From Nitrospirota bacterium (GTDB lineage Bacteria; Nitrospirota; Thermodesulfovibrionia; Thermodesulfovibrionales; UBA6898), in the NCBI GenBank assembly GCA_021811105.1, contig JAJZPM010000032.1, forward strand, positions 1 through 40,721: DNA of 40,721 nucleotides, written 5' to 3'. Positions 1 to 40,721 of this stretch are shown piece by piece (position 1 is the stretch's first letter; each line of letters opens with the position of its first letter). A program made the translations under genes and the position numbers. The notes beneath the pieces were generated by a model. That model did no database searches, had not been told where the DNA came from, and worked only from the letters and a program-made list of their open reading frames with translations.

Positions 1-12
1 ATAGTTCTTTTT

Positions 13-95
13 CCGTCATGCCCGAGGTTCTCAGTCGGGCATCCATGTTTTCTTAAGAATGGATTCCCGCCTAAAGACTGCGGGAATGATGACGG
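13..95. repeat. Cloverleaf-like palindromic repeat
   Basis: Closing arms CCGTCAT (13-19) and ATGACGG (89-95) enclose three nested or adjacent inverted repeats: GCCCGA/TCGGGC (20-25 and 35-40), ATCCAT/ATGGAT (41-46 and 59-64) and ATTCCCGC/GCGGGAAT (63-70 and 80-87). The whole can fold into a multi-armed structure. It resembles the REP/MITE-like dispersed intergenic repeats common in environmental bacterial genomes. No second copy was seen in this window, so dispersal is inferred. Confidence 0.7.
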
Positions 96-388
96 CCTAA
101 ATACACACACTTTATGCAACGTTAGGGATAACGCTAACCTTACTTTCAAACAAATCTTTACAAAGCCGGGCAGGAACGCCGAAAAATGGCTTGTCGCGAC
201 ACCTTACAGACCTGTCAAGAGGCCAGCCAGCCTTTTTCTGAAAGCTCACTGTGTTTAAAACTGCGGCCACGTGGAAGATAAATAAATCATGTCGTCATTA
301 CAAGACTTTTCCGGAGTTCCTGTCAGGCGTTTATTCAACGTCAGCGTTACTGCTGCAGAGTACGGAGACGACTGGCCTGAAAGGCGTC
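96..388. other. Intergenic region without recognised gene
   Basis: About 290 nt lie between the palindromic repeat and the end of apt. A plus-strand reading frame from 251 runs into the antisense of apt and has no protein-like character. A short inverted repeat GTTAG/CTAAC sits around 122-140. A weak hairpin (inner GCCT/AGGC arms) lies just past the apt stop but lacks a T-tract. No RNA gene was recognised. Confidence 0.5.
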
Positions 389-922
389 TTAATCCCCTTC
401 GAACTCGGTAAGCGCAAAGAGCTTATATCCTTTTTCGACAAGTCTCTTTTCGCCGCCCACGTCCGGGAGATTGACGATAAATGCCATCTCTGATACCGTT
501 CCGCCGAGTTTTTCGATCAATGCGGCAGCAGCAAGCGCAGTCCCCCCGGTCGCAAGGAGGTCGTCGACAAGGAGCACCTTCGCTCCCTTGACGAGGGCGT
601 CCTTGTGTATCTCGATAGTATCGGTGCCGTATTCGAGTTCGTATTCATGGCTGACCGTCTCCGCGGGAAGTTTGCCCTTTTTCCTTACCGGAACGAACCC
701 CTTGCCGAGGGTGTAGGAGAGCGCGCCCCCGATGATAAAACCCCGCGATTCGATCCCTACGATCACATCGAAGTCCACCTCTGCCGTAATATATCTCTGC
801 GTGAAACTGTCTATCACCAGTCTGAACCCCACAGGGTCCTTGATGAGCGTCGTGATATCCCGGAACATGATACCTTTTTTCGGATGGTCGGGGATCGTCC
901 TTATCTTTGATTTGATCGGCAT
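389..922 (-). CDS. apt: Adenine phosphoribosyltransferase
   Basis: Transfers phosphoribosyl from PRPP to adenine to make AMP in the cytoplasm (purine salvage). The 177-residue protein has the usual family length. The PRPP-binding loop VLLVDDLLATGGTA is at residues 116-129 and the flexible-loop region RKKGKLP at 80-86. I chose the ATG at 922 over an in-frame ATG 30 nt upstream because AGGAGG sits 7 nt before it and the upstream ATG lies inside mtnP. The start is only 14 nt after the mtnP stop. mtnP releases adenine from methylthioadenosine, so the two products act in sequence. This is the last gene of the six-gene minus-strand directon. Confidence 0.95.
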   Translation of the reverse strand: MPIKSKIRTIPDHPKKGIMFRDITTLIKDPVGFRLVIDSFTQRYITAEVDFDVIVGIESRGFIIGGALSYTLGKGFVPVRKKGKLPAETVSHEYELEYGTDTIEIHKDALVKGAKVLLVDDLLATGGTALAAAALIEKLGGTVSEMAFIVNLPDVGGEKRLVEKGYKLFALTEFEGD

Positions 923-936
923 TGCGTTTCCTCCTG

Positions 937-1701
937 TCAGCGGCATTCGCATTCGAATCTGTCGATCTTTGCGATCGCGTCTGTAATCAGCTTCTTTACG
1001 TTGTCTGCGTTCTTCTTCATGATCTTAATTATCATGTCCCATGTAACGGGTTCTTCACCCTCTTTCCAGCAGTCGTAATCGGTCGACATCGCGATCGTCT
1101 GATAGCAGATGCCCGCCTCCCTCGCCAGCGCAACCTCCGGGACCGTGGACATGTTGATCACGTCAGCGCCGAGCTTTCTGAACATGTGAGACTCGGCCTT
1201 TGTCGAAAATCTTGGCCCTTCGATCGTCACGACCGTACCCCGCGTGTGGTGCCTGAGTTTTAATTGTTTTGCGGAACCGGTCAGGATAGAGCGCAGATAC
1301 CGGCAGAAGGGCTCCGCCATCGGCGTATGGACCACCTTCTTCTCGTGGAACGTCAGAGGTCTGTGCCTGGTAAAATCGATAAACTGGTCGACGAAGACAA
1401 GGTCGCCCGGTCGTATTTTTTCGCGCAGCGAGCCCACTGCAGTAGTGGCGAGTATATGCGTGCAGCCCTCTTCCTTCAAAGCATGAATGTTCGCGCGGTA
1501 ATTTACGCCGGTAGGATATATCGAGTGGTCCTTGCCGTGCCTCGCGAGGATGACTGTGTCCACACCTTGTATCTTCCCTATCGTGAGGGCAGAGGACGGA
1601 CTGCCGTAAGGTGTCCTGACCTTCTTTTCTTTCTTCTGCCTCATCAGCCGGGGATCGTCAAGACCCGATCCGCCGATGATGGCGATTTTGATTTTCGCCA
1701 T
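937..1701 (-). CDS. mtnP: S-methyl-5'-thioadenosine phosphorylase
   Basis: Phosphorolytically cleaves methylthioadenosine, a by-product of polyamine and other SAM-dependent pathways, to adenine and 5-methylthioribose-1-phosphate. The 254-residue protein belongs to the PNP/MTAP family. GGSG (10-13) starts the phosphate-binding strand, RHG (54-56) follows, and the C-terminal [13 protein letters not shown] and STDYDCW segments carry the two Asp residues that give 6-aminopurine specificity, separating MTAP from Asn-bearing guanosine phosphorylases. The ATG at 1701 follows AAAAGGAGA. apt lies 14 nt downstream. hypB ends 56 nt upstream, so read-through from the hyp genes is possible. No methylthioribose-recycling genes are in the window. 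Confidence 0.93.
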
Positions 1702-1757
1702 GTCGTCTCCTTTTCCATGCGAATTTTCCTAAAGATAAAGGACGAAAAAGGGGAAAG

Positions 1758-2414
1758 TCAAGACACCCGGTGCTTTCCGGCCGTCTCCCTGAGCCATTGC
1801 ACCCATGCGTCGAGCCCTTCGCCTGTTCTGCAGGATACCTCGAACATCTTTAATCCCGGGTTAAGCGAAAGGGCGTCTTTCCTGATCTTACTCACATCCA
1901 CATCAACGTAAGGCGCAAGGTCTATTTTGTTGATAACGAGGGCAGAAGACTCCTGGAACATGAGCGGATATTTCAGCGGCTTGTCATGCCCCTCGGCAAT
2001 GCTCAGCAGCATCACCTTCATGTCCTCGCCGACCTTGAACTCAGCCGGACAGACGAGGTTCCCCACATTTTCGATAAAGAGAAGATCGATTTCATTCAGC
2101 GGAAGATCATCAAGGACATCGGAGATCATGTTCGCGTCCAGATGGCAGGCGCCGCCGGTATTGATCTGCACCACCGGCGCACCGAATTTTTCTATCCTCT
2201 CGGCGTCATCGCTGCCCGCGATATCGCCTTCGATCACCCCGATCCGCAGACCGTCCTTCTTTGCCAGCGTCTTTTCGAGCAGGGATGTCTTTCCCGCCCC
2301 GGGTCCGCTCATGAGGTTGACCACGAATACGCCTGCCCCGTCGAATATCTTCCTGTTTTCGAGCGCGATCCTGTCGTTCGCCTCGAGGATCTTCGCCGCA
2401 ACTTTAACCTTCAT
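1758..2414 (-). CDS. hypB: Hydrogenase nickel incorporation GTPase HypB
   Basis: SIMIBI-class GTPase that with HypA delivers nickel to the large subunit of [NiFe]-hydrogenase. The 218-residue protein shows the P-loop GPGAGKTS (37-44), a Cys-His metal pair at 90-91 and Cys122 of the G-domain metal site, plus the guanine-specificity motif NKID (162-165). It lacks the N-terminal His-rich nickel-storage stretch found in some HypB proteins. The ATG at 2414 shares one base with the hypA stop (TGATG), showing translational coupling and overriding a longer upstream reading frame. No hydrogenase structural genes or hypCDEF are nearby, so the target enzyme is encoded elsewhere. Confidence 0.95.
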   Translation of the reverse strand: MKVKVAAKILEANDRIALENRKIFDGAGVFVVNLMSGPGAGKTSLLEKTLAKKDGLRIGVIEGDIAGSDDAERIEKFGAPVVQINTGGACHLDANMISDVLDDLPLNEIDLLFIENVGNLVCPAEFKVGEDMKVMLLSIAEGHDKPLKYPLMFQESSALVINKIDLAPYVDVDVSKIRKDALSLNPGLKMFEVSCRTGEGLDAWVQWLRETAGKHRVS

Positions 2415-2758
2415 CAGGAAACCTCCATGTCGACGATATCCAGTTCCCGTCCTCCGCTGACCTGAAATGAAGCCCCGCCGCAGACGGGACATTGCAGCAC
2501 ATACTCCTCTTCCACGGTAAAGTTCCGGCCGCAGTCCCTGCACCGGCCCGAGACCGCGATCTCATCTATCATTAGGACAGCGTCCTTTGCAAGGGAATCG
2601 GTCTTTATCGCGTCAAACGCAAAAAGCAGGGCATCTGTCATGATACCCGACGCCCTGCCGATCTTCAGATGAATCGATTCTATTTTCCTATAGCCTTCTT
2701 TCCTGCACTGCTCCGATACTATCTCGAGAAGGTTCGCGGCTATCGAAACCTCATGCAT
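2414..2758 (-). CDS. hypA: Hydrogenase maturation nickel metallochaperone HypA
   Basis: Binds Ni(II) through its N-terminal Met-His-Glu and hands it to hydrogenase with HypB. The 114 residues match the family length. The N-terminus reads MHEVSIA with His2 as nickel ligand. The zinc site is two CxxC pairs: Cys73/Cys76 and Cys90/Cys93. Its first 8 nt overlap the end of the YtxH-like gene and its stop overlaps the hypB start, so the three genes are likely one transcript with coupled translation. Function is secure from motifs and partner gene. Confidence 0.95.
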   Translation of the reverse strand: MHEVSIAANLLEIVSEQCRKEGYRKIESIHLKIGRASGIMTDALLFAFDAIKTDSLAKDAVLMIDEIAVSGRCRDCGRNFTVEEEYVLQCPVCGGASFQVSGGRELDIVDMEVS

Positions 2759-3068
2759 TCGGTTCCCTGGAAAGCCTCTCCTTCTCCTTTTCGTACGCCT
2801 CCTTGCCGGCGTCGATCGCGGACTTTACGAGAGACTTCTTCTGCTCGTAATATTCTTTTCCTTCGCCCACATAAGAAGTGATCTTGTCCTTAGTCTTGTC
2901 CGCATAGCCAGTCGCTTTGTCCTTCACGTCCTCGGCGAGGTCCCTGATCTTCTTCCTGGTCTCTTCTCCGGACTGGGGCGCAAGCAGGAGCGCAAGCCCC
3001 GCACCGACTATGCCGCCCAAAAGAAACGATAAAAGCATCGAACCTGAACTGTACCCTTCGTCTTTCAT
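2751..3068 (-). CDS. YtxH-like membrane-anchored protein
   Basis: 105 residues: an N-terminal hydrophobic segment rich in Gly and Leu (about 10-30) ending in LLLAPQSGEETRKKI, then a charged, Lys/Glu-rich, probably coiled-coil or amphipathic tail. The LLAPxSGxETR signature marks the YtxH/DUF (gas-vesicle GvpP-like) family, often linked to envelope stress; its molecular role is unknown. The start overlaps the stop of the upstream DUF948 gene (ATGA type) and the end overlaps hypA by 8 nt. The pairing with a DUF948 protein is common and suggests a joint membrane role. The link to hypA may be only transcriptional. Confidence 0.8.
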   Translation of the reverse strand: MKDEGYSSGSMLLSFLLGGIVGAGLALLLAPQSGEETRKKIRDLAEDVKDKATGYADKTKDKITSYVGEGKEYYEQKKSLVKSAIDAGKEAYEKEKERLSREPNA

Positions 3069-3457
3069 TTGTTCTCTCCTCTCCTCATCAGATGTGCGAT
3101 TAAATATCCGAGCGCGGCCCTGATCCCTACCTTCAGACTTGCGGCCTTGACCGCCGTCGATGAGCCTATATTGCTTACAAGGAAGTTGACTGCGCCGATC
3201 GTTTTTCCGACCTCGCGGACGGAATGAGACAACTCCTTTACATCTTCAGTCACCTCGCCAACATTATCGGTTATCGTCCTCACGCTCTTGAGAGTAAGAT
3301 TGATCTCTTCCAAGGTGGGGCGGAAGTTCTCCTCAGCGGTCTTCATCAACGTAGCCATCGCCTTCCTCATTTCGACGAGCAGCGAGACAAGATAGATGAG
3401 ATACCCCGCGATCACGACCAAGATAACGGCTATAACTATCAGCAGCACAATGTTCAT
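3065..3457 (-). CDS. DUF948 family membrane protein
   Basis: 130 residues: a strong N-terminal transmembrane helix (about 3-26), then a long heptad-patterned segment (about 27-95, many Leu/Val/Glu/Thr) and a short hydrophobic C-terminal stretch ending in Arg/Lys residues. This architecture and its position directly before a YtxH-like gene fit the DUF948 family. The biochemical function is unknown. The ATG at 3457 follows AAGGAGG. It is the first gene of the directon and has a good extended -10 promoter 11 nt upstream of the start. Confidence 0.75.
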   Translation of the reverse strand: MNIVLLIVIAVILVVIAGYLIYLVSLLVEMRKAMATLMKTAEENFRPTLEEINLTLKSVRTITDNVGEVTEDVKELSHSVREVGKTIGAVNFLVSNIGSSTAVKAASLKVGIRAALGYLIAHLMRRGENK

Positions 3458-3474
3458 CCCGCCTCCTTGTGAAG

Positions 3475-3503
3475 ATTATATCACAGATTCTCCCGGCTCC
3501 AAA
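3475..3503 (-). promoter_or_regulatory. Extended -10 promoter of the DUF948-hypAB-mtnP-apt directon
   Basis: On the minus strand a perfect TATAAT (3480-3475) is preceded by TGA (extended -10). A weak -35 TTTGGA lies 17 nt upstream (3503-3498). Predicted transcription starts near 3468, giving a short leader that carries AAGGAGG before the ATG at 3457. Confidence 0.6.
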
Positions 3504-3575
3504 AAGAGGAGCAATATTTAGATTTTATTGATAAATATACTCCAAGTAAAGCATTTTATGGTATTCTTTATCGCT

Positions 3576-4679
3576 ATGACGGATGATTTTTATATGGCAA
3601 AGGCGCTCTCCCTCGCGGCCCGCGCCCGGGGGGAGACGAGTCCCAATCCGATGGTGGGAGCAGTTCTCGTCAAGAACGGGAAGATCATCGGAGAAGGGTA
3701 CCACAAGAAAGCGGGTGGCCCCCACGCCGAGGTGATCGCGATAGACAACGCCGGCGACAGGGCAAAAGGCTCGACGCTCTATGTGAACCTCGAGCCCTGC
3801 TGCCACAAGGACAAAAGGACCCCGCCCTGCACCCGAAAGATCATAGCGGTCGGCATCCGAAAGGTCGTGATCGCGATGAAAGACCCGAATCCCAAGGTTT
3901 CGGGCAAAGGGATAACGGAACTGGAATCGGCGGGCATTAAGGTGGTATCGGAAATATTGGAGGAAAAGGCGGTCAGGCTCAACGAGTTTTACACGAAGCA
4001 CATCACGACCGGCCAGCCTTTTGTACTGCTGAAGGTCGCGATGACCCTGGACGGTAAGATCGCGACTCCCGAAGGCGAATCAAAATGGATCACGGGCGAG
4101 AAGGCCAGGGCGGCCGTCCATAGCCTGCGGGGTTCGGTCGATGCGATCCTGACTGCCATCGGCACGGTCAAGGCCGATAACCCGCGTCTCACCTGCAGGG
4201 CCGGCGAAGGTCATGATCCGGTCCGCGTTATCATCGATCCCCGTCTGGAAGTCAGACCCGACTCAAATGTGTTGTGCATTCCCCCCGAGACGATTATCGT
4301 GACGCGCCGGGACCGGGGAGACAGAGGCGGGTCGGAGGCAGAGGGGAAAAAAGGGATACTGATGAGAAGGGGTGCCCGCATCATCGAATACGAGGGGGAA
4401 AAGGTCGGGATGAAGTGGCTCCTGAAGGAACTCGGGGGCATGGGCATCACCTCCATACTCGTGGAAGGTGGGTCTTCGCTGAATTCCTACTGCCTCGAAA
4501 GCGGGATCGTTGACAAGGTCTTGTTCTTTGTCGCGCCGAAGATCATCGGCGGACGGAGCTCATTCCCCGCGGTCGGCGGCAACACGTTCAGAAGGCTCGA
4601 AGAAGCATATCGGGTTGAAGACCTGTCGGTAAAAAGGATAGGCGAAGACGTGCTTATCGAGGGATATATCCGCTATTAG
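3576..4679 (+). CDS. ribD: Bifunctional riboflavin deaminase/reductase RibD
   Basis: Catalyses the second and third steps of riboflavin synthesis: deamination of the pyrimidine intermediate and NADPH-dependent reduction of its ribose side chain. The 367-residue protein has the N-terminal CDA-fold deaminase with zinc ligands in HAE (50-52), Cys75 and Cys84 (PCCH...TPPC), and a C-terminal reductase from about residue 147 beginning with LLKVAMTLDGKIA. The ATG at 3576 gives the family N-terminus; reading upstream adds 16 unlikely residues. There is no clear Shine-Dalgarno; a -10-like TATACT lies at 3536-3541. No other rib genes are adjacent. It diverges from the DUF948 gene. Confidence 0.95.
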   Translation: MTDDFYMAKALSLAARARGETSPNPMVGAVLVKNGKIIGEGYHKKAGGPHAEVIAIDNAGDRAKGSTLYVNLEPCCHKDKRTPPCTRKIIAVGIRKVVIAMKDPNPKVSGKGITELESAGIKVVSEILEEKAVRLNEFYTKHITTGQPFVLLKVAMTLDGKIATPEGESKWITGEKARAAVHSLRGSVDAILTAIGTVKADNPRLTCRAGEGHDPVRVIIDPRLEVRPDSNVLCIPPETIIVTRRDRGDRGGSEAEGKKGILMRRGARIIEYEGEKVGMKWLLKELGGMGITSILVEGGSSLNSYCLESGIVDKVLFFVAPKIIGGRSSFPAVGGNTFRRLEEAYRVEDLSVKRIGEDVLIEGYIRY

Positions 4680-4728
4680 ATCCGCAGCTTTTTTCGCCGG
4701 CATCTACTCTTCACCGTTGTTTCTGCGG

Positions 4729-4734
4729 TATGAT
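4729..4734 (+). promoter_or_regulatory. -10 box for leaderless glk transcript
   Basis: TATGAT ends 6 nt before the glk ATG, so transcription would start at or next to the A of the start codon. No convincing -35 or Shine-Dalgarno is present. This is one of several such layouts in the window. Confidence 0.4.
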
Positions 4735-4740
4735 AGGGCT

Positions 4741-5700
4741 ATGAAGAATATTCTTGCGGCAGATATAGGGGGCACGCATAGCCGGTTTGCGCACTTCGGC
4801 GCAGAGGAAAAGGGGAATCTTTCGCTCATCGAGATCAAGTGGTTTAATACCGCTGATGCCGGTTCATTCGGGCAGTTGATAGACGCTCTGAGATCTGCCG
4901 AGATGTCCCTCAGGCCCCAGGATGCCGACATAGTCGTAATAGCGCTCGCCGGTCCCGTCGAGCATGGGACGAAAAGCTCGCCCCCGCTGATATCCTGGGA
5001 CATCGATCTTTCCACGGCAGAAAGGGATTTCGGGTTCAGGGACTCCGTGCTTATCAACGATTTTGTGGCCCAGGCGTTCGCCTGTATTTCCGCGGCGGGC
5101 AGGTCGGCCGACAGGGTGCTTGCCGGGCAACCGGCACAGGAAGCTGCCTTGGCGGTCATCGGCGCAGGAACCGGACTCGGGCACGCCGCCCTTATGCCCG
5201 ATGGAAAAGGCGGGTTTACCGCCCTTCCTTCAGAAGCGGGCCATTCGAATTTTTCATTCGTCTCGGAACGGGAATATGAATACCAGGAGTTTCTCCTGAA
5301 AGAACGGGGGGAACACTACATCACGGGAAACACTGTCGTATCGGGCGGGGGGTTGAGTTATATCCACCAGTTCCTGACCGGCGAGAAACTGCCTCCGGCC
5401 GAAGTAGCGGGAAAATTTTCAAAACATCCCGAGACGCTCGAATGGGCGGCCAGGTTTTACGGAAGGGCATGCCGCAACTTTGCCCTGCAGACCCTTGCGC
5501 TGGGCGGCCTGTACATAGCCGGCGGGGTCGCCGCAAAAAGTCCTGAGTTGGTCTTCCACAGGGCATTCGGAACAGAATTCCGCAGTTCCGACACGCTCCC
5601 GGCCCTTATCGGGAAAATACCCGTATATCTCATCAGGGACGAAAACAGCGGCCTCTGGGGCGCTGCGGAATACGGGATACGAAAATTAAGAAGTAAGTAG
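4741..5700 (+). CDS. glk: Glucokinase
   Basis: ATP-dependent phosphorylation of glucose to glucose-6-phosphate in the cytoplasm. The 319-residue protein is of the bacterial Glk (PF02685-type) family. Phosphate-binding DIGGTHSRF is near residue 8, LINDFVAQAFA lies in the sugar-binding lobe, followed by VIGAGTGLG, PSEAGHSNF and the C-terminal GGVAAK. The ATG at 4741 gives the typical MKNILAADIGGTH start; an upstream in-frame start adds 8 unlikely residues. It follows ribD by 61 nt and appears to have its own -10 box. A sugar-kinase paralogue of other specificity is possible, but the motifs favour glucose. Confidence 0.88.
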   Translation: MKNILAADIGGTHSRFAHFGAEEKGNLSLIEIKWFNTADAGSFGQLIDALRSAEMSLRPQDADIVVIALAGPVEHGTKSSPPLISWDIDLSTAERDFGFRDSVLINDFVAQAFACISAAGRSADRVLAGQPAQEAALAVIGAGTGLGHAALMPDGKGGFTALPSEAGHSNFSFVSEREYEYQEFLLKERGEHYITGNTVVSGGGLSYIHQFLTGEKLPPAEVAGKFSKHPETLEWAARFYGRACRNFALQTLALGGLYIAGGVAAKSPELVFHRAFGTEFRSSDTLPALIGKIPVYLIRDENSGLWGAAEYGIRKLRSK

Positions 5701-5722
5701 CATATTGGGAAATCCCTCCTAT

Positions 5723-5771
5723 CCTCCCTTTGCCAAAGGGAGGTAAATTACCCCTCTTTGGCAAAGAGGGG
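5723..5771. repeat. Double palindrome (two 21-nt hairpins)
   Basis: Two perfect 21-nt palindrome-type hairpins lie in tandem: 5723-5743 (CCTCCCTTTG / CAAAGGGAGG with central C) and 5751-5771 (CCCCTCTTTG / CAAAGAGGGG with central G). Flanks AAATCCCTCC (from 5710) and GGGGAGATTT (about 5776-5785) are imperfectly inverted, so a larger cruciform of about 75 nt is possible. It lies just after glk and could act as a transcript-end structure, but looks like a dispersed REP-type element. Confidence 0.75.
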
Positions 5772-5821
5772 TAAGGGGAGATTTTATTAATCTGTCAACT
5801 TACCTCTGCACTTATTAGTTC

Positions 5822-5857
5822 CTATTTACTATTTACTATTCACTTTTCACTGTTCAC
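5822..5857. repeat. Degenerate 7-nt tandem repeat (TATTTAC/TATTCAC type)
   Basis: Five consecutive heptamers run as TATTTAC, TATTTAC, TATTCAC, TTTTCAC, TGTTCAC. They lie between the double palindrome and the decayed gene on the minus strand. A shorter copy of the same family is at 11254-11276. Such short heptameric tandem repeats occur as dispersed intergenic elements; the function is unknown. Confidence 0.65.
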
Positions 5858-5863
5858 TGTTTT

Positions 5864-6083
5864 TCAGACCCGTGGTTTGGCGAGTATTTCGAGCACCCGT
5901 AAATCGAGGAACCTCTTGGACGCCGCCGATTTCAGCACCATGACCGTGTCCGCACCGTATCCGGTACCGGCGATCGCGATCACTTCTTCTCCTGCCTTCG
6001 GACAAGGTCTGCCTTACGACTTCAAGACAGGCGCCGGTATTCTCCTTCCCGACTTTTTCGAAATAGACCACCTTCATTTCCAT
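5864..6083 (-). pseudogene. Frameshifted pyruvate-kinase C-terminal-domain-like protein
   Basis: The minus-strand start gives MEMKVVYFEKVGKENTGACL, like the N-terminus of stand-alone pyruvate kinase alpha/beta-domain proteins. After about 29 codons the sense is lost. Moving one base at the CC of 5995-5996 (an extra G on the coding strand) restores GEEVIAIAGTGYGADT and ends VLEILAKPRV before a TGA at 5864-5866. That end matches the C-terminus of the same family (allosteric-site fold, no kinase active site). Even repaired the product is only about 72 residues, against roughly 190 in typical members as I recall them, so the middle may also be deleted. A sequencing error could explain the shift but not the short length. 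Confidence 0.6.
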
Positions 6084-6139
6084 CTCTCACACACCCCGCT
6101 CAACCTGTTAAAATGTCCTTCCTTCCCGCTAAAAGTTAT

Positions 6140-6145
6140 CGTATA
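6140..6145 (+). promoter_or_regulatory. -10 box upstream of the gene at 6184
   Basis: A perfect TATAAT lies 38 nt before the ATG at 6184; the leader contains CAGGAG. No good -35 was found, so this call is tentative. Confidence 0.4.
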
Positions 6146-6183
6146 ATAGAGAAAAAGTCAATTGAAACACCAGGAGTTGCACC

Positions 6184-6549
6184 ATGGCGGGGGAAGAACG
6201 ATTCAAACGGTGGAGTCTCAAAGAAAGCGACCTCGACGATCTGACGCCTGCAAAGGCAAGGGACCTTGTCATCAAATGTTTTTTCGAGGCGCAGAAGGAG
6301 ACGTTCGAGAGGGCCAGGCAGGACCTCGGGATCTCGTTCAATGCACGCGACCTCATGACCACCGTGGAGGGATCGATTAAGCTGGCGTTCCGCGGAGCGG
6401 GGGAAGACTTTGAAAGACCGACGAAGGCAAGTCTGTCGAAGGTGGTCGAGGCGCTTTCGAAGAAGGCCGCGTCATGGGGTACGCCGCAGGACATCATCGA
6501 CTATCATAAGTTACAGATGCGGAAGATCATAGGTCTTCTGAGGGACTGA
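6184..6549 (+). CDS. Conserved hypothetical protein, helical, 121 residues
   Basis: I do not recognise the family. The product is soluble, mostly charged and predicted helical, with no signal peptide, no membrane segment and no obvious catalytic motif. The start ATG is preceded by CAGGAG at good spacing. Codon use looks like that of neighbouring genes and the frame is clean over its length, so it is likely a real gene. It is followed 54 nt later by a TPR protein with its own promoter-like box. It diverges from the decayed gene at 5864-6083. Confidence 0.7.
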   Translation: MAGEERFKRWSLKESDLDDLTPAKARDLVIKCFFEAQKETFERARQDLGISFNARDLMTTVEGSIKLAFRGAGEDFERPTKASLSKVVEALSKKAASWGTPQDIIDYHKLQMRKIIGLLRD

Positions 6550-6592
6550 CGGCAGGCGGGATTTCCTCTCGCAAGGAAGGCCTGCGATCTGG

Positions 6593-6598
6593 TAAAAT
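6593..6598 (+). promoter_or_regulatory. -10 box for leaderless TPR-protein transcript
   Basis: TAAAAT ends 5 nt before the ATG at 6604, and no Shine-Dalgarno precedes that ATG. Transcription would start at the start codon. The -35 is poor. Confidence 0.35.
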
Positions 6599-6603
6599 GC
6601 ACT

Positions 6604-7356
6604 ATGGTATCAAAATCTAAAATAAATATTGTATCGAGGCTCTCCTCGGAGTTCAGCAGCGACATCAAGGCGGACAACGTAACATATCACGTCCAGACCG
6701 AAGACATGGGGCTGAAAACGTGCAAGGTAATATCGAAAGTGTTCCTGAAGGGAGAGGTGGTGCTGTCGAGAAAAACCGATTATGCGCACCTCGTAAAACT
6801 CGAAAAATTCGGACAAAAGCTCGCTTCCCTTATGGAGAATCACCATAAGACTACGATCGATCTCTTTCTCAAGGAGAAGGCAAGGCAGAAAAAGTCCAAG
6901 CCGGAGTATTTTGAAGACGTAAAACAACTGCTGCGAAAAGGGGGCGCGAAGGAGGCATTGAGGACTTTGCGGGAGGCGCTCGCGAATTTTCCGGGCGACC
7001 CTTTTCTGCTTTCGTATTATGGTTGTCTTGTCGCCGTAGCAGAGAACAATCCAAAGGAGGGCGTCGGAATATGCAGGGAGGCCCTCGCCGGGTTCAAGGA
7101 ATCACAGTCCTTCGGCAGTGAGTTCTTCTATCCGGTCTTCTATCTGAACCTCGGCAGGGCATATCTGAAAGACAACAACAAGACTGACGCGGTGAAGGCC
7201 TTCCAGGAAGGGCTGAAACACGACCGGGAAAACCATGACCTGCTATGGGAATTGACGAAACTCGGCAAAAGAAAACGGCCTCCGGTACCTTTCCTCGAAC
7301 GCTGCAACCCGATCAACAAATACATCGGAATGCTCATCTCGAAGGTCAGTAAGTAG
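6604..7356 (+). CDS. Tetratricopeptide-repeat protein
   Basis: 250 residues without signal peptide. The N-terminal ~90 residues resemble no family I know, but contain a short beta-rich stretch (VTYHVQTEDMG, then VISKVFLKGEVVLSRKTDY), as in small secretion- or pilus-system-associated proteins. Residues about 105-225 contain TPR-like helical pairs: AKEALRTLREALANFPGDPF, then FYLNLGRAYLKDNNKTDAVK. TPRs mediate protein-protein contacts; the partner is unknown. The gene converges with purC, with 51 nt between the stops. Confidence 0.75.
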   Translation: MVSKSKINIVSRLSSEFSSDIKADNVTYHVQTEDMGLKTCKVISKVFLKGEVVLSRKTDYAHLVKLEKFGQKLASLMENHHKTTIDLFLKEKARQKKSKPEYFEDVKQLLRKGGAKEALRTLREALANFPGDPFLLSYYGCLVAVAENNPKEGVGICREALAGFKESQSFGSEFFYPVFYLNLGRAYLKDNNKTDAVKAFQEGLKHDRENHDLLWELTKLGKRKRPPVPFLERCNPINKYIGMLISKVSK

Positions 7357-7407
7357 AAATTTTCACGGTAATGTTGCTGCAGCAGGGAGAACCACCTCAA
7401 AAAATCT

Positions 7408-8286
7408 CTATCCCACAATGATCCGGTAAATCTCCTTGTACCGCGCGATAGCCTTTTCGACGATGTAGTCGGGCAACTCGGGGCCCGGATATGTCTGGTC
7501 CCAGTCGAGAGCAAGCAGATAGTCGCGTATGATCTGTTTGTCGTAGCTGTCCTGGGCCTTTCCCGGCTGATAGGTCTTCATCGACCAGAACCGCGACGAA
7601 TCCGGCGTAAGGACCTCATCGATGAGAATCAATCTGCCGTCATAGATGCCGAACTCGAACTTGGTGTCGGCTATGATGATCCCTTTCTCCTCGGCTATGT
7701 CCCGCGCCTTCGTATAGACCCCGAGGCTCACATCCCTCAACTGCCCGGCCGTTTCTTCGCCGACGATCTTCTTCATCTCGTCGAAGCTGATATTCACGTC
7801 GTGTCCCTCTTCGGCCTTCGTGCTCGGAGTAAATATCGGGACAGCGAGTTTCGATGACTCGACGAGTCCGCTGGGAAGCGTGATGCCGCAGACCGTGCCT
7901 TTGGCCTTATATTCCTTCCATCCAGAGCCCGAGAGATAGCCCCTGACGATGCATTCCACCGGCATCGGTTTAGCCTTTTTTACCAGCATGCTCCTGCCTT
8001 CAAGGACTTCCCGGTATTTGCGAAGCACCTCAGGATACTCGTCCACCTCGGTTGCCACGATATGGTTTTCTATGATCTCTTTCATCCGGCCGAACCAGTA
8101 AAGGGATATCCCGGTAAGTATCTTTCCTTTTCCCGCGATGCCGCTGGGGAGCACCACGTCAAAGGCCGAGATCCGGTCGGTCGCCACGATCAGCAGATAC
8201 TCGTCGATTTCGTAGACATCCCTCACCTTGCCCCGTCTGAGGAGGTTCACGTCCGGGAAGTTCGTCTTAACGACAATGTTTTCCAT
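7408..8286 (-). CDS. purC: Phosphoribosylaminoimidazole-succinocarboxamide synthase
   Basis: ATP-dependent joining of aspartate to CAIR, giving SAICAR in de novo purine synthesis. The 292 residues fit the longer bacterial/yeast-like PurC type. Markers are GKVRDVYE near the N-terminus (nucleotide loop), [40 protein letters not shown] and IADTKFEFG with [12 protein letters not shown]. The ATG at 8286 follows GAGGGTGA and lies 10 nt after the gatB stop, so it is the third gene of a gatA-gatB-purC operon. No other pur genes are in the window. Confidence 0.96.
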
Positions 8287-8296
8287 GGGTCACCCT

Positions 8297-9724
8297 CTAC
8301 GAAAGTTTTTTCCTCAGCAGCTCGTTCAGCACCTGGGGGTTGGCCTTGCCCTTCATCGCCTTCATCGCCTGTCCCACGAAAAAGCCGATTAGTTTCTCTT
8401 CACCCGCCCTGAACCGCTCGGCCTCTTTCTGGTGCTTCGCGATCACCTCGTCGACAATCTTTTCGATAGCGGACTCATCGCTTATCTGCACAAGCCCTTT
8501 GTCCCTGACGATATCTTCCGCGTTCTTGCCGGTCCGGTACATTTCTTCGAAGACAGTCTTGGCGATCTTGCCGCTGATAGTCCCTTTATCGATGAGCTTA
8601 AGCATATCGGCCAGGTGAAAAGGCTTAAGTGGACAGTCAGTGAATTCCCTGTTCTCCTCGTTCAGCAGCCTCATGAGATCTCCCATCATCCAGTTCGCGA
8701 CAGCCTTCGGCTGCCCCCCGGCCTTTATCGATTCCTCGAACCACTCCGCAACGGGCTTCTCCGTGGTGAGAAGATCGGCATCGTATTTCGGCAGACCGTA
8801 TTCGGACGTGAACCGCTCTCTCTTCACATCGGGCAGTTCGGGAAGTGACGCCCGTATCTCGTCTATCCAACGCTGCTCCGCCGCAATCGGGACGAGATCA
8901 GGTTCCGGGAAATAGCGATAGTCATGGGCCTCTTCCTTGGAGCGCATGGATTCGGTGATCCCTTTCGCCGAGTCCCAGAGCCTCGTCTCCTGAATGACCT
9001 TTCCGCCCTCTTCGACCACTCTGATCTGTCTTTTGATCTCGTATTCGAGAGCCTTTTCAACGAACCTGAAGGAGTTGATGTTCTTCACCTCCGCACGCGT
9101 GCCGTATTCTTTCTGCCCTGCCGGCCTGATAGATATGTTGGCGTCGCACCTTAGGGAACCCTGCTCCATGTTGCCGTCGCAGACGCCGAGGTACCTGAGG
9201 ATCGTCCTCAGCTTCTTCATATATTCAGATGCCTCTTTAGCGCTTCTGATGTCGGGTTCGGAGACGATCTCCATCAGGGGTACGCCAGCCCTGTTCAAAT
9301 CGACGAAACTATAGCTGCCGTTGCCTTCGTGGATGTTCTTGCCCGCGTCCTCCTCCATATGGATCCTCGTGATACCTATCCGCTTCGTCTCCCCTTCTAC
9401 CACTATCTCGACAAAGCCGCCTTCGCAAATCGGGTGCTCGAACTGGCTTATCTGGTAGCCCTTCGGGAGGTCCGGATAAAAATAGTTTTTCCGCGCAAAC
9501 CGGCTGTACGGGGAAATTCTGCAGTGCATCGCGAGACCCGTCCGTATCGCAAATTCGAGCGCCTTCCTGTTTAAAACAGGGAGCACGCCCGGCATACCGA
9601 TGCAGATTTCGCAGGTCTGGCTATTCGGTTCTGCGCCGAACTTTGTGGAACAGCCGCAGAATATCTTGGTGTCGGTACTCATCTGCGCGTGGACTTCGAG
9701 CCCTATCACCGACTCGTATTTCAT
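8297..9724 (-). CDS. gatB: Asp-tRNA(Asn)/Glu-tRNA(Gln) amidotransferase subunit B
   Basis: The GatCAB subunit that binds misacylated tRNA and activates it with ATP for transamidation. The 475 residues match the family length. Hallmarks are the N-terminal IGLEVHAQM, the zinc-type CGCST...[57 protein letters not shown] and the C-terminal YqeY-like tail domain. I chose the ATG at 9724 because it forms an ATGA overlap with the gatA stop; an ATG 24 nt upstream adds non-family residues. The catalytic glutaminase GatA is encoded just upstream. Confidence 0.97.
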
Positions 9725-11175
9725 AGCGCCGGCTTCCTCTTGTGCCATTCCGTCGATTGCTCGTAGGCGAACGACGCAGTGAGAAGCGTCTCTTCGTCGA
9801 AGTGTTTGCCTATCAACTGGAGTCCGATCGGGAGGTTCCCTGTCGTAAAACCGCAGGGGACCGAGATCCCCGGAACGCCCGCGAGGTTTACGGATATAGT
9901 AAAAATATCCGCAAGATACATCTGGAGCGGGTCCTCGGTCTTTTCACCCATTCTGAATGCGGCGGTAGGCGAAGTGGGGGTCACGATGACATCGACCTCC
10001 CGGAATACCTTTTCGAAATCGTCCTTGATCAGCGTCCTCACCTGCTGGGCCTTCTTGTAATACGCATCGTAATACCCGGAGGAGAGCGCGTAGGTGCCGA
10101 GCATGATCCTCCTCTTCACCTCAGGACCGAATCCTTCCGCCCTCGTCCTCATGTATGTGTCGATCAGGTCCTTGCCTTCGGCCCTGAAGCCGTACTTGAC
10201 GCCGTCATAGCGGGCGAGGTTCGAACTCGCCTCAGAAGTGGCAAGCACATAATAGGTTGCGACCGCGTAGCCGGTATGGGGCAGCGAGACATCGACCGGC
10301 ACCGCCCCGAGTGACTCGAATTTTCGTATCGCTTCTCTGACGGCCGAGTCCACCTCCGGGTCCATCCCCTCGATAAAATACTCCTTCGGGACGCCGATCT
10401 TCATCCCTTTTACATCTTTTCCTATCGCCGCGGTGAAGTCGGGGACTAAGACCGGCGCAGAGGTCGAATCGCGGAAGTCCCTGCCGCTTATGACATTCAA
10501 AAGCATGGCGCAGTCGGTCACGTTTTTTGTTATCGGACCGATCTGGTCCAGGGAAGAGGCGAAGGCGACCAGCCCATACCTCGAAACACGGCCGTACGTG
10601 GGCTTCATTCCAACCACCCCGCAGAGTGAGGCGGGCTGTCTGATCGATCCGCCGGTATCGGAGCCGAGCGCTGCGCTGCACTCGTCCGCCGCGACCGCAG
10701 CCGCCGAACCGCCGCTCGAACCGCCGGGTATCCTCTCCGTATCCCAGGGGTTCCTCGTGGTATGGAACCCCGAATTTTCGGTCGACGACCCCATTGCAAA
10801 CTCATCCAGGTTCGTCTTGCCCGACAGCACGTAGCCGGCCTCGATCAGCTTCGAGGTGACGGTGCTTTCATAGGGCGGGATAAAGTTCCTCAGAATCTTG
10901 GACGAACATGTGGTCGGAACGCCTTTTGTGCACATATTGTCTTTGACTGCGACAGGGATGCCGGTCATCAATTTCTTCGTCCCGGCTGAAAGGTCCCTGT
11001 CGGCCTTATCAGCCATAAGGAAAGCTTCGTTCCGCGGCAGAGTAACGTAGGCCTTTATCTTCTCCTCGACTGCGTCGATCCTCGAATAGACGGAAGTGAT
11101 AATCTCCTTTGCCGTGACCTCGCCTTTATCGAGCATCCGCCGCAGTTCTTGCACGCCGAGACTGTAAAGCTCCAA
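9721..11175 (-). CDS. gatA: Asp-tRNA(Asn)/Glu-tRNA(Gln) amidotransferase subunit A
   Basis: Glutaminase subunit of GatCAB and an amidase-signature enzyme. The 484-residue protein has the complete Ser-cisSer-Lys triad: Lys78 (VAVKDN), Ser153 ([13 protein letters not shown]) and Ser177 ([12 protein letters not shown]). The start codon is TTG at 11175, supported by GGAGG 6 nt upstream and by the family N-terminus. It leads the operon with gatB and purC, with an extended -10 promoter about 24 nt upstream of the start. The small third subunit, gatC, is not found next to it; it must be elsewhere if the complex is standard. Confidence 0.96.
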
Positions 11176-11205
11176 CTGATACCTCCGGAAAAAAAGGGAT
11201 TTAGA

Positions 11206-11235
11206 AGTTTAGCACCCGCAGATTAGTGTTTGCAA
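11206..11235 (-). promoter_or_regulatory. Promoter of gatA-gatB-purC
   Basis: On the minus strand TTGCAA (11235-11230), an 18-nt spacer, then TAAACT (11211-11206) preceded by TGC (extended -10). Predicted start is near 11199, leaving about 24 nt of leader with GGAGG. Confidence 0.45.
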
Positions 11236-11253
11236 GGCTTCAGAGATGGCGGG

Positions 11254-11276
11254 CAATTCACTATTCACTATTTACT
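11254..11276. repeat. Second copy of the 7-nt tandem repeat
   Basis: TTCACTATTCACTATTTAC is a short array of the same TATTCAC/TATTTAC heptamer found at 5822-5857. It lies between sspB and gatA. Confidence 0.55.
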
Positions 11277-11699
11277 TTTTTTATTGAAATCGACCCTGAC
11301 CACCTTGTCATACGGCGATCTATCGGGTTTCTTTCGGACCCCGGAGTGCGTCTTCTGCCGGTCCCCTGCCTCTTTACTCCCGGACTCCGACGTCGGAGCG
11401 ACCGCGAACTGCGCAGACAACTCAGGAGAGAAGACCGACATGATCTTATCATGCGGGATAAAGCATTGATGGGTCGCGGCCCCGAAAACAAGTTTCGCCG
11501 AGATACCTGAATCCGTCCACTCGAAGTTCATCCGCTTATTGAACACGAGGACGATACCCTTCTCTTTTTCTTCAGGAAGAAAACCCCTGTTGCCGATAGT
11601 CACGTCCTCGGAATACCGGGCGAGGATGAAGACCCTGCCGGCAAGGTTAAGCATGTCGTAAAACACCCGTTTCTTAAGATCATTCAGCGAGGAAACCAT
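11268..11699 (-). CDS. SspB-like ClpXP adaptor protein
   Basis: Probable stringent-starvation-protein-B family adaptor, which tethers ssrA-tagged or other substrates to ClpXP. The 143 residues start with a helix-rich LKKRVFYDMLNLAGRVFIL segment, followed by the beta core with IVLVFNKRMNFEWTD, KLVFGAATHQCFIPHDKIMSVFS, matching the SspB fold order. The C-terminal ~45 residues are polar and disordered, ending in a basic VVRVDFNKKSK that could be the ClpX-binding tail of the family. It starts 12 nt after the DUF2007 gene stop behind an AGGGGGG ribosome site. Identification is by recognition of the core; the substrate is unknown. Confidence 0.72.
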   Translation of the reverse strand: MVSSLNDLKKRVFYDMLNLAGRVFILARYSEDVTIGNRGFLPEEKEKGIVLVFNKRMNFEWTDSGISAKLVFGAATHQCFIPHDKIMSVFSPELSAQFAVAPTSESGSKEAGDRQKTHSGVRKKPDRSPYDKVVRVDFNKKSK

Positions 11700-11711
11700 A
11701 GCCCCCCTTCT

Positions 11712-11936
11712 TTATCCTCCATCCTTCATGCCTTTTACCAGCTCTTCCGCAGCCGCCTTGTCGGATTCCTTCACCAGAATCTTAACTTCCCCCATCCTCC
11801 CGACATTAACGGGATAAGGAGTGACCTTCGCCGATCGTATCTCGGCCTCGATGCCCCCACTTTCCAGAAGGTCTTTGATCATCTCCGCCTCGAGGGCGTC
11901 GTAGGTCACCATTAACTCGATCCACCGTGAAGCCAT
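11712..11936 (-). CDS. DUF2007 family small protein
   Basis: 74 residues starting MASRWIELMVTYDALEAEMI and containing the beta-alpha-beta ferredoxin-like pattern of DUF2007 (putative signal-transducing protein, DUF2007), with VKILVKESDKAAAEELV at the end. The function is unknown. I chose the ATG at 11936 over one at 11990 because a good sigma-70 promoter lies between them: its -10 ends 5 nt before this ATG, so a longer protein could not be made from that transcript. No Shine-Dalgarno is present, consistent with a leaderless message. It is co-directional with the SspB-like gene 12 nt away. Confidence 0.72.
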   Translation of the reverse strand: MASRWIELMVTYDALEAEMIKDLLESGGIEAEIRSAKVTPYPVNVGRMGEVKILVKESDKAAAEELVKGMKDGG

Positions 11937-11941
11937 AGTTA

Positions 11942-11971
11942 AGCATAAAATTAAGGAAGAGCGTCTGTCAA
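11942..11971 (-). promoter_or_regulatory. Sigma-70 promoter for a leaderless DUF2007 mRNA
   Basis: Minus strand: perfect TTGACA (11971-11966), 18-nt spacer, TATGCT (11947-11942), then 5 nt to the ATG at 11936. The predicted transcription start coincides with the start codon. Confidence 0.55.
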
Positions 11972-12114
11972 AAAATAAAGCGCATTCCATAAAATAAGCA
12001 GGTCACCGGAAGATCAAACGACTTGTGAACACACATGATAAGGGCATAGGCATAGTGACCGCAACTATTTGCGATCAGGGCAGCATCCGGGCACCCTTCG
12101 GGACAATGAAGGAA

Positions 12115-12726
12115 TTATTCCTTGCGGTCGGCGACCTCTTCCTCTTCTACTCTGCCCTCACATTCCGGACATATGCCGTGGGAGAAATTGACTCCGGTAT
12201 TTTCAGAAATGAATTTCTCGATTTGCTCCCAATAGCCCTTGTCATTCCGGACTTTTTTACACCACGCGCACACCGGGATCAGTCCCTGCAAAGTCCTGAT
12301 CTTCTCGCGGGCGTCCTGAAGCTCACCCGTCAGCGATTTCCTGTTGGCTTCCATTTTGGACCTGTAGATGGCAAACTCTATCGAAATATACAGATCTCTT
12401 GCCCTGAACGGCTTGACGATATACCCGAAGGGCTCGGTCACCTTGGCGCGCTGGGCCGTGGCCTCATCTGCATGGGCGGTCAGGTATACCACGGGAATAC
12501 CGAAAAGGGCGCGAATCTTCTCAGCCGCATCTACACCGTCAACGGCGCCCTTCAAGACAACATCCATCAGCACAAGGTCAGGCCGGCATTCCATCGCCTT
12601 CATGATGGCATCATCACCGGTGGAAGCGATGTCGGCGACCACATATCCCAACTTTTCAAGCGTTTTCTTAATATGAAGTACGACTATCCCTTCATCCTCG
12701 ACTACCAGTATCTTTTCATTTGCCAA
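12115..12726 (-). CDS. Response regulator with C-terminal Cys-rich module
   Basis: 203 residues. The receiver domain (1-120) has the acidic pair near residue 10, phospho-acceptor Asp55 (LVLMDV), Thr83 and Lys105 (YIVKPF). A coiled linker leads to a C-terminal module with Cys153/Cys156 (PVCAWCKK) and Cys186/Cys189 (HGICPEC), spaced like a zinc or redox site; this tail recurs in response regulators without DNA-binding domains. The start is TTG at 12726 with GGGAGG 8 nt upstream; the nearby ATG is out of frame. It follows the kinase gene by 3 nt and is surely its partner. The output is likely protein-protein or metal/redox-based. Confidence 0.85.
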   Translation of the reverse strand: MANEKILVVEDEGIVVLHIKKTLEKLGYVVADIASTGDDAIMKAMECRPDLVLMDVVLKGAVDGVDAAEKIRALFGIPVVYLTAHADEATAQRAKVTEPFGYIVKPFRARDLYISIEFAIYRSKMEANRKSLTGELQDAREKIRTLQGLIPVCAWCKKVRNDKGYWEQIEKFISENTGVNFSHGICPECEGRVEEEEVADRKE

Positions 12727-12729
12727 GAC

Positions 12730-14397
12730 CTAAACCTCCCTAACATTGTTTCTGCGGAAATTAATCTTAAAAGCAGTCCCGTTACTTCCATCATGTTCTA
12801 TAATCCCATTGAGCTGGGTCACCAGGGAAATCACTAACTGCAACCCAAGCGACGGCGCGTTCCTGAAATCCAGCCCCTCAGGAAGGCCAACACCGTTGTC
12901 GCGCACACTAAGGGTAATGCTCCCATCATCATCCTCGTGCATGTGTATCGTCAGTCGGCCCTTCCGTCCATTGGGGAAGGCGTGCCGGAGAGAATTAAAA
13001 ACGAGCTCATTGATAATCAGCCCGCATGGGATTCCGGAATTGATATCAAGAAAAACCCCTTCGATGAGCGTCTCCAGTTCTATCTGTTCCGCTTTGTGCC
13101 CGGTCAGGGCCGTCAAGTTGGCAGCCAGTTCTTCAACATACTCCTTGAAATCAATTTTGGACAGGTCCCTTGCGCGATATAATTTCTCGTGTATGAGAGA
13201 CATCGTTTCGATACGTCTCTGGCTTTCATCGAATAAAATCCGCACTTCCTTATCCTGTATCTGGCCCGCCTGAAGCTCGAGCATGCTGGCAACAATCTGC
13301 AGATTGTTCTTAACCCGATGGTGGATCTCCTTGAGAAGTATCTCCTTTTCCCTGAGAGACGCCTTGATGAGTCCCTCCGCGCGCTTGCGCTCCGTGATGT
13401 TTCTGGTAATGCCGAGTGAGGCGATTATTTCTCCCCGCTCATTGCGGACCGGAACAGCGTGGGTTGCCAGCCAGATCCGCCCCCCCTTCAAACCGACCAT
13501 CTCGAACTCCACTTTCCCCGGCTTGCCCTCAAAAGTTCTTTCCGTCAGCGACTGGAAGGCCTGTCGATATTCCGGAACAATCAAAGGGTAGACGGGCCTG
13601 CCCTTCACCTGTTCAAACGAGTCGGCCTCAACCATCTCAAGGCCCGCAGGGTTCATACGCATCAACTTTCCGTCCCGGGAAAGAAGCTTGACACAATCCG
13701 GCTCGGTATCAATAATCGTTTGCAGGAAGTTTTCGCTTTCCTTCAGCGCCTCCTCCGCCTTCCTGCGGGCGATATCGCTCTTCCGCGACCCCCTTGAGGT
13801 CATCACGACGGCGCCGATAAGACCACATACCAGGAAAAAGAGTGCCGAAAAGGCTGTCACGAGCAGTCTATCGCTTTTTGCTTTTGCCCTCGTGATGTCC
13901 ATATATACTACACTGGCGCCGACAAACTTACCGCTTCTCATTACCGGCATATATGTTTCCACGACATCTGCATTTACCAGCTGGCCGCTGACCGACCGCG
14001 TATTCTTCTTCACAAACTCTTTATATATAATCCCCTTCGCCACAACATCATAAAAAAATTTTTCATCGATTACATGTCCTATGTCGGAAGGGTCGCTTGA
14101 ATATACGGTTTCTCCCGAAGCCGAAAAAAACAATATTTTCATCAAGCCGAAATCGTTCTTCAGAAGTTCAACTTCCCTCTTAAAAGAATCGGGCAAAGAC
14201 CCTCTCGTGAGCTGGATATCTCCCGAAAGCAATCTGTTCTCCAGGTGGGCCGCTATGCGTTCCGAATTATCCTCTGAGGCCTCTGTCAATAAATTGGTAA
14301 AAGACGGAAAAACAAAAAAAAGATTATATGCCGCCAGGATTAACACCGATGCAACAGCGATAAGCAAAATACTTTTTGATGGATTATCTTTGAACAT
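12730..14397 (-). CDS. Membrane sensor histidine kinase (HisKA_2 type) with PAS domain
   Basis: 555 residues. Transmembrane helices at about 10-31 and 177-200 bracket an extracytoplasmic sensor domain (33-176) of single-Cache-like make-up. A PAS domain follows (about 222-338), then a HisKA_2 dimerisation region with LLKEIHHRVKNNLQ (phospho-His359 or 360) and an ATPase with the N box (INELVFNSLRHAF), DNGVGLPEG and LGLQLVISL. This is the class that usually pairs with regulators lacking DNA-binding domains, as here. The ligand is unknown. No clear Shine-Dalgarno lies before the ATG. The response regulator follows 3 nt after the stop. Confidence 0.88.
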   Translation of the reverse strand: MFKDNPSKSILLIAVASVLILAAYNLFFVFPSFTNLLTEASEDNSERIAAHLENRLLSGDIQLTRGSLPDSFKREVELLKNDFGLMKILFFSASGETVYSSDPSDIGHVIDEKFFYDVVAKGIIYKEFVKKNTRSVSGQLVNADVVETYMPVMRSGKFVGASVVYMDITRAKAKSDRLLVTAFSALFFLVCGLIGAVVMTSRGSRKSDIARRKAEEALKESENFLQTIIDTEPDCVKLLSRDGKLMRMNPAGLEMVEADSFEQVKGRPVYPLIVPEYRQAFQSLTERTFEGKPGKVEFEMVGLKGGRIWLATHAVPVRNERGEIIASLGITRNITERKRAEGLIKASLREKEILLKEIHHRVKNNLQIVASMLELQAGQIQDKEVRILFDESQRRIETMSLIHEKLYRARDLSKIDFKEYVEELAANLTALTGHKAEQIELETLIEGVFLDINSGIPCGLIINELVFNSLRHAFPNGRKGRLTIHMHEDDDGSITLSVRDNGVGLPEGLDFRNAPSLGLQLVISLVTQLNGIIEHDGSNGTAFKINFRRNNVREV

Positions 14398-14696
14398 AAT
14401 TCATTCAGTCAGTCATGCAGCACATCAGCACGGCCCGTCCCCCGTTGCCCGTGCTATTTCCGCCCAACTCGTGATTTTTTAGATTAACGGAAAGTGAAGG
14501 GTTTTGTCAGCATGTAGCTATAAGTTTAGGGGCACTCAATATTGCAATTAGGGGACTCTTCCCGGAGAAAAAGGGCGGAAGGTTCGGCATACGGTCCGGG
14601 ACATGAAATTGCGGATTGTGTTAAGATATCCTGCCCGAAAAGGGAATTTTTTCAAAAAAAAAGTTTCATAATTTTTTGCGAACCGGAGGCGACCAG
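14398..14696. other. Divergent intergenic region between kinase gene and tkt
   Basis: About 300 nt. It holds an inverted repeat GCACGG/CCGTGC at 14428-14433 and 14449-14454, and AT-rich stretches just before tkt (14641-14676). No RNA gene or clear sigma-70 promoter with both boxes was found. Confidence 0.4.
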
Positions 14697-16712
14697 GTGA
14701 AGACGAATATCGATGAACTCTCTGTCAATACGATAAGGATGCTCGCGGCAGATGCCGTGCAGAAGGCAAATTCGGGACATCCCGGGATGCCGATGGGCGA
14801 CGCTCCGATGGCATACGCGCTCTGGTCGAAGTTCCTCAGACATAACCCGAAAAATCCTTTTTGGCATAACCGCGACAGGTTCGTTCTTTCGGCCGGCCAC
14901 GGGTCGGCCCTCCTCTACAGCCTCCTCCACCTCACCGGCTATGAAATCTCGCTCGACGACATAAAGAATTTCAGGCAGTGGGAAAGCCCGACGCCGGGGC
15001 ATCCCGAGTACAGCCCGGGAAAAGGCATCGAAACAACGACAGGACCCCTGGGACAGGGCTTCGCGACGGGAGTAGGAATGGCGATCGCCGAAAAATATCT
15101 TGCCGAAATGTTCAATAAGCCCGGCTTTCCGGTCGTTGATTACCATGTGTACGGCATCATCTCCGACGGAGACCTCATGGAAGGCGTCGCCTCTGAAGCA
15201 GCATCGCTCGCGGGACATCTGAAACTCGGCAACCTGATCTATCTTTACTCCGACAACAAGATCACGATCGAAGGTCCTACGCAACTGACCTTTACGGAGA
15301 ACGTCGGGAAAAGGTTCGATGCCTATGGCTGGCAGGTCCTCCGCGCAGCAGGCAATGACATCGCTCAGATAGCAGAAGCGATAAAGAAGGCGAAGAAGGA
15401 GAAGAACAAACCATCTCTTGTCATTGTGCGGACGAATATAGGGTTCGGGAGCCCGAATAAACAGGACACGCCGGGTGTCCATGGCTCGCCCCTCGGCGAC
15501 GAAGAACTCCGCCTTACCAAGAAAAATCTCAGCTGTCCCCCGAACAAGAAATTCTGCATTCCGAAGGCCGTGGCGTCGCACCTGAAAAAGGCGGTGCAAA
15601 GAGGCAAACAGGAAGAGAAGGCGTGGAACGCGCTCACCGGCAGATACGCAAAAAAATATCCCGAACTCGGCAGGAGATGGGATGATCTTTCGGCCGGCAG
15701 ATTGCCGGAAGGATGGGAGCAGAAAGTGCCGGTGTTCAATCCCTCGGACGGCCCGGTTGCCACGAGGAGCGCATCGGGCAAGATACTGAACGCGATCGCC
15801 GATGTCCTTCCCCAGTTGATAGGCGGATCGGCAGATCTGGCGCCTTCCAACAACACCTATCTGAAAAAATATCCCGACATGGGCGTCGCGAAGGGCGGCA
15901 GGAACATCCACTTCGGAGTGAGGGAACACGCGATGGGGGCCGCCTTAAACGGCATGGCGCTCAGCAGGATGCTTATTCCTTACGGCGGCACTTTTTTCGT
16001 CTTCGCCGATTATATGAAACCGGCAATGCGGCTCTCGGCGCTCATGAAACAGCACGTTGTCTATGTGCTCACGCACGATTCGATAGGCCTCGGCGAAGAC
16101 GGCCCCACCCACCAGCCGATAGAGCAGCTCACGGCCCTGCGGGCCATGCCGAATCTGGCGGTGATACGTCCGGCCGACGCAAACGAGACGGCCGTGGCGT
16201 GGAAGGCAGCCATCGGCGACAGCAGCAGGCCGTACGCGCTAGTCCTCACCCGCCAGAACCTGCCGGTACTGGACAGAAAAAAATATGCGCCGGCCGACGG
16301 CGTCCTGAAAGGGGGCTACATACTCTCTGACCCGAAAGGTACGCCCGACATCATTCTCCTCTCGGCCGGTTCCGAAATCCATATCGCGCTGGCCGCGGCA
16401 GAGACGCTCGGACAGGCCGGCGTTAAGGCAAGGGTCGTCAACATGGCATGCTTCGAGTTCTTCGAGGCCCAGCCGGAGGCCTACCGGAATAAAGTCCTGC
16501 CGCCGGCGGTTGAAACCAGGCTTGCGGTCGAGGCCGGAGCAACGCTCGGATGGCACAAGTACGTGGGTCTCAGGGGAGACGTGATCGGGATAGACCGTTT
16601 CGGCGCCTCGGCCCCTGCAAAGGTCCTGTTCGAAAAATTCGGGATCACCGCGCAAGATATCGTCAACAGGGCAAAAAGGCTGCTGAAAAACAATAGACAG
16701 GAAACGGCATGA
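14697..16712 (+). CDS. tkt: Transketolase
   Basis: Thiamine-diphosphate enzyme that moves two-carbon units in the non-oxidative pentose phosphate pathway. The 671-residue, full-length protein has [47 protein letters not shown] and the ThDP/Mg motif SDGDLMEG...NKITIEG (Ser in place of the first Gly of GDG). The pyrimidine domain has GVREHAMGA and the C-terminal domain begins near GGYILSDP. The GTG at 14697 is preceded by CGGAGG at 7 nt; an upstream TTG would place this ribosome site inside the gene. tusA overlaps its stop by 4 nt. Confidence 0.96.
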
Positions 16713-16945
16713 TAGTTCTTAAAACCGACCTTGTGATCGACGTGAAGGGATTGCGTTGTCCCAGACCTCTGCTGACCACCAAGCAGACGCTCGAAAAGAT
16801 GCAGCCGGGACAGACACTTGAGGTCATCTCGGACGACTTCAGCACGAAAGCATCATTCCCGCCTTATCTGAAGCGCACCGGCGACGAGCTTCTGAAGATC
16901 GAGATCCAGGGCGAAGAGATACGGCTCTACATCAGGAAAAAGTAG
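16709..16945 (+). CDS. TusA-family sulfur carrier protein
   Basis: 78-residue TusA/SirA-like protein that carries persulfide sulfur on a conserved Cys. The signature GLRCPRPLL places the active Cys at residue 17 in a CPxP motif. Members serve tRNA thiolation, molybdenum-cofactor synthesis or dissimilatory sulfur metabolism; which applies here is not shown by the neighbours. ATGA overlap with tkt implies co-transcription and coupling. Downstream lies the intron remnant. The symbol tusA is likely but paralogues are common, so it is left blank. Confidence 0.88.
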
Positions 16946-17039
16946 CTGGCTGTAATGACAATGCAGCGCTCTCCTTCAGGCTTACGGTTTCTTCCGGAAA
17001 AGAACGCGCCCTCTGTGATCCATCGCGAGCGATGTACCG

Positions 17040-17400
17040 TAGAGAGCTGGCGTAGTGGCCCAAAGGATCTATCTCCAGCTCCCCCTCATCAAATTCCGTG
17101 CATGCAGTTTTCCCGCACACCCTTACCGATTATCTTCTTCCAGCAGCTTTCACAGAGTGAGTCCATGGAGCAGTTCTTGGTATGTTGTAAAGCCCTAAGG
17201 TTTGGTAATAGTAGTGGTCAGGAAACGCCTTGTACCCGAAGCCATGGTAACGATGCTTGCGGCGCAGGTAAATACGAATCCGTTTCACCAAGTATTTTCT
17301 CAGGGACGACAGGGCTGTAGAGCAGTTACCATAGTAAAAGTAGCCTACCCATCCTCTGACAACTTCGTTGACTCTTTGGATTACGACCTCAAATTTTGCC
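17040..17400 (-). mobile_element. Decayed 3' fragment of a group II intron
   Basis: Minus strand. Codons from about 17396 to the TAA at 17130 encode the C-terminal maturase (domain X) part of a group II intron protein: EVVRGWVGYFYYGN, LVKRIRIYLRRKHR and GFGYKAFPDHYYYQTLGL. Just after the stop, 17127-17091 folds like intron domain V, with GCGG-GAAA-ACTGC distal stem, GNRA loop and AT bulge, but the basal strand reads AAGGG where GAGCC with the catalytic AGC triad is expected. A domain VI-like hairpin follows with arms GAGCTGG/CCAGCTC (17044-17050 and 17075-17081). The reverse transcriptase domain and 5' half are missing, so it is immobile. Exact ends are uncertain. Confidence 0.8.
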
Positions 17401-17497
17401 CCGGTCCCGAGAATCTCATTTTTGATTCTTGGGGCCCCCAAATGGTATATTGAGTCATTGCGAAACATTTCACAGAGGTCACTTCCGGCCCCTGCCA

Positions 17498-17527
17498 TTG
17501 CATGTCGTTCAGCATAATTGCTATAAA
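17498..17527 (+). promoter_or_regulatory. Possible sigma-70 promoter of the NtrC-type regulator
   Basis: TTGCAT (17498-17503), 18-nt spacer, TATAAA (17522-17527), about 73 nt before the start codon. The -35 match is poor. Confidence 0.3.
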
Positions 17528-17600
17528 GATAATTTTCGCTTTCAGGCCGATTTTTCCTGGAGAGGCGGGCTTTTTTCACTGCGGGGAGGTGTAAGGGAGC

Positions 17601-18941
17601 ATGAAATATCGGGTTTTGATCATTGAAGACGAAACAGAGATGAGGGTCACCCTCAGGGACTCGCTCGCGGCCGCCGACTATGAGGTCTCATGCGCCGAGC
17701 GGGGCACGGCCGGTATGAATGCACTGAAGTCCGGAGCGTTTGACGTTATCGTTACGGAAGCTGTGCTGCCTGATGTGAAGAGTCTCGACGTCCTCAATGA
17801 GATTGGCAGTGTAAGCCATGCAAGCGTGATTGTTATTACCTCCCACGGCACCATAAAGGACGCTGTGAAGGCGATAAAAATGGGTGCCTTTGACTATATA
17901 ACCAAACCTTTTTCCATCGACGAGTTTCTGATCGCGGTCGAGAGGGCCCTGGACGTCAGGATGCTTCGCGAGGAGAACATTCGGCTCAGGAAGGACATCA
18001 CCAAGTACTTCAACCGCCCGAATATCATCGGCGCCAGTGAGGCGATGAAAAAGATATTCTCTGTTATTGAGAAGGTGTCAACGTCCGATTCGACCGTGCT
18101 TCTGCTCGGGGAAAGTGGGACCGGCAAGGAACTTGTGGCCACAACGATCCACTACCAGAGCAGTCGCAGGGAGAAGCCCCTTGTGAGGCTGAATTGCGCG
18201 GCGCTGCCGGAGGGACTGATAGAAAGCGAGCTTTTCGGTCACGAAAAGGGTGCATTCACCGGCGCGATGAAGAGGAAGGAGGGACGGTTCGAACTCGCGG
18301 ATGAGGGCACCATCTTTCTCGATGAAATAGGGGATCTCCCCCTTTCCACACAGGTGAAGCTACTGCGCGTCCTCCAGGAAAGGAGCTTTGAGCGGGTAGG
18401 CGGGATAGAGACCGTACGTGTTGATGTCAGGGTCATCGCCGCCACCAACAAGAACCTGGAAGAAGAGGTGAAGGCCGGGCGTTTCAGGGAGGACCTCTAT
18501 TTCCGGTTGAACGTAATCCCCGTCACGGTTCCTCCTCTAAGGGAGAGGAGGGAGGATATCCTCCCTCTCATAGAGTATTTTCTCGAAAAATATGAGCGAA
18601 AAACCGCGCGAGAGGTGCATTTTTCGAAGGAGGCTATCGATGCGCTCCTCGAATACGATTATCCCGGTAATATACGGGAACTGGAAAACATCATCGAGCG
18701 GTGCGCAACACTGTCGGTCTCCCACGTGATTGAAAGAGGCGACCTGCCGCCATTTGTATTGAAAAAGACCTATAAGGAGTCTTTGCTGCCTCTTGCAGTT
18801 GTGATTTCGGACGCCGAAAGGGATTATATAGAGAAGGTGCTCGAGATCACTATGTGGAACAGGACAAAGGCAGCTGAAATATTGGGCATCAGCAGGAAGA
18901 ACCTTTGGGAAAGAATCAAGATACTTAACCTCACCAAATAG
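17601..18941 (+). CDS. NtrC-family sigma-54 activator with Asp-to-Glu receiver
   Basis: 446 residues: receiver (1-120), AAA+ sigma-54 interaction domain (about 140-375) and Fis-type HTH (about 405-442). The AAA+ part has Walker A GESGTGKE (170-177), the sigma-54 contact loop GAFTGA (217-222), Walker B IFLDEIG (238-244) and arginine-finger region FREDLYFRL. In the receiver the acidic pocket (Glu9-Asp10), Thr80 and Lys102 (TKPF) are kept, but the phospho-acceptor position reads VIVTEAVLP with Glu53 in place of Asp. In NtrC such a D-to-E change gives activity without phosphorylation, so this may be a constitutive activator. No kinase gene is adjacent; the nuo operon lies 222 nt downstream. The ATG at 17601 has GGGAG and GGGGAGG upstream. 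Confidence 0.92.
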   Translation: MKYRVLIIEDETEMRVTLRDSLAAADYEVSCAERGTAGMNALKSGAFDVIVTEAVLPDVKSLDVLNEIGSVSHASVIVITSHGTIKDAVKAIKMGAFDYITKPFSIDEFLIAVERALDVRMLREENIRLRKDITKYFNRPNIIGASEAMKKIFSVIEKVSTSDSTVLLLGESGTGKELVATTIHYQSSRREKPLVRLNCAALPEGLIESELFGHEKGAFTGAMKRKEGRFELADEGTIFLDEIGDLPLSTQVKLLRVLQERSFERVGGIETVRVDVRVIAATNKNLEEEVKAGRFREDLYFRLNVIPVTVPPLRERREDILPLIEYFLEKYERKTAREVHFSKEAIDALLEYDYPGNIRELENIIERCATLSVSHVIERGDLPPFVLKKTYKESLLPLAVVISDAERDYIEKVLEITMWNRTKAAEILGISRKNLWERIKILNLTK

Positions 18942-18957
18942 GCCTGCCCCTTGAAAT

Positions 18958-18977
18958 CTGTTACCGTCCAGTAACGG
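18958..18977. promoter_or_regulatory. Inverted repeat, candidate upstream activator site 1
   Basis: CTGTTAC and GTAACGG (18958-18964 and 18971-18977) form 7-nt arms with one wobble. The left arm continues as GTTACC, which recurs in the second site. It lies about 135 nt upstream of the candidate -24 element, a normal distance for an NtrC-type enhancer. It could instead be a weak terminator of the regulator gene, but no T-tract follows. Confidence 0.4.
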
Positions 18978-19036
18978 TTCTCATCCCTTTCAACGAAAGG
19001 AAAAAACCGGAAATTTCACTCCAGATCTTTCTTTTT

Positions 19037-19052
19037 GTTACCAAAAGGTAGC
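19037..19052. promoter_or_regulatory. Inverted repeat, candidate upstream activator site 2
   Basis: GTTACCAAAAGGTAGC has perfect inner arms TACC/GGTA and near-perfect outer bases. It shares GTTACC with the repeat 77 nt upstream and sits about 58 nt before the candidate -24 element. Confidence 0.35.
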
Positions 19053-19094
19053 ATTCCATCGATACTCTCCTTTAATTTTTCAAGTAATTTTGTC

Positions 19095-19110
19095 TGGCAT
19101 GGTAATTGAA
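19095..19110 (+). promoter_or_regulatory. Candidate sigma-54 (-24/-12) promoter of the nuo operon
   Basis: TGGCATGGTAATTGAA aligns with TGGCACGnnnnTTGCW with correct spacing and two mismatches (C to T, and C to A in the -12 GC). Predicted start near 19121 leaves a leader of about 40 nt with GGAGGAGG before nuoA. The mismatch in the -12 GC weakens the call; the adjacent sigma-54 activator gene strengthens it. Confidence 0.4.
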
Positions 19111-19163
19111 TTGGACCCGATTTACCAGCGATTGCTGAAGATAGCTGATGGGAGGAGGAGTTG

Positions 19164-19634
19164 GTGAACCCATACGGAAACATATTCGTCTTTTTTGTCA
19201 TGGGCTTCCTGTTCGTTTTTTTGAACATGGCCCTTGTCAGGCTCGTAGCGCCAAGGAAACCGAACCCGGAGAAGAACAAGACCTATGAGTGCGGTGAGGA
19301 CCCTATAGGATCGGGCTGGATCAACTTCAACGCCCGCTTTTATCTCATCGCCATCTTGTTCATAATCTTTGATGTCGAAATCATCCTTGTGCTTCCGGTT
19401 ATCGTCAATTTCAGGGACTACGTCCTGGCCGGCAGAGGCCTGACGGCGTTCGTCGATATCTTTCTCTTTGTTACGGTCTTATTCTTAGGCCTTGTCTATG
19501 CCTGGAAGAACGGCTATCTCGAATGGCTCCGCACGGTGCGCAGACAGCTTCGAATAGAGGGCAAGGTTACGAGGGTGAAGGACATCATCGCTGAAGAGTC
19601 AAGGGCGCAGGATAGGGATGCTGGAGAGATTTAA
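19164..19634 (+). CDS. nuoA: NADH-quinone oxidoreductase subunit A
   Basis: Small membrane subunit of complex I near the quinone site. 156 residues with three transmembrane helices (about 6-27, 60-85, 95-115) and the conserved [20 protein letters not shown] loop and [11 protein letters not shown] charged ~38-residue C-terminal tail makes it longer than the usual ~120 residues. GTG at 19164 is preferred over TTG at 19161 because of its spacing from GGAGGAGGAG; the difference is one residue. First gene of the operon; overlaps nuoB by 17 nt. Confidence 0.94.
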
Positions 19635-20118
19635 TATAGTAAACGGGCTGAACGAAGACAGCCGGATGATCCTGACGACCTTAGATGAGGCGGTGAACTT
19701 GGCTCGGGCCAATTCGGTCTGGTATCTCCTTATGGGTCTTGCGTGCTGCTCGATTGAACTGATGCAGACCGGAGGCCCAAGGGCAGACATAGACCGTTTT
19801 GGCTCCCTCTTCAGGGCCACGCCGCGACAATCAGACCTCATGATCGTGGCCGGAACAGTGACGCTGAAGATGGCGCCCCGCCTCAGACGCCTTTACGACC
19901 AGATGGCAGAGCCAAAGTATGTCATAGCGATGGGCAGCTGTGCCAACTGCGGAGGCCTTTTTAATCTCAGCTATTGCGTCGTAAAAGGGGTGGACAAGAT
20001 AATCCCGGTGGACGTGTATCTTCCCGGATGTCCGCCGAGGCCGGAGGCCTTGACAGAGGCGCTTATCAAAATCCAGGAAAAAATAAAGAAAGAAAAATAC
20101 TTCCTTAAGAAGGACTGA
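19618..20118 (+). CDS. nuoB: NADH-quinone oxidoreductase subunit B
   Basis: Carries cluster N2, the last [4Fe-4S] cluster before quinone. The 166 residues have the N2 ligands Cys43-Cys44 ([10 protein letters not shown]), Cys108 (MGSCANCGG) and Cys138 (PGCPPRPE). Peripheral arm subunit on the cytoplasmic side, contacting nuoD, H and I products. The ATG at 19618 lies inside nuoA; no better start is downstream. nuoC begins 4 nt after the stop. Confidence 0.97.
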
Positions 20119-20122
20119 ATGA

Positions 20123-20617
20123 GTGAAAAGAGAAGATCTCATAAAACTGCTGCTATCGAAAATGGGGCGTTCCATTGTCAGGATAGAGGAGATGCCGAAC
20201 AACGACATCATCATGGAGATATATACGGATGATCTTGTCCCTATCATGGTAAGTATGAAGAAGGATGAAGATCTGAGGTTTACGACGCTGATGAACCAGC
20301 TTGGCGTTGATTACGGCGAAAGCTTTGCGGTCATCTACAACCTCTATTCCTTTGATCTCGACAATAAGCTGACGGTAAAGGTGTATATGGACAAGGACAA
20401 TCCCGAGGTGGATTCGGTGGAGCACATATTCCGTGGTGTCAACTGGTTCGAGCGTGAGACCTATGACCTCCTGGGCATCCGTTTTAAAGGACATGGCAAC
20501 CTCGAAAGGCTCCTCCTCCCGCCTGACTGGGAAGGACATCCTCTTCGGAAGGACTATGTCTACCCGGAAGTATATAACGGTCTGGAACTGAAGAGAAAGA
20601 CGCTGCTTGAGGAGTAA
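20123..20617 (+). CDS. nuoC: NADH-quinone oxidoreductase subunit C
   Basis: 30-kDa subunit of the peripheral arm, here 164 residues and not fused to NuoD. The family signature is WFERETYDLLGIRFKGH with LLPPDWEGHPLRKDY. The start is GTG at 20123 with AAGGA upstream; the nearby ATG at 20119 is out of frame. Structural role at the quinone end of the arm. Confidence 0.95.
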   Translation: MKREDLIKLLLSKMGRSIVRIEEMPNNDIIMEIYTDDLVPIMVSMKKDEDLRFTTLMNQLGVDYGESFAVIYNLYSFDLDNKLTVKVYMDKDNPEVDSVEHIFRGVNWFERETYDLLGIRFKGHGNLERLLLPPDWEGHPLRKDYVYPEVYNGLELKRKTLLEE

Positions 20618-20642
20618 TGTCCTTCCAGGTAAAAAGGGCGAT

Positions 20643-21767
20643 ATGGCACATTTCTTGACTGAAGAGATGATCCTTAACATGGGGCCCCATCATCCCAGCA
20701 CCCACGGTGTTCTGAGGTTTATTCTCCAAACCGATGGGGAGATGATGAGGCGTGCCGTCCCGGATATTGGGTTTCTCCACAGGGGCATCGAGAAGATCGC
20801 CGAACTGGTACCCTATCAGTCATTCATGCCCTTTACAGACAGGATCGATTATCTGGCCTCCGCTTGCTGCAACTTAGGTTACGCGGTGACCGTCGAGCGG
20901 TTGGCCGGTATTGAGATCCCTGAAAAGGCCGACTATCTGCGTATAATCGCTGCCGAACTGACAAGGATAGGCAGCCATCTCATCGGCCTCGGCGCACTTC
21001 TCCTTGATCTTGGTGCGGTCACTCCCTTTGTCCATGCCCTCAGGGAACGTGAAACTTTCAATGACCTCATGGAGGCCCTCTGCGGCGCGCGGCTTACCCA
21101 CAACTATGTGAGGATAGGCGGTGTATCCCATGATGAACCTCCCAGCTTCAGGGAAAAGACAAGGAAATTCATAGACCACATCGAAAATGAATTCATCGAT
21201 GAATTTAATGAACTGGCATCCTTCAATACTATCTTCATCAACAGGATGGTGAACGTAGGGGTGATCAGCCCGGAACAGGCCATCGAGCATTGTCTCGTGG
21301 GGCCCAACCTACGCGGATCGGGCGTAAAGTATGATGTGCGGAAGAACGATCCGTACTCCATTTATGACCGCCTTGATTTCGATGTTCCCGTGGGGCACGG
21401 AAAGTTCGGCACCCTCGGCGACTGCTACGATAGGTACTGGGTTAGGGTCGAAGAGGTCAGGGAGTCTTGCAGGATCATACGCCAGGCCCTGGACCAGATG
21501 CCGGAATCAGGAGCGATAAGGACTAAACTGACTCGTGCCTTCAAGCCGCCCAAGGGCGAGATATACGTGCGAACCGAATGCCCGCGCGGGGAGATGGGCT
21601 TTTACCTCATTAGCGACGGAGGAGCGAGCCCTTACCGCCTCAAGATCAGGACCGGCTCATTTACTTCAATGGCCATAATCAGCGAGGTTAGCCAGGGAGT
21701 TATGGTAGCCGACCTTGTGGCGATCATCGGGAGCTTCGACATCGTAGCCCCGGAGGTTGACAGGTAA
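20643..21767 (+). CDS. nuoD: NADH-quinone oxidoreductase subunit D
   Basis: 49-kDa subunit that forms the quinone pocket with NuoB. 374 residues. The N-terminal GPHHPSTHGVLRF holds the quinone-contacting His; the protein ends FDIVAPEVDR as in complex I. It is homologous to [NiFe]-hydrogenase large subunits but lacks their CxxC nickel ligands, so it is not a hydrogenase. The ATG at 20643 follows AAAAAGGG; an upstream TTG frame overlapping nuoC adds 12 non-family residues. Confidence 0.97.
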   Translation: MAHFLTEEMILNMGPHHPSTHGVLRFILQTDGEMMRRAVPDIGFLHRGIEKIAELVPYQSFMPFTDRIDYLASACCNLGYAVTVERLAGIEIPEKADYLRIIAAELTRIGSHLIGLGALLLDLGAVTPFVHALRERETFNDLMEALCGARLTHNYVRIGGVSHDEPPSFREKTRKFIDHIENEFIDEFNELASFNTIFINRMVNVGVISPEQAIEHCLVGPNLRGSGVKYDVRKNDPYSIYDRLDFDVPVGHGKFGTLGDCYDRYWVRVEEVRESCRIIRQALDQMPESGAIRTKLTRAFKPPKGEIYVRTECPRGEMGFYLISDGGASPYRLKIRTGSFTSMAIISEVSQGVMVADLVAIIGSFDIVAPEVDR

Positions 21768-21770
21768 ACA

Positions 21771-22874
21771 ATGCATAGCTTGGCCGGAATCATATACGAT
21801 TTTCTCGTGGCCAGGTTTGGCCGTTCAGATCTGCTCGATCCCCTGTTCGGCCTTGCCGGCTACCTCATTCCCTGTTTCGTGGTCCTGGGCGTGGTAAGTA
21901 CTATCAGCGGCCTGCTTACGTATTTCGAAAGAAAGGTCTCCGCTGATATCCAGAACCGCATAGGTCCGAACCGTGTCGGTCCTTACGGCATCTTCCAGTT
22001 TGTGGTGGACGGGATCAAGCTCTTTCTGAAGGAAGACATCATCCCCGATGCAGCAGATAAGTTCCTCTTTCGACTCGCGCCCTATATCGTTTTTTCATCC
22101 ACGATTCTCGCGGCGATCGTGATCCCCTTCGGAGGGCCTTTTATAATCGCGGACCTGAATATCGGACTGATCTTCATCATAGTCGTGAGTTCCCTTGTTG
22201 TCGTGGGCTTTCTGATGTCCGGATGGGCCTCGAACAACAAGTGGGCGCTCCTGGGGGGCATACGCTCCGCAGCTCAGATCATAAGTTATGAAATCCCGGC
22301 CGCATTTTCACTGCTTACTGTGGTTCTGATCGCCGGGACCTTCTCGATGCAGGAGATAGTGATGAAGCAGGGACCGTGGCCTTGGAACTGGTTTTTATTC
22401 CATAATCCCTTCACCTTTATCGCCTTTTTCATCTTTGTGATCTCAGGCTTGGCCGAGATCAACAGGCTGCCTTTTGACTTTCCGGAAGCAGAATCAGAGC
22501 TTGTCTCCGGCTATAATACGGAGTACTCGGGTATGCGTTTCGGCGTCTTCTTTCTTGCCGAATTCGCGAACATCTTCGTCTCCGCATCAATCGCTGCTGC
22601 AGTATTTTTGGGAGGTGGCAATATAGGGCTCGATCCTTACAAAAGCGGTATTGTTTATCAACTCCTCATGGTCCTTGTTTTCTTTGCAAAAGTGCTCACA
22701 CTCTGTCTTGTGACCATATGGGTCAGGTGGTCGCTGCCCAGGCTTAGGATAGACCAGATGATGTCCATGTGCTGGAAATACTTTATTCCAATTTCTTTCT
22801 CCTGTCTGGGACTGACGGCGGTCTGGCTGCTGATCTTCAATGGAAACGGCATCTTCTGGAGGATCTCGGGATGA
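21771..22874 (+). CDS. nuoH: NADH-quinone oxidoreductase subunit H
   Basis: Membrane subunit linking the quinone chamber to the proton channels. 367 residues, eight or more hydrophobic helices. Conserved FERKVSADIQNRIGPNRVGP, the acidic loop EINRLPFDFPEAESELVSGY and a C-terminal WVRWSLPRLRIDQ are present. Starts 3 nt after nuoD and overlaps nuoI by ATGA. Confidence 0.97.
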   Translation: MHSLAGIIYDFLVARFGRSDLLDPLFGLAGYLIPCFVVLGVVSTISGLLTYFERKVSADIQNRIGPNRVGPYGIFQFVVDGIKLFLKEDIIPDAADKFLFRLAPYIVFSSTILAAIVIPFGGPFIIADLNIGLIFIIVVSSLVVVGFLMSGWASNNKWALLGGIRSAAQIISYEIPAAFSLLTVVLIAGTFSMQEIVMKQGPWPWNWFLFHNPFTFIAFFIFVISGLAEINRLPFDFPEAESELVSGYNTEYSGMRFGVFFLAEFANIFVSASIAAAVFLGGGNIGLDPYKSGIVYQLLMVLVFFAKVLTLCLVTIWVRWSLPRLRIDQMMSMCWKYFIPISFSCLGLTAVWLLIFNGNGIFWRISG

Positions 22875-23350
22875 CGAACGAAGGAGTGCGGTATTTCAAA
22901 AATATCAGGGAAGCCATCCTGACCACAGCAAAGGGCATGAAGATCACCCTCAAATACTGGGTCAAGGAACCTGCTATCACCATCGAATATCCCGATAGGC
23001 TCGGAAAGGGAAGGACGGCTGAGGATCTTGTCTCTGAACGTTATAGGGGATTCCTGAAGCTCGATCCTTCGAAATGCATCGGCTGCCTCCAGTGTATGAG
23101 GGCATGTCCTATCGACTGCATCCTCATAAAGGTCGAGAAGATCGGTGAGGAGAGGTACCTGACGAGGTTTGACGTGGACCAGTCGAAGTGCATGTACTGC
23201 GGCCTCTGTGTTGAGGTCTGTCCCACCGGAGCGATAACCTTTTCGAAGCGGTTCGAGGGGGCCTGCTATGACATCGGCGAGCTTTGTATAAAACACTTGC
23301 AGGAGCCGGTATCGGTGGCAAGGCCAAAGGCTAAGAAGAAAGAAGAATAA
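22871..23350 (+). CDS. nuoI: NADH-quinone oxidoreductase subunit I
   Basis: Two-cluster ferredoxin subunit (N6a, N6b) that passes electrons to NuoB. 159 residues with ligands Cys69, 72, 75, 79 (CIGCLQCMRACP) and Cys107, 110, 113, 117 (CMYCGLCVEVCP). The ATG at 22871 overlaps the nuoH stop (ATGA) and has GGAGGA upstream; a longer frame inside nuoH is rejected. The Lys-rich C-terminal tail is variable in the family. Without NuoEFG, this subunit may be the entry point for electrons. Confidence 0.96.
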   Translation: MTNEGVRYFKNIREAILTTAKGMKITLKYWVKEPAITIEYPDRLGKGRTAEDLVSERYRGFLKLDPSKCIGCLQCMRACPIDCILIKVEKIGEERYLTRFDVDQSKCMYCGLCVEVCPTGAITFSKRFEGACYDIGELCIKHLQEPVSVARPKAKKKEE

Positions 23351-23868
23351 TGAATGTCGAAATGAAAGAAATAGTATTTTTCGGTGTTGCAGCGATGACC
23401 ATGGTGCCGTGCTTTTTTGTGGCCTTCTCACGCAACATTCTTCATTCGGCTTTCGCGTTATTTTTCACTTTCCTCGGCGCGTCGGGCCTCTATTTCTTTC
23501 TCGATGCGGATTTCCTGGCACTGGTCCAGCTCATCATTTATATCGGCGGTGTCCTGGTGTTACTACTCTTCGCCATCCTCTTGACCAAGAACATCGACAA
23601 TATCAGGAGTACCAACGCCGTGGCTGCGAAGCGGGCTGCTGCCGCAGGCGTCGTAACTGCGGCCATGTTTGGTGTAATCCTGTACGCCTTTCTCGCGAGT
23701 GGGTGGCCGTTCCGGCATTCAGGTGCCGGACAATATCCGGCTGTGACTACCAAGGCGCTCGGGAAACTCCTCTTGACCACATACCTGCTCCCTTTCGAGG
23801 CAATCTCCATACTGCTCCTTGCGGTTCTGATCGGGAGTCTCGTGATCGCGAATAGGTCGGTGAAATAG
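23350..23868 (+). CDS. nuoJ: NADH-quinone oxidoreductase subunit J
   Basis: Membrane subunit with five hydrophobic helices, 172 residues. The conserved region LVQLIIYIGGVLVLLLFAIL holds the pi-bulge helix typical of NuoJ. Start ATG shares one base with the nuoI stop (TAATG). Confidence 0.95.
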   Translation: MNVEMKEIVFFGVAAMTMVPCFFVAFSRNILHSAFALFFTFLGASGLYFFLDADFLALVQLIIYIGGVLVLLLFAILLTKNIDNIRSTNAVAAKRAAAAGVVTAAMFGVILYAFLASGWPFRHSGAGQYPAVTTKALGKLLLTTYLLPFEAISILLLAVLIGSLVIANRSVK

Positions 23869-23875
23869 GAGTGAC

Positions 23876-24187
23876 ATGGGAATCATAGCCATACAGAGTT
23901 ATCTGATCATTAGTCTTTTCCTGTTTCTCATGGGGATTTTCACGACCATTTCCCGAAAGAACATCATCGGTATTTTCATGGGTATAGAGCTCATACTGAA
24001 CTCATCGGCCCTTAACTTTGCTGCCTTCAGCAGGTTTTCGGCCCATAACCTTGAAGGTCAGCTCTTTTCGATCTTTATCATCGTCATTGCGGCAGCGGAG
24101 GCAGCCATAGCCCTGGCTTTAATGCTTTCAATCTACAGGCGGTTTGGCGACATAGACGCGGACAAACTGGATAGCCTGAAGGGATGA
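23876..24187 (+). CDS. nuoK: NADH-quinone oxidoreductase subunit K
   Basis: 103 residues and three transmembrane helices, homologous to MrpC. Membrane Glu residues occur in FMGIELILNSSALNF and AAAEAAIALAL, as required for proton relay. AGGAG precedes the ATG. Overlaps nuoL by ATGA. Confidence 0.96.
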   Translation: MGIIAIQSYLIISLFLFLMGIFTTISRKNIIGIFMGIELILNSSALNFAAFSRFSAHNLEGQLFSIFIIVIAAAEAAIALALMLSIYRRFGDIDADKLDSLKG

Positions 24188-26292
24188 GCATGAAGACATT
24201 CATTGAACAATACGGCTTCATGATCTTGCTTTCCCCCCTTCTTGGCTCGGCGATCACTGGCCTCGCTGGAAGACGTATTCAGAAGAAATATGGCGCACGG
24301 CCGATAGGTCTTATCGCGTGCGGATCGGTTCTTGTTTCCTTCATCATCGCACTCGCTGCATTTGCCGCAGTTGCGGGCGCGAGAGAGGGTGAAAAAACGA
24401 TCATCTGTATCGTATTCAACTGGCTGAGCGTGGGCGATCTCAGGGCGGACGTCTCTTTCCTTTTTGATCCCCTGAGTTCGGTCATGATCCTCATCGTCAC
24501 CGGCATAGGTTTTCTGATCCACGCCTATTCAACTGAATACATGAAGGGAGATTCCGGCTATTACCGCTACTTCTCATACCTCAACCTTTTTATATTTTCT
24601 ATGCTCTTACTGGTGCTCGGCGAAAACCTATTACTCATGTTCATAGGCTGGGAAGGGGTGGGGCTCTGTTCCTACCTCCTCATATCCTTCTGGTTCAGCG
24701 AAAAGGCCAACGCAATAGCCGGGAACAAGGCATTCATCGTAAACAGGGTGGGTGATTTCGGCTTTATCCTGGGGATACTCGCCCTGTACAGTCTTCTTAA
24801 AGACAAGATATTCGGCGGCGGTCTCGTTGTACCCGTTGCGCCGTCGCTCCTCAGCTTCAGATTCCTTGCAGAAAATGTCCACCTTATAAATAATATTGAT
24901 ATTTTTGGTGTCAGCGCTGCGACGGTTATTTGTCTCTGCCTTTTCGTAGGAGCGACAGGGAAATCAGCCCAGATACCCCTTTATGTCTGGCTTCCGGATG
25001 CCATGGCAGGGCCGACGCCGGTAAGCGCCCTGATCCATGCGGCTACCATGGTCACAGCTGGAATTTACATGATCGGCCGTCTAAACTTCCTCTTCTCCAT
25101 GAGCGGAACGTCATTAAATGTTATCGCAACTATCGGTGCTGCCACCGCCCTCTTCGCGGCCACCGTCGGGTGCGTGCAGAACGACATAAAGAAGGTCCTC
25201 GCCTATTCAACAGTGAGCCAGCTGGGATATATGTTCCTCGGCATGGGCGTAACAGCTTATTCATCAGGGATCTTCCACCTCGTGACACATGCCTTTTTCA
25301 AAGCCTGTCTTTTTCTGTGTGCAGGGAGCATCATTCTCGGCATGCACCACGAACAGGACATCCGGTGGATGGGCGGGCTGAAGAGATACATGCCGAAGAC
25401 CTTTTTAACTTTCATGATCGCGACCTTAGCCATAAGCGGCGTCCCTCCTTTTTCAGGTTTCTTCAGCAAGGACGAGATCCTTTGGCAGGCGTGGAAGACC
25501 GGACACCAGGGTCTTTGGCTCGTGGGCTTCATGACGACAGGCATGACCTCCTTTTATATGACGCGGCTGGTGATGGTCACTTTTTATGGGGAGAACAGGC
25601 TTCATCTGCGGCCTTCCACCGATGACAGACACGACCATGATGACCACCATCGAGACGGCGTCAAGGAGTCTCCTTCATCTGTGACAATGCCGCTCGTTAT
25701 CCTGGCCTTTTTCTCCGGTGTTGCCGGATTCATCGGCGTTCCTGCCGCGTTGGGAGGAGGTAACCACTTCGAGCATTTTCTTATGCCGGTCTTCGGCCAT
25801 CACGCAGTTGCACATCACGATCCCATGGAATATGTGCTCATGTTTGCCTCGGTTGCGGCGTCCCTCGGCGGGATCGGCGCTGGTGTATTCCTTTACAGGA
25901 TCAGGCCGGAACTTCCAGATATCATCGTATCGAAGATAAAGATGGTCCATCGTATCGTCTATAACAAATACTTCGTGGATGAGATATACGCATTCCTGTT
26001 CGTTTCAGGCACGATGCTTATGACCAGGGTATTCGCTTCCTTTGACCGGTATGTCATTGATCTCTTTGTGGATCTTACCGCACATGTCCTGAGATTCAAA
26101 TCGTATATCAGCGGCGCAATCGATCGCGTTATCGTCGACGGGCTTGTTAACGGTGTTGCTGAAAGTTTTCTTTTTTCAGGATCACAGTTAAGAAAGATCC
26201 AGACCGGAAGGATTCAGGCATATGTTATGGTCCTTTTATTTTTGGTGGTACTTGGAGTTTCTCTCGTAGTGATATTGAAGGGAGAAGTCTAA
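24184..26292 (+). CDS. nuoL: NADH-quinone oxidoreductase subunit L
   Basis: Distal proton-pumping antiporter-like subunit of complex I. 702 residues with about 16 helices. Markers are FIGWEGVGLCSYLLI (key Glu), PLYVWLPDAMAGPTPVSALIHAATMV, and the long C-terminal lateral helix region. A His/Asp-rich loop (DDRHDHDDHH near residue 480, then GHHAVAHHDPM) lies between the last core helices, a common but unexplained trait of NuoL. The ATG at 24184 overlaps the nuoK stop; a second in-frame ATG is two codons on. Confidence 0.96.
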   Translation: MSMKTFIEQYGFMILLSPLLGSAITGLAGRRIQKKYGARPIGLIACGSVLVSFIIALAAFAAVAGAREGEKTIICIVFNWLSVGDLRADVSFLFDPLSSVMILIVTGIGFLIHAYSTEYMKGDSGYYRYFSYLNLFIFSMLLLVLGENLLLMFIGWEGVGLCSYLLISFWFSEKANAIAGNKAFIVNRVGDFGFILGILALYSLLKDKIFGGGLVVPVAPSLLSFRFLAENVHLINNIDIFGVSAATVICLCLFVGATGKSAQIPLYVWLPDAMAGPTPVSALIHAATMVTAGIYMIGRLNFLFSMSGTSLNVIATIGAATALFAATVGCVQNDIKKVLAYSTVSQLGYMFLGMGVTAYSSGIFHLVTHAFFKACLFLCAGSIILGMHHEQDIRWMGGLKRYMPKTFLTFMIATLAISGVPPFSGFFSKDEILWQAWKTGHQGLWLVGFMTTGMTSFYMTRLVMVTFYGENRLHLRPSTDDRHDHDDHHRDGVKESPSSVTMPLVILAFFSGVAGFIGVPAALGGGNHFEHFLMPVFGHHAVAHHDPMEYVLMFASVAASLGGIGAGVFLYRIRPELPDIIVSKIKMVHRIVYNKYFVDEIYAFLFVSGTMLMTRVFASFDRYVIDLFVDLTAHVLRFKSYISGAIDRVIVDGLVNGVAESFLFSGSQLRKIQTGRIQAYVMVLLFLVVLGVSLVVILKGEV

Positions 26293-26295
26293 AAT

Positions 26296-27795
26296 ATGGA
26301 GTTCATTAATAGCCATCTCTTATCGCTCATAACATTTATCCCGGTGATCGGGAGCCTCTTTGTCCTCGCCTTTCCGAGGGACAAGGCCAATCTTATAAGA
26401 TGGTCCGCGCTGGTCATCACCATTATCCCACTCCTCCTCGCTCTCGTCCTCTATGCCGGATTCGACCGGTCTACGGCGGGCTTCAGCCATACAGCAGGGA
26501 TTCAGTTTATCGAGAAGTACACGTGGATAAGGGACTTCAACATGAATTTCTTCATGGGGGTCGATGGCCTGAGTATGCCTATGGTCCTCCTCTGCGCCCT
26601 CATCTGTCCGATCTGCATTCTGGCTTCGTGGAATGTCGAGCGTGGTGTCAAGGGGTATTTTTTCCTTTTCCTCCTCCTTGAGACCGGCATGATGGGTGCT
26701 TTCGTGGCATTGGACTTCTTCCTCTTCTTCATCTTCTGGGAGGTGATGCTCCTTCCGATGTATTTCCTTATCGGCATCTGGGGAGGGCCAAGGCGCGAAT
26801 ACGCGGCGATCAAGTTCTTCATTTATACCCTCGTGGGTTCGGTGATAATACTCCTGGTGATCATCTACTTTTACCTCGCATCCGCTCCCCATACCTTTGA
26901 CATGACCGAACTCGCAAAAAACAATGCCCTGTTCGGCAACCGGATGATCTGCTGGTTCGCCCTCTTCATCGGTTTTGCCATTAAAGTCCCTATATTCCCG
27001 TTCCATACCTGGCTGCCCGACGCCCACGTGGAGGCGCCCACGGCCATCAGTGTTATTCTGGCGGGGATACTCCTGAAGATGGGGACTTACGGGATACTGC
27101 GAATCAACTACACCATGCTCCCCGATATGACCGCGAAGATGGCCACCTTTATGGCGGTCCTCGGCGTGATCAACATCATTTACGGCGCCCTCTGCGCCAT
27201 GTTCCAGAAGGACCTGAAGAAGCTCGTTGCCTATTCGAGCATCAGCCACATGGGCTATGTGATCCTTGGGATAGCGAGCTTCACCGATGAGGGACTCAAT
27301 GGCGGCATATTCCAGATGTTCAACCACGGTGTCGTTACCGCAATGCTCTTTTTACTGGTAGGCGTTATCTATGACAGGGCCCATCACCGGGAGATCGATG
27401 GTTTCGGCGGCATCGCACCAATAGTTCCGAATTATTCCTTTCTGGCCTTCCTGGCCTTCTTTGCGGCGCTGGGTCTTCCCGGTCTTAACAGCTTCATCAG
27501 CGAGGCATTGGTATTGCTCGGAGCATTTCAGAAATACCGCATCCTCACTGCCGTGGCTGCGACCGGCGCGATCATTACCGCTGCCTACTGTCTCTGGACA
27601 TTGCAGCGGATTTTTCTTGGGAAGCTCAATGAAAATTACGCCTTGCTGCCGGATATCACCATGACGGAAGCGGTGACTCTAATCCCCCTCGGTGTCATCG
27701 TGGTAACCCTGGGTATCTACCCCCACCCGGTCCTCGACCTCATGAAGCCGACAGTGAGTTTTCTCAACAATCTCATCATACATATGAAACTGTGA
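26296..27795 (+). CDS. nuoM: NADH-quinone oxidoreductase subunit M
   Basis: Antiporter-like pumping subunit, 499 residues with about 14 helices. Signatures: FFIFWEVMLLPMYFLIG (membrane Glu), PFHTWLPDAHVEAPTAISVILAGILLKMG (split over two helices) and the YSSISHMGYV lysine/histidine helix. Starts 3 nt after nuoL. Confidence 0.96.
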   Translation: MEFINSHLLSLITFIPVIGSLFVLAFPRDKANLIRWSALVITIIPLLLALVLYAGFDRSTAGFSHTAGIQFIEKYTWIRDFNMNFFMGVDGLSMPMVLLCALICPICILASWNVERGVKGYFFLFLLLETGMMGAFVALDFFLFFIFWEVMLLPMYFLIGIWGGPRREYAAIKFFIYTLVGSVIILLVIIYFYLASAPHTFDMTELAKNNALFGNRMICWFALFIGFAIKVPIFPFHTWLPDAHVEAPTAISVILAGILLKMGTYGILRINYTMLPDMTAKMATFMAVLGVINIIYGALCAMFQKDLKKLVAYSSISHMGYVILGIASFTDEGLNGGIFQMFNHGVVTAMLFLLVGVIYDRAHHREIDGFGGIAPIVPNYSFLAFLAFFAALGLPGLNSFISEALVLLGAFQKYRILTAVAATGAIITAAYCLWTLQRIFLGKLNENYALLPDITMTEAVTLIPLGVIVVTLGIYPHPVLDLMKPTVSFLNNLIIHMKL

Positions 27796-27811
27796 TGAAG
27801 GGTACCGAGGA

Positions 27812-29326
27812 ATGAATAATCTGGCGAGCCTGAACTATTTTACTGCCGAGATCTTTCTGTCAGGTTTCATCATTCTACTCTTGGTGATGAGTTTTCTGAG
27901 GATGGACAGGGATAACGGGATAGGCTTTTATTACCTTGCCGGAGTATTCGGTATCGCCGTCACCCTCATCCTAGACCTTGCGGGATGGGGAGAAAGCGGA
28001 GACGGCGCAATTCTCTTTTACGGCATGGCGCGGAACGATCATCTGGCTCATCTCTTCAAATTCCTCTGCGTGCTCTCCTCTCTGATTCTTATGGTCTTCT
28101 CCATGGTCTCACGGGAAACGAACAAGAGGTTCGACAACCCTGCCGAATATGTGCTCCTGATCCTATCGAGCACCTTGGGCATGATACTCATGGCTTCTTC
28201 ATCGAACCTCCTGATGTTGTATATATCTCTGGAATTGCTGAGCCTCACTTCGTATATCCTCACAGGCTTCGCTGACCGCGAAGAGAAGACCTCCGAGGCT
28301 GCGGTGAAGTATCTCCTTTACGGCGGTATCGCGTCGGGTGTCATGCTCTACGGATTCTCACTTCTTTACGGCGTGACCGGCACTTTGGATTATACTGCCA
28401 TGAGGGAGGTCCTTTGGGAACATAAGGTTTCAGGTATGGTACTCTCCATCTCGACCATCATGATCCTTGCGGGCATGGGGTTTAAGATCGCCGCATTCCC
28501 GTTTCATGCCTGGTGCCCGGATGTCTATGAAGGAGCTCCCACACCCTTTACGGCATTTCTTTCGGTAGGCTCGAAGGCCGCAGGATTTGTCATCATCGTC
28601 AGGTTCTTCTTCCAGATATTCGGAGCAGGCGATGGCGGGAATTTTGAGATCCTCGGCGATATCCTCGACTGGCCGATGGCAATAGCGGTCCTCTCTGCAT
28701 GTACCATGACTTACGGCAATATGGCGGCCCTTCAGCAGAGGAACATAAAAAGGCTTCTTGCCTATTCGAGCATCGCTCAGGCAGGATACGTGCTGATGGC
28801 GGTAGCGAGTCGTTCTCAGCCGGGCATATCATCAGCCTTTTTCTATCTCTGCGTCTATTTCATCATGAACTTCGGAGCGTTCCTTGCGGTGATCATCATT
28901 AATAATGAACTGAACTCCGAAATGATCGAAGACTATGAGGGGCTCGTATGGAAGAGCCGCAAGGGAGCGTTTCTGGCCTCGATGTTGGCGATATGCCTCT
29001 TCTCCCTGACCGGCGTTCCGCCATTTGCGGGATTTATCGGGAAGCTCTACCTCCTCCTTTCGGTCCTTGCAAAGGGGAGTTCACTTTACTGGCTGGCGGT
29101 GATTGCGGTGATCAACACGGTTATATCCTTCTATTACTATTCCCGGATATTGAGGCTCATGTTTCTCTCAAGGAGGCTTAGGGGTGCAGACCTTTCAAAA
29201 CTCGAGAAGAGTGATTATCTGCCCTATTCGGTCATGGCCGGCCTCGCGTTTCTGACCATTCTCCTCGGCATCTACTGGGAACCGCTGGATGGTCTGAGCA
29301 GACTTGCGGCAACGTTTATAAAATGA
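27812..29326 (+). CDS. nuoN: NADH-quinone oxidoreductase subunit N
   Basis: Third antiporter-like subunit, 504 residues, nearest the quinone arm. Signatures: YISLELLSLTSYIL (Glu), FKIAAFPFHAWCPDVYEGAPTPFTAFLSV and AYSSIAQAGYVLM. The start is ATG at 27813-27815 region by sequence with AAGGG upstream. Last of the eleven nuo genes. nuoE, nuoF and nuoG (NADH-oxidising module) are absent from both ends of the operon. Confidence 0.96.
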   Translation: MNNLASLNYFTAEIFLSGFIILLLVMSFLRMDRDNGIGFYYLAGVFGIAVTLILDLAGWGESGDGAILFYGMARNDHLAHLFKFLCVLSSLILMVFSMVSRETNKRFDNPAEYVLLILSSTLGMILMASSSNLLMLYISLELLSLTSYILTGFADREEKTSEAAVKYLLYGGIASGVMLYGFSLLYGVTGTLDYTAMREVLWEHKVSGMVLSISTIMILAGMGFKIAAFPFHAWCPDVYEGAPTPFTAFLSVGSKAAGFVIIVRFFFQIFGAGDGGNFEILGDILDWPMAIAVLSACTMTYGNMAALQQRNIKRLLAYSSIAQAGYVLMAVASRSQPGISSAFFYLCVYFIMNFGAFLAVIIINNELNSEMIEDYEGLVWKSRKGAFLASMLAICLFSLTGVPPFAGFIGKLYLLLSVLAKGSSLYWLAVIAVINTVISFYYYSRILRLMFLSRRLRGADLSKLEKSDYLPYSVMAGLAFLTILLGIYWEPLDGLSRLAATFIK

Positions 29327-29362
29327 TCACAAGATAAGAAATTTCATAAGGAGCGATAAGCG

Positions 29363-29791
29363 ATGAATATGAGGGATATTCTGAAGGACAAGGGAAGGGA
29401 CGTCACCACAATCGAGGCCGAATCCGGCATTATCGTGGCAGCGCAAAAGATGGCCGACAGGAAAATCGGCGCCCTCCTGGTGGAGGACAATGGCAAACTG
29501 GGCGGCATCATCACCGAGAGGGACATCGTTATTGCAGTAGCGAAGACTGAATGCGAGTTTAAGTTCCTCCGGGTGAAGGATATCATGATCACCAGCAAAA
29601 ACCTCATTGTGTCGGAGCCTGATGACTCTGAGGATCAGGTCATGGCCGTGATGATTCAGAAGAATATAAGACATATGCCTATCGTGGAAGGAGGGGAACT
29701 GGCAGGCATGGTTTCCATCAGGGATGTGGTCCGTGCCCATGTGCAGAAACTCAGGGCACAGGTCCGGTTTCTTGCTGACTTTGTCGGGTAA
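29363..29791 (+). CDS. Tandem CBS-domain protein
   Basis: 142 residues forming two CBS motifs (about 8-65 and 73-132), each ending in the typical GGIITERDI or AGMVSIRDV pattern. Stand-alone CBS pairs bind adenine nucleotides and regulate partners; the partner here is not known. AAGGAG precedes the ATG. It follows nuoN by 36 nt on the same strand, so it may be co-transcribed and could sense energy charge, which is inference only. Confidence 0.9.
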   Translation: MNMRDILKDKGRDVTTIEAESGIIVAAQKMADRKIGALLVEDNGKLGGIITERDIVIAVAKTECEFKFLRVKDIMITSKNLIVSEPDDSEDQVMAVMIQKNIRHMPIVEGGELAGMVSIRDVVRAHVQKLRAQVRFLADFVG

Positions 29792-30220
29792 AAGGGGTAT
29801 TCCTCCCATGATAAAAATGTAGCCGACGAATGACTGCGTTCTTGTGACAGATATTGAGCGAAACCTTTCTCAATTTTATGAACGCGATGCAATCCTCTTT
29901 CTTCGAATCAAAAGTCACATCGGTATAACCTAAATGCCGAAGCAGCAATCTTTATGTCGCAAAATGACCTCGGCAGATGGGTTCCTGTCCCCCTTATTCC
30001 ATCTCCCGTTCCGCTCCCGGCTTCCCGATGAGTCCGCGACTTTCTGGGTGGAGTTCTCATCCTGGACTGCGGCCATAGAAGGCGGGTTTGTCCGGGTAAC
30101 TGCCATATCGTCCACGTGCTGTGCGTGTGCTCACCTCCGGCAAATCAAGTATTGGCGACTTCTCAAGATGCGTTGCCGGTTGCCAACCGCCTGCGTTATC
30201 TTTGTATAATAGTAGCTGTA
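29792..30220. other. Long spacer with no recognised gene
   Basis: About 430 nt. Short open frames exist on both strands (for example minus 29751-29948 and plus 29934-30209) but none has recognisable protein features, a good ribosome site or a family match known to me. Possibly a decayed gene. The mrcA promoter occupies its last 40 nt. Confidence 0.45.
30180..30210 (+). promoter_or_regulatory. Promoter of the class A PBP gene, near-leaderless
   Basis: TTGCCA (30180-30185), 19-nt spacer, perfect TATAAT (30205-30210). The ATG at 30221 is 10 nt past the -10, so the leader would be only about 3-5 nt and no Shine-Dalgarno can be included. Confidence 0.5.
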
Positions 30221-32038
30221 ATGTCTAATCTCGGACAGGATCTCCGGAAGGCGGAGGAAAAGGCCCGGTCAAGAAAGTTTCTCTATCTGTTTGTCTTCGC
30301 CTGCGCGGTCTGCGGAATCCTCGGAGGGTTCGTCTACTGGACGCTTTCGGACCTTCCACAGGTAAACGCGATCGAGGAATACGTTCCTGCGGAATCGTCG
30401 AAGGTGTATTCATCCGACGGGAAGATCCTCGCCGAGTTCTACTATGAACGCCGCACATTCGTGCCTTCTTATAAGATCCCCGATTACGTGAAAAAGGCAT
30501 TCGTCGCGATCGAAGACGCCCGCTTCTACAGCCATCCCGGGGTCGACTTCATAGGCATATTGCGGGCGCTGGCAGAGGACATCAGGGCAAGGGGGATGGT
30601 ACAGGGCGGAAGCACGATCACCCAGCAGCTCGCGAAAATGCTCTTTCTGAAGCCCGAAAAATCGCTGAGCAGGAAAGTCAAAGAGGCGGTCATATCGCTG
30701 CAACTGGAGAAGCGCTATACGAAGGACGAGATACTCGGCCTCTATCTGAACCAGGCTTATTTCGGGACGAGGGCCTTCGGGGTCGAGGCCGCTTCCCAGG
30801 CCTACTTCGGGAAGTCCGTAACAGGCCTGACTCTGGGGGAGGCGGCGCTTCTGGCGACACTTCCCAAGGCGCCGTCCCATTATTCGCCCTTCAGAAACCC
30901 TGAACAATCGAAGGAGCGGCGGGCAACCGTGCTGGACTCGATGCTCAGGCACCGCTTCATCACCCGTGACCAGTACACAAGGGCAATGCAGGAACCCCTG
31001 CCTCTTTCCCCTCATTACAGAAAATATGAGGCGCCTTACTTCGTCGAACTCCTGCGGCAGCAGATGGAGCACAAATACGGGAACGCAGTCTACACTGCCG
31101 GATATAAGATCCATTCGACGATCGACTCGTCCATGCAGCTTGCGGCGGAAGAGGCGCTCGAAAAAGGCGTAAATGCCGTCGAAAAGAGGGTCAAAAAGGG
31201 AGTGCAGGCATCGCTTGTCGCAATCGATATGCGCACAGGACATATCAAGGCGATGGTGGGCGGCTTTGATTTCTGGCAGAACCAGTTCAACAGGGCGACT
31301 CAGGCGCTGAGACAGCCCGGTTCGGCCTTCAAGCCTTTTGTCTACGCAACCGCGCTCGAAGACGGGATGACGCCCGACTACATGATCCAGGATTCTCCGA
31401 TCTCATTTCAGGGGGCAAGACCCGGGCAGATCTGGTCCCCGAAAAATTATGATGGGAAATACCACGGCGCCGTCCCGCTGAAGACCGCCATTGCGAAATC
31501 ATTGAATGCGGCGACAGTACGGCTCGCCGCTACTCTGGGGGTCGACAATATCATCGAAACGGCGAGAAAATTCGGGATCACCAGTGATCTCCAGCCCTAT
31601 CTTCCGCTGGCCCTCGGCGCTTCCGATGTTACGCTCGCCGAGATGGTCCGCGCATATTCTGTGTTCGCAACCGGCAGGAAGATAGACCTCATACCGTACG
31701 AGCGCATTGAAAACAGGGACGGCATCGTAATCGATGAGCGGTATCCGCATTCCGAGGAGGTGCTTGACAAAGACACAGTCAGCAGCATGAAAGTGCTCCT
31801 CGGCGCGGTGGTGAGAGAAGGCACCGCAACAAAGGCAAGGGACCTGGGAAGACCGGTATACGGCAAGACCGGAACGACGAACAATTTTTCCGATGCGTGG
31901 TTTATCGGCTTTGACGACAGGCTGGTGGTCGGCGTCTGGGTCGGCAGGGACAATCACAAACCGATCGGGAATAAAGAGACGGGTGCGCAGGCCGCGCTTC
32001 CGATCTGGATAGACTTCATGAAAAAGGTACAGCGGTGA
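30221..32038 (+). CDS. Class A penicillin-binding protein (PBP1A type)
   Basis: Bifunctional peptidoglycan glycosyltransferase/transpeptidase anchored by one N-terminal helix (about 20-40). 605 residues, shorter than E. coli PBP1A because the inserted OB-type domain is absent. Glycosyltransferase motifs: EDARFYSHPGVD with catalytic Glu, QGGSTITQQLAK, KRYTKDEILGLYLNQAYFG. Transpeptidase motifs: SAFK (SxxK), SLN and KTGTT. The ATG at 30221 gives the normal cytoplasmic tail; a longer upstream frame begins before the promoter. It converges with the parvulin gene across a strong hairpin. Confidence 0.94.
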   Translation: MSNLGQDLRKAEEKARSRKFLYLFVFACAVCGILGGFVYWTLSDLPQVNAIEEYVPAESSKVYSSDGKILAEFYYERRTFVPSYKIPDYVKKAFVAIEDARFYSHPGVDFIGILRALAEDIRARGMVQGGSTITQQLAKMLFLKPEKSLSRKVKEAVISLQLEKRYTKDEILGLYLNQAYFGTRAFGVEAASQAYFGKSVTGLTLGEAALLATLPKAPSHYSPFRNPEQSKERRATVLDSMLRHRFITRDQYTRAMQEPLPLSPHYRKYEAPYFVELLRQQMEHKYGNAVYTAGYKIHSTIDSSMQLAAEEALEKGVNAVEKRVKKGVQASLVAIDMRTGHIKAMVGGFDFWQNQFNRATQALRQPGSAFKPFVYATALEDGMTPDYMIQDSPISFQGARPGQIWSPKNYDGKYHGAVPLKTAIAKSLNAATVRLAATLGVDNIIETARKFGITSDLQPYLPLALGASDVTLAEMVRAYSVFATGRKIDLIPYERIENRDGIVIDERYPHSEEVLDKDTVSSMKVLLGAVVREGTATKARDLGRPVYGKTGTTNNFSDAWFIGFDDRLVVGVWVGRDNHKPIGNKETGAQAALPIWIDFMKKVQR

Positions 32039-32059
32039 GGGCGGCGCATCGCGCCGCCC
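32039..32059. terminator. Hairpin between convergent genes, possible bidirectional terminator
   Basis: GGGCGGCGC/GCGCCGCCC arms (32039-32047 and 32051-32059) with ATC loop directly after the PBP stop and before the parvulin stop. The 3' flank is only moderately T-rich (CTTCTCGTGTCTCTT), so termination is plausible but not strong. Confidence 0.5.
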
Positions 32060-32072
32060 CTTCTCGTGTCTC

Positions 32073-33008
32073 TTAATTCTTCGGCTCAGTCTTCTTCCCG
32101 GACTTTGCATCGGAAGGCTCCGCAGGGGTAGCCTGCTGGGGTCCGGCATTCCCCGTGCCCGGCACGACCTGCGCAAGCGCGTCCTTGTTGATCTCTACTT
32201 TGTAGTTTTTCCGCAGTCCCTCGATGTAACTGTCGAACGCCGCTTTCTGCTTTTCTCCGGAAAGTCTCTGCGCAATGATATCTTTCACCCTGTCGAATTC
32301 AAGGACGGGCCCCGCCTTCTTGTCCGTCACCTTGATGATGTGATACCCGTAAGCGGTCTTCACGGGAGCGCTCAACTCCCCGACCTTCAGAGACGCCGCC
32401 GCCCTCTCGAACTCGGGCACGAGTTGTCCCCTCGAGAAATAACCGATATCTCCTCCGTTAGCCGCGGAAGCCTTATCAAGCGACTCCTTCTTGGCGACCT
32501 CCTCGAACTTTTCCCCTTTTTTCAGGCGCGCAAGCACCTTGTTCGCCTCCTCCTCGGTCTTCACGAGGATATGGCTCGCCCTTATCTGGCTCGTCGTAGC
32601 GAACTCTTCCTTATGCTTGTTGTAATAGTCCTTGACGTCCTGGTCCGAGATCTTGCCCTTTGTCATGATCTCCTTTTCGAGCAGCATGGAGGCAAGCGTC
32701 AGCTTCCTGAATTCCTCGAGCTTACTCTTGAAATCCGGGTTCTTGTCTATCCCCTTCTTCAGCGCCTCCTGATAAAGGATGTCCTTCTTTATTATCTCGT
32801 CGAGGAACTTCTCCTTGCCCGTCTCGCCTTCGAACATCTGTTTCGCATAGTCAGGCAGGGAACTCAGCTCCCGCTCAAAATCGGCCTGTGTGATGACGTC
32901 GCTGCCGACCTTCGCCACAAAAGGCCCCTGCGCCTGCTGTTCCGCCTTTTTTTGCGAGCAGGAAACGAGCAGCGCAATCAAAAAGAAACTCACCGCAATC
33001 CTCTTCAT
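32073..33008 (-). CDS. Parvulin-type peptidyl-prolyl isomerase lipoprotein
   Basis: Probable periplasmic or membrane-attached foldase of the SurA/PrsA/PpiD group. 311 residues. Signal peptide MKRIAVSFFLIALLVSC with lipobox LVSC places the lipidated Cys at residue 17. A SurA-N-like helical region (about 30-120) is followed by a PpiC/rotamase domain (about 125-225) with RASHILVKT, GGDIGYFSRGQLVPEFE and TAYGYHIIKV. The C-terminal tail is Lys/Pro-rich. The ATG at 33008 has GGAGG 6 nt upstream; an upstream start would add 12 residues before the signal peptide. Confidence 0.9.
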   Translation of the reverse strand: MKRIAVSFFLIALLVSCSQKKAEQQAQGPFVAKVGSDVITQADFERELSSLPDYAKQMFEGETGKEKFLDEIIKKDILYQEALKKGIDKNPDFKSKLEEFRKLTLASMLLEKEIMTKGKISDQDVKDYYNKHKEEFATTSQIRASHILVKTEEEANKVLARLKKGEKFEEVAKKESLDKASAANGGDIGYFSRGQLVPEFERAAASLKVGELSAPVKTAYGYHIIKVTDKKAGPVLEFDRVKDIIAQRLSGEKQKAAFDSYIEGLRKNYKVEINKDALAQVVPGTGNAGPQQATPAEPSDAKSGKKTEPKN

Positions 33009-33051
33009 TCTATTCCTCCGGAAGATTAGAATTTTTTGTTGCATATCTTAT

Positions 33052-33060
33052 TTTATATCA
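33052..33060 (-). promoter_or_regulatory. Extended -10 promoter of the parvulin gene
   Basis: Minus strand TGATATAAA (33060-33052): TGn plus TATAAA. No clear -35, as allowed for extended -10 promoters. Leader about 37 nt. Confidence 0.45.
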
Positions 33061-33085
33061 TGAGCTGCGGTATTTGCTGAGCTTT

Positions 33086-33115
33086 TTGACAAGGAAAGAA
33101 TTATTATGATAAATT
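33086..33115 (+). promoter_or_regulatory. Promoter of hemL
   Basis: Perfect TTGACA (33086-33091), 18-nt spacer, TAAATT (33110-33115) preceded by TGA (extended -10). Start near 33122 leaves a leader of about 15 nt without a clear Shine-Dalgarno. Confidence 0.5.
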
Positions 33116-33136
33116 AAGTAGAATTGGTTGCTACAT

Positions 33137-34423
33137 ATGAGAAATTTCAACAGCTCCAGAACACTTTTCAATAAAGCCCTTGCCGTAATCCCCGGCGGCG
33201 TAAACAGTCCCGTCCGGGCCTTCAGGGCTGTCGGCGGCGACCCTCTTTTCATCGAAAGGGCGAAGGGACCGAAGATATACGACGCCGACGGAAACTCCTA
33301 CATAGATTATGTATTGTCCTGGGGCCCCATGATACTCGGCCACGCGCACCCGAAGGTGACCGCGGCACTGAAAAAGGCTGTCGACAAGGGTACAAGCTAC
33401 GGCGCCCCCACATCACTTGAGACTGAACTCGCCGAGCTCGTGCTGAAGGCCTATCCTTCGATGGACAAGGTACGCATGGTGAACTCCGGGACCGAGGCGA
33501 CGATGAGCGCCATCCGGCTGGCAAGGGGCTTCACCGGCAGGGACAAGATCATCAAGTTCGAAGGCTGCTATCATGGCCACGCCGACGGCTTACTCGTCAA
33601 GGCCGGCTCGGGAGCGACGACTTTTGGCGTTCCCGACAGTCCGGGCGTGCCGAAGTCATACGCGAAAAACACCATTACCCTTCCGTTTAACGACGTGAGG
33701 GCGCTGAAGGAGACGATAAGAAAAGAGTGGCGGTCCATCGCCTGCGTGATCACCGAGCCGGTGGTAGGCAATATCGGCTGCGTTCTTCCGAGGCCGGGTT
33801 TTCTCGATGCTCTGAGAGAACTGACGACCAAGCACGGGATCGTCCTTATCTTCGACGAGGTGATGACCGGTTTCAGGGTCTCCTTCGGCGGTGCCCAGGC
33901 GCGTTACGGGATCAGACCTGACATGACCTGCCTGGGAAAAGTGATCGGAGGCGGCCTGCCGGTGGGTGCATACGGAGGGAAAAAGGAGATCATGAAGATG
34001 GTCTCGCCGGAGGGACCGGTTTACCAGGCCGGCACTCTTTCGGGTAACCCGCTTGCGATGACAGCCGGCATAGAGACGATCAGGGAATTGTCGAAGACCG
34101 GGACATTCAGGAAAATAGAAAAAAAATCGGTCGCCCTCGAAAAGGGACTGGTCGACGCAGCAAAGCGTGCAGGCGCAAAGACCCGCTTTTATCGCGCGGG
34201 CACCATGTTCTGCACCTACTTTACCGACAAGGAGGTATACAACTACGCGACAGCGAAGACATCCGACACCCGCAAGTTCTCGGCGTTCTTCTCCGAGATG
34301 CTGCAGCAGGGAGTGAACCTTGCTCCTTCCCAGTTCGAGGCGGGTTTCATGTCGCTGGCGCATTCCGACAGGGACATCGAACGTACCGTACAAGCAGCAT
34401 ACAAAGCGCTTAAAAAAATATAA
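33137..34423 (+). CDS. hemL: Glutamate-1-semialdehyde 2,1-aminomutase
   Basis: PLP enzyme that makes 5-aminolevulinate in the C5 haem pathway. 428 residues. The family start [25 protein letters not shown], the PLP Asp-region [12 protein letters not shown] and the Schiff-base Lys268 in [17 protein letters not shown] are all present. The ATG at 33137 is preferred over TTG at 33128. It lies 37 nt before an 11-heme cytochrome gene, with no terminator between, so haem precursor supply may be co-expressed with a haem-demanding protein. No other hem genes are nearby. Confidence 0.96.
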
Positions 34424-34460
34424 AACAGCAGTAATTGAACAGACTTAGGGGAGGCTTTAC

Positions 34461-35459
34461 ATGTTTAATCCGATCAACCTCCTGAACCGGATATACAACT
34501 GGTTCAGCGAGGGCATCTCGACAAAAGCGAAGGTTATTATCGCATTGGCCGGACTGTTTATGATTGTCGGCATGGGATATACCGCTTACAGGATCAACGA
34601 CTATTTCGAACACGACCCGAACGCCTGCATGACCTGCCACGTTCATGACGCCCAGAACCAAAAATGGGCGCACAGCGAGCACAAGATGGTCACCTGTCAC
34701 GAATGCCATCACGCGACGAAGAAGGAGCAGATGATCCAGATGTACCGGTTCGCGTTCAAGGGCGTCAAGTCGGTCTCGCCTCGTCACGGCGAGATCCTCG
34801 TCGCCTGGAAGATCTGCTATCAGTGCCACTGGGAGAGAAACCCGAAATACCCCGAGGCCAAAAACATCAGCCACTCGCGGCTCCATGCGCGCCACTATTA
34901 CATGGAACAGATCGAGTGTGTAAAGTGCCACGGGTACAATATCCACCAGTTCACGGCCGAACCGCGCTTCTGTGTCAGATGCCATAAGAACAGGGAGGTC
35001 CACGGGACCGGTATGGAGGGGCTCGCATGCCTCAACTGCCACACGGACAGGACGGTCGACCTCAAGCCCGGCCGCAACAAGTGTCTCTACTGCCACGGAA
35101 GTGAGAAGGTAAGAGAACAGCTGATCGCGGGCGGTACCCTCGATGTCACTCATTACCAGCCCGACGAAAAAACGATCAACAAGGCGATAAAGATAAAGCT
35201 CACCCCGGACGCGCCGATGCAGTTCTTCTGCTATACGTGCCACAAACCTCACAAGAATGTGAGACCGAACTGGGGTATCTGCGAGACATGCCACAGGAAC
35301 ATTCTGGATGTCGGGGCGCACAGACTCCATGTCCAGGGCATGAACCTGAAGTGCAAGCAGTGTCATGAGCCGCATATCTGGCGGGTCACGCCGGAGAAGG
35401 CGAAGAAAGAATGTGTGAAATGCCACGAGTACAGAGACCCCAAGAAGTTTCTGTCGTGA
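34461..35459 (+). CDS. Membrane-anchored undecahaem cytochrome c
   Basis: 332 residues. One N-terminal anchor helix (about 24-43) as in NapC/NirT quinol dehydrogenases, then a periplasmic part with 11 CxxCH haem sites whose first Cys are at 56, 79, 119, 153, 171, 190, 208, 257, 274, 298 and 318. Extra His residues are plentiful for bis-His ligation. The first haems after the anchor (ACMTCH, VTCHECH) resemble NapC/NrfH. Likely a quinol-linked electron relay; its terminal partner is not shown. GGGGAGG precedes the ATG. A strong terminator follows, so it forms a unit with hemL. Confidence 0.88.
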   Translation: MFNPINLLNRIYNWFSEGISTKAKVIIALAGLFMIVGMGYTAYRINDYFEHDPNACMTCHVHDAQNQKWAHSEHKMVTCHECHHATKKEQMIQMYRFAFKGVKSVSPRHGEILVAWKICYQCHWERNPKYPEAKNISHSRLHARHYYMEQIECVKCHGYNIHQFTAEPRFCVRCHKNREVHGTGMEGLACLNCHTDRTVDLKPGRNKCLYCHGSEKVREQLIAGGTLDVTHYQPDEKTINKAIKIKLTPDAPMQFFCYTCHKPHKNVRPNWGICETCHRNILDVGAHRLHVQGMNLKCKQCHEPHIWRVTPEKAKKECVKCHEYRDPKKFLS

Positions 35460-35475
35460 CGGGATACCAAATCAG

Positions 35476-35504
35476 GGCCGGGAATTCTTCCCGGCCTTTT
35501 TTTT
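35476..35504 (+). terminator. Rho-independent terminator after the 11-haem cytochrome gene
   Basis: Perfect 9-bp stem GGCCGGGAA/TTCCCGGCC (35476-35484 and 35488-35496), 3-nt loop, followed by eight T (35497-35504), 17 nt after the stop codon. Confidence 0.88.
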
Positions 35505-35582
35505 GTTTCGGCAAGCCCCTTTCACGACTTCTCTTTTTTAATAACTGCAGTTTTAAAGTTTCTTATTTATTTAAACTTCAAA

Positions 35583-35610
35583 TTGACACACCTGTCAGCC
35601 GGATGATAAT
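35583..35610 (+). promoter_or_regulatory. Sigma-70 promoter upstream of the small secreted protein gene
   Basis: Perfect TTGACA (35583-35588), 16-nt spacer, GATAAT (35605-35610). Transcript would carry a leader of about 190 nt before the ATG at 35810, including a possible 31-codon frame (35636-35731) and an 18-codon frame that stops directly against the ATG. Confidence 0.6.
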
Positions 35611-35809
35611 TTCTAAGAATAGAAAAACGAGGGAGATGAAAAATTCTTCCCCACCGGAAACGGAGAAACATAAATACGAGGCGAAAGCCTCCGGCAGGCA
35701 TTTCCGGGAAATAGTTCAGGAGAGGAGGTAAAAAGAGGCGCTTCGTTCTGACATGGGAACCGGTTTTTCGGTACATATCGAGATTATTATCAACGATGGG
35801 AGAACCTAA

Positions 35810-36112
35810 ATGACAAACACGACAATGCTCCGGATTTTCATAACGGTATGCTTCATCACCGCAAGTCTCTTCTTTGTGTCCGGCGTCTATGCAACGACTG
35901 AAAACGAGTGTTTGATCGGGGGCGGCCATGTCGCAGCCGGCAACGGTTGCAGCTTCTGCGTCGGAGGAAAGTACGATTTGACTGAAATCACGGCCACCGA
36001 TAAGGCCGGGAAAAAGGACGCTACCCTCTCCGTATCAGATAAAAAAACGAACGCTGCGAGTTCCGGACCGTCCGGAAAGAGAACGGTCGCCAAGTCGCCT
36101 GCCGGCAACTGA
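35810..36112 (+). CDS. Small secreted protein, unknown function
   Basis: 100 residues. A signal peptide covers about 1-28 (hydrophobic ITVCFITASLFFVSGVYA), with cleavage probably after VYA. The mature part has three Cys (CLIGGG..., then CSFC) near its start, followed by a polar Lys/Thr/Ser-rich tail that looks disordered. No family recognised. The CSFC pair lacks the His of a haem site. GGGAG precedes the ATG. It sits alone between two cytochrome units; a periplasmic accessory role is possible but unproven. Confidence 0.6.
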   Translation: MTNTTMLRIFITVCFITASLFFVSGVYATTENECLIGGGHVAAGNGCSFCVGGKYDLTEITATDKAGKKDATLSVSDKKTNAASSGPSGKRTVAKSPAGN

Positions 36113-36226
36113 ATGCAGCCTGCCTTTATCCTTCGAGGCCGGATTACGCCGGTTCTGGAAGACAGTCGCGCGCATTCACTAGTGCTGAGAAAAAGCTTCC
36201 TTTTATTCTTTTCGTATTTGTCAGCA

Positions 36227-36253
36227 TTGTCATATTGATGGTACGATTATAAT
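36227..36253 (+). promoter_or_regulatory. Promoter of the cytochrome-FeS-NrfD operon
   Basis: Perfect TATAAT (36248-36253) with TTGTCA (36227-36232) 15 nt upstream, a short spacer. Leader of about 30 nt includes GGAG and GAGG before the ATG at 36290. Confidence 0.45.
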
Positions 36254-36289
36254 AGTTGAAAAATGAGACAGGAGATGAGGTACTGCTGA

Positions 36290-36760
36290 ATGAAAAGTCA
36301 TGTCTATCGCCCATTATGGGTAGTGTTAGGTCTTGTCTGCATCATCCTGGTCGTCCGTTATTTCTACGTGCCGAAGGACTTCGGAATAGGGAGGAGGGGT
36401 TACATGTACGGATGGCACCGCAAGGCAGATGTGGAATTCTGGAAAAATTACAAGGTGAAGTATAAAGGCTCCGCATACTGCAAGGACTGCCACAGCGAAA
36501 ATTACAACAAGCTGATGCAGTCGCCGCATGTGATCATCCCGTGCGAAGACTGCCACAGCCCGGCAATAGACCATCCCGTGGACCCGCAGAAACTACAGAT
36601 CCAGAAAGGCAGGGGACTCTGTCTCAGATGCCACTATCCCCTTCCCTATCCTACGAGCGGGCGGGCCAACATTCCCTCTATCGATCCTGACACCCACAAC
36701 CCCGGCACCGAATGCGTCATGTGCCATAATCCCCATAACCCCCTGGAGGGCCTGAAATGA
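36290..36760 (+). CDS. Membrane-anchored tetrahaem cytochrome c
   Basis: 156 residues with an uncleaved N-terminal helix (about 9-26) and four CxxCH sites with first Cys at 64 (CKDCH), 85 (CEDCH), 111 (CLRCH) and 142 (CVMCH). Periplasmic. The next two genes encode a four-cluster ferredoxin and an NrfD-type quinone subunit, so this is the cytochrome of a membrane oxidoreductase. The stop overlaps the next start (ATGA). Confidence 0.88.
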   Translation: MKSHVYRPLWVVLGLVCIILVVRYFYVPKDFGIGRRGYMYGWHRKADVEFWKNYKVKYKGSAYCKDCHSENYNKLMQSPHVIIPCEDCHSPAIDHPVDPQKLQIQKGRGLCLRCHYPLPYPTSGRANIPSIDPDTHNPGTECVMCHNPHNPLEGLK

Positions 36761-37539
36761 ACAGAAGAGACTTCCTGAAGAATACGGCAAGAGTTATCGG
36801 TGGAATTACTCTTCCTCTGACGGCCTTCAAGATAATCAACCCCAGGGAGCTCCTGGCGTCTACCGGTGATAAGACAAAGGTGCGATGGGTTTTTCTCGTC
36901 GACACTTACAAGTGCGTAGGGTGCGGCATGTGCGTCAGGGCGTGCAAACTCGAAAACGGTATCCCGTATGACGCCAAGGTAACGCGCACATGGGTCGAAC
37001 GGTACGTGATCACAAAAGACGGAAAGACGCACGCCGATTCCCCGATGGGCGCGAGAGACGGCTTCACCACGTCGAAGATCGACCTCGGCATTGACGGATA
37101 TGAAGACATCAAGAACGCAGACATCGACAAAGGTTTCTTCGTGCCGAAGCTCTGCAACCAGTGCGAGAACCCGCCTTGCGTGCAGGTCTGTCCCGTAGGG
37201 GCGACGTACCAGGTCCCCGACGGGGTCGTCCTCGTCGACAGGACGTGGTGTATCGGGTGCGGGTACTGCATAATGGCCTGCCCCTATGGTGTCAGGTTCT
37301 TCCATCCCGTATACCACACCGCGGAGAAATGCACGTTCTGCTACCACCGGATCACGAAAGGCATGAAAACGGCGTGTGTCGATACATGTCCCTTCGGCGC
37401 AAGACAGATAGGAAATATCAAAGACCCCAACGACCCGGTCACGAAGATCATAATGACTGAGAGGATCGGCATATTAAAAGAAGAATACGGGACCAAACCA
37501 CAGGTATACTATCTCGGTCTCGACAGGGAGGTGAAGTAA
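36757..37539 (+). CDS. DmsB/NrfC-like ferredoxin with four [4Fe-4S] sites
   Basis: 260 residues. The N-terminus MNRRDFLK plus a hydrophobic stretch is a Tat-type signal, so the protein is exported folded. Sixteen Cys in four motifs: 53/56/59/63; 133/136/141/145; 165/168/171/175; 192/195/207/211, the full set for four [4Fe-4S] clusters. In this family it carries electrons between an NrfD-type quinone subunit and a periplasmic partner. No molybdopterin catalytic subunit is encoded nearby; the tetrahaem cytochrome is the probable partner. It ends 1 nt before the NrfD-type gene. Confidence 0.92.
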   Translation: MNRRDFLKNTARVIGGITLPLTAFKIINPRELLASTGDKTKVRWVFLVDTYKCVGCGMCVRACKLENGIPYDAKVTRTWVERYVITKDGKTHADSPMGARDGFTTSKIDLGIDGYEDIKNADIDKGFFVPKLCNQCENPPCVQVCPVGATYQVPDGVVLVDRTWCIGCGYCIMACPYGVRFFHPVYHTAEKCTFCYHRITKGMKTACVDTCPFGARQIGNIKDPNDPVTKIIMTERIGILKEEYGTKPQVYYLGLDREVK

Positions 37540-37540
37540 C

Positions 37541-38797
37541 ATGATGGTCCACGGTGAGATTTGGACGGCAAAGGAACTTTTCGTTTACCCTAACGAATAT
37601 ATCTACTGGAGCATACAGATCGTGATGTATCCTTTCATGACCGGTCTGGTAGCGGGCGCCTTCGTACTATCGTCCTTGTACCACGTCTTCGGGATCAAAC
37701 AACTTAAGGAGATGGCCCGTTTCGCGCTCGTCTTTTCATTCGCGCTTCTGTTCGTGGCGCCGCTGCCGATCGTGCTGCACCTGCAGCATCCCTTCAGAGG
37801 CATCAATGTCTTTATGACGCCCCACTTCACTTCTGCGATCGCCGCCTTCGGCATCGTCTTTTTTACCTACGGCGCGATCGTCGCCTCTGAACTCTGGTTC
37901 CTCTACAGGAAACACTTCGTCGAGGTCGCCCTTCCCCTGAAGGAGAAGCAGGACAAGACCGTCGGCGAATGGCTGAAATTTTTCATCTTCTGTACGCTCA
38001 CGCTCGGCGTATACGATATCAGCGAGGAGACCCTGAAGCGGGACCATAAGGCGATCAAGGTCCTTGCCGGCATCGGCATCCCCGTCGCCTGTTTTCTCCA
38101 CGGCTATGCGGGCTTCATCTTCGGTTCGGTCAAGGCGAACGCACTCTGGATGACGCCGCTAATGCCGGTCATCTTCATCATGTCGGCGATCGTCTCGGGT
38201 ATCGCGCTCTGTATGCTCACCTATATCATGACGATGGAGATACGGAAATTCCTTGCCTCACGAAAGATGACGCCCACGCAGCGCTTCCAGTCGAAAGAGG
38301 ACCTGAAAGGGGTAGAGGTGAGCGTGGTCCGCATGACCGCGAAGTATCTCCTCTTCTTCATGGTCTTCGCAATCAGCCTCGAACTCCTCGACCTTATCTT
38401 CAGGGGCTACACCGCGGTGAAATCGTGGGACGTGCTCAGAAGCGTCATCTACGGCAGGGACTTCACGGATATTTTCATTTTCCAGTACACCATCGGCAAC
38501 CTCATCCCGCTCATACTCTTTCTGATGCCGGGGCTTACGATCAGACGGACCATCGTCGGCGTAATTCTCGTGCTCTTCGGCGTATTCATGATGCGGTGGA
38601 ACGTGGTCATCGGCGGTCAGGCATTCTCGCTGACTTTTGCAGGCTATATGCACTATCATATGCCGATCATCCCGCACGACTGGGAGACCTTCAAAGAAGG
38701 GCTTTTCGGCGCAGTCTCAGTCTTCATCCTGCCCTTCATATTGTTCTGGATGATCGCCAAGGTCTTCCCGGTATTCGATCTGAAGGAATCGCACTGA
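37541..38797 (+). CDS. NrfD/PsrC-type membrane quinone oxidoreductase subunit
   Basis: 418 residues with about ten transmembrane helices, as in the larger HybB/PsrC/ActC members of the NrfD family. Such subunits bind menaquinone at the periplasmic face. Features seen: YIYWSIQIVMYPFMTGLVAG at the start, HLQHPFRGINVF and the C-terminal RWNVVIGGQAFSLTFAGYM. Together with the two preceding genes it makes a three-subunit quinone:cytochrome module. The direction of electron flow cannot be read from the sequence. A GC-rich hairpin follows. Confidence 0.9.
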   Translation: MMVHGEIWTAKELFVYPNEYIYWSIQIVMYPFMTGLVAGAFVLSSLYHVFGIKQLKEMARFALVFSFALLFVAPLPIVLHLQHPFRGINVFMTPHFTSAIAAFGIVFFTYGAIVASELWFLYRKHFVEVALPLKEKQDKTVGEWLKFFIFCTLTLGVYDISEETLKRDHKAIKVLAGIGIPVACFLHGYAGFIFGSVKANALWMTPLMPVIFIMSAIVSGIALCMLTYIMTMEIRKFLASRKMTPTQRFQSKEDLKGVEVSVVRMTAKYLLFFMVFAISLELLDLIFRGYTAVKSWDVLRSVIYGRDFTDIFIFQYTIGNLIPLILFLMPGLTIRRTIVGVILVLFGVFMMRWNVVIGGQAFSLTFAGYMHYHMPIIPHDWETFKEGLFGAVSVFILPFILFWMIAKVFPVFDLKESH

Positions 38798-38810
38798 CTC
38801 AAGATCAGAG

Positions 38811-38833
38811 GGCCGGCGGACTTCCCGCCGGCC
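38811..38833 (+). terminator. GC-rich hairpin after the NrfD-type gene
   Basis: GGCCGGCGG/CCGCCGGCC (38811-38819 and 38825-38833), 5-nt loop, 13 nt past the stop. The following bases are not T-rich, so it is a weak intrinsic terminator or an mRNA end-stabiliser. Confidence 0.5.
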
Positions 38834-38877
38834 TCTTGAGAAATGAGCAATATTTCCTGCCTGAACTTTCTTTTATA

Positions 38878-38906
38878 TTGCAATAACTTAGCATTTATGA
38901 TATTTT
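38878..38906 (+). promoter_or_regulatory. Promoter for a leaderless antitoxin transcript
   Basis: TTGCAA (38878-38883), 17-nt spacer, TATTTT (38901-38906) preceded by TGA (extended -10). The GTG start is 6 nt further on and has no Shine-Dalgarno. Confidence 0.5.
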
Positions 38907-38912
38907 CTAACC

Positions 38913-39548
38913 GTGAAATGGGAAACGCTACTCACCATCGTCGGAAGCGAGGCGGTTTTTTCCTCATCCCTCCTGCTGGCAGGAAAGGTCTCTGCAACCC
39001 AAGTTCGCCTGCAATTGACGCGATGGGTGCAGACGGGTCGCCTGCTTCAACTTCGACGCGGTCTCTATACGCTTGCACCTGCCTGGCGCAAGGTGGAACC
39101 TCACCCGTTTCTTGTGGCCAACAAACTTCAGCATGGGTCATACGTCAGCTTGCAATCGGCACTATCGTTTCACGACGTCATCCCTGAGCATGTGCCGGTC
39201 GTCACCAGTGTCGGGCCCGGCCGTCCGGAGATGCTGCGAAACCCCATAGGCTCATTTCAGTTCAAGCACGTGACCTCCAGAATGCTGTTCGGTTATGTGC
39301 GGCTGGAGGTCGCACCCCGGCAATTTGCCTTTGTCGCCTCAGCCGAGAAGGCATTGCTTGACCTCGTTTATCTCACACCGGACGCGGATTCTCCCGACTA
39401 TCTCCGGGAATTGAGACTGCAAAATGTTGCTGCGATAAATATGCAGAATCTCCATGATCTGGCAAAGCGGAGCGGCAGACCGAAGCTGCTCCGGACAGCC
39501 AAGATCGTAGAGTCACTTCTGTCAAGGGAGGAGGGAGAAACCCTGTGA
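38913..39548 (+). CDS. AbiEi-type antitoxin
   Basis: 211 residues. An N-terminal winged-helix domain (about 1-58) with QLTRWVQTGRLLQLRRGLYTL matches the AbiEi antitoxin domain; the C-terminal domain has SYVSLQSALSFHDVIPE and SAEKALLDLVYL, also typical. AbiEi proteins bind and repress their own promoter and counter the toxin. Start GTG at 38913 is supported by the promoter layout. The stop overlaps the toxin start by 4 nt (GTGA). AbiE systems are phage-abortive type IV toxin-antitoxin modules, often horizontally acquired. Confidence 0.88.
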   Translation: MKWETLLTIVGSEAVFSSSLLLAGKVSATQVRLQLTRWVQTGRLLQLRRGLYTLAPAWRKVEPHPFLVANKLQHGSYVSLQSALSFHDVIPEHVPVVTSVGPGRPEMLRNPIGSFQFKHVTSRMLFGYVRLEVAPRQFAFVASAEKALLDLVYLTPDADSPDYLRELRLQNVAAINMQNLHDLAKRSGRPKLLRTAKIVESLLSREEGETL

Positions 39549-40354
39549 AGGAATACCTCCGGCAATTAGTCGGGCAGGAGGCCAATGACCTTCTCCGGCA
39601 CAGTGTTGTGCGCGAATACCTCCAAGCAAGAATACTTGAGTCCCTGCAGGACAATGCGGTCTTCCTTCGGTGGGCCTTCCTTGGGGGCACCGCCTTACGC
39701 TTTCTGTATTCCATTCCCCGTTTTTCTGAAGACCTGGATTTTTCACTTATCACTCCTGGCGATGAAGCTGGCTTCAGGACGGCGCTGACCGGGGTGAAGC
39801 AGGCACTGACGATGGAAGGCTACAGGATCGATATCAAGCTCAGCGATCACAAAACAGTTGCCTCGGCATTCATCAGGTTTCCCGGTCTGCCTTATGAACT
39901 CGGCCTGTCTCCGCATACCTCACAGTCGCTTTCCATAAAGGTGGAGGTGGACAAAAACCCTCCTGCGGGCGCAGTGATCGAAAACACGGTTGTACGTCGT
40001 CATGTAACGCTGCAATTATGCCATCACGACAGGGCCTCTCTGCTGGCCGGCAAGCTGCATGCCGTGCTGAGTCGTCCCTGGGTCAAGGGCCGGGACCTTT
40101 ATGACCTGGCTTGGTATCTGGCGGAAAGGTCGTGGCCGGAGCCTAATTTGGTCCTATTGAATGCTGCTCTAAAGCAGACCGGATGGACCGGACCGCTTAT
40201 GACGCCAAAGAGTTGGCGAAAGGAAGTGCGGAAGCGGCTTGCAACTCTGGACTGGGATAGGGCCCGTGATGACGTGCGCCCTTTCCTTGAACGCGAGCGC
40301 GATCTTGCTCTTGTGAGCATGGAGACCATCGGACAATTGCTGAGGGGGCAGTAA
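39545..40354 (+). CDS. AbiEii-type nucleotidyltransferase toxin
   Basis: 269 residues of the AbiEii/AbiGii toxin family (DNA polymerase beta-like nucleotidyltransferase fold). Seen: FLGGTALRF (GG motif 47-48) and SEDLDFS with metal-binding Asp63 and Asp65, then KLHAVLSRPW and GRDLYDLAWY in the C-terminal part. The catalytic motifs are intact, so the toxin is probably active. GTG start within the antitoxin stop, with GGAGGAGGGAG upstream, gives coupled translation after the antitoxin. Confidence 0.9.
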   Translation: MKEYLRQLVGQEANDLLRHSVVREYLQARILESLQDNAVFLRWAFLGGTALRFLYSIPRFSEDLDFSLITPGDEAGFRTALTGVKQALTMEGYRIDIKLSDHKTVASAFIRFPGLPYELGLSPHTSQSLSIKVEVDKNPPAGAVIENTVVRRHVTLQLCHHDRASLLAGKLHAVLSRPWVKGRDLYDLAWYLAERSWPEPNLVLLNAALKQTGWTGPLMTPKSWRKEVRKRLATLDWDRARDDVRPFLERERDLALVSMETIGQLLRGQ

Positions 40355-40375
40355 ACCTCGAGAGGATAAGGACAG

Positions 40376-40576
40376 ATGAAATTCGAAATAAGACATGCCC
40401 GGAATGGGGTGGTGCTGAGAATCGAATCCGAAGATCATGGTGGGGAACCAGAAGAAGTCGTTTATCAAGAGTCGGAATCGGGAAATATAGAAGCCTTCGC
40501 TGATTTTCTTCGTTTTCTGCTGGATAATTACGGACCTCATACCAGCCGCTACTCGCCCCAGCGCATTCGTGGGTGA
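40376..40576 (+). CDS. Small acidic protein downstream of AbiEii, possibly frameshifted
   Basis: 66 residues, MKFEIRHARNGVVLRIE then an acidic stretch and EAFADFLRFLLDNYGP, ending RIRG. AAGGA precedes the ATG, 21 nt after the toxin stop. I do not know its function. After the TGA at 40574-40576 another frame continues as VIEPGDKYNI, which reads like the natural extension; one base missing from the G-run at 40571-40573 would explain it. It may be a third component of the toxin-antitoxin operon or an unrelated passenger. Confidence 0.6.
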   Translation: MKFEIRHARNGVVLRIESEDHGGEPEEVVYQESESGNIEAFADFLRFLLDNYGPHTSRYSPQRIRG

Positions 40577-40645
40577 TTGAGCCGGGTGATAAATACAATA
40601 TTGGCGCGATTATCTTCATCACCATATGCCATCACTCCTCTAAAA

Positions 40646-40721
40646 CTACGGCTGCATTTGTACGTAACCTTCCTCTATCAGTTGGATTAAGCGGCCCACC
40701 GCTCCTGAATTCACCTTCACG
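40646..40721 (-). CDS. Possible C-terminal end of a minus-strand gene (partial)
   Basis: The last 25 codons before a TAG at 40646-40648 read VNSGAVGRLIQLIEEGYVQM and two more residues, which look protein-like. The 5' part is outside the window. A competing frame in the same stretch is also open, so this is a weak call with no function. Confidence 0.25.
   Translation of the reverse strand, partial: VKVNSGAVGRLIQLIEEGYVQMQP

Follow-up and report, generated by a model that had tools for sequence, protein, structure and literature searches.

A predicted sigma-54 promoter with two predicted upstream activator sites lies in front of an accessory complex I operon, and sigma-54 control of this operon from these sites is well supported by sequence comparison. 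In the stretch of DNA analysed here (40,721 nt from an uncultured Nitrospirota bacterium, hereafter the window), these elements are located between the gene of an orphan NtrC-type sigma-54 activator (17601–18941, + strand; Pfam Response_reg, Sigma54_activat and HTH_8) and the operon nuoABCDHIJKLMN (19161–29326, + strand). The likeliest reading is that the adjacent orphan regulator activates the operon; its main rival is control, sole or shared, by a paralogue encoded at C12 in the same genome. On balance, it is probable that the adjacent activator, the two sites and the sigma-54 promoter together drive the accessory complex I, most likely independently of phosphorylation. In the proposed mechanism, the 17601–18941 product, an orphan regulator related to the AioR/ArxR class, would bind both 16-bp palindromes and, once bound, contact sigma-54 RNA polymerase at TGGCATGgtaaTTGAA; this contact would drive transcription of the 11-subunit complex I operon, probably including the CBS-domain gene behind it, and the activator would act either as a permanently active form or as a form dependent on its expression.

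Structure of the Intergenic Region

In the window sequence, an intergenic gap of 219 nt separates the activator gene from nuoA (19161–19634, + strand). The distal site, GTTACCGTCCAGTAAC (18960–18975, no strand assigned), is a perfect GTTAC-N6-GTAAC, while the proximal site, GTTACCAAAAGGTAGC (19037–19052, no strand assigned), carries one mismatch and is separated by 42 nt from the -24 element downstream of it. The predicted -24/-12 promoter, TGGCATGgtaaTTGAA (also written TGGCATGGTAATTGAA), occupies 19095–19110 on the + strand, and its +1 was set at 19121 by the convention that the T of TGG is counted as -26. Relative to this +1, the proximal and distal sites are centred at about -76 and about -153, respectively, that is, within roughly 70–160 nt upstream. 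The promoter has GG at -24, the correct spacing and 10 of the 12 consensus positions, but GA instead of GC at -13/-12; GC is a strong preference there and not an invariant one, and GA weakens the assignment to the sigma-54 promoters without overturning it. The preliminary description of this DNA had proposed two inverted repeats, an imperfect -24/-12 element and a leader of plausible length between the activator gene and nuoA; all of them are present at the positions it gave, the repeats being 77 nt apart from start to start, although only the first repeat is perfect.

The predicted untranslated leader with its GGAGGAGGAG ribosome-binding site spans 19121–19163 (+ strand) in the window sequence, which leaves about 40 nt before the nuoA start. 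Either TTG at 19161 or GTG at 19164 could serve as that start; because NuoA homologues begin with MNPYGN (G173) or MLNxYGN (G010 and G012) and GTG 19164 gives VNPYGN, the latter is probably used. A riboswitch or structured leader was rejected, as the leader has no match in Rfam and its RNA fold is ordinary (z = -0.5).

It can be asked whether inverted repeats and a -24/-12-like element could have arisen here by chance, given that the -12 element departs from the textbook GC and that a sigma-54-like site alone (at least 10/12) was obtained in 102 of 20,000 sequences made by dinucleotide shuffling of the gap. The combination, however, behaves differently: neither the two palindromes together nor a palindrome 40–43 nt before a sigma-54-like site appeared in any of the shuffles (0/20,000 each). 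In the 40.7 kb window, GTTACN6GTAAC with up to one mismatch occurs only at the two gap sites, TGGCAN6TTGNW matches solely the gap element, and a position weight matrix built from the promoters of the activator's relatives finds TGGCATGgtaaTTGAA as the only such site. In pattern searches of the organism's own genome, GTTACN6GTAAC is found in three places, and only two sites with TGGCAN6TTG at the searched spacings were obtained, one after the window activator (C18) and one after the C12 paralogue; the preliminary description had proposed looking for such repeats before other -24/-12 promoters, and the C12 module is the one further case that came to light. With this single additional occurrence and the conservation of the combination across the class beside related activators, coincidence is largely excluded and keeps a negligible probability. 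The third genomic GTTACN6GTAAC (C34:23573) was itself taken as a chance match: it falls within the 3' end of a gene, and no TGGCAN6TTG accompanies it at the searched spacings.

Conservation of the Module beside Related Activators

Close relatives of the activator (about 53–66% identity) occur in other Thermodesulfovibrionia genomes and once in the own genome, at C12. Just downstream of the regulator gene, most of them have GTTAC-N6-GTAAC, usually twice, followed by TGGCA-N6-TTG. With the distal spacing, a search of 230 genomes of the class gave 27 matches and the reversed-pattern control none; with the proximal spacing, the respective numbers were 13 and 1. The nearer palindrome lies 41–43 nt from the -24 element in 26 of 31 distinct modules (42 nt in the window), and the farther one mostly at 127–134 nt; at 119 nt, the window falls short of this by about one helical turn. 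These 31 modules were partly gathered by the same pattern, so that the conservation of TGGCA and GTTAC is built into the collection, whereas this does not apply to the spacing, the -12 variants or the neighbouring regulator. The -12 pentamer is TTGCT or TTGCA in 15 of the modules and TTGAT, TTGTA or TTGAA in 13, and the TTGAA of the window is thus ordinary for this module; the imperfection remarked on earlier is real as GA for GC, but it is common among the homologous promoters (13/31). At L222, a translated frame downstream of the site resembles a regulator fragment.

Most relatives are preceded by genes for a PhnD-like binding protein and a histidine kinase, and behind them there is usually an operon for a molybdenum oxidoreductase that includes an FeS subunit and, often, a TorD/DmsD-like chaperone and a multihaem cytochrome; the catalytic subunits are near the ArrA, PhsA or TtrA models, below the cut-offs. 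No close relative was found beside nuoA. The window therefore resembles the regulator–molybdenum reductase loci of Thermodesulfovibrionia (the own C12 locus, G020, G014, G060, G052 and others) in regulator family, twin GTTAC sites and -24/-12 spacing, but differs from them in what lies downstream, which in those loci is a PhsA/ArrA/TtrA-like reductase operon or multihaem cytochromes.

The Activator and Its C12 Paralogue

The activator consists of a receiver, an AAA+ domain and a Fis-type HTH; its best NCBIfam match is AtoC, below the cut-off, the GAFTGA and Walker motifs are present and the AAA+ domain is intact. The genome also contains rpoN (contig C75). Taken with the conservation of the module beside the activator's relatives, these features strongly support the sigma-54 control that the preliminary description had put forward as possible. 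The three domains have not diverged equally: conservation of the AAA+ domain is 0.71 for the window activator versus 0.72 among relatives, that of the receiver 0.53 versus 0.67, and that of the HTH, the most diverged of the three, 0.47 versus 0.70, and in view of this last value the DNA specificity of the window activator may have shifted.

At receiver position 53, the window activator has Glu, while Asp is found in 24 of 24 aligned relatives. A cognate sensor or kinase of the activator family was sought beside the activator gene and none was found; the only close kinase of the family in the genome sits at C12. Because the phospho-acceptor Asp is replaced by Glu and the sensor and kinase are missing, action independent of phosphorylation is suggested. 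It has been reported that in an NtrC-like regulator of Myxococcus, D54E is sufficient for activity and D54A is not (PMC6211767); constitutive activity of the window activator through Glu53, as suggested in the preliminary description, is plausible in the light of this precedent, and Glu53 could equally mean loss of function.

The last point bears on the main rival, in which the promoter is real and its main activator is the phosphorylatable C12 paralogue, the adjacent Glu53 protein being a helper, a modulator or inactive. The C12 regulator keeps Asp53 and has a full set of PhnD-like sensor and kinase, its promoter and that of the window both carry GTTAC-N6-GTAAC with TGGCA-N6-TTG and are the only two such cases found in the genome, and control at a distance is made plausible by G012, where the module on the nuo side lies about 30 kb from the regulator gene. 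However, the adjacent activator has kept its AAA+ domain at the level of conservation seen among relatives, it is encoded on the inserted block that also carries the presumed target, and the window sites are slightly off the C12 type in spacing; principal control from C12 is accordingly regarded as rather unlikely. Under such control, whatever induces the C12 molybdenum reductase would also induce the complex I operon. In the phylogenetic tree, the window activator forms a separate long branch and the C12 paralogue groups with regulators from the same family; a recent duplication of the activator from the C12 paralogue was rejected, since the tree places the window gene apart from C12.

Probable Insertion of Regulator and Target as One Block

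In the congeners G001, G002 and G003, the penicillin-binding protein gene directly follows the transketolase gene, an empty site, and the two genes are also close together in G010 and G012. In the window, the transketolase gene (14676–16712) and the penicillin-binding protein gene (PBP1-type, 30116–32038) flank the activator, the promoter, the nuo genes and the CBS gene, and homology to G002 ends on the left at 16945 and resumes on the right at 30178. Given the empty site in the congeners, the segment of about 17.0–30.1 kb is best read as an insertion, with regulator and target on one block of ~13 kb. At its left end lies the remnant of a group II intron reverse transcriptase/maturase (17130–17579, - strand; Pfam GIIM and NCBIfam group_II_RT_mat), which stands where the activator's relatives carry the kinase gene. 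Outside the block, two multihaem cytochrome c genes and the genes of a PsrB-like FeS protein and an NrfD-like membrane protein (34461–38797, + strand) probably encode a quinone-linked electron-transfer complex, and an AbiEi/AbiEii-type toxin–antitoxin pair is found at 38913–40354 (+ strand).

Such an origin admits the reading that the module is a relic, having arrived with the regulator gene from a reductase locus, and that nuo uses another promoter, for example by read-through from the activator gene. The long branch of the activator, the loss of sensor and kinase, the changed phospho-acceptor and the intron remnant beside the activator gene fit this reading, as does the result of a search for an intrinsic terminator on the + strand between the activator gene and nuoA, which found none. 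Against it, the activator and the surrounding DNA have diverged, yet the two sites, the promoter and the precise spacing of 42 nt have been kept; the AAA+ core gives no indication of relaxed constraint, and no sigma-70-like promoter was found on the + strand of the 219-nt gap. A relic is therefore improbable, more so than principal control from C12. Returning to activation by the adjacent regulator, its evolutionary extension is that a regulator and promoter module from loci of metalloid or sulfur respiration was captured, ungated from its sensor and kinase by the Asp-to-Glu change and wired to complex I as one inserted block; this proposal is tentative, and we hold it to be a little short of an even chance.

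Accessory Complex I in Other Genomes

The genome has three nuo clusters, in the window (C18), at C86 and at C49. The window cluster is an 11-subunit accessory complex I without nuoEFG (Pfam; gene order and identity in relatives), while the nuoD–nuoH gap of the C86 and C49 clusters is roomy enough for nuoEFG; a promoter of the window type was sought at both of these and is absent from each. The preliminary description had spoken of the complex I operon: the target is indeed a nuo operon, but the accessory one of three. The CBS-domain protein gene (29363–29791, + strand; Pfam CBS) is a conserved companion, accompanying this nuo type in four other genomes and following nuoN in G010, G173 and G209.

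When 230 genomes of the class and 395 of the phylum were searched, the accessory nuo type was found in seven genomes including the own, and signs of sigma-54 control of this type are seen in three of the seven. No -24/-12 element was found before nuoA in G173, G209, G233 and G271, that is, in four of the six other clusters of the type; conservation of the repeats along with the nuo genes was rejected on this account, and on the sequence evidence the sites go along with the activator family rather than with nuo. In G012, the GTTAC/-24/-12 module lies about 0.9–1.1 kb upstream of nuoA, before the CBS gene, which stands between module and nuoA; with a gap of 270 nt between them, the CBS gene and nuoA may or may not be co-transcribed.

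Conservation of the repeats in relatives, on which the preliminary description had laid weight, holds beside the relatives of the activator but does not extend to G010, the only other case found of a regulator directly before nuoA. The NuoA of G010 is 82% identical to that of the window, and an NtrC-type regulator, here with sensor and kinase, lies directly upstream of nuo, with its own -24/-12 element, TGGCATAAATATTGCT, 128 nt before nuoA. However, this regulator is only 44% identical to the window activator and has its Asp intact, and the repeats are TGTCC-N6-GGACA, 258–290 nt upstream of the promoter. The G010 locus (G010:C57; L171 5462–7712) thus appears to be an independent case of sigma-54 control of the accessory nuo type. 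Counted against activation by the adjacent regulator in the window are the mismatch in the proximal site, the distal spacing of 119 nt, the divergence of the HTH, the possible loss of function through Glu53 and the four of six nuo clusters lacking a -24/-12 element.

Comparison with Known Regulatory Systems

AioR and ArxR are AtoC-family regulators; each works together with a kinase and a PhnD-like sensor, and their targets have RpoN promoters (PMC5908839, PMC2848651). It has been reported that AioR, the arsenite oxidase regulator, binds a 16-bp site with the predicted motif GT[TC][AC][CG]...AAC and the footprint GTTCGGATTTCCGAAC (PMC5335332), and that RpoN is needed for the transcription of aioBA, which begins at a promoter of the form TGGCAC...TTGC (PMC2848651). 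Most relatives of the window activator likewise follow a PhnD-like binding protein and a kinase, their regulator is of the NtrC/AtoC type, and a 16-bp palindrome of the form GT..-N..-AAC precedes the RpoN promoter in both systems (PMC5335332, PMC5908839, PMC2848651). Compared by eye, GTTACCGTCCAGTAAC has the same geometry as the published AioR motif and agrees with it at 14 of 16 positions, two central letters being different. From these parallels in gene order, site and promoter, which draw on published descriptions, the activator's relatives look as if they work like AioXSR/ArxXSR. The window itself differs in that the target is complex I and not a molybdenum enzyme, the PhnD-like sensor and the kinase are absent beside the regulator, and the regulator has Glu instead of a phosphorylatable Asp.

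For complex I, a sigma-54-like sequence, GGGCACCATATTTGCT, has been described before nuoA of Xylella fastidiosa (PMC3224663); in the available part of that source, it is an in silico match before a 14-gene nuo operon, with neither activator nor activator sites named.

Significance

Little evidence exists for sigma-54 control of complex I driven by an activator: the searched literature yielded a single case, the in silico site of Xylella. Complex I is usually regarded as a housekeeping enzyme. The present case supplies a precise module of two sites, one promoter and one activator, and would tie an accessory complex I to a regulon that otherwise serves mainly molybdenum respiratory reductases. 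It also offers a natural change of the phosphomimetic type in a sigma-54 activator whose ATPase core has stayed conserved. If the captured-module proposal is true, a respiratory promoter once gated by a signal would, in natural evolution, have lost that gate and come to serve another respiratory enzyme.
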